The notes beneath the pieces are model-generated. The model did not search any database and was not told where the DNA came from. It saw only the letters and a program-made list of their open reading frames with translations. Below are positions 1-64,000 of a stretch of 64,000 bases of DNA, piece by piece. This stretch comes from Thalassia testudinum (taxonomy: Eukaryota > Streptophyta > Magnoliopsida > Alismatales > Hydrocharitaceae). Position 1 is the first letter of the stretch. Each line of letters starts with the position of its first letter. The stretch covers positions 75,075,501-75,139,500 of the forward strand of contig JAZHRO010000013.1 in assembly GCA_037157565.1 (NCBI GenBank), written 5' to 3'. A program made the position numbers and the translations under genes.

Positions 1-569
1 GTCTAACATCTCATTGGCAATTGGGAAGCTAAATCAATTCATACACAAACCAACCAAAGTACATTGGGATGCAACTATAATGGTACTTGAATGCTTAAAG
101 TCTTCACTAGGGAAGGGACTCTTGTTCACGAAAGGAACCTCTTTTGACATAATTGCCTACGTATATGAGAACTATGTAGGGTGTCTTAAAGAAAGAAAGT
201 CTACGATAGGTTTTTACACATTTTGTTGGAAACCAAGTGACTTACAAGAGTAAGAAGCAAGGAGTTGTATCCAGATCAATTGTTGAGTACGAGTATCGTG
301 TTATGGCTCAAACTATTGTAGAGATGATGTGGATACAGTCTATGTTATGTGATTTACATAGTTCTATTGATTCTTACATATAGATGCAATGTGATAAAAA
401 AGTTGCTACCTATATTGCTAATAATCTTATGTTCCACGAAAGGGCTAAACATTTAGAGGTGGACTACCATTACATAAGAGACCTCATTCGGAAGGGTCTC
501 ATTACCAGTCATGTCTCTTCCTAATATCAAACGGCGGATATCTTTACCAAAGCTCTTCCTAGGCCCTTG
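1..569 (+). pseudogene. Ty1/copia RNase H / C-terminal pol remnant
   Basis: Translation gives the 3' end of a copia polyprotein. A segment with a GCLKERKST core, then KSKKQGVVSRS after a frameshift near 235, is the copia RNase H region. It is followed by the usual tail ending TADIFTKALPRPL. In-frame stops lie near 380 and 522. The reading frame breaks at 570 and resumes at 1140 in the same frame, ending IIDIYAPSQEGV just before an LTR-like start. The element was therefore intact through this point before the 570-1131 insertion. The upstream part (gag, integrase, RT) would lie before position 1. The family assignment is firm; the element is clearly dead. Confidence 0.85.
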
Positions 570-1131
570 CAAGGTTCAAAATGCCGATTTCGACGCCGTG
601 CCGACGAAATTTTGTGTACATTTCGTGGGCATGCCTAAGGCATGCCGTGGAAATGCCCGTTTTTCGATGGCCATACCGATGGGCATGCTAAGGGCACGCC
701 ATGGGAATGCCGAGGGCATGCCGATAACATGCCAACAGAAAATCACATAAATACTCAAAATGAAATAGAAAATCACATAAATACCCAAAATGAAGTGTGT
801 GTGTGTCTACTTGGAAAGCTTGAGTGTCTCTAGTTGAGTTAATCATCGTGTGTGTGTCATTTCAGCCCCCCCACATTCCCAGTTTCGAATCTCCCACTCC
901 TGCATTCAAATCGCTTTGTTTGTGTGTGACAGTCCCCCAATTTTCAAATTTCAGCCCTTGACTAAGCCCCCCTATTTCAGATTTCAGCCCCTCCGAATCT
1001 CCAGCACCTGCATTTCAAACCACTCGCAGCGCCGATCGGCATGCCGACAGCACACCTGTAAATCGACAATATCTTCATGTCGGCACAACCCCCTTCCAGA
1101 AATGGCCTTGCCGTCGGCATTTAAATCACAG
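570..1131. mobile_element. 562-bp non-autonomous insertion, DNA-transposon-like
   Basis: The segment is flanked by the same 8-bp word, GGCCCTTG, at 562-569 and 1132-1139. Removing it rejoins the copia reading frame without a shift. Its ends share an inverted AAATGCCGA at matching distances (nine bases in) from each border, so short imperfect terminal inverted repeats are present. It encodes no transposase. An 8-bp duplication is typical of hAT elements and 9 bp of Mutator elements, so hAT-like is an inference. Inside are many GCATGCC words and a 30-bp direct repeat (about 738-797). Confidence 0.6.
741..797 (+). repeat. Two-copy 30-bp direct repeat
   Basis: The word AATCACATAAATAC starts at 741 and 771, a 30-bp period, within the 562-bp insertion. 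The two copies differ by a few bases. Confidence 0.7.
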
Positions 1132-1197
1132 GGCCCTTGTTCAATAGATGAACCAAGTTAAGCATAATAGACATCTATGCTCCATCTCAAGAGGGAG

Positions 1198-1585
1198 TGT
1201 TGAGTTTAGGCATGTTTTTAGATTTCTATATTCTTTCATTATTTTCTTATGCCATGTGGGTCTCCTTGTAATTTTTCCAATCCTTTATATATTAAGGATT
1301 AGGATTTTCGATGAAAGTAAATTTCTCATTTTTTCTAACTTGCTCCAACTTGGAGGAGAGTGTTAAAAGTATTAGAAAAGTGTTAAGATTAGTTAGTTAT
1401 GAGTTCTACTATGATTAGGTTTGAGTCTATTTAGTTAAGTTGAGAATCCGAGTTCTTTTTCTATTCCTATCGGTTAATTCATATTCATGTTGGGTCTCTT
1501 ATGTAATTTTTTTAACCTAACTCTCTATGTAAATGAGATTCAAGTTTCTGATTTCAATAACAAGAAAAGACTATTTTCTCCAACA
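1198..1585 (+). mobile_element. Copia 3' LTR region (degenerate, apparently duplicated)
   Basis: A purine-rich GAGGGAG at 1191-1197 is followed by TGTTGAG, the usual tract-plus-LTR start for copia elements. A plausible CA end, CAACA, lies at 1581-1585. Inside there are two related halves: the CATGTGGGTCTCC block near 1252 and the CATGTTGGGTCTC block near 1487 each lead into similar AT-rich text ending TCCAAC. This suggests two diverged LTR copies in tandem or an internal duplication. No target duplication was found. Confidence 0.5.
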
Positions 1586-2192
1586 GATGTCAAATACATT
1601 TTGGAACATATTTCAATTTTGAGAATCTAGGCTTGTCGAATTGAATTTTCAGGAGTTGATGAATAGCAGCAAGTGGTCAGTTTTACCCTTCATCAGCACC
1701 CTAGCCAACTAGTTTTCTAAACAGGCTGGCAAAAGCTGGAAATGGCACGTCAAACCTCTCAACCCTAGCACCATAGCAGAAACTCTCTTGGAGACATCCA
1801 AGTTAGGACATCCCCCATGGTTGCATTCCAGGACAGGACAATTAAAGGACATCCTCCAAGCTCAAGCAGTCAAGTGATGTTAAACAACAAAATGACCTTT
1901 GAAGGTGATCTTGCCTGGTTTAAAGGGAACATGCCAAAACAAACGTGCTAAGAGGAAAAGGTAATGTGGACATTCATAAAAAGGCATAAAATGTTCAAAG
2001 AAAAAAAAAGCATAAAACTTTTGTTACTAGTTTACCATGTAACCAGGCATTGTTCCATTATACCCTATTATCGGCTGCAAAGAATTTCACTCCAAAATAT
2101 CATTTGTTACTAGTTTGCTATGTGCCAAGGCATTTCATGCTGAAATATCATATATTACAGGGCATCCAATTAACAATCGCAAAGATTTATTT
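1586..2192. other. Intergenic, no gene seen
   Basis: Open frames are short and none resembles a known protein. A block ending in AAGGCATTTCA... near 2135 resembles the sequence just right of the next element (about 4142), a small local duplication that predates that insertion. Confidence 0.5.
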
Positions 2193-2197
2193 GTTTG

Positions 2198-2673
2198 TGT
2201 GGAGAATAAAGTGCCACCTAGCAGAGACACGTGGCAGGTCAATTGGGCCACGTAGTAGTGCCATGTGGCGTGTCGGTAGGTGGTAGGTTTACCCAAGGGG
2301 TGCTGGCCCTAAGGGTCTTTTTAGTGTCTTGCTTAGAGTCCAAGTTAGCTACTTTTAGTATAGTGATATGTCAATTAGTCAATTTAAAGGGATATGTTAT
2401 TTCCTATTTTAAGAGATTTGAATAGATTTGTTACTTGTTTTTAGAATAGGATTTGCTCTCTACATATAAAAAGAACCTATGTAAGTTTCTTTTGAGTTGA
2501 ATGCATTAATATTTCCAACATCCCCCCCAACTCCTCTCCTCTCTCCCACCATTGGCTACACCTCTCTCCTCTCGCCCTATTTTGCATGCAACAGCCACAA
2601 CAGCAGCCACTACTACTGCGTTTCTTCTCTCCATGTGAAAGAGCCTCCACGCTTTCGTAGCACACCAATATCA
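2198..2673 (+). repeat. 5' LTR of the 1.9-kb element
   Basis: It starts TGTGGAG. Similarity to the right copy runs through the block with CCCTAAGGGTCTTTTT (2309 on) to CACACCAAT at 2661-2669. A TATA-like CATATAAAAAG lies near 2462. The last few bases differ from the right copy, so the 3' border is uncertain by about 6 bp. Confidence 0.75.
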
Positions 2674-3660
2674 GAGATTTCAATTTAGGCTCTTCCCAGA
2701 GGTTTCCTATGCATGTAAAACGAAAAATAAGGAGAGAAAAGTCACGCACAAGATCTATGCGTGAGTTTTCTGGTGGAGTACAACCACGTGTATGGCTTCT
2801 CTCCTCGATAAGAAGTTTGCTTTCACATGGAAGCAAGGAGGAGAGATCACGTACAAGAAAGTCATGTCTTGTGTGTGATTCCCACAAGCACCGGAGCCTC
2901 ATATTTCAAGGCATCTTCATCAACTTGTGAGTTCTCTCAAAGAACTCCTTGAAGGACCTTGGCAACTTAAGCAAAGCCAAGGATACGAGAAGGGGACTCC
3001 GGTGGGTGGCTTCTCTCATGCAACCAGTACCTTATGCAGAGCATACAAGTAGAGGAAGGCTCATTTCTTGAACACGAATATACCTGAGAAGGTGAAGAGG
3101 AGATCCATCAAGTTAGGATACGATTTGTGATCCTCATCCTTTCCAATTGACACTTAATGTCCGACTTTTTATTCTCCTTCAAAAGAGAAGATTTTTTCAA
3201 AGAAAATGTGTCAAATATTATGTATGGGGTCACACACTAGTTTATCACTCCAAGAAGAGGATACCGCAATCCACGCAACTTTCGAGGTTGCAAAAAAAAG
3301 CAACGATTTCCCAGGTTGCGAAAAGACTAGTGGTTGATCCAAGAAATTCCTTTCCTAAAGATCCAAGCAAGATGCAGAGGTTTCCACGTGGGGTTACTCA
3401 CCTCACACGAGGATTTGCTTACATCTGTCGATCTTGAGAAGATACAAGAAAAGAAAAGAAGACCATGACGATAGTTGCAATGACTATTGAGGTTGCCACA
3501 AAAGCAATGACTCCGGAGGTCGCAAGAGGTTACACCGTGGTTTCTACAAACAACAAGTTGGAGAGCTCAAAGCTCGAAGAATAAGAAGAGTGGTGGGACA
3601 TCCAACCTTACGAAGTCAAGGAGCAAGTCATCATCCTCTCGGCCTCAACTTGAGAGGGAG

Positions 3661-4127
3661 TGTGGAGAATGAAGTGCCACGTGGTAGTGCCATGTGGCAG
3701 GTCAATTGGGCCACATGGTAATGCCATGTGACATGTCAGCAAGGTGTAAGTCCACCCAAGGGCATCGGCCCTAAGGGTCTTTTTGGTGTCTTGCTTAGAG
3801 TCCAAGTTAGCTATTTTTAGTATAACGATATGTCAATTAGTCAAGCGGTTAAAGGGATAAATTATTTCCTATTTTAGGAGATTTGATTAGATTTGTTACT
3901 TATTTTTACAATAGGATTTGCTCTCTACACATAGAAAGAATCCATGTAAGTTTCTTTTGAGTTGAATGCATTAATATTTCCAACTCCTCTCCTCTCTCTC
4001 ACCGTTGGCTGCACCTCTCTCCTCTCCCTATTTTGCGTGCAACAGCCACAACAGCAGTCACTGTTGTTGCATTTCTTCTCTCCATGTGGAAGAGCCTCCA
4101 CGCTTCCATAGCACACCAATCCTAACA
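3661..4127 (+). repeat. 3' LTR of the 1.9-kb element
   Basis: Direct copy of 2198-2673, starting TGTGGAG right after the purine tract and ending CCTAACA before the target duplication GTTTG. Confidence 0.8.
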
Positions 4128-4132
4128 GTTTG

Positions 4133-4905
4133 CAATGCATCAAGGCATTTCATTCTAATAGTTGCACCCTTCAAAAAAATATATACATATATAGTTGCAA
4201 TTATACAGAGAGCCCCATGAAATTGAGATTTATGAAATAATCGGGCCGTGGATGTAGCAAAACAGTTTTGACTTTGTATTTTGTAATATGTATACGTTTG
4301 TGCCTCTATATGCAACAATTTTTGTTGATTCTTTTTTAAATTATTGGATCGGGTGATATTCTGTATAGGCACACTGCAAGAACCACATTGTTGTAACTTC
4401 TGCATGAGGGAAAGGGAGAAAAATTGCAGCTGTTAACTTGTTAAGAAGAAGATGATGATGATGATTTACATTCTTTATTGGTATCAAAGATAGACTATGA
4501 CCTATTTGTACATTTTGAAGAACATTATGGAATCACATCTCAAATGTTGCATCCCTATTTGTAATTTACCCCAAAGTCATTCTCTTAAATCTAAACTGAA
4601 CTTGCTGGGAATCTATTTGCTTGAGAATAATGCAAAGAGTTCAGGATTATTGCATTGCACATCACTTTTTTTTTGGTTTCGACTCTTACATGCTTTCTTA
4701 TCTCTAGATTTCTGTATAGCTTGCCAACAAGCTTTTTGGTTGGATGGAAGAGACGTGGTATAATGATATTTGTTCACTGGTTCACTTCAGTTAAGAGATG
4801 CTCATATTTTTAACAATAGTGTCAGCTACATTACAACCACCACTAAAACTATCATGTATTTAAATGAGAAAATCATTGGTGACAGAAAGGCTAGAACCAT
4901 CTTAC
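4133..4905. other. Non-coding stretch (probable intron of the PXA gene)
   Basis: No exon-like frame was recognised on either strand. It lies directly downstream (minus strand) of a GTAAG donor at 4905, so it is best read as part of the fourth intron. Confidence 0.5.
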
Positions 4906-5039
4906 GCTGGACTAGCGAAATTCATTACAGGCTCCAATACAAGACAAGCCAGCAGTTCACGGCCGATGCAACGAACAAGGGGAGTCTCTCTAGGTTCCAA
5001 GACTACAGCAAGAACTCCTTCAACAAGGCGTTGAAGAAC
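4906..5039 (-). CDS. PXA gene exon 4
   Basis: It follows the acceptor GAGCAG (5041-5040) and begins VLQRLVEGVLAVVL, ending VMNFASP plus two bases at donor GTAAGA. This is the distal part of the PXA domain. Intron 3 (5127-5040) is 88 nt. Confidence 0.85.
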
Positions 5040-8000
5040 CTGCTCCAATGATATACAGCTTTTAGTTGCAGAAATTACAGGAAACAAATGGCCTGGAATG
5101 TAAAATGTAATAACACTCAACTCACACCTTATACTCACTCTCAGGAGATACTAAGGCAGGATGAAGGTCCTTGGAAACCAGTAAATGATACTTCAACCTC
5201 TCATCTCTTTCCTCCGATGAAAGTGTTCTCATAACTTCAACACCGATTATAGACTGGTTCTTTCTAAACAGGTCCAGATGGTTTCCAACCAGCTTAACCA
5301 TATCACTGAAATAAGAACAATAATGTTCAGAAGGTGGCAATGGAACATTCAGAGTTGCAATGTCAAAAATAACCTTGTAAAAAGCATGCAAAGATAATAT
5401 TTTCAACCTTGTCAACAAGTCCACAAGATTGATCTGTTTCATCCTTCCAGATATTTCCCCAATGGCATCAAGTATCAAGCCCCGTATCAACTCAGGACCC
5501 TCCTTGTCAGGGGTTATAGTCGCATACCACAAGTCCACAACAAAATCCTGGACAATCTTATTAGTAAAATCACGGACTGCAGTTTCCACAAGTGGGGAAT
5601 CAATTTTCCTAGTCCACTTTTGAATAGGAGGGGAAGTTGAAAGGCGAGGATCATCTAAAGATAATTGCTCTTTCTGTAGAGTAGACAAAAAAGTTCGCCA
5701 TGTGACTGGTCGGATCTTCCAGCGAACCTCCACTTCATATGATAGATAGCGAAGTGCAAAAAGAATGAGGACTGCTATAGGAATATTCATCCACATTGAT
5801 TTGCTTGTGTCTGTCATATATGGAGGCAAAAATTAACAAAATTTTATGATAGCAATGTACAAAAAGAAAACCTTAAATCATTAAATGTTAATGAAGGCAT
5901 GGGCGCAGCAGACATAGAGCTAATGAACAAAATCTTCATCCCAGGAGAAGAGGGCAAGAAAATCTGTCATACTGTTCGAGCATAAACCCAAAGGCCTCTA
6001 AACTAAAAGTAAAGTGTTAAATTACTGCAAAGTTAATATGAGTTTCAGTTTGGTCAATCACGCCTTTGCATTACAAGCATGTTAATGCCAATAAGTACAA
6101 ATTCATCCTCGTAGATCTGCATGCATTTATAAAAGCAAGAAATAAAAAACTTCCAAAGTGATGTATGCTTGACAAGCAATCTATCTTCTCTACGTACCTT
6201 GGATTTGATATGCTAAATGCTTACAGTTGCACACAGAATGCATGGTGAATCCCCAGCTACAGTAAATTCAAATCGATTAATTTTGGCATAATAAGCATTG
6301 TCGGATACATGGAGTATTTGTCTCCAATTATATATGGCATCAGCCATAGACATTCTAAGACACAATAAGCAACATGGTGCATAAATGTTCGCTTGTGGAC
6401 CTTTCAACAACTAAGCCTTTTGTGAAACCTCCTGCAAGGTTCAATTTCCAATTCTTTTCAAGACTTCAGATCTAGACCTCACTTGCCTCCCTAAGTATTT
6501 TCGGATACAAGGATATCTAACATTGGCCATGAACATGCTAAGATGCAATAGGAAAGATAAAGCAGAATAGTTTCCTTTTGGACCTTTCAACAACTAAATC
6601 TTCTGTGAGACCTCTTGCAAGGTTCATTTTCCTTCTTTTTTTTCATGATTTCAGATCCAGACCTCATTTGCCTCTCTACAGGTGTCCAACATCTTTCCCA
6701 TTTTGTCATACCAACTTTCTTCCTAATAATTGCTAAAAATATGATCATTTCTTTAAATAAAAATGGCCCTATTATCATATTCATTTCTACTGCAGACGTG
6801 CCTCACAGCTCGACACTCAGCCTTCACATGGCAAGCCTCACAAATATTTGCATTGTGAGTTTCCAAGTATGTCATCGTCGCATATGTGAAGCTCCTCTCC
6901 ATTAAACTGCAACAATTATACATAGGGGAGGGAGGATTCATCTAACAGAACAAATGATCCACATTGACCAATACCAACAACCATCAAGTTCGTGAATTAT
7001 CGCAATCCCCAACCTGGTAAAGATCACATCTTTACTGCAAACCAATAAACCCCACTTCATTTACACACATGCCAACAAATCACCTCCAAGGAACAACCTA
7101 ACCAACACACCACACCTATTCATCACCTGAAGACCCTAACTCCCTGCTGAAGCAAGTAATTAAGCATCAATTTTTTTTAGCTACCTTGGACTAACCAAAT
7201 AAAGATCACATTTTACTATAGCAACAACCCATTTCCATCACATGCATGCTAAAAAAATTACCTCCCCTGAATAACTTAACCTGCCTGTGGCCACCACCTC
7301 AAGACTCCAAATCCCCACTGAAGCAAGTAATTAAGCATCAAATTCTTGAACTACTTCAAACCAACCTAATAAAGATCACATTTTTCCAATATACTAATTG
7401 ACCAACTTCATCACAAGGATCTAAGCAAATCACCTCTCACAAACAACTTAACCCATCATTTTTCATTGCCTCAAGGCCCCAAATCCAACGACAGCAGGTA
7501 ACTGAGAATTGAATGCTTGAGCTAGCTTAAACTAACCTAACAAATATCACATTTTTACTAACCAAATCACCTTCCAAGAACAGCCTAATCCAGCACAATT
7601 CATTGCCTCGAGACCCTAAATCCCCACTAAAGCAAGTAATTAAGCACCAAACTCTTCAGCTACCTCAAACCGACCTAATAAAAATCACATTTTTACTATA
7701 TACCAATCAACCCACTTCAATTACATGCATGGTAAGCAGGTTACCTCCTAGGAACAAATTCCTTGTTTCTGAAAAGTCCTCCTAGAAACAACCTAAGCCA
7801 CCCCAATCCCTCAATTGACCCTAACACTCATTGAAGCAAGTAATTAGTCATCAAATTCTTGAGCTGCCACAAATCAACATGATAAAGATTGCATTTTTAA
7901 CACATACCAATCAACCCACTTCAGTCACACACATGCTAACCAAATCACCAAAAATAACCTAATCCACCTCAATTCATCACTTCAAGATCCCAAATCTCGG

Positions 8001-10052
8001 CTAAAGCAAGTAGTTAAGCATCAAATACTTGAGCTACCTTGAACCAACCTAATAAAGATTGTGTTTTTACCATATATCAAACAACCTAATTCAGTCACAC
8101 ACAAGCTAGTTAATTGCCTTCCAGGAACAACCTAATCTACCCCAATTCATTGTCCCAAACCCTAAATCAACCTAATCAATCACCATGGAAACAAGTAATT
8201 AAGCATCAAATTCTTTAACTATCTCAAACCAACCTAATAAAGAATACATTTTACCACATACCAATCACCCACTTCAATAACATGCAAACTACAGAAATCA
8301 CCGCCCAAGGACAACCTAATCCACCCTAATTTCATTGCCTCAAGACCCCAAATCCCCATGAAAGCAAGTAATTCAGCATCAAATTTATGACCTACCTTGA
8401 ACCCACCTAACAAGTATCGCATTTTTACCAATATACCAATCAGCCCACTTTGACTGGGTGCATGTTATCCAAATCGCCTCCTAGGAACAACCCAATGTGC
8501 TCCAATTCATCACCTCGAGACCAAAGATCCCCACCGAAGCAATTATCTAAGCATCTATTCTTGAGATACCTTGAACAAATCTAATGAAGATTGCATTTTT
8601 ACCTTATTCCAAATGACTCACTACAATCACATGCAGGCTAATCAAATCACCTTTTAGGAACAACCTAATCCACCCCCAAGTAATCACCTCGAGACCCTAA
8701 ACACCAAGTCAAGCAGGTAATTAAGCATAAAATTCTTAAACTACCTTAAGCCAATATAATAAAGGACACATTTTTACCATATACCAATCAACAAAATTCA
8801 ATCACACACAAACTAACCAAGTCACCTCTTAAGAACAGTTTAACCACCTCAATTCATTGCCTCAATACCCCAAATGCCTATGAAGGCAACTATGCAACGA
8901 ATTCTAGAGCTACCGTAAACGAACCTAATAAAGATATCATTTTTACTATATACCAATAAACCCACTTTGATAGAGCACATGCTAACCAAATCACCTCCCA
9001 AGAACAACCTACTAGGCTACTCTACCCCAATTCGTCGCCTCGAGACCACAAATACCCATGGAAACAAGTAATTAAGTATGAACTTTTTGAGAAACCACAG
9101 ACCAACCTGATAAAGATCACATTTTACTACATACCAGTTTACCCACTTCAATTGCATGCATGCTACGAGGCCCGAAATCTCTAGGGAAGCAAGTAATAAA
9201 GCCTCAAATTCTTAAGCTACCTCAAACCATATAAATGAAGATTGCATTTTTATATACACCAATCAATCCACTTCAATCACATGCATGCCATACAAACCAC
9301 CGCTCAGGATCAACTCAGTCCACCGGAATTGATCGCCTAGAGACCCCAAATCCCCATGGCAGCAAGCAATTAAGCATCAAAGTCTTGAGCTACCTCAAAC
9401 CAACCTAATAAAGATCACATTTTTGCTACACACCAATCAACCCACTTCAATCACACGCATGCTAACCAGATTACTTTTCACGAACAACCTAACCCTCCCC
9501 AATTCATTGCTTCGAGACACCAAACCCCGGCTGAAGCAAGTACTTAAGCATCAAATACTTGAGCTAACTGAAACCAACCTTATAAAGATCAGATTTTTAC
9601 CACATACCAATCAACCCAATTCAGTTGCACGCAAGCTAGTCTAATCGCCTTCCAAGAACAACCCAATCCACCTCAATTCATCGCCTCAGTACCCCAAATC
9701 CCCACTGAAGCAAGCAACAGCAAGCAATTAAGCATCAAATTCTCGAGCTACCTCAAACAAACCTGGTAAAGATCGAATTTTTACTACATATCAATCAACC
9801 CACTTCAATCACACGCATGTCAACCAAATCATCTCCGATAAACAACTAAACCCACCCCAATTCTTCCCCATTGATTCACAAATTCTCCACGTAAGCAAGA
9901 CATAACCAAAAAAAAAAAACCAACGCGATTCGAGCGGAATGATCGGGCTCACGCGAGAGGAAGTAGGATATGCCGAAGATGCACAGAGCCCACCACACGG
10001 CGCGGACCTTCGCCTCGTCGATCAGATCCTGCGGGGTCTCCATGGGCTTCAT
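4906..10052 (-). CDS. PXA-domain sorting-nexin-like protein, first four exons
   Basis: Proposed exons on the minus strand are 10052-9953, 5810-5408, 5305-5128 and 5039-4906. Every junction is GT-AG, and the phases agree (1, 2, 0, 2), giving 271 codons. The start MKPMET is followed by two hydrophobic stretches (about residues 19-33 and 40-55), then a long PXA (PX-associated) domain containing DFVVDLWY, EISGRMKQINLVDLLT, SSEERDERLK and PVMNFASP. These are hallmarks of plant SNX13/14-like membrane proteins, which in other eukaryotes act in endosome-vacuole and lipid traffic. Known relatives are far longer, with PX and nexin-C domains, so the remaining exons should lie beyond position 1. No stop or frameshift is present in these exons. 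A pseudogene copy cannot be excluded without the rest. Confidence 0.85.
5128..5305 (-). CDS. PXA gene exon 3
   Basis: It follows the acceptor TTATTTCAG and begins SDMVKLVGNHLDLF after the split Ser codon. It ends SPESEYK at donor GTGTGAG. The PXA-domain sequence is continuous with exon 2 once the 5407-5306 intron is removed. Confidence 0.85.
5408..5810 (-). CDS. PXA gene exon 2
   Basis: The acceptor CAG lies at 5813-5811 and the donor GT at 5407-5406. The exon encodes the second membrane stretch and the first half of the PXA domain. The frame stays open through the following 102-nt intron because that length is a multiple of three, so a naive frame call would wrongly include about 34 intronic residues. 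Confidence 0.85.
6299..6690. repeat. Two-copy ~195-bp tandem duplication in intron 1
   Basis: Blocks sharing GGACCTTTCAACAACTAA (6397 and 6579 regions), CTGCAAGGTTC/CTTGCAAGGTTC and TCAGATC.AGACCTCA.TTGCCTC repeat once with clear divergence. Confidence 0.65.
6985..9905 (+). repeat. Intronic ~172-bp tandem array, about 17 units
   Basis: The anchor word AGCAAGTAATTAAG and variants recur near 7151, 7322, 7492, 7631, 7835, 8005, 8190, 8363, 8538, 8712, 8884, 9064, 9198, 9361, 9535, 9709 and 9893. Most intervals are 170-175 bp, with a few shortened or lengthened units. Other unit landmarks are AAAGATCACATTTTTACC, ATACCAATCAACCCACTTCA, GCATGCTAACCAAATCACC and GAACAACCTAATCCACC. Units differ from each other at many positions, so the array is old or not homogenised. 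It lies wholly in the first intron of the PXA gene. Confidence 0.85.
9953..10052 (-). CDS. PXA gene exon 1
   Basis: The frame starts ATG at 10052-10050 and encodes 33 codons, including the hydrophobic WWALCIFGISYFLS, then stops one base into a codon at a GTGAGC donor (9952). The split codon C+AC gives His and joins exon 2 (TSKSMWMN), matching the known order in plant homologues. A second in-frame Met lies at codon 4. The exon is GC-rich, unlike exons 2-4. Confidence 0.85.
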
Positions 10053-10260
10053 CCTCGCCCACCGCCCCGATCGATCGTCGCCCCGAGGCGAATTAGGGTT
10101 CCGGGCAGTGGAGGAGAGATGAGACGAGAGGAGACAAGAAGAAAGGGGAGGAGAGGAGACGACTTTGGTCGGGCGGGGTGCGGAAGGAGAGAGTTGCAGG
10201 GGATTTTTTGTGTGTTCCCTATGACGTGTGTGAATGAGAGGTCACATGAAACGATGGTGT
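10053..10260 (-). promoter_or_regulatory. 5' UTR / proximal promoter of the PXA gene
   Basis: GC-rich sequence directly upstream of the ATG, with CT-rich tracts on the minus strand (10090-10200), as often seen in plant 5' leaders. No clear TATA box was placed. A transcription start cannot be set from sequence alone. Confidence 0.4.
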
Positions 10261-10911
10261 TGATGAGTGGAGGTGCCCATTTTGATCTCTGGTGCTCAGA
10301 TGGTGGGAATGGACAAGGATTGTTTGAGGTCTTGAAGTTCCCAGCAATTCTGGGAGGCCAGGATGTGGATGTCTGGGAAAGTGGCAATTGGATGTGTTCG
10401 GCCAAAAAGTATGCCAGATAGGAACTTGCTTTGATTGTAGAGGAGGAGGGGGTGTAGACGATGGACATGGATTGTCACTATTGGCTTTTGGTAGCATATC
10501 CATTATTATGGTATTAATACTTGTCATGCCTGACCAAATTTATATACCAAAGTATGAATATGGTCATGAGCTTGATGCATGTCAATATTCTATTGTGGGT
10601 ATAATGTGTTATCAGGAGTATGTTAATAGATTTTATTTTGCAATAATTTGTCTTCTTTCATGTTTTTTCTTTAATTATATTTTATGATAGTTTATGATGA
10701 ATCTTGATTATGCTTTTTGAAGTCATCATGATTTTTCGGTAAAATAGTTTTACTATTCTTTTCTTATAGCATTTGATGTACAGTTGAATGTCTATCTAAA
10801 ATAATTTTTTATTATGTATTTTCTTAATGAGTACTTTAAACCCCACATGCCTGATTATTTATCATATTTTGATACTTAATTGGTTAAATTTATAAGTGAA
10901 ATTAAACAACC

Positions 10912-10975
<64 letters not shown>

Positions 10976-11229
10976 AGTACATGTAAATTCATGCACAATA
11001 AGATATTAATATTTACCCAATTTACTAAATTTAATAATCTCTTTGCAAATAAAGGAATTTGTAACAATTACTCATATATAGAAACGATGGGATTTTCTAA
11101 AGAGATGGACATGAAAGAAAGAAATAGAAATATCTATCATGTTTGAAATGGAAGATTATGGATGGAAATTACTTGACAAATCTAAAACCAATGAGGACAA
11201 TTTGAAAGTCAGTCACGTATCTAATATCA
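10261..11229. other. AT-rich intergenic sequence
   Basis: Apart from the TA microsatellite I see no gene or element with defined ends. Open frames here are short and driven by composition. Confidence 0.5.
10916..10968. repeat. (TA)n microsatellite
   Basis: About 26 TA dinucleotides without interruption. Confidence 0.95.
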
Positions 11230-11239
11230 ACGTCACAAC

Positions 11240-11900
11240 CGACTATACATATTAAGGGTAAAGACTAATTAAGGGAGTGAGTTAGCCTCTCTGTGACTTG
11301 TTTGTTAAGTCATTTTGGCCAACTAAGTAGCAAGGTGCTTAAGTACTAGTTATTGTTACGAGATATTACAGTGTTTTGTTTTCGTAACTTGTAGTGGAAA
11401 TGATTGGACGTGTGCCAATGTGGGGTAACTCCTTATATGCATATATCATAGATCATAGTCACCACTTCACCTTATTGACTGAGCCCCCGAGGTGATTAAC
11501 TAATTAATAGAGTAGATGTGGATCATCTCCTCGCCCAAAGGGGTGTAGTGTATTCAATCTACCACTTAGGATACCACAACATGATCTCTTTGAGCCTTTT
11601 GAGGAACTTGATTTGGACAGGTACCAATTGAAATATGTGAAGACAAGATAATGGGGATAAAAAAAACTTGAATAACTAAGAACAATTCCTAATTTTTTTG
11701 TTTATTACACTTGGTTTTTGCTCGTTATTTTCTGTGTTGCTACTTTACTTAGTATTTGCTAACGTTTCTATAGACTCTATACTCAAATCCTAGTGAGTTA
11801 TAGTTGGATTCTACAACTATAAGAGCTGACAATGTCAGTCTGAGTACAACACTATAGTTAAGTCATCGTTACATTTACTTAGTTCCAATACTTTTCACCT
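11240..11900 (+). repeat. Old diverged relative of the 14.3-kb LTR family
   Basis: The stretch GACGTGTGCCAATGTGGGGT (11409-11428), followed by ATAGTCACCAC and ATTGACTGAG (11455-11485), parallels GACCGTGTGCCAGTGCGGGG (from 16286) and GTAGTCACTG...GTTGACTGAG in the solo LTR. Further right, ACTTTACTTAGTATTTGCTA near 11742 parallels ACTCTACTCAGCGTTTCGCT near 16604. Borders are not visible. Confidence 0.45.
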
Positions 11901-11988
11901 CAATTTTCTTCAATTATGTATTCTCATATTTGATGGCTATGAATATTTCTGTAGATCTATTCAATTCAATTAGTTTCCTCGTTATTTC

Positions 11989-12016
11989 TTTGTGTGTGTG
12001 TGTATATATATATAGG
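11989..12016. repeat. (GT)n(AT)n microsatellite
   Basis: TGTG runs of about 14 bp followed by TATA runs of about 12 bp. Confidence 0.85.
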
Positions 12017-14313
12017 AATGATCCTATGAGAAGACCTCTTTGGTGAGAATGTAAGAAAAATCAATACTCATCATTGGATTACTTTCAAACCAATGGATAG
12101 CTGAGATTAAACAAGTCCCTCAACCACCTCCACTCAGTTCATCTCCCACACCCACCACCATCGGTCACTCTCTCCCACCTCACAACATTTTGAGAACCTA
12201 TGGTATGGCTTGGTGTAATAATACCTATGTATGTGTCACCCTCCCTGGAGGAGGTCAGGTTCTTCTCCTCCCTTGTGATCGATTTCTCCTCCCTATCGGT
12301 CGGGGATTTGGGGGTCGTCTCTCTTCCATAAGGTGTTAGAACGCTGGTAGGGTTATTTAATATGGTGATATTAGCGTTAAATTGTGTATAGTAGAAGTGG
12401 TTAACCTATAGGCGAATCTACACGTGTTTATCAAAAATTTATTATCCTGGCTAGATCAAATTTTAAGTTTGTCACTTTTAGGCAAGGATCGAACTTAGGG
12501 AGGCAGGTTTGGGGTTAATTTGTTTCTTCGCAATTCCTATTACTCGCATCAATTTCATTCGCTTATTCTATTTTCTTAATTTTTAGATTTTTTTTGGAGA
12601 TAATATTGTCTTTAAGGCATACCCTTAAAAATTTCTTCTTGCCTACCGCCAAAAGTTGGTCCTTAACGATTCGTCAAAAATCAAGTTCAAAATAGATCTT
12701 GCTACACAAGATCATGTACCTGCAAAGACTAAAGTTATATTTTCTATTTTAGGTTTTTCTTTTCTTTTCTTTATCAACACAATAGATGAAAAGAATGGAA
12801 ATACTTAGCTTATATATATAACTAGATAATAGGATAGTGAATATTGAATCTATGATTCAATAAAAATGCAGCATAATGCTAAGTTAACCATCGTCTAAAA
12901 AAATCGGATTAACCTAGCTACGTGCCGCGTGCGATTGTAAAGCAGACGTGTGGAAATGTGGGTGGAAAGCTTGATATACGTGAATATTGGGGAATACATG
13001 CAACTGGTGTGAATATTCCCACGATAAAATACGTAGTAAGTGGATACGTGTATGATATTGTAAGTGAGAGATATGTGGTGAATGTGTGAAGAAGTGGAAT
13101 ATAGATGTGTATATATATGTATATATATGAATAACTATATATATGTATATGTATGGTAGCTACTTAAATATTTATATAAGTATATATTTACCTATAAGTA
13201 TGTGTGTGTGTATGTATGTATGTATATGTACATGTGTGTGTGTGTGTCTGTGGGTGAGTGAGAGGGTGTGTGCGTCTGCGTGGGAAGGAGCAAGAGGGAG
13301 AGAAAGGCCGCGTGCTGGGGAGAGGAGTGAGGGCACTGCACGCAGAAGCGCAAGGTGCAGGGGATGTAGCGCGCGTGGAGGGTGGCTTGTGCAAAAGAGC
13401 AAGATGGGGTGCTGCAACCGGCTGTAACAGGTCACGACGAGGAGAGAGAGTGGCCAGGGCAATTGGATAAGTGAGAAGCCTCCGGTCACGGCACTGTAGC
13501 TGCGTGAGGTTGCAACTACAGTGCCAAGGGCAAAAAGTGACTGGGTGGCTCGCGAAGTCACCGACTGATCAACACGCACAAGCACGTGGTGAAGGCTGCG
13601 TAGACTGGCTGGGATGCGCACGTGAAGGGCATGGAAGGGTCGATAGAGGCGTGTGGGAGTGCGTGCGACGGTGGCTAGCATGCGCGAAGGTGAGAGAAGC
13701 AAGCTTCAAAGCTTGCTGTTCTACCCAATGGTGATGGAGCAAAAACAAAAAGAGAGCAAAATAAAAACCGTAAAACCAAAACAAAACTTAGAAGAAACAC
13801 CACGTCTACCTGCTCGCAATGAGCTAGCCGGTGGTGCTCCCTACCGTGGAGGTTGCAACCACAAGAGGGAAACTCCTCAACTCTCAGTGTTCCTCTTAAC
13901 CTGTGAGAGGATACTGAGGATGAGGAGGGGAAGAGAGGGAGAGAGGAGAGCCTAGGGAAGTGAGGTGGCCGGCTGGAGTGTGTGTGTGTGTGTGCCTCTC
14001 AGGGAGTGGAGGTGGAGGGAATGGCTTAAGGTGTGGTGAGTGATGGGTGCCGACGACTGCACGGAAGGGGCGGGGGGGGGGGGAATGGTTAGATAGGTGA
14101 GGTGGTGTGATGTAGGTGAGGGTGAGGACAAGAGTGCCTTTGACTAGACTTCTTTTTGGTATTTGGGTATTTTGCAGTTAGGCACTTGGTAGTTAGGAAA
14201 TTATTGTAGGTGAAGTATGTGGTGTTGTGTGTTAGGTAGGAATATGGTGGAAATGAAATGGGAATGAGGTAAAAATGGAGGCTCAATCTCTCTCTATCTT
14301 CCTCTCCGTAAAA
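12017..14313. other. Non-coding, microsatellite-rich stretch
   Basis: It contains TA/TG/GT runs (13108-13150, 13200-13265, 13979-13993), a G run (14069-14082) and purine-rich text. AAGGATCGAACTTAGGGAGG near 12484 resembles a block in the LTRs at 26.5 and 32.5 kb (TCGAACACAAAGAG near 32600), so part of this may be an old LTR. Frames between 13143 and 13955 overlap on both strands and show no family similarity, so I do not call a gene. Confidence 0.45.
13490..13525. repeat. 10-bp perfect inverted repeat (hairpin)
   Basis: GGCACTGTAG at 13490-13499 is the exact reverse complement of CTACAGTGCC at 13516-13525, with a 16-nt loop. No U-tract follows, and its role is unknown. Confidence 0.6.
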
Positions 14314-14349
14314 TACGCTGTTATAACCCTGGCATCAAACGTCGTTTAA

Positions 14350-14375
14350 GACGTCTGGGAATTGGTCCAGACGTC
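14350..14375. promoter_or_regulatory. Paired GACGTC palindromes, 20 bp apart
   Basis: GACGTC starts at 14350 and 14370, within AAGACGTCTGG and CCAGACGTCT. A degenerate AACGTC lies 12 bp upstream, at 14338. Confidence 0.75.
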
Positions 14376-14804
14376 TAGAATTAAATTTTTTTCGGCGTAC
14401 GGGTTCCCGTCTGCGCGCATGCGCGCGCAGACTGAACCGCCGCTCTCCTTCTTCTCTTTCCTTCCTCCCTACAGGAGCAGATAGCTTTTTCTCTCTCTCC
14501 CCTCGACAACCTTCAAATACCCCCTCTCCTCTCCCTCACTCCACTGCCTTCTTCTTCTTCTTGTTAGCGAGAGAGTGAGCGGGCGAGGGCAGCCGCAGCG
14601 GCTGCTGTGAGTGCGTGGGGAGGAGGGGCTGTTGCGAGGGAGAGAGAGAGCTTGATCTCGAGGTTGCAAGCTCGCCGGAGCAGCCAGGGCCAGCCGGCGG
14701 GTGTGCAACAGGCGCGTGGTGCTGGAGAGGAGCTGCTGCAGCTCAGGCAGCAGGCGAGCGTGGCGCGGCACGGCCGTGTGCTGCGAGCGGAGGGCGAGGA
14801 GGTC

Positions 14805-14834
14805 CTGATTCTGGGAATATTTCCCAGAATCAGA
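14805..14834. repeat. 13-bp perfect hairpin within solo LTR A
   Basis: CTGATTCTGGGAA and its reverse complement TTCCCAGAATCAG are separated by three bases (TAT). The right arm runs directly into AGACGTCTGG. LTR B keeps the same structure with two mismatches (about 50336-50365). Confidence 0.75.
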
Positions 14835-14889
14835 CGTCTGGACATACGTCCATACGACGCATGAGACGTCTGGAGGGAGGCCAGACGTC
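14833..14889. promoter_or_regulatory. Interleaved GACGTC pairs
   Basis: Motif starts are 14833 (GACGTC), 14845 (TACGTC), 14853 (TACGAC), 14865 (GACGTC) and 14884 (GACGTC). 14833/14853 and 14845/14865 are 20-bp pairs offset by 12 bp. The corresponding block in LTR B keeps 20 bp where this copy has 19. Confidence 0.7.
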
Positions 14890-15047
14890 TAAGAGGTACA
14901 ATATTTTTTCACTCCCTTCTATTTTCGCGTGTACGACCATGCAGCCGTCCCGTCAAGGTGTTCTGCTCATCTTGTGTTGAGGACGATCGTGTGTGCGTGC
15001 AGGTCTCGTTCGGGAAGGTGCAAGGGCACGCCCTCCCACACAGATCG

Positions 15048-15225
15048 GACGTCTGGGCATAGCACCAGACGGCGGAGAGGGTCTCCAGACGTCCGGAGTG
15101 ACAGTCGGACGTCTAGAAACTAAGTCCAGACGGATCAGCGGGCTTCTGGACGTCTGAAGGACCATGTAGGATCAAGGAATGACCTGAGTCATCTTTTAAG
15201 ACGTCTGGAAGATGTTCCAGATGTC
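15048..15225. promoter_or_regulatory. 20-bp phased run of GACGTC-like motifs
   Basis: Motif starts are 15048, 15068, 15088, 15108, 15129 and 15149 (intervals 20, 20, 20, 21, 20), then 15200 and 15220 (20). Some members have decayed, for example GACGGC and GATGTC. CTGG on one side and CCAG on the other let neighbours pair as hairpins. Confidence 0.75.
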
Positions 15226-17011
15226 TGATTTTGGGCAGACTTGCCGTTTTTGACCCATTTAAGGTCCATTCAGAGTCCGTTTTCCACATTTCAAGTTTCG
15301 TTCTTCTCAGATTTAGTTCCTCTACCTGTTTACAGTAATTGTATATTGTTCTGAGTAGCTCCTTGTAATTGATCATTGTGTTAGGACCTCGTTCCGTTGC
15401 GGCTCTAGGGGTTGCGAAGGAGCGCGGGCTTGCCGATTACGCCCCAGTACTCCCGGTTTTACGGGTAGAGTGGCCCCTTTAATTATTTATTCAAAAAAAA
15501 ATTATGCCCTTGTGAAATAATTAATAGATTCTAGGGTATTGCATGAATCCTAGGATTGAAAAACTAGATTGAATGATAGATCCTAGGGTATTGCATGAAT
15601 CATAGGACTGGAAAACTAGATTAAATGATAGATCCTAGGATATGGCATGAATCATAGGACTGGAAAACTAGATTGAATATATATATATTGCAGTCTTTGA
15701 AAAGTAGAAAGGAAATGATAACTGTTTGTAATTGGTTAGCAGCTGCCTGTTTATGAATGGATAATTACTGTTGAGAACATGGGCTATATGAATATAAAGC
15801 TGAAATGATGAAACCTAAATTGGCTGAGTTAAAAGAGCATGAACCCTACGGGGAATTAGGAGTAGAGCTCCTGAGAAGTGAATGGAATAGAATTGGGGAG
15901 GTGAGCTGGCCCTTGAGTACGGAGTACCAAGGAGAGCGACTGTCCCCCTATTTAGTGCAGAGCGGAGCTAGCCACCCCAGGGACTCGGGGTTAGGTCTGG
16001 CCACTTTGTACTGACTTTTGGCCCTCGTGTACACAGTACCGAGGAGAGCTACTAGTGTAGGGAGATCACTAGCCACCCCATGGGCCCCGGGGTTCTGCTA
16101 GCCTCCTACACCGACTTGTTAGGCCCACTGGGTAAACCAGGGTAGTCAGGCGAGGGTGCGCGGACTGTGGAGGGGCAAGATGCCTATTTAGTTACTGTGG
16201 AGGGGCTAAACCCCTGTTATTGAGAGGGCTCTGCCCTATACTGGATCCGTGCTGTGCTTTGGGCGCACCCGTTAACGGAAACGACTGACCGTGTGCCAGT
16301 GCGGGGTAGCTACCCGTGCGTTTATCGCGCGTGCCGTAGTCACTGTTACGTCTATCAGTGACCTTGGGGTGGTTGACTGAGGGTAGGACCACCACAAGGG
16401 ACTCTCCCGGCCAGGGGAGCACCACGTGTTACTTCTACTTTTCGGAAAAGACTGCAATCAAGATCGTTTCCACGAGGAACATTCAAGATCAAGAGAAAAA
16501 TCTGAGAAATAATTCAATAATGAATAAATGGAAAAATAAAGGAAGAGATTAAAAATATAACAGCTACTGTCCACCTTACATGTTTTCTTAGCTTTTGGTT
16601 GCCACTCTACTCAGCGTTTCGCTGACTTGTCACCTTTTCAGGATTAGGTGTTGAGCAGCCAGAGTCGGCGGCTGCAGAGGGTGCTGGGCCTAGCAGGGCC
16701 CAGTAGTTTTACTTGTGTAGTACCCACTGTACTTTTCCTTCTGTTGTAGTGAGTATTTTCTGTTACCACTGTACTCTTTTATTGTAAGCATCATGTTTAT
16801 GTACCTGTTTATCTCTTTGATGTTGTGGTGGTATATACTGTAGTATTTCTTTTCTTTACTACTGTATTTTTTTACTGCTAGTTATATATAGTGAATGTGG
16901 TTTATTTTACTGCTCTTTTGGTTGCCTTCTTGTTGGACGACTGAGTCTTGGGATCAGTCGAGTCGATCCGATTCTCGTGTCTCGTAGGAATTCGGGAATT
17001 GGGTCGTAACA

Positions 17012-18245
17012 TACGCAAATTCAAATATTTACAAGATGCATGTAAACTTATCTAATCTAATTACCTAATGTTAGAAACTAGCATAAGATGGCCAAATTAG
17101 AGACGTGAATTGCTGCGCAATCATACGGTCGAAATCTAAATCGACTTAGAAGGAGAGCTCTTTTTCCCCCATGGGGTGTGATACCTCATTGCCCCATGGG
17201 TCCCCTTATCTCGCCATTTCAAGGGCTTGGGACCTCAATGACGAGGTTGCTATCTTCACCCAAATCAAGATATAAGGCTCAAATTTGGGCTCAAATGGGT
17301 AGTGAGCACCCAAGGCTGCAGCTTCTCTCCCACACCTACAGTCAACACCATTGATGTCTCTTTCACTCCGTCACTCGGCTCTCTAGTGACTCTTCGTCAA
17401 TGTCTTCCTCTCACAGTCTGGCACGTTCTTGAGTTTACCACTGGCCCCACCTCTTCTTCTCCCACAACACCACACCTCTTGGCTGACAACAACAATACCC
17501 CTCTACCCCCACCACCTCCCTCCTCTACCACACCCACCGAGTACCTCCTCCCCTCCCTCTCTCGCCCCTCTGCCTGCGTCACCCATCTCCCCCCTCGACA
17601 ACTCCCCACTCGCCCCTCTGCCACAACACCCCCACAGCCACCACCCCTCCTCCTCTTCTCCCTCAATGCCGTGCCTCCCCTCTCCCTCAACCAGCAACAT
17701 CACCACCACCCCCACCACCTCCATAGGCCCTCCTCTTCTCCCTCTCCATAGCAACCCCCACCCCAACCACCACCCCTCCTCTGCCGTAGCAACCACCACC
17801 CCTCCTCTGCCGTAGCAACCACCACCCCTTCCACTCCCTTAAGCACCCGCCAACCAACCACAACACCCCCACCACCTCCCTCTACCACAGCACAAACGAC
17901 CCCCTCCACTCCCCTAAGCAACCCCCTGCCATCCAACAAAGCATCTATTTATGGGAAAACTTAGGATCTATTTGATCAGGTTTTTATGCAGTTTGTAAAA
18001 TGCAGGTTTTATAAATTGTTGTAACGTGCAAAAATCAATTCACTTTTAAATTTATAAACTAGATAGTGGTGGTATCTAAGGTCATTCAAGGAGGCAAATT
18101 CTTGCAAATATAAATCTCTCACTTGAAAATGCAGAAATCACCTTTCTTTTTGTAATTTTTGAATATATAATTTTTATGATTTTTGAATAACAAGATAATG
18201 TGAAATTGATGGCGGGAAAAGACTATACCTAATTTAGCAACTAAG
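17012..18245. other. Non-coding stretch with C-rich CCACC tract
   Basis: From about 17430 to 17930 the plus strand is dominated by CCACC/CCTCC words, which open long frames on both strands simultaneously. This is composition, not coding. A 32-bp minisatellite, ACCACCCCTCCTCTGCCGTA plus flanks, repeats about two and a half times at 17764-17830. Confidence 0.55.
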
Positions 18246-19320
18246 TGGCAAAAATGTCCTCTTCCCAAACTCACCCTAGGCACGTGAAGGCCTAGGATAA
18301 TTGGGAAGAGGGAGTGAAAGTACTAAAACTAAAACAAGAAAGAAGATGCACCAAATTGAGAAGGCAACTTGATAGAAAATGGATTTCTGTTTTACAATTG
18401 TTGAGGAAAGCTTCTACTACAAAATTAAAACTAAAAAAGTGAATAAAGCAAAAATCCTGGATAATGATGATGAAGAGGATAAAGCCCTTGCTCCAACTGC
18501 GGCTACTCCCGAAGTTGAAAAGAGCTCCTCCTTCTCCTCCTTCTTGAATCCAAGGTATGGTCTCCTCCTAGCAAGCCAGGGGGGGTGGCGTGTCTTAGCT
18601 CCTCCAAGGTGGATGATTCCACCTTTATTTCTCCTGCAAGGGTGGGTGTGCACCACCCTAATTTCTCCTCCAATGCCTGGCCGTCCTCCTTGATGTAGAG
18701 AGCCTCCTCCTCTTAGCATGGCACAAGAAGAAGAATGGAGAGGAAGATGGCACCAAGGAGGCAAGGGATAGCCTCCTTAATCTTCTTCCTTCCTCCTTCT
18801 TCTTGGCCGTAGGTTATAGGTGGGCTAGGGTGGAATTAACACTAAGGGAGGATGATTTTTTTGGTGGTATATGGTGGGTATATATAGAGGTGAAGAGGGG
18901 GGTAGTTGGCGTGGACATGTGGAGGGCTAGGATTAGGTTTGGTAGGTAGTTAGTGGTGGTTATGGGGATCCTAAGGTGTAGGATGGGTGGCGCCACCTTA
19001 AGGGGTGTGATGGTGGTGGAGAGGCACCATAGTTTGGCGCCAACCATGGAGAGGTGCCATGGTTTTGTCACCAACTATGGGGCTTCTAGAAGGGAGTAGG
19101 TGGATGGTGGAGATGGCTTGGGAGGTTAGTTGTATGGTGGAGATGAAGGGGAAGGTTGGCGCCAAAAGGGAAGGTTTCTAGAAGGATGGTTTGGCGCCAA
19201 CTCTTAGTGTCCTTTGGTGGTGGTTGAGGGGTGAAGAGGTGACTTGGGTTGGTGCCAAGTGGAGTAGCGTAGGTGGAGCTTAGGTGGAGTTGGAGTGGAA
19301 GGTTATGTAGGTGGAGTTAG
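18246..19320. other. Non-coding stretch, GGTGG-rich
   Basis: Purine-rich text with recurring TGGCGCCAA(C/G) near 18988, 19037, 19158 and 19191. The 104-codon frame at 18379-18693 has no family similarity and is not called. Confidence 0.4.
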
Positions 19321-19324
19321 GGTT

Positions 19325-20010
19325 AGCTAAGGCGGATGACCAAGGAGTGGAGAAGTTAGCTAAGCTAGCTTAGCTAGTAGGTGAGTGGAGGAGAGGTAGG
19401 AGGAATTAGGGTTTTGAGAAGAAGAGCTAAAGGAGAGTTGTCTGGAGCTGCATAGGAGCTAATAGCTGCTGAAGAAGATGCAAGGAGCTACTTTAGCTAG
19501 CTTAGCTTGCTAGTTCTTTGCTAGCTGCTAAGCAAAGCTAAAGTAAGCTGGCTTCTGCTAAGATATGTTGAGGTGAGCTGGGTTTGATCTTCCCAGGGAG
19601 GACCTAGCTAACTGGAGTAGCTAAGGTAGTTTAGCTCAACTAAATTGAGCTAAGTGGAGTCCTCAAGAGCTGGACTTGAGCCGACCTGAGCTAGGGTGAA
19701 ATCATCTTCAGCTGGCTTGAGTTGAGTAGAGCTAGATGTAGCTGGACCTGAGTTGAGGTGGACTCCAATCAACTAAGCTGAGCTAGCTAAAGCTCCCAAT
19801 GAATTGATGGGAGTTGAGATGAGCTAGACTCAATTAAGTTGAGCCGGATCTGAGCTGACTTGAGCTAAGATGAGCTATCTTGAGCTACCATTCAGCTGAG
19901 ATGAGCTGAATGGAGCTAGGATGAGCTAACCCTAGTTTAGTTGAGTTGGTATCTAGCTATGATGAGCTGGATTAGGTTGAGTCCCAGCTGCTTTGAGCTT
20001 CTTCTTCATT
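19325..20010. repeat. AGCT-rich low-complexity tract
   Basis: By hand I count about 43 AGCT tetramers in roughly 680 bp, where fewer than three are expected by chance. They occur as degenerate GAGCT(A/G) and TAGCTTAGCTAG-type units spaced about 10-20 bp. There is no fixed period and no coding frame. Confidence 0.8.
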
Positions 20011-22183
20011 ATTTGCCTTCATGAGTGTCAGGGCTTTAGGGTTCCGCTTATCTGTTTTAACCTTAACACTCAAATAAACATGTTAAAAATAACAAAACAA
20101 TGCACTGCATGCCTAACCTATATGATGCCTAAATGCAACCTAAAAACCTATTTGTATAGTTAAAATCCTAAGAGCTAGGTTTGTTTTAGGGCATAAGAAT
20201 GATGATAAACTGATGTTTTTCACTATTTCAAGAATTTGCTTTTTGTTTTTTTGAGCTTAGAACCTCAGCTTCCTCCCAAAGAAGGAGAAAGATGAGTGAG
20301 CTTGGCATTTTGTGTCATTTGAGAACAGCTTTGAGTTATCTTTTCTTGCCCACCCTTAACATTATAAATGGTTCTTATTCAATCTTTTTTTTTATTGTCA
20401 AGTTAAGTGACCTACGTTTGAAGGACCCTCAGAATACATTTGCAATGCTGACAACATTTAGTGAATTTAAATTAGAATTCCAATTTGGTAAGTTACATGG
20501 CTGTCTTTGCCAATTTGGTTTTTGATGACAAACAAATGAATGCTTTATTTTTGGATGTGGTAAGTTACAAGGGTTTTTGGGACATAATTACATATTTCTT
20601 TATCTGCATTTTGAATTTAAATTAGAATGCTAATCCATTTAAACTATTTTCTTGTTACCCCTCTTTACTTTTAATTCATCATCCACTTGCTAAAGCTTCC
20701 CCATTAAAATTGTTTCATGGGCAACGACTAGATGAGCCTTCGAAAGAATAGTTTCCATTTACTTTTGCTCTTTCTTCATCTCTCTGGAAACAATTGCTAC
20801 TAGAACATTTTTTGTCACCAGCCTCAGATTTTGCTATAACGTTCTCATGCAGGTTCTGGTCAGTGACTCCTATGGCTGAAATGTCCACGTGAGTTTGCAC
20901 TCCTCCTGAAGTGATCCTATATTTTGATTGGTACACTCGATTAGTTGCTCCTAACTTAAACATGCTGCAAGATGCTCCTAACTTAAACATGCTCCAAGAT
21001 CAGAGGATTAGCTTGACACCAGAACAAAGAATGAGGAGAAATGTTCAGTTTTAGTGAGGGATGGTAATCTGGAAGCGTATGAAGTGTATATGATTTGATG
21101 GTCTCTTGTTTTTTAGGTAGCATACTTTGATGGCAGTTAAGCTTGTACAATATGAAGTAACTTCCTACGACCTTGGTGCAGATAAAATATATAACACATG
21201 GATGATTTTGTTATCTTTGTATTCCAATAGTTGAAATATATTGTTATTTCGATAACTTATGTATCAACCCTTCCACTTTCTTGTACGAGATCAGATGCGA
21301 ACTTTAGCCATTGGAATATATGTTGTCTGATCATATTCCATGGTAGAGAATTAGTGGATCATTTTAGGAATAGAGAAGAGGTCTACAAGGTCCTGCCCAA
21401 CTAATATGAGAAAGCGTTGGGAGCAACATTGATAGTTTTGCAATTTTTCTTTGAAAAAGAAGACTTGCATGATGAAGGTTGATTTTCTGGCTTTCAGATA
21501 ACATTCAGCAAAGCCATGTCTAGAAGAATTAAATAAAGAATAAAGTAGCCAAGGACAAGGGACACATGACACCACCCTACCCTTTGTACACCTTAGCCTT
21601 AGGACAACACGACCTAGCCTAAACCCATGTCCTAAACCTATTTTTAGCCCCTAGAATATCACCACCCATCTTCCATCTAAAGGCTATGATTCATCAACCT
21701 AATTTTAGAAAACTCACATGCACATCCCTACCGTAGATCTTCTATCCTAGAGCTTATGTTTAAGTTGCTGAAAATAGCCTAGAGAGATCCTTTTGGTTAG
21801 CCATGAAACTTCCCTTGGAAGCCTCCTTATGGGGGACTACCATAGTGCCCACCTCCACCTTTGATGCACCATTGGATGCCCTTGATCTACTGCCCAAAAC
21901 CATTCCCAACCTCCTTCCCCATGGATGTCCCCCCTTGGGGGCTTTGTCCACTTCTTCTTCCCTTCCCAAATCTTGTTCTTGCCCTAGTTGACTCCTCTAT
22001 CTCTCTTTCAACCTCAGTTGTGGGTCTTGCCTTGGTCGAGGTTCTGCTAGTAGTGCCTTCGCTTCTGACTTCTACTGTAACTCTTCAAACCATGTTTTCG
22101 TAGCCATCTCCGCGCCATCTTTGGCTCCGGATATTCTTCTCATCACTTTAGTTTGTTTCGTTATAGTTCTAGTTCTTTTAGCT
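20011..22183. other. Intergenic, no convincing gene
   Basis: A short plus-strand frame at about 20900-21052 (YFDWYTRLV ... LTPEQRMRRN) has protein-like character, possibly a plant-mobile-domain-type transposase fragment, but this is only a weak impression. A 25-bp block, GCTCCTAACTTAAACATGCT, is tandemly duplicated at 20947-20992. Nothing else is recognised. Confidence 0.4.
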
Positions 22184-22512
22184 GGTGCTTACTTGGGAGA
22201 TAGGAGGTGGAATAGGGAATAGTAGGGGGGTTAGGAATGGGTTAGGGAGTGGTGGGTGTGGGTTCAGAGGCACAGGTCATGAGACCTATTAATATCCTCT
22301 CTTCCTACATACAACTCAAAAAATACTACCTAATAATTATAATCCATCACATCAAAACATTCTAACTCTCTCTCACCTCTCATAAAACTAACATATCAAT
22401 CATTAAAAATCCCACCAATCATACAATTCTACCAACCAAACAACTTATATACTTATTCCACTCCAATTATATCTTAGAATAGCACTATCCCCCTCCCAAA
22501 CGTAGCCATAGT
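22184..22512. mobile_element. Possible MITE
   Basis: The left end has GCTTACTTGGGAGATAGG; the right end, reverse-complemented, has GGCTACGTTTGGGAGGGGG. These loosely match each other and resemble ends of plant PIF/Harbinger-type MITEs. The target duplication is unclear. Confidence 0.25.
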
Positions 22513-23348
22513 TTTGTTTTGATATACTAAACTATTTTCAATTGTTAATGAAGTTTTATTTGAGTATCTTTTTGTCTTTCTTGCATTTTACTATTTGTTA
22601 ATGAAGTTTTATCACACCTATTTTGTGCCTCATAAAAAGATTAAAAAATTCAAAAAATAGAAAAAGACTAAAAAATAAATAAATGTAGATAGTGAAAAAA
22701 CATGATTGCCTATGTGAGAGCACCCGAACTTTATTTTTAAAGGATATATTTTCCAAGTTCATTTAAAATTTTCAGAAGTATCTTCGCGATTCTTACACCA
22801 ACATACGCATTTTTGCGTAATCAATTTTGCAATGATCATATATATTTTTTGACGTGTTGTGCTCCATATACTTTATATTTTTTATGTTTGTATGTTGGAT
22901 GATCAGATCTTGAGTGGTTTCCAATTTGACTTGGATTCTTCATAGGATGAGGGTCCAAGTTGTAACACTTAACGATTTACACGACTTGAAATTAACATAA
23001 ATTAGATTATTCGTAAAATAATGATCATTAGGCAAGCCAACAATATTGGTGCAATAGGAGATGCAACTCGATTAATGGGATAGACAATAAGATGTGACTT
23101 CCCCAAGTCCACTGTGGCCATCTTATTGACGCATCATGTCTTACCTTGCCAAATGTAGTATGACATGGCCACTGCCATGATGACTTACAGGATGACCAAA
23201 CAAAGCCCCCCTCAACTGAGCCTTCCTAAGGCCACCAATTCCGATGATGAAAAGGACTAAAGACCACTTCGATTCCTTTGACTTGTGGGCAACCTCAAGT
23301 CAAGTATACAAGGTTGTAAAGCATTCAACGAAGGAGGGAGTAGGGATG
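22513..23348. other. AT-rich intergenic sequence
   Basis: A short direct repeat, GTTAATGAAGTTTTAT, occurs near 22543 and 22595. No gene was seen. Confidence 0.45.
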
Positions 23349-25460
23349 TGTTACAGCTTGACCTAAATCTAGATGGGAATCGAGTAGAATTGAGGTTTTC
23401 TACCTAAGATCTAGTCATCTAGCAAGTAATAAATGCAAGGCACAACATACATCCACATATGCAATCACAAAAAAAAAAGGATAGTTTAAAGAAAGCAGGA
23501 AAGACATTCACTAGCTGAAGATAAGTGCAATACATAATCATCATAATCGGATTCAGAGTGGGAAAGGAAACAAGTTTATTTCTTTAACATCAAAGAATTA
23601 TAGTGAAAATGGAAACTATCACTACTAAATGTGTAACTACTACAACTACGATGCATGACTGGGTCTTGCATCATCTTCCTCTACAACCGCAAAAACTGGT
23701 CGTCCACTAGCCTAACCTGACTATACAAAACCAAGGTAGACGTCAGCAAAGCTGAGTAGAGTGGCTCAAAAAGAAGTACGTGTGAAAAATGGAACAAGGT
23801 GAAGTAAAGAGATAGTAACATCCAACGATGGTTATTTTTATCAATATTATTAACTTTGATAATTTACGTATGTTCCATTTTTCTTCATTCAATCCCTTTT
23901 TGTTTTCTCTCATAACACCCTTGTAGTAAGTCAATTTCTTTTCCCAATCAATGTCTCGTGAACAAAGACGATCTCGTTGTAGCTTTTCGAGTCGCACGGA
24001 GACCACAGGACACTCTTGGCTGAGAGAATGCCCCATACCCTCCCTATCACCTAGTCTATCGCCTTAGGGTTACTGCCATAGTGTAGTGGTGACTACAACA
24101 CATGCAATAAGCATGCGACGAGTTACCCGACGTTGGCACACAACCAGTCGCTTTCACTAGTGGGTACGCACAAATAGAAACCAACCACTCTTCAGTACTG
24201 CATACCTCTCACTCAGCTATCCTGATTGGCCCAACGTGGGCACAGCTAAGAGTTCGCGTAGAAAGGCTAGCTCTCTCCTAGGTCCCAAACCTGATGAGGT
24301 TAGCTTTCTCTTTGGGTCGTAGGATACTCATGTACCTAAGGGCCAACTCATCCCCACACACACCACTATCTCAACACAGGTCTATCACCCTCTTTCTTAT
24401 CTTATCAAGTATAACATGTTTACTGATTTAACCACGTGTTTCAAATTTTACTCATGCTCCCAATTTTGATTTCACTTTTCCCATTTTTCCTTAGGATTCA
24501 AGATATTTCTTTAACTTGTTCCACGCTCATGATCTAATTTTCCCTAGGATTCAAGATTTCCTTATTTTGTTTCTAACATGCTCATCAAACATAGTTTTGT
24601 AGCTAGGTAGTTTTCCACATTTTATCCATCAGTTCATCTGTCACATTATCACATTAACAATTTCAACTAGAAATACTCACATCTTTCTTAACCAACCACC
24701 GCCATAAGGAGGGCAATTAACATAACCAAAAGGGCAATTTCAAATTCAATAATATGGTTAAGTGGATCACATGCTCAGCAAAGAAAACATGGGTATTTCA
24801 CAAGCAAAAATCAGACTTTTTATTGTTCACTTGGGTTACCTAAGATAATGGAATTAAACCATGGAGAAAATGAGTCAAGACCACTCACCTCTATTCATCG
24901 TGAACCTCGATGACATGACGGGTTTGCCACTAACTTCCATAGGTATTGTGCGTGCCTTCTCGCGTGTCACGTCACCTCCAGGCGTGATTCCTAGGTCAAG
25001 AAAGGCAGGAAATCGAGTTAAACACCCTCATTTGGGGTTCCACAAATTTTTCAGTATGCTAACAGTACCCGAAAATATAATCTAATGACTCCAAAACGTG
25101 GAAAATCAAATAAGGAATCAAACAGTACCTTGTTTGTGCAAATATGAGACCGTTAAGACCATGAACCGACCCCGAAACCTTAAGGGAGTCACCTGGACTA
25201 GCCTTGAATCGCTGGTGCAATTGAATTGCCCTGCCCCCTCACCCTACGTGTAGCTTGCCTGGCTGCGCGTGCCTCGCGCCCACACCCTTGCCTGCGTGGC
25301 TATCCCTACTCGTGCATGCTACCTGCCGTCACGTGTCACCTGTGTGAGCCAGCTAAAAAGAAGAGGGGAGGAAGGAAGGAGAGAAGTGTGGGGAGCACGT
25401 ATCTTGAGGTAGGGGGCATATATAAATCTAGGGTTAGGGTTTGTTGGTGCAAAAAAGTAT
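23349..25460 (-). repeat. Diverged LTR-like copy, reverse orientation
   Basis: TGTTACAGC at 23349 resembles the reverse complement of an LTR end (GTAACA). The block around 24086-24160 (GTGACTAC ... GTTGGCACACAACCAGTCG) matches the reverse complement of solo LTR A (GACTGACCGTGTGCCAGTGC ... GTAGTCAC, 16282-16342). The right border is not resolved and 25460 is a guess. Confidence 0.4.
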
Positions 25461-26457
25461 TGGTGCACTCTCAAGTGCACATAACTTGCAAAAAGAACCC
25501 TAAGGCTTGAAAATTTATTATGGGATCCTTGAAGACAGTAATTAGTGTGAAAAATTTAGGGGAAAACCCCTAATGTTTGACAAATTACACAGTGGCCCTT
25601 AGGTGTGCTATTAGACATGCAAAATTTATGAAAAATACCTAGAGGTCTAAAAAATTACATAGTAACCCCCAAGGGTCAAATTAAATGTTCAAAAAGGGTC
25701 ATTCCAAGATGTCAATATAGTATTCCCTAGTGGAGATCCTACCTAACCCAACTGGGTAGGTTTTATGTGCCTTGTTTAATAAATGGATGGGTTTAGGTTT
25801 ACTAAACCATCCTCAATTAGATTTACGTTTGGATATGGGAAAATGTATTATCAAATGCATAAACCTGATTGGGTGCAATATTTATATTTTATTAAATTTT
25901 GTGGCACAACACGATTTCCTTTCAAAAGAAAGTAATAACCACTCCTAAATTATCTCTTATATGATGAGATGCTTGTATGCTTTAAGAAAATAGTACTCTT
26001 TTATGCCATGAAAGTATATCTTACTATACATGTTTATTGATATATATTGACAATTGTTATGTAAACTTTGACTAATACCTCTTAACTATATATCAATAGG
26101 CATATTAGATGACAAGTTGATGGATACATGTTGGGTAAGCGGGTATTTGATGGGTAAATGGGTATGAGACGGGTTTTCTTTGCTAAGTAAATTGGGTGGA
26201 TATGAGGAATAAATTTTTAAATGGGGATGGGTTTAGTATTACCAAAACTTGACCTAAACCTGCATCGTCGACACCCCTAGGGAAAGGCTGGATCACATTT
26301 ATTGTTATCAACCCTCTCATTGACCACACACACACACACTCTCTCTCTCTCTCTATAGTGGAGTATCAGGAGGCACACACTTCCCCAACACATAGCACTC
26401 ACTTCACAAGCATGAACTTGGTTATCAAACCTCATGTGTACGTTGTCTATGATTACT
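25461..26457. other. Intergenic sequence with short repeats
   Basis: GATGGGTTTAG/GGGTAAATGGGTATGAGACGGG-type words between 25740 and 26280, with a terminal TCGACACCCCTAG, resemble plant hAT-derived MITE ends. I could not define matching termini. A (CA)n(CT)n microsatellite lies at 26324-26355. Confidence 0.4.
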
Positions 26458-28219
26458 TGTTGAAGCAGAAAAATCGTCGCAAAAAGAGTTGAGTTTGGAA
26501 AACCTGTCGTTGTAGCGTAATTTGCGAGAAAAATCCGTCAACTGACAATTTTAACTGAAACTCAAAAGGAATTCCGAATCAAACACAGGGAGGTGGACGT
26601 TTGATTAAAAACTACGTTTGTTTTATTGTCACGAAGCAGATTAGCCAGTTGAATTGAATCTATATTAGTTATCTACTTAAAGAATAAAGAATAGAAGAGA
26701 GAGAAAAGAATGATACAAATAAAGAAAAATAGAGAGAGAATGAACATGAATTTTATAACCACAATATCATGTCTATTAAAACTAACCACTACAGTAGAAT
26801 GGATAAATCTACACTAGAAAGCAGTAAAGAGAAGAGAGGTGAGAAATTATCCTCCTCGACGGCTGCTTGGAGGACGAGCCGTATTGATGGAGCGCCTGGA
26901 AGAACATGGTGAGGTGCTAGATGAAGGAGAACCACGACGGACGATGAAGAACGGGGCAAGGCGACCTCGCAGCGGGACCCGCTTCCCAAATGGCAGTGAG
27001 AGGACAACTGCGGGATGCTCCACGAAGGAGATGAGAAGGTGGAAAAATTCCAATTTTAACTTTAATGGAGCATCCTGGGTTTGGGACAAACTCGTAGAGC
27101 CTTTGAGGGGGTAAGAGAAGAGAGGAAGGGATGAAGAATTCGAGTGGTAGGGGTCTCCTTTTATAGTTGTAGGGATTGAGGGTAATTTGGTCATTTTATA
27201 TTTTGAAACATTAATTTAGGGTCATTAGTGATGGATTTAAGAGTCACTAAAGACCCTAAATGTGGACTTAGTGAGCACGCTCGCCGCGCCTCCTTTCCCC
27301 ACGCTCTCAACGCATGCACATGTTCGCGTAATATCAGTTTTCCAATTGAGAGATCGGATGGCTTAAAAGCCATCGTGTCCACGTCTTCATCGCGTGCCTG
27401 CACGTGCAATCAAGCGTTCGCATGCACTTCTGATCGTGCATGCGTGATCCGTGTGCTCTGTTGAAGCCACATGGCCGCTTCATCCGCCGTACATCGTGCA
27501 TCGCATGACCCAATTTGGCCACGCCCACGCCCCGTGCTTGATTTGAGGCTTGCGAGGGCTCGACCCCGCGACCTCTGCTTCATGTGAGGACACTCACCCA
27601 TTGTGCCAAGCAGCCCTTTGAGGCGAGCTTTGGTTTTGAGCTCAAGCACCCTCGGCTGTTGGATGGCGATCCAATGTCCCAGATCAATCGCGTAGTTGAA
27701 AAGAGAAAAGTAGCGGCAGGTCTTAGGCTGGCATGGGCAGCTAAGATGGCGCCACGTGGCACCATCTTGGTTGTTCATCTTCTGTGACTTGTAGATGATG
27801 CCACGGATGTCGGATTAAATCGATTTTTGCATTGTTGGGCTACAATCGTCGATCCGAACCCATCCATGCAATCAGATTTGTTATCTGATGTACGGATTTA
27901 CACCATCTTGGCCCCTTGACCTCTGATTTTTCTCGTACTGCATCTAATGCTATGGTAGTTCAATTGGGACGATCTTGGAGTCTTTGAACTCCAATCGTCG
28001 CCCTGATCAGATCCATACGATTGGATCTTCTATCCGACGCCCCGATTAAACATCCTGTCACCTGACCATAAAAAGAAGAAATTATCCTAAAATTTATACA
28101 ACATAATCTAAATGTATGATGATGCATGTTATGGAATATTTATAATGTATGATGCAACTTTATGTTTAAGAACACGCAAAAATAAACGGTTTATGTGATA
28201 TAAACATGTTTATATCACA
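26458..28219 (-). repeat. 3' LTR (left copy) of the 7.77-kb element
   Basis: On the minus strand it runs from TGTGATATAAAC to TTCAACA. It matches 32479-34227 along its length with scattered substitutions and indels. Confidence 0.85.
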
Positions 28220-28229
28220 CCCCCATGCC
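28220..28229 (-). promoter_or_regulatory. Polypurine tract
   Basis: GGCATGGGGG on the minus strand, directly abutting the TGTGAT start of the 3' LTR. The same ten bases precede the 3' LTR of the 37-kb element. Confidence 0.7.
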
Positions 28230-28779
28230 TATCTTTTGCTAGTCCCTAGCAAAACTACATGCTATTTATAAGAGAATTGGGTCAGATTTCTTCGACAATA
28301 GTTATTTTTCAACACTTAAGAATTTCAACTAAGATCGGAACTACAAAGACACAACAGCGCCCAGGTGTCTGCCAAAATGCAGACTGCCTCAAGCCCTCTC
28401 CTTATTCAAAGAAGGATCTTTTTCTTCTTTTTTTCTTTTCTATTTTTTTTTTTTTAGATTTTCGATTTAAGGGTTTTGGAGCAGCTTTCTACTACCACTC
28501 AACCTACCCAAGACTCGATGAGAACTCTATGTTCTAAGCATCTTTTCGTGAATGTGATAGACTCATTGATCGAAAATCCAAATGAACTTTGGGTTTCTAC
28601 GCCCCTAGGTGACCTTAAAAAAATTCTACCTAAAGGTGTATCTATCTGACCAGTAGCTTTCTCCCTACTTTTATTTTTACGGGATCAACACAAGAGCGAA
28701 CACAGTGTATATCTCCCCGGCTTATTCTACTCCTTCGCTTCTTCTTAAGTGTTTAGGAATTATACGTGCATTTCTTGAG

Positions 28780-29075
28780 CTGGGTTCTGGACAACCTACC
28801 AATGGGCCAATACCCATGATAACTTGCCAGCCATACTCGTGCGGTGAAGTGTGGCTTATTTTTTTTTTCTTTTCTCCTTTTCTATTTCTTTTTCTTTTAT
28901 TTTTGGATACTTTTCTTTTTCTTTTCTTTTTTTAACTAGGTGGTTTCCTTGATATAAGATTATTTACCTAAAGGCATCAGGAAAAGAATGGTCGTGTGGC
29001 TAGGCTGTGGACAACCGACCAATGGGCTGTTACCCACAATAACTTGCCAGTCATACCACCCTAGAAGGTTCATTA
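28780..29075. repeat. ~65-bp direct repeat inside the element
   Basis: GGACAACCTACCAATGGGCC...ACTTGCCAGCCATAC (28789-28836) recurs as GGACAACCGACCAATGGGCT...ACTTGCCAGTCATAC (29008-29056). Confidence 0.75.
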
Positions 29076-29848
29076 GCAACCCAGTTTTCGTAAAAATCGC
29101 CAAAAGGCGAGTTAGTGTAAATAGTGTGTAGATGCTTAGACTTAAAATCCCCTCAAATCAGAGGGCGGTTGATAAGTCATGTACTTATCACCCCAACTTA
29201 TTTAATCAATTAGAAATATATTCAGACTAGCGAGGACTCAAAAAATAAATTCACATTTTAGTGGACACCCGGGCTAATTAAGCCTGAAGACTTGAAGGGT
29301 CATAGTGTTCAAGTCATACAGTTTTATTCTCTAAGATTAAAAATTTTCTAAAGCCCAAGTTCTCTTTCCTAATTCAATTTTTTTTTTCAAAAATAAAGAG
29401 AAAATAAAAAGAATCAACGGAGCTAACAAGATAATTCAGATAACGATATCCACCCCCTATGCCTATCTAATGCAATGTCCTCATTATATTAAAAAGATAT
29501 AAAACAGAGTAGAGTCGAGAAGAAAGCACCTGAATTTCTTGATTAACAGGTTGGCTCCGAGATGAAAAAGAGACTATATATGTGCTGAATTTAGTGCCTT
29601 CAGCTAGGCACACTATACAAAGAAGAAATAAAGAATTCACAGGTACTGGTCAGAATCAGAATAAGAAAATCTAGTTTTGGACCTGTCTAGAGAAGATGTC
29701 AAAAGATGTGGACCATATTGTGGTGCAGACCCATACCCCATGGTCGAGTATATCTGAGGTTCTGGATAAAAATTATCCAAAACCTAAGATCAGCATGCAA
29801 GCGAAGTCGAGCCTGCGATTTGTGAGGATGCAACCCAAGACCAAAAAG

Positions 29849-31308
29849 TCAGATTACAAAGAAACTAAGCTCAAAAAAATAATCAATGAATGTGCGCTTG
29901 GGTTGGACATCCTCTGAATCAAAGATGTCATAAGGGTCCTGGTAGAGAGTTGGTGGTTTCAGGAAAATCGGAACCCTTAGACTTGGTCTTTTGCTTCCTC
30001 TTGAATTGGCTTCCCAAAGTTTCATTTCCAAATTCCTATCCTCCATAGTTAGAATTTCAGATTCCAGGACCTCTTGCATGCTAATCACCCCATCTAAAAT
30101 GTCCAAGTCCAAGATTTGTTGCTGAATTAGAATTGACTTGGGTCAAGTGATCTCAAAATCAAAATCGTCATTATGCTTAAAGGGTTGTAATTGAGGAATA
30201 AGGCCATGAATTGAATCCTTCATGAAATTAGGATCTAAATTCACCATGCTAGCCCCAACAAGATTAATTTCCTCAGTTATTGGGCCATTAAATGATTCAT
30301 TGAATTCCTCAGGCCTAGTCGTCTCACTGAAATCGTGTGTTGTAAACTCAAGTGAGACTTCGTATAATGATTCTTCTCCTTTAGAATCAAAGAATTCTAA
30401 ATCCGCATTAATGTATGTCTCAAAATCATCAATCACTTTATGTTCCATGGAGACATATGTTTCCTCGTGCCCCAACTCAAGGATCTTAGGTGAAGAATTT
30501 AATTCATCCTAATTTGATTGCTCTAGAATAACTTGGTCAACCCTAGTCTCGTAAAACGTGTCCCCCTTATGGGTGCCTGAGCGGATTTTGACATTGGCTC
30601 TCCTGACAGGGGTTCATCCTGGGAATCATCCTAAGATTGGACTAGAGCAATCACAAATATCATCCTTAATTTCGATAACTTCATAAGTAAAAACTCACAT
30701 GAGTCCTTATCCTTAACTTCCTGGAGCCAATCCAACAAATATTTGTTAAAACTGTTAATCATTTTAATCAGAGGCTCCAATTCTTCTGTGTAGGGTGTTG
30801 GCTAACCTTCTAAAGATTGAATGGTATTCCTTAAGTTAGCCAACACCCTATCTTGGACCTGGTTCACTTGAACCAAATGGTTTAGTTCAGGGTTGGGTAG
30901 GTTTGGGTTCAATCTGTGGGAGTCAAGGATTTGAGGTTCTCAGTACCCTCCCTGATAATAGGTCACTTCTGGTTGTTCAAAGAGGGGTGGTGACCTATCT
31001 GCATTGTAATCTGGGGGAGGGTAAGAGCTATAATCAGGATATCCTTCTTGATTGTAGATCGGGTTAGATTGATCATTAACGGGTGGAGATCTATAATCAT
31101 TATGGCTCAGAGAAGGATAGAAATCACAATCATGGTATTCAGGGTTAAACCCTGAACACGGAGGTCCGAAAATGTATCCCCAATCCGAGTTATCCCAACT
31201 GGTAGATGGTTAATTATAGCACGAGTCGGGATGATAATCATCATATTGAGGATAAGATGTATCAGGAGGGTAAGAGTGGGAATGCGTGTAGAATGTGGAA
31301 GGATTCAT
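29849..31308 (-). pseudogene. Tyr/Pro-rich ORF of the non-autonomous element
   Basis: Starting at ATG 31308-31306, the minus strand encodes a first segment unusually rich in Tyr, Pro, Asp, Ser and Asn (for example SYPPDTSYPQYDDYHPDS and GYPDYSSYPPPDYNADRSPP). A segment with helix-like Leu/Asn/Gln content follows, then an acidic segment (ETYINADLEFFDSKGEE) and a last part ending IDYFFELSFFVI. About four in-frame stops (one TAA and several TGA/TAG) and a frameshift near 30500 break it. Its place between the primer site and purine tract is that of gag, but no gag, zinc-knuckle or enzyme motif is visible. Function unknown. Composition resembles a disordered, condensate-prone protein. Confidence 0.5.
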
Positions 31309-32457
31309 GACAAACGGGAGGAAGAAAGGCGACCTGCAATACCAACAATCAAACATGTCCTTAAGTAGGCTAGCCTAAAGACCTACAGACTCCCAGAACC
31401 CGTCTTAAGATGAAGAAAAGATTTGATCTACTTCTTTCCGATCAATCCAACCAGTTAGAGGAAGGGGCTAGGGAGAAAGTTCTTCCCTTGGCTTTCACGT
31501 CAGATTCCTTCGATACCTTCCAACCACGATCGTTTGATTTTGCTCCCTTAGCTAGACATCAGATTGAACAGTAGAAGTAGACTAATAAAAAAAATTTTGA
31601 TTTGGGCTCCGAAGAGCGAGTCCAATCCTTAAGGCCAATGTCTACTCTGTTTTAATTAAGGTTAGGTTTGAATGTGCTTTTGAATGTGATGAGCCATTTA
31701 TCTGGTTTGTGCCCTTAACGATTGGTTAATATGTGTGTGCATGCACAACCAGTGATCTGCAAGGAAGATTATTTTCAGATGTGGTGAATTTTAGGGTTTA
31801 AATCTTTCTTAGTAGCTTTTAGGGTTTAGAATTAGGTGAGTTCAAACAGAGACAAAGCAGATCTTTCAAACACAAGTGAAGATGTTTTCCTTTAAAATCA
31901 AGAATAAAGTGGAGTGCCTGGTATTGACCTAAATTGTAAACCCTAAGAGGAAGCTACTTGATGAGTTATTTTTAAATGAAGTGGTGCGGCCCAAACAACT
32001 CAAACAATTGGCCTTGATGCACCACTGAATTAGGCACACAAGTGATTAGCTAATTTAATTTCTACTCAATTATGTGTTGATGAGTGTACCAGTCCCAAAG
32101 ATCGGGTTACCAGTTGAGTATGAAAAATCGGAAGAGGCTGTTACCTCTGTGAGATTTTTTTTAAAACTTTTCTTTTATATGTGGAGGGTAAGGCGGATGG
32201 AGGTGTTAAACAAACAATCAAACTAATCCTGGGGTTTATGCAAGCTCCTAGGTTAATTAAGGTTTGTGTTATTAGACGATGGAATGAAATCTAATGGGTG
32301 GGGAGGTGGGGTTACTTATAGACCCTTCAACAGCACTTTACTCCAATTTATCGCTTTTGCCCGCCTCATGAGAGTACCTGCAATCACAATAAGAAAGGAG
32401 AGAAGTGAGGTAAACGATCAATAAGTCGAAAAACGCTAAAAATCAAAGAACGTCCCC

Positions 32458-32475
32458 TCTCTGGCAATGACGCCA
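32458..32475 (-). promoter_or_regulatory. Primer-binding site, tRNA-Asp type
   Basis: The minus strand reads TGGCGTCATTGCCAGAG just inside the 5' LTR. It resembles the tRNA-Asp-complementary TGGCGCCGTTGCCGGGGA used by Athila/Tat elements, with several substitutions. Confidence 0.65.
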
Positions 32476-32478
32476 AAA

Positions 32479-34227
32479 TGTTGAGGCGAAGAATTTGTCG
32501 CAAAAAGAGTTGAGTTTAGAAAACCCATCGTTGTAGCATAATTTGCGAGAAAAATCCGTCAGCAGATAATTTTAACCGAAATTCAAAAGGAATTCCGGGT
32601 CGAACACAAAGAGACAGACGTTTGATTAAAAACTGTGTTTGTTTTGTTATAACAAAGCAGATTAGCTAGTTGAATTGAATCTATATTAGCTATCTACTTA
32701 AAGAATAAAGAATAGAAGAGAGAGAAAAGAATGATACAAATAAAGAAAAATAGAGAGAGAATGAACATGAATTTTATAACCACAATATAATGTCTATTAC
32801 AACTAACCACTATAGTAGAAAGTGAGAAATCTACACTAGAAAGCTGTAAATCTACTCTAGAAAGTAGTAAAGAGAAGGGAGCTGAAAAATTATCTTCCTC
32901 AACGGCTGCTTGGAGGACGAGTAGCGTTGATGGAGCTCCTGAAAGAACTTGGTGTGGTGCTAGACGACGAAGAACGATGACAGACAACGAAGAATGGGGC
33001 AGGGCAATGTCACAGCAGAATTCACTTCTCGAATTGCGGGATGTTCCACGAAGGAGGTGAGAAGGTGGAAAATTTCTAATTTTAACTCTAATGGAGCATC
33101 CAGGGTTTGGGACAAGCTCGTAGAGCCTTTGAGGCGGTGAGAGAAGAGAGGAAGGGATAAAGAATTTGAGTGGTCGGGGTCTCCTTTTATAGTTGTAGGG
33201 ATTGAAGACAATTTGGTCATTTTATGTTTTAAAACATTAATTTAGGGTCATTACTGACGGGTTTAAGCATCACAAAAGACCCCAAACGTAAGCTTAGTGC
33301 GCATGCCCGCCGCGCCTCCTCTCCTCATGCGCTCAACGCATGCGCACGTTAGTGCAATATCAACCATCTGATCGCGAGATCGAAACGGCTTAAAAGCCAT
33401 CGCGCTCACGCCTTCATCGTGCGCCTACGCGTGCGATCGGGCATTCGCATGCGCGTCTAATCGTGCGTGCATTATCCGTGTGCTCTGGTGAAGCCACGTG
33501 GTTGCTCCATTCACCGTCCATTGCGCATTGCACAACCCAATTTGGCTACGCCATCGCCCTACGCTTGATTTGAGGCTCGCGGGGACTCGACCTTGCAACC
33601 TCTAATTTGCGTGAGGGCACTCGTCCACTATGCCAAGCCACCCTTTGAGGCGAGCTTTGGTTTTGAGCTCAAGTGCCCTCGATCGTTGGATGGCGATCCA
33701 ACAGCCTAGATCAATCGTGCCGTTGAGAAGAGAAAAGTAGCGGCGGGTCTTGGGCTGGTATGGGCGGCTGAGATGGTGCCACGTGGCGCCATCATGGCCA
33801 TTCATCTTCTGTGACTTGTAGATGGTGCCACGGATGTTGGATTGGACCGATTTTCGTGTCATTGGGCTGCGATCGTTGCTTCGAACCCATCCATGCTGTC
33901 GGATTTACACAATCTTGGCCCCTTGACCTATGATCTTTCTCGGACTGCATTTGATGCTATGGAAGTCCGATCGGGGCGATCTTGGAGTTTTTGAATTCCA
34001 ATCGTCACCCTGATTAGATCCGTACAGTTGGATCTTCAATCTGAAGCCCCAATTAAATGTTGCATTGTCACCTGACCGTAAAAAGGAGAAATTAACCTAA
34101 AATCTATACAACCTAATCTAAATGCATGATGATGCATGTTATGGAATATTTATAATGTATGATGTAACTTTATGTCTAAAAACACGTAAAAATAGACAGT
34201 TTATGTGATATAAATATATTTACATCA
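32479..34227 (-). repeat. 5' LTR (right copy) of the 7.77-kb element
   Basis: Direct copy of 26458-28219. The terminal bases near 34220 have mutated relative to the left copy, but the target duplication TTACT fixes the border. Confidence 0.82.
33180..33195 (-). promoter_or_regulatory. LTR TATA box (minus strand)
   Basis: ACTATAAAAGGAGACC on the minus strand. The same sequence is kept in the left LTR near 27154-27169. This gives the transcription direction of the element. Confidence 0.65.
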
Positions 34228-34232
34228 TTACT

Positions 34233-36504
34233 CCATCTCTCCTTGTCTCGTTCTCTCTCACTTGAGGTTGCCCGAGCCTGGGAATCACATCACATCGATG
34301 AAAGGTTCCCTAAAATCCCTTCTTTAGGGATGAGGCCATGAATTGGACTGAGTTGACGATAAACGGGAATCGACTGCATTTGCCACATGAATTGCCAATC
34401 ATAAACTTTAAGAAAATGATATTATATTATCGTTCTCCATCATCGCTCTTTTCTTTACTTCTTTAACTTTGGCACTTGCTGATCGAGGTCGAAGGACCTA
34501 ATCAGAATGGTTATCATGAATGCAGAGAAAAGAGCAAATTGCATAAGCACACAAAGATTGGTGACCCAATTCTACCATAGAGGGTGCATGTTTAGGGAGG
34601 GATCTAACCCTTAAAGTTTGTATTATGGGAATATGTCTTGTATGCCCTTTGAGTAAAAGGTGGCTCTTCCTTTCTCTCGAAATAATGTCATTTTTTATAA
34701 GGATATGAAACGCGTGCACTCGGGGAAACCCTCATGGGCCCTTTCCTTGAGAGGGTACGTGCTTGTGCAAAAAGGTGGAGGGGACAACCTCTCAACCGTC
34801 TGTTAGCTTTTCCAGGTTTGATTCATCACCAAAGGCACAACCTTTATAAAGGCAGTGCAAAGCAAATAGTACATAATCCTTGGTGTGCAAGCCATAAAAA
34901 AAAGACAAAAGAACAAAAGGATGGGATCAAGTAGGTTTTTGTGTGGCCGGTTCAATTCTTGGGCCACTGCCCTTCTACCTAAATAGGCCTTGTCACCTAG
35001 GTGCTTGACTGGCTAAGTAGGCAGGTTTGTTGGACGATTCGGATGATCTAAGTGGGGAGGGTCACTCAAGAGGCTTTGGCCTTGTCTAACAAATTTGAGT
35101 GGGGAGGCCAACCTAGACTAAGTTTGATGGCAGTGTAGGCTCCTCTTGGTTATGGTGGGGTGTCCTTATGATCATGGGATTTGCGAAAGGATATCAACAC
35201 GTTGTAGCATAAAATCACGACTGTTTTTAATTTTTTTGAACCTATAAAAGGATAAAATCAGGTAAAACGAGAGTCCACATCATCTTCTAGGGACACAAGT
35301 TGTTCAAGTCGCTCCCTACTAACCTGAACTAATGTACTTTTACTATTTTTTAATATTCAATTTGTTTTATTTCTAGACCTAGATAAAATAATGGAATATA
35401 AAAATAGGGACTACGATGCAAGATGAGGAACTAAATAAAATTCACATGTAAATATTTTTTTGAGAATGTAAAAATTTTGATAAAATTTTGATATAACTAA
35501 CATTCTAAATAAGCTTTGTACTAATTTTCACGCAAAAATAGCGTATGTAATGTACAAAATAAATTTGAAAATAATTTTTAAAATTAAATTATAACAATAA
35601 AAGGATGGAAAAGTAAATCAAATTTTAACTTTTTTTATATAAAGAGTCAACATGCAAAATTTAACGAAAAATTAAAACTACCATACGGAAATCTATGTGA
35701 CTTCTTTTTTGGGAATATTTGGAAGTATGAAAATTATTAAATAAATTTGAGAAACTAAATGCAAAAGTAAATCTTAACTATGAAATTAACTAAAGTAATC
35801 AACAAATAATGAAATAAAAGTTGTAAGAACAAGGAATGGTAATTTTTTATCGATAAAACAATGTAGAGAACATCAACTAAATAGAAGATTATAAATAAGT
35901 CAAGAAATCATTAGTCTAATCTAATAATTAGAGTGAAATAAATAAATAAAAGGAAATAAAATAAGGTGGAGAAACTACGTCGCAGTGGTGGCGGAGAAGT
36001 TTATAATAAGAGCGGAGACGAAGAGGAGCGTTGACAGGCATCCAAGGCTGCCCTTTTACCCGAAGGAGGAGCAATCTAAAAGAAAGGTTTGAAAGTGAAT
36101 TCTCTTTCTTTAAGATCTTAAAGCTTATTTATAAATTTGAGAGCCTTTATAAACTTTCGAAAACACTTCCAAATTTATAACAAAAGAATAAGAGGATTAT
36201 TTTAAGGTTAAAATAACTCATAATCTCATTAAAACTTTAATCTTTGACTTTTTATCTTATGTATGTGCCACCACATAGTTCAAATAGGCTTATTTATTGA
36301 TTTTCTTGATCCATACCCTTGAATGGATCCGTAAAAATTATTCTCTTTGATTTTAGGTCACCTATGGATCTTTTGGTGTCTCATCTCATCCAATATAAAA
36401 ATAAAGAAATTATTATCTTTTATAAAATATAAATAAATGTTTAAAATTACTATATTTACAAAATAAATAGAAAAAAGGAGAGGTGCTACATTTTATACCC
36501 ATCC
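34233..36504. other. Intergenic, mostly AT-rich
   Basis: No family similarity on either strand. The 35200-36500 part is strongly AT-rich with short frames. Nothing could be assigned. Confidence 0.5.
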
Positions 36505-37191
36505 CACATGGCATGTTAAGGTGGAGGTCATGTGAATGAGATAGACTCACACAGGAGAGTCACATGTATTTATAGATATAAAATGTTAGGCTACCTTTCT
36601 AGATCATAAAAGTATTATTATCATTTTTAGCCAAGAGAAATGTGAGTCATATGGAGTCATATGTATCCCTCACATTCAAATTCAAATTTCAGTGGAAAAA
36701 GAGGGAAACTCTGTCTCTAATAACTGTCGTCGACACTACAATAGATGCTAACGACACCACAATCTCAAATTTTGATGAGGACAAGTAAATACCGATGGCA
36801 CTACTGTAGATGCTAACGACATCACCATTAGTGTTAATGGCATTACCACCAGTCGTGTAAGTTTAAATTACTTACCACTTATCTTATTGAAGTGGGTGTC
36901 ATGTGGATGAGATGTAGCCACATAAGAGAGTCACATATACTCACAGATATAAAAGGTTAAACTACATTTTTAGACCTTAAAAGTATTATTACCATTTTTA
37001 ACTAAGAGAAAGGAGAGTCACATGCAGTCACAGGTGACTCTCACATTTGAATTTAAATTTCTATGAAGGGAGAGGGAAACTCTGTCTACAATAGATGCTG
37101 TTGGCACTACAATAGATGCGAACGGCACCACCGTCTCAAATTTCGATGAAGACAAGTAGATGTTAACGGCACCACCTTAGATGTTGATGAC
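36505..37191 (+). repeat. Tandem-repeat array, left half
   Basis: ATGTG(A/G)ATGAG recurs at 36530 and 36901 (371-bp period). Each unit also carries ATATAAAA(T/G)GTTA, TATTA(T/C)CATTTTTA, CATTCAAATTCAAATTT-like and CTACAATAGATGC blocks. The second unit is cut at 37191 by the 18-kb element and continues at 55244. Confidence 0.8.
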
Positions 37192-38115
37192 TGATGAGAA
37201 CCTCATCATGAACCTTAACTAGCACATTTTGACCTAATAAATTGAACAAAAAGTCCTACATAACCTAAGGGAAGGCCTAAATCAGGGAATTGTGAATCTG
37301 AGAATAAAACATTATACAAGGGGTAAAACTGTAATTTTACCATTGTAGTGCATGAAGGGAATTTATAAGGGTCTATACATAGGTCAAGTTAACTTAATAA
37401 GAGAAAAAGTGGGATGATTTGGTCAGAAAAGGGTTATGACAAAATATGGGAATTAAATGACATTTTGTAACCCTAAAATAAATCAACTTTAATTCACGAA
37501 GTTTCAGGCAAGATAAAAATCAACCAAACCCTCTAAAATTTATGGAAAAATATCTTCTAGGGTTTAGAACCTTCAATTTGACCGTTGGAACCTGTTTTGA
37601 CCTAGATTGAGGACCATACCCAATTTTTGACCTAATTTGGATTTTTATGCAAAATAACCAGTCAAACGTGGTCAAACAAAAAATACAACTTCACCATTAG
37701 ATTTATTAGGTCCAAATTAGGTTGGTACCAAAATTTGGACCTAAGGAAAGGTCGTCTTAACCCACTTTGTAATTTAGTCCTCAAAATTACTTTCAGACCC
37801 TCAACTTTTTGAAACTCTTACGAATACCCCCTATCTTGCCCATCATTTTCTTCAATCTGGTCCCTCTGCCACCCGCTGTGCAGGCCATACCTCCGGCGAC
37901 TTTGCGCGGAGGATGGCGCCGCGCATGCATGGGGAGCCGGCCCCAGATTTGAATGGGGAGCTCCTTGCGGAGCCTCCTACTGCATGGGCCGACTCCCATG
38001 CCCTGTCGGCCGGCATACCTCTCGTGCGAACGCGCGAGAGGTATGGGTCTCCATCTGCCTCAACTCCAACAAGACTTTTCCCGCCACTCTCGCGCATTTC
38101 CCGGCTAGCCCTCTC

Positions 38116-38125
38116 CTATTTAAGG
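38116..38125 (+). promoter_or_regulatory. LTR TATA box
   Basis: CTATTTAAGG, kept as CTATTTTAGG near 53487 in the 3' LTR and CTATTTAAGC near 61121 in the chimeric third copy. Transcription would begin about 30 bp downstream. Confidence 0.55.
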
Positions 38126-39350
38126 AGCGACACTCCTCACCGCATCCTCCAAGCTCCATTTGGCCCGAGAATCCCTTCCAATTCCTCTCCTCCCAACTCC
38201 GGCCATTCGCCCAGAGCTTCCGGCGACACTCCTTCTCCTCTCTTGTCGCCCTACCACCATACCAATGGCAGGGTTACCTTCGCCGTCTTCCACCACATCA
38301 CGCCGTACCAGCGGGCGCTCTCCAACACCTCTTCCTCGTCGTCGTCTCTTCCCCTGGGTGCCTTCGTCTCCGGCGACGGCAACACCGGCCTCCCGCCGCC
38401 TCCGCATCCCCCCCTTCACTCTGGACTCACAACTAAGTCCCTCTTACCCTTCTCTTTATTTCCCCTCTGTTAATTTGCTATTTCAACCCCACGACAACCG
38501 TAGACCACCACCATCTCCTCCACCTCCGACAGATCACCGGCGAGGTGTCTCCGTCACCTCCCCACAACCATCCACCTCGCTAGACCCCGCAGAAGCTTCA
38601 CCTCCATCCACTGATCATCTTGCGACCCTCCATCGACTGCGCCACTCACTGAAACCCTGCCCCGAACAAACCCACTCACACCGACTCAAACTGACCTGGG
38701 CATGCACGCCTAGGCTGTTATGAGCCACGCAGACCCCTGCAGTAACTTCGCCGTGCTCTGGCGAAGCCTGCCGAACGTTCTGACAAGGCCACGGGGTCGT
38801 TTGCATGCTTTCAGGTCCCGTGCCTCCGCCGCCATTGACGTCAAGCTTGGAGCAAGCTCGCAAGCAGCTCCAGGCCCTTCCAGCTCCAGGAGACGATCCT
38901 AGGTTGGGCGGAAGACTTCCGCGCACAACTCCAGGTCTTCAATTGGCAGCGAAGACCTCAACTGGAGTGGCTATTGCTCGCACTCCATGCTGCGGGTGAG
39001 CAAGAAAGGAGGGGCGCAGATAGTCTCACCTCGGGCGTTTTTAAGTGCCTCGCGACACATAAAGGGAAAAAGTGACTAAGGCTTATCCCCTTCGTCACAC
39101 GGGGTGAGCTCCCTCTCACCCGCTCACCCGGCCTTGTCCACAACCACCCCCCGCGGACCTGGCCCGACCCATTTACCTAAGCTGTGCACACCTCGCCCAC
39201 CATCGCACGCCGATGGGCCTGGTCCCGGGCGCGTTACCTGACCTGTATACCCGAACAGGCTCTGGGAGAGAGAACCCTAGAGTGAAATAGAGAGAGAGAC
39301 GCGGGGAGGGTAGGGGTTAGGTTTTGCCTAACCATATGCCTATGCAGGGA

Positions 39351-39722
39351 ACTGAAGAAGAAGGAAGAAGAGGAAGAGAAGCAAACTGAAGAAGGAGACG
39401 CAGCTCAAGAAAGAAGAAGAAGCCAAGAAGACCAAGCAGGAAAAGCTGAAGAAGAAGAAAGGAAAGAAAGAAAAAGAAGAAAGAGCAGGAGCTGAAGCAG
39501 AAGAAGAGGAAGAGCTGAACCCAAAGGAGGAAGCTGCAACCGAAGAGAAGAGAAGAAGAAAAAGCCAAGGAGAAGAAGAGCAGCAGCAGGAAAGAAGAAC
39601 CTGTGCACTGTGGCAAGTGGCTACTTAAGGCGTCTGATTCCTAGAATCAGATGTCTGGATACAGAAAGAAGAAGAAAAAGAAAGCCAAAAAGAAAGAGAG
39701 AAGAAGAAAAGGAGAAGAAACA
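39351..39722 (+). repeat. Purine-rich (GAA)-type tract in the LTR
   Basis: Almost pure A/G text at 39351-39600 and 39660-39722, separated by a 60-bp block holding the GTCTGATTC hairpin. It reads as Lys/Glu-rich in one frame, but indels between copies do not preserve that frame. Confidence 0.75.
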
Positions 39723-39878
39723 TTTTATTTCTCTCTAGTTCTTTTTGTAAAACAGTGTATTATTGTAAATTATGATTTTCTATGCTTCTAAAAATCAAGC
39801 TTGCTCTCTGAGTTCGATCTCGGAGGATTTTAATATTCGAGTAATAAAATCAAATCAGACTAGTTCCTCACCAATTTT

Positions 39879-39896
39879 TGGCGCCGTTGATGGGGA
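39879..39896 (+). promoter_or_regulatory. Primer-binding site, tRNA-Asp type
   Basis: TGGCGCCGTTGATGGGGA, five bases after the LTR end. It matches the tRNA-Asp 3' complement used by Athila/Tat elements except at the centre. Confidence 0.8.
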
Positions 39897-40913
39897 GCAA
39901 CGGGCATTTTTAGAAGCTTCAAAATCACAATTTCTAATTTTATACTGACTTGATCTCTCTTCTTGTTGTGCAGGAAAGGCAAGAAAGGGCAAGCAGCCGC
40001 ACAACAACCACACCAGGGACAGGTAACCTTCAGCCCTCCCTCTTAATCCCCTTACATTCTAAAGAGGAAAAAGAAAAGAAAAATCAATCTAGGGCTACCT
40101 GTCTTCTGTACTTAGTAATTCACAGAGTTGCATGATTTTGAATTTCAACACACTTTAACTGCATATCCACTTAAGGTAACTAGGGCTAAAACCTTCGTTT
40201 TTGAGCCCTAATTACCCATTTCTGAGGCAACTAATTAGACCAACTAGAGCCAACCTAGGATTCCAAGCTAGGGTTTTAGAGACACAACTTCTAAACAAAG
40301 AACTGAAAAATCTAAAAGAAGGTGTGCCTAAACCATTGCTTGAAAAGATCTATTAAGAGAAACCTTAAGAAATCCGGCTCTTAATTCACTTGAACACTAA
40401 AAGAAAGGACCTAAGAAGCTCTCATAGGAACAAAAGGTGAAGTTGATCCTTTGGATCAACCAACCTTTAAATTAGGTTACTTTTGCACACAAAAAGCTTA
40501 AAGTTCAAGTGAAACCCTAAGCACCTTGATCTTAATTAAAAGTGGTAGACTTAAGAGGTCAAGGTCCCCATTCTAGTCTACTTGGAATCTCAGTGACAAG
40601 AGAGGTCGGGTGGAGGAAACCCTATAACCCGTGGGGGCACTCTACTGTGTAGGGGTCTTCACGAGACTCACCCTCTCTAGCTGCTCAAGTAATTCTCAGG
40701 TGAACGACCTTCTAATCAAGGGGTATCATCTGCCCCGAACCTCTATAGTCACCCAACATACTTTGGGTGTTTTGATTGGGTACAACACATTCTAACCTCA
40801 TCCAGTCCATCAGTGCATGTTTGGTAGGAGGTCCTTGAAACCTCCTCTAGAAATCCACTCTCCCCGAGGCCAAGCCTCGGCACCCTTGTTTGTGCAACAA
40901 CCACTCCACATAG
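39897..40913 (+). other. Leader of the Athila-like element, non-coding
   Basis: About 1 kb between primer site and gag (before the solo LTR insertion). A splice-acceptor-like TTCTTGTTGTGCAG ends near 39973. No long frame. Confidence 0.5.
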
Positions 40914-41325
40914 TGTTGGTGCTAGAGCACCACGATCATTTGTTTTGATGATAACAAAACACGTGTTATTTAACACTTGCAATTTGAGTCCTAGATTTCA
41001 GGTCAATTGCAAATGTGGACTTGTTTAGACGGAGTTCGAGCTCGCATCCAGGACGGATTGGAGGAGCTTGACGGAAAACAGAGGAGGTTCGCGTGAAGCG
41101 AAAGATTGAAGATGGAAGGAAATGAAGAATATGATAGATTTCCTTCTTTCGTACTTGTTGTATTTTTCGTTTCTTTTGTTGCTCTTTATTTTCCTTAGAT
41201 ATTTCATGTTAAAGAGCTTCAAAGAACCCTAACAGTAGTCCTAGGAACACCGGCACAACCCTAGGATACTTAGGTTTTCTGTAGAATACTTAGAAAACCA
41301 ATATAGGGTTCAAACAGCACTTCCA

Positions 41326-41863
41326 GACGTCTAATTCCCAAATCAGACGTCTGATAAAGTATTTTAAGACGTCTGACTATTGTTTCAGACGTCTGATAAC
41401 TGTTAGGCTGAACATAGTTAGTTCTGTCTGATGAAATCAGACGTCCAGACCTTAGACCAGACGTCTTAGGAGACGTCTGATGACTTTGCCAGACGTCCAA
41501 TTAGTGGACCGTTGGCTGGCTTAGCAAACACTCAAGAATATGACCGTTAGAGCCTTATCAGACGTCCATAGGACTGTCCAGACGTCTGATAAATGACCGT
41601 TTTGCCTCGGCTGACCCAAAATCTCTTCTCAGAGATTTTCTAGCCGTTGCAACGTTTGGAAATCAATTCCCACAGTAAAAGTAGGTTTCCAGACGTCCAG
41701 ACTTAGAGCCAGACGTCCTGTATGTCGTCTGATGGACTTGCACAAAAACCCTGTTTAGATCTGATTCAAGTCAGGGAGAAACCCGCATAGAATCAGACGT
41801 CTGACATTTAAATCAGACGTCTTAAAGTGGCCTTCCAGACGTCTGATGCCAGAGTTAGACGTC
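41326..41863. promoter_or_regulatory. Eight 20-bp pairs of GACGTC palindromes (putative U3 enhancer)
   Basis: GACGTC starts at 41326/41346, 41368/41388, 41440/41460, 41472/41492, 41561/41581, 41692/41712, 41796/41816 and 41838/41858. All eight within-pair spacings are exactly 20 bp; between-pair spacings are 22 or 12 where pairs adjoin. Most sit in (T/C)CAGACGTCTGAT, itself palindromic. GACGTC is the core of the plant bZIP C-box. The array lies upstream of the TATA box, where LTR enhancers lie. Confidence 0.85.
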
Positions 41864-41976
41864 TGATTACCCTGTCAAATGTAATCATTGTCCTGATTTC
41901 GGCCTGATTCTCTTGGGCTTTGTTCCCAACGGCTATAGAACCTTTCCTAAGCCTTCCAAAGCCTTCCTAAGGCCTT

Positions 41977-41984
41977 TATAAATA
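41977..41984 (+). promoter_or_regulatory. TATA box of the copia solo LTR
   Basis: TATAAATA within CCTTTATAAATAGAGGGG, the best TATA match in the LTR. It places the GACGTC array in U3. Confidence 0.75.
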
Positions 41985-42717
41985 GAGGGGAGCCTTTTCA
42001 CACCTAGACACAACAAGAGAAACAAGAGAAACACCTAGACACACAAGAAACACTTTGCAATACACTAAGATCAAGTATTTCCACTCTCTTGTGTCCAAGA
42101 AGCTCTTGCTCTCTAAGCTCAAGTTCTACATCTTGAGAGCATCAAACCGTTGCGCACCCGCTCTCCCGCCGTTGTCTACGAGAGCGAAGTTGCGCCGTTG
42201 CGTGGCTCACGCACCCGCGTCATCGTCGACGCACTCCTTGCAAAGGGGAGTTTCCTTATTCCTATAGAAGCTAGGTTTATAATTACTTTGTTGGCTCTAT
42301 AGGACTTGTTGTTTCTTTTATCTTTGTTATTTTGTTGGGTATTCGCTTTGCGAATTCCCGTCTCCTTCGTGGGACAAAATCCTTCTCGTGGAGAGAAGGG
42401 GTTGAGGAACGCTACCCTCGTACTTGTAGCGTGGTTGTACTGAGGTTGAATCACCCTCATTTAAAGTGATTCGGTTAGTGGATTTGATCAACTAGGTTGA
42501 TCGGAAAATCCTAACTCGAGAGGGTTAGGTGGTGGTTTTCACCCGGTTTGGGTTTCCACCTAAAAATTACTTGTGCACATTTTGTGATTGCTTATTTTGT
42601 GAGATTGCTTTATTTCAATTCCGCATTTTTTTCGTCACGCTGATCTCACCCCTCCAAGTAGGGAAATTTCACATAGACCTCTCTTCTGAATTTGAACCTA
42701 GTTCCCCTTCTTCCATC

Positions 42718-44340
42718 ATGGCTCAACCTGTTGAAGAAGGGAATAATCTTGAGCACCAGCTCCAGCGTCTTAATGACCTCTTCCAGAATTTTATGAACCC
42801 ACCGCAGCGTCCCATGATGCGAGATCACTATAATCTCGCTGCGGTGGCAATTAAGCCTCGAGTCAGAATCCCAACTAGAGGACCTGATTCTGAATTGAAG
42901 CCCAATATGATTCATGCCATACTTAAATTCTATGGGCTTAACTCTGAAGATCCCTTCCAGCATATCAAACAGCTTAACCATCTGGCCCAGACCTTCGGGT
43001 CAGATGCACAAAATCGGAATATCTTACTCATGAAGATGTTCTCTTTCTCCCTTATGGACAAGGTGGCTCATTGGTATCAGACGTAGACCCGTCCGATCAA
43101 CACCTGGGAAGAACTTCAGTCGGAGTTTTTGAAGTTCTTTCCCATTGGTCGAACAAATGCCTTGCGCCATCAGATTACTCACTTCACGCAGCAGACGAGA
43201 GAACCTCTTCATGAGGCATGGGATCGATTCTAGGATCTCATGAGGAAGTGCCCCCTCACAGAGTTCCTAAATGGGAATAAGTCCAATCTTTTTACCAGGG
43301 ACTCTGTGAAGATATTAGATTGTTCGTCAATGCAACTTGTGGAGGGAATATCATGGGTCAACATGAAGACATAGTGTGGGAGATTTTTGAGAATATGTGC
43401 GAGAACTCAATCAACAATGACTCCATGGGATTATTCGACCGGACGAATACCCACGCAGCGACGAATCTCAGGGGAGCACATGAGGTGCAGGGCTTATCCG
43501 CATTCGTCGACTTGGAACTAATGGCCAGTCGGTTGGACAAGGTCTCAATTATTGAGAAGAAGGTGGACGAGCTGACTCAGCATTTGCAGCGAGCCACCTT
43601 TACGCATAACTCCTTCGCACCGCCACCTCCCGCAAGGGAAACTGTGCAGAACATTTCCCACCGATCTCCGAGGATGGACCCGTATCCACCCCCATCTGAC
43701 TCTAGGATCGGAGGGACCTCCGATCCTTTCTATTCTTGCCGGGGGAACTCTACTCCCCCATACTCTGATTTTCCTGAGGCTCCTCAGACCTGTGAGGACC
43801 TCAACGCCATTCAGAATGATCCCTTTTCCAACACCTACAACCCTGGATGGCAAAACCATCCCAATTTCCAGTGGGTAGGAAATTCTCAGACCCAAAGACC
43901 ACCTTATTAGCCTGTCCACAAGCCCCTCGTCCTTATCAGCCGCCTCAGCCTCGGCTCAACCCCACTTATCCATCCAAGCCAACCAAGACCAAATGTCCCT
44001 CATCCTTCAAACTCTGACTGACATTCAAAGAACGAATGCGGTTATCCAGAAACAACACAAGGACGAGATCACAGAGGTCTGCAACCAACTTGCCCAGTTG
44101 GCAAATTCTCGCCAATTGGGCACACTTCCTTCTCAACCTCTGCCTAACCCTAACAACGTGCCGACCCAACGGCACATTATGAACCCGAACCCGGGCCAAG
44201 CACACTTGATCTATCAGGCCCCTTCTATTCCATCACTTGATGGGATGGAAGCATCAACCTCCAATGCGGGTTATCAACAGCAGCAGCCCATCTTACCAAC
44301 TCCTAACCAGAACTAGGTAGAATTAAATTCTGTAACAACC
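42718..44340 (+). pseudogene. Athila-like gag (broken)
   Basis: ATG at 42718 begins MAQPVEEGNN. The following region has the plant retrotransposon gag core (ILKFYGLNSEDPFQHI, DKVAHWYQT, TWEELQSEFLKFFP, REPLHEAWDRF, and later NSVTTRSGK), which forms the virus-like particle. Stops interrupt it near 43084 and 43231. A frameshift near 43310 and another near 43910 move it between frames. The C-terminal part is rich in Pro, Gln and Asn. No CCHC knuckle was recognised. It continues into the protease region with a stop at 44314. Confidence 0.8.
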
Positions 44341-45579
44341 CGTAGTGGTAAAGCAACCCAAGACCCACCTTATCCAGACCACTCCAAGCCTGGTTGTCAC
44401 CTAAACCCTAGGATAGTTATCCAGGATGTCCATGTCCCAGATCAACAACCTGGACCTATTCTAGAGGAACCCACCAAGGTTCCATTTCCCGAGGCCTTGA
44501 CCAAGGGAAAGAGAACAACTAAACCCATGGCTCCTGAGGAGGACCTGATCAAGCTCTTTGAGCAGGTCCAAATAAACATCCCCTTGATGGATGCAATCCG
44601 CCACGTATTGGCTTATGCACGATTTTTGAAGAACGTATGTACACCCCAGCGTAAGCCGCGAACCAAGAGTAGGAGTCCTATTGTACTATCAGAGCAAGCC
44701 AGCTCTGTAATCTTGAGTAAACTCCTACCCAAGGCAAAAGACCTAGGCACTCCCCTGATTTCGTGTAAAATTGGTGAAACCTAATTCGATAGAGCTTTGT
44801 TAGACCTAGGTGCCTCCATTAACCTGATACCCACATCCCTGCTTAACCATCTAGAAGAATTCGAGCTTAAATCGACTGAGGCGACATTGCAGTTAGCTGA
44901 TCGATCCATTAAGTCACCTAAAGGAGTTCCTGAGGATGTTATTGTTAGGGTGTGGGATTTCTACTTCCCAGTAGATTTCATAGTTCTAGACATGGACACA
45001 CCTGAGAATCCAAAGGACACACCAATTATACCAGGGAGACCTTTTCTGGCCACTGCAAGGGCCAACATAAGTTGTGAGGAGGGCCAAATAGAGCTGAAAT
45101 TTGGAAATCAAACCCTCAAGATTGATATCTTTAAGGTCCAACAAGGGATTAATTGCGGTGTGATAGAGCAAATTTGTGATATCAGAGCCGTGGTTGAAGA
45201 ACCACAAATTGAGGACAACATGATTACCCCCAATCAACCACAAGAAGATCTAAAACCACAATTAGAGGAGTCAGAACTTGATCTGGACACACCCCTAACA
45301 CCTACCCTTGTTCCTCACACCCATTCCGAACCACCTGCTGCTGCTGATAACCCCGTTTTGGAACTCAAACCCCTTCCCGACCATTTGAAATATGTCTTTC
45401 TGGGTTTCAATCAGATACTTCCTGTGATTATAAATTCCAGACTCACATATGATCAGGAATCCCGTCCGATTGCTGTTCTCCAGCAACATCGCAGAGCCAT
45501 TGGTTGGACTCTCGATAATTTAATTGGAATAAGTCCCTCTTACTGCACACACCACATCTATTCTGAAGAGGGAGCATGA
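44341..45579 (+). pseudogene. Athila-like aspartic protease region
   Basis: Contains VPFPEALTKGK, INIPLMDAIRHVL and the active-site motif DLGAS with Asp at 44803-44805, then LQLADRSIKSP and GRPFLATARAN. These are typical of the Athila/Tat protease, which cleaves the Gag-Pol precursor. A TAA near 44782 breaks the frame just before the active site. The C-terminal part runs on into the start of the RT region. Confidence 0.82.
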
Positions 45580-46900
45580 CCTTCACGTGAGATGCAGAGA
45601 CGTCTGAACCCTAATCTGCAGGAGGTCGTGAAAAAGGAGATCATTAAATGGTTAGATGTAGGGATCATCTACCCGATCTCCGACAATCGCTGGGTGAGCC
45701 CAATCCAGGTTGTGCCTAAGAAGGTAGGGCTCACCATTATCATGACTGAAACCTGAGAGGTCATACCTACTCGTATAGCCAACTCGTGGAGAGTCTACAT
45801 AGATTACCAAAGACTCAATGCCTCCACGAAGAAGGATCATTTCCCACTACCATTTATTGATCAGATTCTCGAAAAACTAGCGGAAAATAGATTCTTATGC
45901 TTTCTTGATGGGTACCCCGGTTACAACCAAGTGGCAATTCATCCAGAAGACCAAGAGAAGAACACGTTCACTTGCCCCTTCGGGACATACGTGTTCTGAA
46001 GGATGCCTTTCGGTCTCTGCAATGCACCTGCGACTTTTCAGCGGTGCATACTTGCCATATTCTCTGATATGGTAGGTGACTATCTGGAAGTCTTCATGGA
46101 TGGCTTCTCAGTTTTTGGGGCATCATTTGACAATTGCCTCTAGCACTTGGTTCATATACTCTGGCGATGCATTGACGTAAATCTGGTTCTTTCCTGGGAA
46201 AAGAGCCACTTTATGGTGCCTGAGGGAATCGTCCTGGGACATTTGATTTTTGAGAGAGACATCCAAGTGGATCGAGCCAAGGTTAACCTGATTTCTAAAC
46301 CTTCTATGCCTAGCTCGATCAAGGACATCCGATCTTTTCTAGGGCACGTCGGTTTTTACCGTCGATTCATCCTTGATTTCTCGAAAATCGCGCGTCCCCT
46401 GACCACTCTTCTCTCCAAGGATGTGCCTTTTGAAATTTCCAAGGAATGCACTCAAGCTTTTGAGATCCTCCATGACCGAGTCACCCAAGCCCCGATCCTA
46501 CAGTCCCCTGATTGGTCTCAACCCTTTGAGATAATGTGCAATGCATCTGACTTCGCTATAGGAGCGGTTCTGGGGCAAAAGATTGATGGGAAACTCGTGG
46601 TCATCTACTACGCTAGCAAGACACTTGACGAGGCTCAGCGTAACTACACGGTTACGGAGAAAGAGCTGCTAGCTGTAGTATTTGCCCTTGAAAAATTCAG
46701 ATCTTATCTCCGAGGTTCCCATGTTATAATCTACTTAGATCACACAGCTATAAGGCATCTCCTTGCGAAGAAGGACGCGAAGCCTCGATTAATCCGATGG
46801 ATCTTGCTGTTGCAAGAATTTGACCTCGAGATTCACGATAAAGCGGGAAGACAGAACGTGGTAGTTGACCACTTGTCCCGCCTTCCTTCTGAGATCATCA
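45580..46900 (+). pseudogene. Reverse transcriptase - RNase H (broken)
   Basis: RT blocks VVKKEIIKWLDVGIIYPI, SPIQVVPKK, HFPLPFIDQILE, FLDGYPGYNQ and MPFGLCNAPATFQRC are present. The catalytic FMDD is FMDG here (Gly codon 46102-46104), so one metal-binding Asp is lost. RNase H follows (SDFAIGAVLGQ, EKELLAVVFALEKFRSYL, DHTAIRHLL). Its first catalytic Asp is Asn at 46540-46542. Stops lie near 45577, 45754, 45997 and 46141. The enzyme would copy element RNA into DNA, but this copy cannot work. Confidence 0.85.
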
Positions 46901-48240
46901 ACCCTTCTGGATCCATCACAGAGCATTTTCCTGATGAGCACCTCTTGACTATTGGTACTGGGCTTCCATGGTTTGCTGATATAGTAAACTATTTGGCATC
47001 ATACCAGATCCCGTCTGATTGGCCGAAGGCCAAGAAAGACAAGTTGAGTTCTGATGCCAAGTATTACATTTGGGAAGACCCGTACTTATTCCGCATAGGT
47101 GTTGACCAAATTATCTGGCGATGTGTCTGGGAGGTCAAATTCAATGGCATGCTTTCTTTCTATCATGACCAGGCATGCGGTGGCCATTTTTCTGGGCATA
47201 AAATCGCATCGAAAATCCTTCAGTGTGGCTTTTACTAGCCCACTATCTTCAAGGACGCATACAGTCACTGTAAGGCATGCAGCCGTTGCCAAACTTTGGG
47301 CAACATGAGCCATCGCAACATGATGCCTCTACAACCGATTCTCGTATGCAAGATTTTTGATATTTGGGGGATTGATTTTATGGGCCCTTTCCCTATCTCG
47401 GACGACTTCGAGTACATTTTACTCGATATTGACTACATGTCCAAATGGATCGAAGCTATTTCGACCCAAACCAGTGATCACAAGATCGTTATCAAATTCA
47501 TTCATTAGAATATCCTCTCAAGGTTCGGGATTCCTCGAGCTATCATTTCTGATGGAGGGACCCATTTTACCTACGCTCAATTCAAGTCACTAATGACCAA
47601 ATACGCGGTGTCGCACCGAATCTCTACTCCTTATCACCCACAGACTAATGGTCTAATTGAGCTATCAAATCGGGAGATTAAGAAAATTTTGCAGGTTTCT
47701 GTTCGACCTGACAGGAAGGACTGGTCATCCTGACTTTCGGAAGCTTTGTGGGCTTATAGGACCGCCCACAAGATCCAATTAGGCATGTCTCCTTTTAAAC
47801 CGGTATACGGGAAGGCGTGTCGCCTCACCGTCAAACTGGAGCATAAAGCCTATTAGGCAGTATGGAATTGCAACCTAGATCTTTCTAAGGCTGGAACCCA
47901 CAAAAAGCTTCAGATAAGAGAGATTGATGAATTACGCCTTGATGCGTATGAAAACTCATGAATCTACAAAGAGAGGGTTAAAGCCTTTCATGACAAGCAC
48001 ATATCTAGAAAGATCTTTCACCATGGTCAGAAGGTCCTACTCTTCGATGCCCGACTTAAATTGTTTCCTGGAAAACTACAATCCAAGTGGGTCGGACCAT
48101 ATCTTGTCTGACAGATCTTTGGAAATGGAGTCGTCGAGATCAGTCCACTTAGCCATGATTCCGAACCTTTCGTCATGAACGATTAGAGACTCAAACCATT
48201 CATTGACATGACCAATACAAATTTGGCTGAGTCATCATTT
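46901..48240 (+). pseudogene. Integrase (broken)
   Basis: The zinc-binding HHCC region is visible (HFSGHK near 47187 and CKACSRC at 47269-47289). The DDE core residues are retained: Asp in GIDFMGPFP near 47372, Asp in IISDGGTHF at 47551, and Glu in TNGLIELSNREIK near 47659. Stops at 47236, 47506, 47731, 47854, 47959, 48109 and 48184 break the frame. The C-terminal part, with KWVGPYLV, is present. Confidence 0.85.
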
Positions 48241-49804
48241 ATCCTCCATTCTCCCTGAGCTCATTTCGCCCGGCCGATGGTGTAAAACTCAGCGCTTAAC
48301 GAGAGGCAACCCATCATTCTTTTGAAAATCCAAAACCTTTTCTGACATTTCTTTGCGCTTTAGGGTCATCCTTTAGGACGCCGACTCCACCTCAGATACT
48401 CGTACCTGAGAGTAGAAATCGTCCGCAACAGTTACCTCAACCCATCCACTCACCCAATACCTATTCTAATGCATAAACCAAGGTAAATAAAAACCCACCT
48501 AATGTATAATGAGGACATTGCAAATCTTAGGCATGGGGGGATATGAAAGTGCAATAAAAATTCATAACAAGAAAAGGTTTCAACAAAAATTCACATATGA
48601 CAAAAACACCCAAAAAAATGGGACGAGGGAAGAAAATTTTTTCTTTACAAAAGGAAGAGGAAAAGAGCAAAATTCTAAAAAGGAGCAAAAAATGAAAAAG
48701 AAGAGATAGTCATTAGTAAGAAATTCAAGAATTAACCAAAGTTCTAGATCACATTAAAAGAAAAGCAAAGAGAAAGCGCTACAGGAACACAAGAAGATTA
48801 GTAAGAATGCTAACCTTAGGCCTTGTTGGACTAGACTCTTAGTACCCATTAAGATCTAGATATTCCTCAAGAGGTTGAGGAAAATGAAAAGCTTAACTAT
48901 TAGGTCTAAGGCTTAGGGAGTATTCGGCCTCGTTAACTGACCTTCGGTTTACGGAACTCGGTAACCTAAGCACCCCAATTCACACACAGTCTGGTTCATG
49001 AGCATAAATATCAAAATCACGTAGAAGCGTTTCTAATGTTCTGAAAATATCACCTAGATTAGGAGCAGCCGATCAACACAAGTTGATTTGGATGAGTTCC
49101 CGACGCGGAGAGGTGGGAAATTCCCCTTGAAGATGCGTAACAACATATCGTCTCCTCGGTGCTTGTCTCCTAGGATATTTACATATCCTACTGGGGGCAT
49201 GTAAGCACTCTGCTGGTTCAGATTCCATGGATGGCAATATCATGAAATGCCAATTGCCAAGGTTTGAATTCGGCCACGGAACGCCATGGGCAGGATTATC
49301 TCGAAATCTCGAAAATCAGGGTTCTGGGGGTTACCATGGGCGGTGCTATCTCAAAGCATCGATTGCCAGGAACCTTTGAGGATTGATGATGGGGACGAGG
49401 AATCCGATACAGATCATGTTGTGAAGCAAATCCTAAGCTAGAGTTAAAAAGGAAAGAAAGAGAAAACTCTCCAAACAAATAAACCCTGTCTCTCTCTTAC
49501 AAAACGCACTGCAAACTGAACCAAGGCTAAAAATGCCTCAAGCACGGGTGCTTTAACCACCGAGTCCAATAAACCTTAGGGTAGTTCCTGCAAACCTTAA
49601 AAACATTTCCTGAGGACTGAGACTAAAGCTAGACAGATCTGGATCTTGGTTGGTACTAGAGCACCTTCAGGCCTATGGTCGGCATTTTGACCTAATCAAA
49701 GAAAGAAAGAGAAGGAAAAGCACTTATCAAAATTGATGAAAGGAACTCATGGTCTAGAACAAAGGTTAAAACCTTAATATTTTGCTAAGGAACTAGCAAA
49801 AGCT
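48241..49804 (+). other. 3' non-coding internal region of the Athila-like element
   Basis: It begins with the AACGAGAGGCAACCCA-type text that follows pol in this lineage. No env-like or antisense gene was found. Lys-rich frames near 48509-48709 come from A-rich composition. Confidence 0.6.
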
Positions 49805-49816
49805 AGGCATGGGGGT
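49805..49816 (+). promoter_or_regulatory. Polypurine tract of the Athila-like element
   Basis: GGCATGGGGG, which would originally have abutted the TGATGAG start of the 3' LTR. The solo LTR inserted exactly at this junction and duplicated GGTAT. Confidence 0.7.
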
Positions 49817-49818
49817 AT

Positions 49819-52548
49819 TGTTACGAACAAGGGCATCAAAAGTAGTTTAAGACGTTTGGGAAGTGTCCCAGACGTCTGGAACCCTTCCCAGACGTCTGGT
49901 ATTAAATTTTTTCGGCGTACGGGTTCGCGTCTGCGCGCCTGCGCGCGCAGACTGAACCTGCCGCCTTCGTTTTTCTCTTTCTCTCCCTGTAGGCGCCACT
50001 TTCCTTCTTCTCTCTCCCCACAGCTGCCTTATAAGAACGCTCCCCCTCTCCCTCACCCTCACTTCACCGACTTCTCTTCTCCTTGCCAGCGAGAACGCGA
50101 GCGAGCGAGTGAGCGAGTGCTGCAGCAGCGGCTGCTGCGAGCGTGCGGGAAGGAGGAGTGTTGCGAGAGGAAGAAGAAAGCTCGACCGCGAAGGTGCGAT
50201 CTTGCCGGGGCAGCTAGAGCCGGCCGGCGAGAGGGCAGCGAGTGTGGGGTGGTGCGGAGGAGCTGCTGCAGCTCGGGCAGCAGGCGGACGCAGCGCGGCG
50301 CGGCCGTGCGTCGTAGGCGGAGAGCGAAAAGGGTCTTGATTCTGGGAAAATTTCTCAGAATCAGACGTCTGGACTTACGTCCAGACGACACCGAAGACGT
50401 CTAGAGGAAGGTCCAGACGTCCGATAGGTACAATATTTTCCTACCTTCTCCTTTTTACGCGTGTATGGCCATGCAGCCGTCCGTCGCGTTCTTCTGCGCC
50501 TCTTCGTGATGAGAGCGGGTGTGTGTGTGCGTAGGTTCTGTTCGGGAGGGCGCGAGGGCTCGCCATCCCACACGGATCAGACATCTGGCCACAGTACCAG
50601 ACGACGGAGAGGACCTCCAGACGTCCGGGGTGATAATCGAACATCTGGGAACTAGGACCAGACGATCCAGCGGGCTTCTGGTCGTCTGAAGGACTGCGCA
50701 GACCAAGGTATGACCTGATCGACCTTTTAAGACGTCTGGAAGAAGTTCTAGACATCTGATTTTGGGCAAACTCGTCGTTTTTGACCCGTTTAAGGTCTGT
50801 TAGGAGTCCGTTTTCCGCGTTTCAAGTTTCGTTCTTTCCAGATTTATTTCCTATACCTGTTTACAGTAATTGTATAATGTTCTGAGAAACTCCTTGTGAT
50901 TGATCCTTGTGTTAGGACCCCGTTCCGTTGCGGTTTTGGGGGTTGCAGAGGCGCGCGGGACTGCCAACCACGGCCCTAGTGCTCTCGGTTTCGCGGGTAG
51001 AGTGGCCCTTTAATTTATTTAACAAAATTGTACAATTATGAAATAATTAATAGAGTCTAGGGCATTGCATGAACCCTAGGGCTGAAGAATTAGATTGAAT
51101 GATAGATCCTAGGGTATTGCATGAATCTTAGAACTGGAAAACTAGATTGAATGATAGATCCTAAAGTATGGCATGAATCCTAGGACTGGAAAACTAGTTG
51201 AATATATACATTGCAGTCTTGGAAAAGTGGAAAGGAAATGATAACTGCCCGTAAATTGGTTAACAATTGCCTGTTATGAATGAATAAATACGATTGAGAA
51301 CATGAATTGTATGGATATAAACCTGGAACGGTGAAACCTAAATTGGCTGAGTTAAAAGAGCCCGAACCCTACGGGGAATTAGGAGTAGAACTCCTGGAAA
51401 GTGAATGAAATAGAATTGGGGAAGTGAGCTAGCCCTTGAGTACGGAGTACCAAGGAGAGCAACTGTCCCCCTATTTAGTGCAGAGCGGAGCTAGCCGCCC
51501 CAGGGATTCGGGGTTAGGTCTGGCCACTTTGTACCAACTTTTGGCCCTCGTGTACAGAGTACCGAGGAGAGCTACTAGTGTAGGGAGAGCACTGGCTACC
51601 CCACGGGACCCGGGGTTTTGCTAGCCCTCCTACACTGACTTGTTAGGCCCACGGGGCAAACCAGGGTAGTCAGGCGAGGGTGCGCGGACTGTGGAGGGGC
51701 AAGACCCCTGTTTGATTACTGTGGAGGGGCTGGACCCCTGTTACTGAGAGGGCTCTGCCCTATACTGGTTCCGTGCTGTGCTTTGGACGCACCCGTTAAG
51801 AAAAACGACTGACCGCATGCCAGTGCGGGGTAGTTACCCATGCGCTTATTGCGCGTGCCGTAGTCACCGTTACGTCTGTCAGCGACCTTGGGGTGGTTGA
51901 CTGAGGGTAGGACCACCACGGAGGACTCTCCCGGCCAGGAGAGCACCACGTGTTACTTCTACTTTTCGGAAAAGACTGCAATCAAGATCATTCCCACGAG
52001 GAACATTCAAGATCAAGAGAAGGATCTGAGAAATAAATCAATAGTGAATAAATGGAAAAATATAAATAAATAAAGTAAAAATATAACAGCTACTGTACAC
52101 TCTACTGCTTTTTTTAGCTTTTAGTTACCACTCTACTCAGCGTTTCGCTGACGTGTCACCCTTGTTACCCTTTCAGGACCAGGTGTTGAGCAGCCAGAGT
52201 CAGCGGCTGCAGAGGACGCTGGGCCTAGTAGAGCCCAGTAGTGTTACCTGTAGTACCTCCTATACTTTTCTTTCCGCTGTAGTGAGTAGTTTTCTGTTAC
52301 TCCCTGTACTCTCTTTATTGTAAGCTTCATGTTATGTACATGTTTATTTCTCTTCTGTTGTGGTGGTGTATACTGTAGTATTTCCTTTCTTTACTGCTGT
52401 ATTTTGTTACTGTTAGTTATATACATGGTGAATGTGGTTTATTTTACTGCTCTTTTGGTTACTTTCTCGTTGGACGACTGAGTCTTGGGATTAGTCGAGT
52501 CAGTCCGATTCTCATGTCTCGTAGGGATTAGGGAATCGGGTCGTTATA
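49819..52548 (+). mobile_element. Solo LTR B (2.73 kb), same family as 14319-17011
   Basis: Starts TGTTACGAAC and ends GGGTCGTTATA (final CA mutated to TA). It is flanked by GGTAT at 49814-49818 and 52549-52553. It aligns with solo LTR A throughout and has a TATA-like TTATAAG near 50029. It keeps the phased motif positions (49851, 49871, 49891; 50364, 50376, 50384, 50396, 50416; 50580, 50600, 50620, 50640, 50661, 50681), although many are now GACATC or GACGAC. Confidence 0.88.
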
Positions 52549-52552
52549 GGTA

Positions 52553-55238
52553 TGATGAGAACCTCATCATGAACCCTAACTAGCACATTTTGACCTAATA
52601 AATTGAACAAAAGCTCCTACATAACCTAAGGGAAGGCCTAAATCAGGGAATTGTGAATATGAGAATAAAACATTATACAAGGGGTAAAACTGTAATTTTA
52701 CCATTGCAGTGCATGAACGGGATTTCTAAGGATCTATACACAGGTCAAGTAAACTTAATAAGAGAAAAAGTGGGATGATTTGGTCAGGAAAGGATTATGA
52801 CAAAATCTATGAATTAAATGACATTTTGTAACCCTAAAACAAACCCACTTTAATTCACGAAGTTCCAGGAAAGATAAAAATCAACCAAACCATCTAAAAT
52901 TCATGGAAAAATATCTTATAGGAATTAGAACCTTCAATTTGATCGTTGGAACCTATTTTGACCTAGATTATGACCATACCTAATTTTTGACCTAATTTGG
53001 GTTTTTATGCAAAATGATCAGTCAAACATGGTCAAACTAAAAATCCAACTTCACCATTGGATTTCTTAGGTCCAAATTAGGTTGGTACCAAAAATTGAAC
53101 CTAAGGAAAGGTCGTCTTGACCCACTTTGCAATTTAGTCTTCAAAATTACTTTCAGACCCTCAACTTTTTGAAACTCTTACAAATACCCTACTATCTTTC
53201 CCGTCATTTTCTTGAATCTGGTCCCTCTGCCACCCACTGTGCAGGCCATACCTCTGGCGACTTTGCGCGGAGGATGGCACTGTGCATGCATGGGGAGCCG
53301 GCCCCAGATTTGAAAGGGGAGCTCCCTGCGGAGCCCCTGCCGCATGGGCTGGCTCCCATGCCCTATCGGCCGCCATACCTCTTGTGCGAACGCACGAGAG
53401 GTATGGGTCTCCATCTGCCTCAACTCTGACAAGACTTTTTCCGCCACTCTCGCGCATTTCCCGACCAGCCCTCTCCTATTTTAGGAGCGGCACTCCTCAC
53501 CGCATCCTCCAAGCTCCATTTGGCCTGAGAATCCCTTCCAATTCCTCTCCTCACAACTCCGGCCATTCGCCCAGAGCTTCCGGCGACACTCCTCCTCTCT
53601 CGTCACCCTGCCACCATAACAATGGCAGGGTTACCTCCATCGTCTTCCGCCGCACCACGCCATACCAACGGGCGCTCTCCAACACCTCTTCCTCGTCGCC
53701 GTCTCTTCCCCTGGGCGCCTTCGTCTCGAGTGACGGTAGCACCGGCCACCCGCCACCTCCACATCCCCCCTTCACTCTGGACTCACAGCTAAGTCCCTCT
53801 TACCCTTCTCTTTATTTCCCCTCTGCTAATTTGCTATTTCAACCCCTCGACAACCGTAGACCACCACCATCTCCTCCACCTTCGGCAGATCACCAGTGAG
53901 GTGTCTCCATCACCTCCCCACAACCATCCACCTCGCCAGACCCCGCAGAAGCTTCACCTCCATCCACTGATCATCTTGCGACCCTCCATCGACCGCGCCA
54001 CTCACTGAAACCCTGTCCCGAACAAACCCACTCACACAGACTCAAACCAACCTGGGCATGCATGCCTAGGCTATTCTGAGCCACGCCGACCCCTGCAGTA
54101 ACTTTTCCGTGCTCTGGCGAAGCCTGCCGAACGTTCTGACAGGGCCACGAGGTCGTTTGCGTGCTTTCAGGTCCCGTGCCTCCGTCGCCATTGACGTCGA
54201 GCTTGGAGCAAGCTCGCAAGCAGCTCCAAGCCCTTCCAGCTCCAGGAGACGAGCCCAGGTTGCGCGGAAGACTTCCCGCACAACTCCAGGTCTTCCATTG
54301 GCAGCAAAGACCTCGGCTGGAGTGGCTATTGCTCGCACTCCCTGCTGCGGGCGCGCGAGAAAGGAGGGGCGCAGATAGTCCCACCTCAGGCGTTTTCAAG
54401 CGTTCCCGCGACACATAAAGGGAAGAAGTGACTAAGGCTTATCGCCTCAATCACACGGGGTGAGGTCCCTCTCACCCGCTCACCCGACCTCGTCTGTGAC
54501 CACCCCCCGCGGACCTGGCCCGACTCGTTTACCTAAGCTGTGCACACCTCGCCCACCACTGCACGCCGGTGGGCCTGGTCCCGGGTGCGTTACCTGACCT
54601 GTATACTCAAACAAGCTCTCGGAGAGCGAACCCTGGAGTGAAACAGAGAGAGAGAGACGCGGGGAAGGTAGGGGTTAGGTTTTACCTAACCATATGCCTG
54701 TGTAGGGAACTGAAGAAGAAGGAAGAAGAGGAAGAGGAGAAGCAAACTAAAGAAGAAGGAGACGCAGCTCAAGAAAGAAGAAGCCAAGAAGACCAAGCTA
54801 AAAAAGCTGAAGAAGAAGAAGAAGAAAGGAAAGGAAGAAAAAGAAGAAAGAGCAGGAGCTGAAGCAGAAGAAGAGGAAGAGCTGAAGCCAAAGGAGGAAG
54901 CTGCAGCCGAAGAGAAGAAGAAAAAGCCAAGGAGAAGAAGAGCAGCAGCAAGAAAGAAGAAGAACCCGTGCACTGTGGCAAGTGGCTACTTAAGGCGTCT
55001 GATTCCTAGAATCAAACGTCTGGAGACAGAAAGAAGAAGAGAAAGAAAGCCAAAAAGAAAGAGAGAAGAAGAGAAAGAGAAGAAACACTTTATTTCTCTC
55101 TAGTTCTTTTTGTAAAACAGTGTATTATTGCAAATTGTGATTTTTTATGCTTCTAAAAATCAAGTTTGCTCCCTGAGTTCAACCTCAAAGAATTTTAATA
55201 TTCGAGTAATAAAATCAAATCAGACTGGTTCCTCATCA
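52553..55238 (+). repeat. 3' LTR of the Athila-like element
   Basis: Copy of 37192-39873, ending GGTTCCTCATCA, the reverse complement of the LTR start apart from one base. Its first base is shared with the target duplication of the solo LTR inserted just before it. Confidence 0.88.
54708..55086 (+). repeat. Purine-rich tract, 3' LTR copy
   Basis: Counterpart of 39351-39722, differing by in-frame and out-of-frame GAA-length changes. Confidence 0.75.
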
Positions 55239-55243
55239 ATGAC

Positions 55244-56335
55244 ATCACCATTGCTTCTAATGGCATCACCACTAGTCACGTGAGTTTAGATATCAATGCT
55301 ACCAACATTTTCATGTTGGTGCCCCTACCACCTATTCAGTAACTTTTATAGTACTCAAGTATCTATTACAAACGCTTGTTACTTTTCTTGGTATTGTTTG
55401 CATCGATTACTCATCACTTATCTTGTTGTTGTTGGCATTAATTTGGTAAACACCTATTGTGGTGCTGACAGCACCACCATAAGTGCTAACGACATTACCC
55501 ATTGGTGTTAGTGGCATCACCACCAATCGCGTAAGTTTAGATACCAATGTCACAACATATTTGTTGTTGGCATAAATTACCGATCACTTTTCTTGTTGAG
55601 GTGGATGCTATGTGGATGAGGTAGAGCCACATAGGAGAGTCACATGTGCTCATGGATATAAAAGGTTCAACCAATTTTTTATACCCTAAAAGTGCTATTA
55701 CCATTTTTAATAACTAAGAGAAAGGGCATTCACATGAAGTCATATGTGCCCCTTACATTCAAATTCAAATTTCGGTGAAGGAAAAGGAAAACTCTATCTC
55801 CAATAGGTACCGTCAGCACTACAATAGATGCTAACGGCACCACCATCTCAAATTTCGATGAAGGCAAGTTGATGCTGACGGCATCACCATCGGTGTTAAT
55901 AGCATCACCACCAGTCACGTAAATTTAGATACCAATGTCACCACGTACGTTTTTATATTGTTGTTGGCATCGATTATTTATCACTTATCTTGTTGAGGCG
56001 GATGACATGTGGATGAGGTGGAGCCACATATGAGAGTCAAATTTGCTCATGAATATAAAAGGTCAAACCACCTTTTTAGACCCTAAAAATACTATTACCA
56101 TTTTTAACCAAGAGAAATGAGTGTCACATGAAGTCATATGTGCCCCTCACATTCAAATTCAAATTTTAGTGGAGAGAGAGGAAAGCTCTGTCTCCAATAG
56201 GTGTCATTGGCAATACAATAGATCCTAATGGCACCACTAATTCAAATTTCGGTGAAAACAAGTAGGTATTGACAACACTACAATTGGTGTTGACAGCATC
56301 AATGTTACCACAGTTATTTAGGCCAACAATTCAAA
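55244..56335 (+). repeat. Tandem-repeat array, right half
   Basis: Further units of the array at 36505-37191, with ATGTGGATGAG at 55610 and 56007 (397-bp spacing) and the same internal blocks. A shorter partial unit with GGCATCACCACCA precedes them. The ATGAC duplication at 55239-55243 marks the insertion. Confidence 0.8.
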
Positions 56336-56621
56336 CTAAGATCACTGAACGCACACATTGATTCCTATGCATGGATCATAATTCATAAGAGAATTCAATT
56401 GATTAGTTCCAATTTAGGTGGATCAATAAATCCGAAAGCTCAGTTCAAATAAACATAACAACCACATTTCACAGTTGCAACACTTACTCTAACAACAACC
56501 ATAAAATGCAAAAAAAAAATCTTACAGCTTCAAGAGCACCAATTGTAAGTTCAGAAATACACACTCCACATCTAATTAAGAACTAACTCAATAAGAACTC
56601 TAAAAAGGCAAAAAAATCATC
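56336..56621. other. AT-rich spacer
   Basis: No repeat unit or gene was recognised between the tandem array and the GC-rich frame. Confidence 0.45.
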
Positions 56622-56942
56622 TCACATCAAAAGCATTGTCGAGGGAGAGGCGGGGTCGGAGGGGGGCACCACGGACCTGGCCAGAGAGGTCAAGGTGGCT
56701 GACGGTGAGAAGGTCCTTGAGACGGCGGTGAAGATGAGAGTGGAGGAGAAGGCGAGGATGGAACCAGGTTGCACGGTGAGGAAGGCCTCGTCATTAAGGT
56801 CACCGACGAGGAGGAGGTGGTTGGCAATGTGCATGCAGGAAAGGTGGTCATCGAGGTGGAGGGTGCAGATCGGGGAATCGGATGGGGAGAGCGGCGGCTC
56901 TACTCCTTGACGAGGAGCTGCTTGGTGCGGAAATCCCATCAT
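56622..56942 (-). CDS. GC-rich hypothetical frame, unknown
   Basis: A 106-codon frame on the minus strand, starting MMGFPHQAAPRQG, with a coherent hydrophobic middle (HIANHLLLVGDLNDEAFL, LAFSSTLIFTAVS). I do not recognise a family. The GC-rich block extends upstream to about 57120, where another frame (ELYARQHLTEE) ends at a stop, so this may be one exon or a decayed gene fragment between repeats. Local composition is unlike the AT-rich flanks, which would fit a captured gene piece. Coding status is uncertain. Confidence 0.3.
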   Translation of the reverse strand: MMGFPHQAAPRQGVEPPLSPSDSPICTLHLDDHLSCMHIANHLLLVGDLNDEAFLTVQPGSILAFSSTLIFTAVSRTFSPSATLTSLARSVVPPSDPASPSTMLLM

Positions 56943-57120
56943 GTTGGTGAGCGAAGAAGGCGCAGTAGCGACAATTCTACTCCTCAGTGAGGTGCTGCCT
57001 AGCGTAGAGCTCCTCGTCGCACTGGCGAGTGGCGGCGACAGTGGTGACGGCAGAGCTCCTCATCGCTCTAGCAAGCGGTGAAGGTGACGATGGTGGTGGC
57101 CTAAGGAGGTTGTTGATGAG

Positions 57121-57740
57121 AGACATATAATGGCTCTTAAATACCTCTAATTAACTAGAATCCCTAGTTAATTTGCTAAGAATATGTCTAATTAGGGTTT
57201 AATTATGATATAAGGGACAAAATACTAAGGACCACAAAAATAAGTTAAAAATACTAAATTAAACATCAATTAATATTATTAATAATTTAATTAATAATTT
57301 GGACTCGAATTATAAACATTTAGCTACTTATTTAATATTTAATTTAACATTAGTAATATTTAACAGTATGTAATTAACAAAGTAATTTAATCAATTAAAT
57401 AAATAAAGCTAAAATAGTCGAAAATGTAAATTCAAGGCATATATATTATTTAGTTATTTATAATTATATATAAAAAGTTGAAAAAGAATTGAATTAAATT
57501 AAGCTTAAAATGCCTTTGTTTGCATTTAGGTCCTTAGGTTATATTCCAATTGAATCCTTTTATTCACTTTTAGGTCCTTAAGTTTACTTGCACACAGGTC
57601 CTTGTGAGCACAACTCGTCTTCTTCTTCTTCTTCAATGGCCAGTCACTACACCACCCGATCCTCCTCCATCTTGCGACTAAACTCCATCGCCTTGGTTAC
57701 TGATATCACAATCACCACCTCCGCTCCATCCAACGATGCG
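57121..57740. other. AT-rich stretch with GGTCCTT words
   Basis: AT-rich to about 57510. Then AGGTCCTTAGGTT, AGGTCCTTAAGTTT and CACACAGGTCCTTG, followed by a (TTC)n run near 57622. A similar arrangement occurs inverted near 63885-63965. Confidence 0.45.
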
Positions 57741-57774
57741 GATTGGCTATAAATCTTAATTAGGTCAGGCATTT

Positions 57775-58251
57775 AAGCTCATGAAGCGATAGAATGCTGA
57801 AGCTCTTGCTGAGGTACAACGGCAATGTTCGGTAAAACTGGCTGACCTTAGAGGTCAAATCACGTAGTTCGCTGAATCTTGTCAGCTATGGGCCCTTCCA
57901 TCCCAGCCAGTTCTAAACCCTAGGAATATCCAACAGAGATTTCACCTAGGAGTTCAAAATCTGACTCAGGGACAAGTCCACTTTCTAAACCAAGTATCCT
58001 TGAATCAGAAACAAAATTCGAATCCACCTTCTGCATTTATTAAGTACGAATATCCGAATCAAGAAGGCCAACCTTTACTTCCAAATCTGTCTTTCCAGAA
58101 TCAAGCATCTGCATCTTCTCCAGCTTCTTCTCATGCGGGTATTAACTCTGTTACAACCCGCAGTGGGACTTCCACTAAGGATCCAGTGATCCGCTATACC
58201 TATCCCAAGACCCTAGTACATCTAGAACAGCCCCTGTTTCTACACCTGTGA
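57775..58251 (+). pseudogene. gag C-terminal fragment, second Athila-like copy
   Basis: A frame with stops leading to SVTTRSGTSTKDP near 58147, which matches SVTTRSGKATQDP in the 18-kb element. It is Gln/Asn/Pro-rich and ends at a frameshift into the protease frame. Confidence 0.6.
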
Positions 58252-59111
58252 GTGGTGAATCACCTAATTCTGCAATTCTCGCTAATTCACGAGATCCGAT
58301 AAATCCCTCAGTAGAGCAGGATATCCAAGTTCCATTCCCAGAAGCTTTGAAGAAATCTAGGAAACAAAAACATGTTACTTTAGCTGAGGATTTGATTAAG
58401 ATCTTTCAACAGGTACACATTAATATCCCACTCTTAGATGCTATAAAGCATATTTTAACTTACACGAGATTTCTCAAGGAGTTGTGTACTCCTAAGCATA
58501 AGCCGAGAAAAGGAAGCACTGTGGTACACTCTGAGAAAGTGAGCTCTATTATTTCGAGTACGCTTCCTTTGAAAAAGAAAGACCCAGGTTCTCCATTTAT
58601 TTCCTGTATAATTGGGGACCAGCGTTTTGATAGAGCCCTCCTAGATTTAGGAGCATCCATTAACTTGATTCCAACTTCCCTAATTGAGTACTTTAATGTT
58701 GACACACTTAAACCTTCTTATGTGACTTTACAATTAGCAGATAGATCCATTAAGTCACCTAGGGGGGTATTAGAAGATGTTATCATTAAAGTTAAGGACT
58801 TTTATTTTCCTATGGATTTTATTGTCTTAGATATGGAAGTTCCTGAACAAGTTAGAGATACCCCAATAATTTCAGGAAGGCCCTTCTTGGCCACCGCAAA
58901 GGCCAATAAAAATTGTGAATCAGGAAAGATTGAATTAAAGTTTGGGGAGAAGACAATTAAACTTGATATATTGAGAGCTTCTCGAGAATTAGATTGCAAA
59001 TGGATTGAGGAGATTAAATCTGTTTATGTTCTTGATGATGAACCTAGTTCCTTAGAACTAGAAAATCTTTCTCTTGATATTCTTTACCCTCAGAATGAAA
59101 ACCCGTTATGA
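58248..59111 (+). pseudogene. Aspartic protease region, second Athila-like copy
   Basis: An open 287-codon frame with VPFPEALKK, INIPLLDAIKHIL, the active site DLGAS (Asp at 58644-58646), LQLADRSIKSP and GRPFLATAKAN, parallel to 44341-45579. The protein differs from the 37-kb element at many positions, so this is a separate, related insertion. The rest of the element is truncated. Confidence 0.8.
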
Positions 59112-60197
59112 GAATCTCCACTCGATCCTGAGATTGTATTAAACGAATCACATCTACCTCTCTTTGCAGCAGAAAATCCCGTCCCAGACTCTGTTGATTC
59201 GACTCCAAAAGTGGAGCTCAAACCATTGCTTGATACACTCAAATACGCCTATCTCGAACCCGATCAAACTTATCTTATAATCATCAATGCACATCTTTCT
59301 AGAAAGCAAGAATCAAAATTGATTGCGATTTTGTGACATCATAAGAAGGTAATTGGGTGGACTATACATGATTTCACTGGGATTAGCCCCAATTACTGTA
59401 CTCATCGCATCTATATAGAAGATGGCGCACGACCTTCAAGAGAAGCTCAAAGATGCCTAAATCTGAATCTGAAGGAGGTCGTAAAGAAAGAAATAATCAA
59501 GTGATTAGACATTGACATTATCTATCCTATATCTGATAGCCCTTGGGTGAGTCCAATTCAAGTGGTACCCAAAAAGGCAGGACTCACCATAATCAAGACT
59601 AAATCTAGAGAAACCATTCCCAAACGAATTACGAATTCGTGGTGGGTTTGTATCGATTATCGTAAACTCAACACTGTTACAAAAGACCACTTCCCTTTAC
59701 CATTCATTGACCAAATCCTTGAGAGACTAGCTGGTAATAAGTTATTCTACTTTTTAGATGGTTACCCTAGATACAATCAGATCACAATTCATCCCGAAGA
59801 TCAAGAGAAAATGACTTTCACTTGTCCCTTCAGAACCTTTGCTTTTCGAAGAATGCCATTTGGGCTATGCAATGCACCCGCAACTTTTCAGCGTTGCATG
59901 TTAGCCATTTTTACCATGATGGTAGGTGAATATATGGAGGTTTTTATGGATGATTTTTCAATCTTCGGGGAAACATTTGACATCTATTTGGATAATTTTT
60001 TAAAGATTCTAAAGTGATGTATTGAAGTGAATCTTGTCCTCGGCTGAGAGAAGAGCCATTTTATGGTTCTAGAGGACATTATACTTGGCCATCTCATATC
60101 CGAGCGAGGAATCTAAGTAGATCGAGCCAAGATCAATCAAATCTCAAATCTACCAATCCTTGACTCGATCAAGGGAATCCAATCTTTTCTTGGGCAT
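59112..60197 (+). pseudogene. Reverse transcriptase fragment, second Athila-like copy
   Basis: RT blocks SPIQVVPKK, DHFPLPFIDQILERLAG, MPFGLCNAPATFQRC and intact FMDD (59943-59954). A 156-codon frame is open at 59547-60017. Stops occur near 59109, 59334, 59503, 60015, 60045 and 60115. It ends at SFLGH (60197), where the third LTR copy begins, so RNase H and integrase are missing. Confidence 0.82.
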
Positions 60198-61258
60198 TAA
60201 TGAGAACCTCATCATGAACCCTAACTAACTTACTTTGATCTAATAAAATGAACAAGAGCTCCTACATAAACTAAAGGAAGGCCTAATTCAGGGGATTACT
60301 GATCTGAGAAGAGAACATAAAACAAAGGGTAAAACTATAATTTTACCATTGCAGTGTATCAACAGGATTTCTAAGGGTCTAGACATAGGTCAATTGGACT
60401 TAATAAAAGAAAAAGTGGGATGGTTCAGTTGGAAAAGGGTTATTGTGAAATTTAGAAATTAAATGACATTCTATAACCCTAAAATAATCCAGTTAAATTC
60501 ACAAGGTTTTAGGCAAGATAAAAATCAACTAAACCCTCTAAAATTCATGTAACAATATTCCCTAGGGTTTAGAACCTTCAATTTGGCCTTTGGAACCTGT
60601 TTTGACCTAGATTGGGGATCAAGTCCAATATTTGACCTAATTTGGATTTTTGTGCAAAATATCCAGTAAAACGAGGTCAAACTTAAAATCCAACTTCACC
60701 ATTGGATTTCTTAGGTCAAAATTAGGTTTGTACCAAAATTTAAACCTAAGGGAAGGTCATCTTGACCCACTTTGCAAATTGGTCCACCCAATTACATTCT
60801 GGCCCTTAACTTTTGAAAATCCTTGCAAATACCCTCTCAGCTTTCTCATCACTTTCTTCATTTTTGGTCCCTCTGCCATCGCAGCAGGGACCAATACTGT
60901 CGGCGACTTTGCGAGGAGGTTTTCTCCTCATCTCCATGGGGAGCTGCTCCCATATTTGAAAGGGGAGCTCTTTGCGAAGCCCCCTACCACATGAGCAGCT
61001 CCCCATACTCTGAATCGCCCCATATCTCTTGTGCGGACACTCGAGAGGTATGGGTCTCACTCCGGCCATACCTATGACGTGGTGTGCCTGCCGCTTCCTT
61101 GCGATTCCCCCTCTGCCTGCGCCTATTTAAGCTTGCCTAGAGCCCTCCGCTTCTGGCAAGCCTGATTTGGCCGAAGAAATCCCCCCAATTTCATCTCCTC
61201 CTCCTCCGGCCATCCGCCAGCAGGCTCCGGCGAATCTCCCTTCCTCTTCTCGTCGCTC
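60198..61258 (+). mobile_element. Direct 5' half of a TGATGAG-family LTR
   Basis: It starts TAATGAGAACCTCATCATG and follows 37192 to about 38253 of the 5' LTR, including the CTATTTAAGC TATA block. It stops at the CGTCGCTCTG equivalent of TGTCGCCCTA. The left neighbour is interrupted RT sequence. Confidence 0.75.
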
Positions 61259-61274
61259 TGTGGTGACGGGTTTT

Positions 61275-62575
61275 TGATCATCACCGTGTTTGATTAGATT
61301 TTATTACTCAAATATTTTAAAAATTCTCCAAGGTCGAACACAAGGAGCAAGCTTGATTTTAGAAGTATAAAAATTCACAATTTACAATAATGTACTATTT
61401 TTTAAAAAACTAGAGAGAAAGGAAATAAAATGTTTCTTCTCCTTTCTTTTCTTCTCTCTTTCTTCTTTGTCCTTCTTTCTCTTCTTCTTTCAATCTACAG
61501 ACATCTGATTCCATGAATCAGACGCCTTAAATAGTGTTGCTACAGTGCACTTCTTCTTCCTTCCTTTGTCTGCTGCTGCTCTTCTTCTCCTTGGCTTTGT
61601 TTTTTCTTCTCTTCTCTTCGGCTGCAGCTCCCTTCTTTGGCTTCAACTCTTCCTCTTCTTCTGCTTCAACTCCTGCTCTTTCTTCTTTTTCTTCCTTTCC
61701 TTTCTTCTTCCTCTTCAGCTTTTCCTGCTTGGTTTTCTTGGCTTCTTCTTCTTCTCTTTTGAGCTGCGTCTCCTTCTTCAGTTTGCTTCTCCTCTTCCTC
61801 TTCTTCTGCTTCAACTCCTTGGTGCAACTAAGTCCTCGACTGCTTCTTCCTCTTCTCTTCTTTTGCTGCTCTTCTTTTCTTCTGCATCATCTTCTTTCTT
61901 CTTCTTCTGCATCCTCTTCTTTCTTCTTCTTCCTCTTCCTCTTCCCTGCATAGGTACCCGATTAAGCAAAACCAACCCCTACCCTTCCCTCATTTCTCTC
62001 TCTCTCCATTTCTCTCTTAGGTTCGCTCTCCCAGAGCCTGCTCGAGTATACGGGTCGGGTATATGCGCCTGGGACTAGGCCACCAGCGTGTGGTGGTGGG
62101 TGAGGTGTGCTAGGCCTAAGTAACCGAGTCGAGCCAGGTCCGCGGGGGGTGGTCGCGGACGAGGCCGGGTGAGCAGGTGAAAGGGACCTCACCCTGTATG
62201 ACTGAGGCAATAAGCCTCAGTCACTTTCCAATTTATGTGCTGCGAGGCGCTTGAAAACTCATGAGGTGGGACTAAACGTCCCACCCTTCTGCCTGTGTTC
62301 CCACAGCTGAAGGCGCGAGCAATTTCAGCGCCAGCTGAGGTCTTCAATGCTAATTGAAGACCTGGAGTTGTGCACGGAGGTAATCCGCGCAACCTGGGTC
62401 CGTGTCGTGGGGCTGGAAAGGCCTAGAGCTGCTTGCGAGCTTGCTCCAAGCTCGGCGTCAATGGCGGCGGAGGCTCGGGACCTAAAATCAAGAATACGGC
62501 CTTGCGGCCCTGTCAGAACACTTGTCGAGCTTCGCCTGAGCACGGCGAAGATGACTCGGGGGTCAGCGTGGTGTG
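61275..62575 (-). mobile_element. Inverted 3' half of a TGATGAG-family LTR
   Basis: From TGATCATCACC (degenerate LTR terminus) rightward, this is the reverse complement of about 39873 down to 38725 of the 5' LTR. It includes the AAGCTTGATTTTAGAAG block, the purine tract (as pyrimidines, 61430-61950) and the GC-rich GAGCACGGCGAAG end. The large frames here on the plus strand are the pyrimidine tract, not genes. Confidence 0.75.
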
Positions 62576-64000
62576 AAGATACTCAGTGATCAATATCATG
62601 TCAATCTGGAGCTTCTCAACAAATTCTATAGGCTGAAGCTCAAAAATGACTCACTGGAGCTCCAGTGAGTCCAGAAAAATTCAAATTATGTTCAGAATGG
62701 TGAATTTTTGCCATTTTTGATCTTAAAAGGATCCTGAGGTTGCAAGGAACCTCAGAATCGCATTTAATTCTTCTTTAATTCATTACATGAATAATTAATC
62801 AGTGAAATTCAAGTTTAATAGATTTTATTGGTTGAGGCTCAGGACTTGGTCTCCCACTCAAATGAGTAGTTGAGACAAGTCGAAATGTAATTGCGATCAT
62901 AAATACTTAATTAATTTTAAGTTTTAACTACTCCTAAGCTGCCATTGACAGCGAGCTCAGGAGCTTAAATAGAATTAGGTTTTTAAGTTATGTATAGTAT
63001 TTAATCAAATTAAAATGATAATTAGGATCATTTAGTGATGAGTTGATGATGGAGGATCCATTGGATGTGAAGCTAAGTCAGCTACTGCCGCCATAGACAG
63101 TAGCAATAGCTGTTGAAGGTGGATTTGGATTAGGCGAATCAGTGATAACATTAGTGTTTTAATGGTTAAGAAGTGATCATGAGTGATAGAGGAAGGTGAT
63201 TAGCGAGTTCAAAAGACAAAACAAGAGCTCCAGCAAGCTCAGGGAGCTCACCGGAGTTGAGGAAGATGAACTCTGAAATCTAACATTAAGCTAAACTAAT
63301 TAACTAACTACCTAGACTACTCCTACTCCTACCTACTGTTACCTGGACGAAGGGGTCAAAGGGACTTCGTCGACGGCTCATGACAAAGGGCGAAATCAGA
63401 GGGTATGAGGAAGATCTCCGACGGGCGAAAATGGATGGAGCAGAGGATCTCCTTGGTCGTCGCCTTTGTCCAGAGATGCGGCAGACCTCAGTGAAGTTCC
63501 TAAGCTGATCAGGATGGACGGAGGAAGTCGGAAGATGATGTGGAGAATCGCCGGAGTTGTAGACGAATGGCCTATTGGGTTGGCTGCAGTGAAAGATGAG
63601 GGAAGGGAGCCAACTTACAGAAATAGAGGGGGTGGGGATCTATTTATAGTTGACGGTAATGAAGAGGGCGGTGGAGTTTGGACGAAGGAGAAGCTAGGGG
63701 AGGTTAACCACCGGCGTCGTCTCTGACGACGATGAGGTTAACTCCCACCTAAAATTAGGATTAAAAAATCATCCAGACCAATGGATGAGAATGGAATGAT
63801 GAGCACAAGCTCCAGGAGCTTGGAGAAGGTGGAATGACGTCAGATGTGCAGTGATCGAGTGGTGGAAACACCCTCTATCGTCAGCCGTCCAACCGGCTAA
63901 AGGAAGAAGAAGAAGAAGAAGAAGAAGACAGGGACCTCTGTGCGATGAAACCTAAGGACCTATAAGAAAATTAAGGATCCGATTGCAATGAATAATATGG
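62576..64000. other. Unassigned region, possible minus-strand promoter
   Basis: On the minus strand an ACTATAAATAG TATA box (near 63640-63652) is followed by CT-rich leader-like sequence. A short frame, MSRRRSPFDPFVQ, then runs into GTAACA, a possible splice donor near 63342. This could be a gene start or an LTR; no homology is recognised. A (GAA)n microsatellite lies at 63902-63929. Confidence 0.35.
63902..63929. repeat. (GAA)n microsatellite
   Basis: About nine GAA units. Confidence 0.9.

Follow-up and report, generated by a model that had tools for sequence, protein, structure and literature searches.

A solo LTR in the seagrass Thalassia testudinum carries sixteen GACGTC hexamers (41326-41863), and these form eight pairs in which the two sites start exactly 20 bp apart in every case (8/8). 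The same motif at the same 20-bp step recurs in two LTRs of a second family within the window, that is, the whole stretch of 64,000 nucleotides analysed here. With a probability of roughly 0.58, we read the array as the U3 enhancer of a Sirevirus-like Ty1/copia LTR, on which paired dimers of a host factor, 20 bp apart, would drive transcription. Palindrome arrays of Sireviruses were first described in 2010; what looks new is that the sites are strictly paired and that this pairing turns up again in another element, one that seems to be unrelated.

Sixteen paired sites in LTR A

The array lies on LTR A (40914-42671, plus strand), a Sirevirus/copia-like solo LTR of 1758 bp, which begins with TGTTGG, a start that we take to be copia-like, ends with TTTCA and is framed by the 5-bp direct repeat CATAG (40909-40913 and 42672-42676) as target-site duplication. 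It starts 412 bp into the LTR, spans 538 bp and ends at 54% of the LTR length, with 12 of the 16 sites before the midpoint. A TATA box (TATAAATA, 41977-41984, plus strand), recognized by its consensus match only, is located 60% along the LTR and 114 bp after the last hexamer. The preliminary description had placed the array 110-650 bp upstream of this box, in good agreement with the distances of about 114-651 bp found here. The C-rich stretch CTCACCCCTCC (42645-42655, plus strand) stops 16 nt short of the LTR end and is similar to the integrase signal of Sireviruses. The earlier assignment to a copia-type LTR is likely, as the layout resembles that of Sirevirus LTRs, and by analogy membership in this group is probable; as a solo LTR, however, LTR A has no coding region and lacks the internal part in which the multiple polypurine tracts, conserved LTR/PBS junction and copia gene order of Sireviruses would be seen.

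LTR A is enclosed by the two LTRs of a gypsy-like element (37192-39875 and 52553-55240), which are 91.6% identical to each other (K2P 0.077), and an RNase H domain (PF17917) is found in reading frames downstream of LTR A. The element into which LTR A inserted looks like Ty3/gypsy, a label that is based on the RNase H and on what follows the 5' LTR; the sequence at this place, TTGGCGCCGTTGATGGGG, presumably resembles an Athila/Tat primer-binding site. The coding sequence beside the array belongs to the gypsy-like host element and is therefore uninformative on the class of LTR A. The gypsy-like element (37192-55240) is split by at least two solo LTRs, namely LTR A and LTR B2 (49819-52548), the latter sitting at the junction with the 3' LTR. 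A repeat of about 370-390 bp occurs on both sides of the element (36514-37191 and 55484-56301), which gives the impression that a tandem, satellite-like array was the site of insertion. Elsewhere in the window, diverged tandem repeats with a unit of about 174-185 bp extend over nearly 3 kb (6979-9899) and are a possible satellite.

The position, copy number, palindromy and exact spacing of the sites can be read directly from the DNA. Pair 1 (41326-41351) is followed by pair 2 (41368-41393), with 22 bp from the start of its second site to the start of pair 2. Pair 3 (41440-41465) and pair 4 (41472-41497), the latter starting 12 bp after the second site of the former, make up a 20-12-20 quartet. 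Pair 5 (41561-41586) and pair 6 (41692-41717) stand further apart, and pair 6 has a degenerate third site, TGTCGTCT, 12 bp on (41723-41730). Pair 7 (41796-41821) and pair 8 (41838-41863) are again separated by 22 bp. In order, the seven gaps between the pairs thus measure 22, 52, 12, 69, 111, 84 and 22 bp. Adjoining pairs had been described as 22 or 12 bp apart, which holds for three of the seven gaps but not for those of 52, 69, 111 and 84 bp. All sixteen hexamers and all eight 20-bp distances of the preliminary description were recovered, and its picture of a modular array with rigid spacing, upstream of a TATA box in an LTR, is supported.

This arrangement is far from what random sequence would give. 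Whole-window shuffles yield about 0.04 GACGTC per 538 bp, in line with the earlier expectation of less than one, and for the window as a whole 38 occurrences stand against 5.18 expected. When 16 sites were placed at random in 538 bp, the best of 50,000 placements had six pairs at any lag up to 100 and none reached eight. In a comparison of all hexamers of the window, GACGTC forms 12 pairs at lag 20, eight of them in LTR A; only TATATA and ATATAT, both at lag 8, are more frequent, probably as a result of A/T microsatellites, while the overlapping AGACGT ties with it. The next palindromic hexamer at a single lag is AAATTT with 4 pairs.

All sites of LTR A read AGACGTC(T/C), with A at position -1 in 16/16. 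The statement that most of them are extended palindromes such as ATCAGACGTCTGAT was too strong: palindromy extends over 8 bp in 11 of the 16 sites, over 10 bp in five and over 12 bp in three, and the 14-bp form ATCAGACGTCTGAT occurs once. While the hexamers are identical in 16/16, the eight linkers resemble one another no more than shuffled ones do over their inner 10 nt (28.2% vs 25.9%, sd 2.5%). The whole 14-nt linkers exceed their shuffles (39.0% vs 26.0%, sd 2.2%) because of the linker ends. The array has a G+C content of 44.8% and a CpG o/e of 0.89, which is 0.55 outside the hexamers.

The same step in a second LTR family

The preliminary description overlooked that two further LTRs in the same window possess the same motif at the same 20-bp step. 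LTR B1 (14319-17011, plus strand) is a solo LTR of 2693 bp with the direct repeat TACGC on both sides, and LTR B2 (49819-52548, plus strand) one of 2730 bp with GGTAT on both sides. They share 83.6% identity over the main alignment, and from their terminal sequences we assume them to be of the Ty3/gypsy, Tekay/Del kind. By eye, no C-rich signal near the LTR end is present in the last 50 bp of B1 (AATTGGGTCGTAACA) or B2 (AATCGGGTCGTTATA). Both LTRs also contain three tandem copies of a 52-bp unit (ATAGATCCTAGGGTATTGCATGAATC...), at 15524-15678 and 51050-51203, respectively.

Counting full and half sites, B1 has the motif at 14349/14369, 14832, 14864/14883 (19 bp apart) and 15199/15219, together with a run of six full or half sites (15047-15148) with steps of 20, 20, 20, 21 and 20 bp. 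In B2, full, half or degenerate AGACGTCT sites are found at 49850/49870/49890, 50363/50383/50395/50415 (20-12-20), 50579/50599/50619, 50660/50680/50700 and 50730/50750. With at most one mismatch allowed, there are three lag-20 pairs in B1 and four in B2, where about 0.1 would be expected per LTR. A run as long as the six sites of B1 (half-sites counted) was not seen in any of 20,000 random placements, whereas the longest run of B2, three sites on the same count, was reached in 1% of the placements. The recurrence of motif and step is observed in a sample of one copy of LTR A and two of LTR B, all within the window.

Apart from these modules, little connects the two families. On the plus strand, every match between family B and LTR A with E <1 falls inside the array of LTR A, and the best ones (80% over 40 bp and 84% over 32 bp) lie on the motif modules. 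LTR A (41440/41460/41472/41492) and B2 (50363/50383/50395/50415, one of them a half-site) share the 20-12-20 quartet. Outside the octamers, the best match between a module of LTR A and one of family B is 19/32, which is above shuffles (fraction 0.004) and makes an exchange of modules between the families possible, but these shuffles preserved base composition only and shared flank preferences could also give 19/32.

Within family B the motifs seem to be kept better than their surroundings. In the aligned first 1.2 kb of B1 and B2, 79 of 88 motif columns are identical, compared with 902 of 1141 elsewhere (Fisher p = 0.013), and 8 of 10 motif CpGs are kept, compared with 50 of 115 (Fisher p = 0.044); both comparisons are biased because the sites were picked for their motif match in either copy.

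Sirevirus motifs and the as-1 element

The closest known kind of structure to the array of LTR A is, by analogy, the array of repeated motifs in Sirevirus LTRs. According to the text of Bousios et al. 2010 (PMC2829016), 13 Sireviruses carry palindromic repeated motifs in at least eight copies per element, with 3-14 copies in the 3' LTR; they mostly start 200-400 bp into the LTR, extend over 300-500 bp and precede a TATA box around mid-LTR, and a C-rich integrase signal lies some 21 bp short of the LTR end. LTR A agrees in the palindromic nature and high copy number of its motif, although its 16 copies in a single LTR exceed the 3-14 of Table 3 in that publication. Its start at 412 bp and its span of 538 bp are slightly beyond the published values, with 12 of 16 sites in the upper half, and its TATA box at 60% is near the middle, a little downstream of the published average. 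The distance of CTCACCCCTCC from the LTR end is 16 nt instead of about 21 bp.

There are also clear differences. A CGG-CCG core is present in 12 of the 13 motifs of Table 3, Tnd-1 being the exception (PMC2829016), whereas LTR A has a CAG/CTG core and a CGG/CCG core in none of its 16 sites. The Sirevirus clusters are described as forming a CpG island (PMC2829016); the array of LTR A has a CpG o/e of 0.89 but a G+C fraction of only 0.448. Among the listed motifs, that of Usier (GTCGGACGTCCGAC; PMC2829016) is nearest and has the GACGTC centre in common with LTR A. Compared with CAGACGTCTG, this Usier motif is altered at both outer CpGs in a manner consistent with C-to-T changes. Since the inner CpG is intact in 16/16 sites, a family with a motif of its own appears more likely than a decayed Usier motif. 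A fixed or 20-bp paired spacing is not described in the consulted text of PMC2829016, and its authors could put no name to a protein that reads the palindromes. We call the array of LTR A a variant that might work like the repeated motifs of Sireviruses.

In maize Sireviruses, clusters of palindromes in the cis-region of the LTR likewise come with strong predicted secondary structure, but their consensus CACCGGACNNNGTCCGGTG, interrupted at its centre, is able to fold on its own (PMC10760457, PMC5311732). The palindromes of LTR A are uninterrupted and, unlike CACCGGACNNNGTCCGGTG, should be able to fold only with a neighbour.

The as-1/ocs element, which is bound by TGA bZIP factors, consists of two palindromes 4 bp apart (PMC4677692), and for its 8-mers we calculate 12 bp from centre to centre. 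As in this element, two ACGT-type palindromes stand at a fixed distance in LTR A, and steps of 12 bp occur between pairs, from 41460 to 41472 in LTR A and from 50383, a half-site, to 50395 in B2. Unlike as-1/ocs, the main step is 20 bp, there are sixteen sites, and the octamer is AGACGTCT or its variant ending in C rather than TGACGTCA. Adjacent TGAC/GTCA palindromes 12 bp apart (centre to centre) were not found in LTR A.

The literature titles and abstract openings listed, mostly outside subscription papers, gave no pointer to 20-bp paired GACGTC in LTRs, and the consulted parts of the publications on MASiVEdb (PMC3414828) and OsTGA2 (PMC6239283) hold nothing further on the array. A copia-like start sequence matched 16 contigs of the viral_contigs collection, and by eye the 16 matches listed, taken from loci read as a single string of 145,741 bases, were not LTR-start-like; a second pair pattern had no match in this collection. 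A sigma-70 promoter scan was set aside as irrelevant to a plant sequence.

Readings of the array

If the array is an enhancer, each AGACGTCT-type palindrome would bind one dimer of a host DNA-binding protein, and the distance of 20 bp, about two helical turns, would bring the two dimers of a pair into contact with each other or with a shared bridging protein. With eight of these modules ahead of the TATA box at 41977, recruitment would be cooperative and high-copy and would result in transcription of the element. Protein binding, cooperativity, activation and the identity of the factor are inferred. Exact hexamers at a 20-bp step, with diverged inner linkers in LTR A and kept motifs in family B, suit protein dimers held at a fixed distance.

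The leading candidates for the factor would be bZIP proteins that recognize an ACGT core (C-box), which are plausible as judged from the motif. TGA factors prefer TGACGTCA, and the sites of LTR A carry A at position -1 in place of its T. As the octamer differs from the TGA consensus, any such factor is a candidate only, and the stress or light response considered in the preliminary description would be equally hypothetical. HY5 is reported to bind the GACGTC C-box in EMSA and ChIP (PMC6914869). Beyond the octamer the flanks are not self-symmetric: at 2-6 nt from the site, 22 of 80 positions match in LTR A, fewer than the 29.7 obtained with flanks dealt anew, and 36 of 110 compared with 42.1 in family B. 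The site of a single dimer is therefore probably no longer than about 8 bp.

The preliminary description also proposed that paired dimers sit on one face of the DNA. Inside the clusters of LTR A, same-face phasing is suggestive: the within-cluster distances (12, 20, 22, 32, 42, 52 and 62 bp) have a best period of 10.4 bp, and with the 20-bp steps fixed and the inner gaps drawn at random from 7-30 bp, their coherence at 10.5 bp was reached in 0.03% of 3000 draws. An equally high coherence at some period of 8-16 was seen in 6.7% of the draws, and 20% of them had their best period at 10.2-10.7. We keep the helical fit as suggestive because only three gaps (22, 12 and 22) carry it. The array as a whole has a coherence of only 0.30 at 10.5 bp, and the 20-bp run of family B would drift around the helix.

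As a serious though less probable alternative, the palindromes might act instead as RNA or single-stranded hairpins in U3-containing transcripts, either in small-RNA production and silencing or in packaging or dimerisation. The array folds with -219.5 kcal/mol, compared with a shuffle mean of -139.8 (z = -12; none of 100 shuffles as good), and this extreme stability is a point against an enhancer, which needs none. Folded singly, 10 of the 13 modules of LTR A and family B have z < -3 with at most 1 of 200 shuffles as good, and palindrome clusters of maize Sireviruses are small-RNA hotspots (Bousios et al. 2016, as cited in PMC10760457 and PMC5311732). However, arrays of palindromes fold well by construction, so that the fold z-score does not separate the two readings, and folding is weak in three modules, namely 41682-41745 (z +0.15; equalled by 110 of 200 shuffles), 50570-50700 (z -1.16; by 24 of 200) and 50720-50765 (z -2.16; by 6 of 200). 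Hairpin arms, moreover, need neither palindromy of their own nor exactly 20 bp. The flanks of pair partners show no partner-specific covariation in either family: in LTR A, 16 of 40 inner positions are complementary, compared with 14.3 for swapped partners, and 17 of 40 outer ones, compared with 18.4. The inner flanks of family B at 2-4 nt are complementary in 23 of 33 cases, but swapped partners give 22.9. As they are complementary whatever the partner, the pair has an overall dyad, which also suits hairpins. A role as an enhancer and a role in hairpin or small-RNA formation may coexist.

The 20-bp regularity might also be a mutational by-product without function, left when a unit of about 20 bp was duplicated by slippage or unequal exchange and the linkers decayed; as an account of the array we consider this improbable. 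A history of duplication does appear visible in the sequences of family B, where B2 has about one 20-bp unit more than B1 close to the start of the LTR (49850/49870/49890 against 14349/14369) and six sites of B1 stand in a row at 20-21 bp. In LTR A, TRF calls a 20-bp array at 41343-41404, and the two 20-22-20 quartets are identical at 23 of 58 positions outside the octamers, compared with 15.2 in shuffles (1.7% as good). This likeness is gone, however, when the two bases beside each octamer are omitted (13/42 vs 11.0), no run of sites in LTR A exceeds two at 20 bp, which is not unusual among random placements, the gaps between pairs vary, and in their inner 10 nt the linkers give no sign of a shared origin. 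The CpG-containing hexamers, moreover, are perfect at the very place where neutral decay should strike first. Chance or a low-complexity artefact is a negligible explanation, refuted at the sequence level by the shuffles, the random placements and the all-hexamer comparison. In the whole viral_contigs collection, a single contig contains the strict pattern AGACGTCT-N12-AGACGTCT, as a lone pair (L001, 6926-6953) whose two sites are separated by TATATA; the locus has 62% G+C, and the match is probably itself due to chance.

Should the enhancer reading extend to both families, unrelated lineages, one copia (Sirevirus-like) and one probably Ty3/gypsy, would use one grammar of AGACGTCT at 20-bp steps and 20-12-20 quartets, acquired by convergence or by module exchange, and a single host assembly that reads palindrome pairs at 20 bp would have been captured repeatedly. 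We put this forward as a tentative idea that is doubtful at present. If true, it would break the specificity for Sireviruses that is stated for motif arrays among copia elements (PMC2829016), and competing families of retrotransposons would converge on, or trade, one regulatory input of their host. The rigid geometry of the pairs offers a concrete handle, as the complex expected from it would be tetrameric or bridged.

A degenerate pair in LTR C, the LTR of the gypsy-like element and a third family, AGGCGTCT and AGATGTCT (39628-39656), is weak, with a lag of 21 bp, and a pair of this type recurs at the same lag in the other LTR C (54993-55021). We rejected it as part of the 20-bp grammar; it is found in three copies but is degenerate and single, and it may only be a hairpin. 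On folding, one of two LTR C modules was below z = -3 (39618-39665, z -3.27) and the other was not (54983-55030, z -2.48). All three copies (39618-39665, 54983-55030 and 61490-61530) keep the short inverted repeat AGGCGTCTGATTC...GAATCAGATGTCT, which adjoins a long purine-rich tract. The third LTR C-like copy (60200-62571) is rearranged, its first kilobase being direct and the remainder inverted relative to the others.
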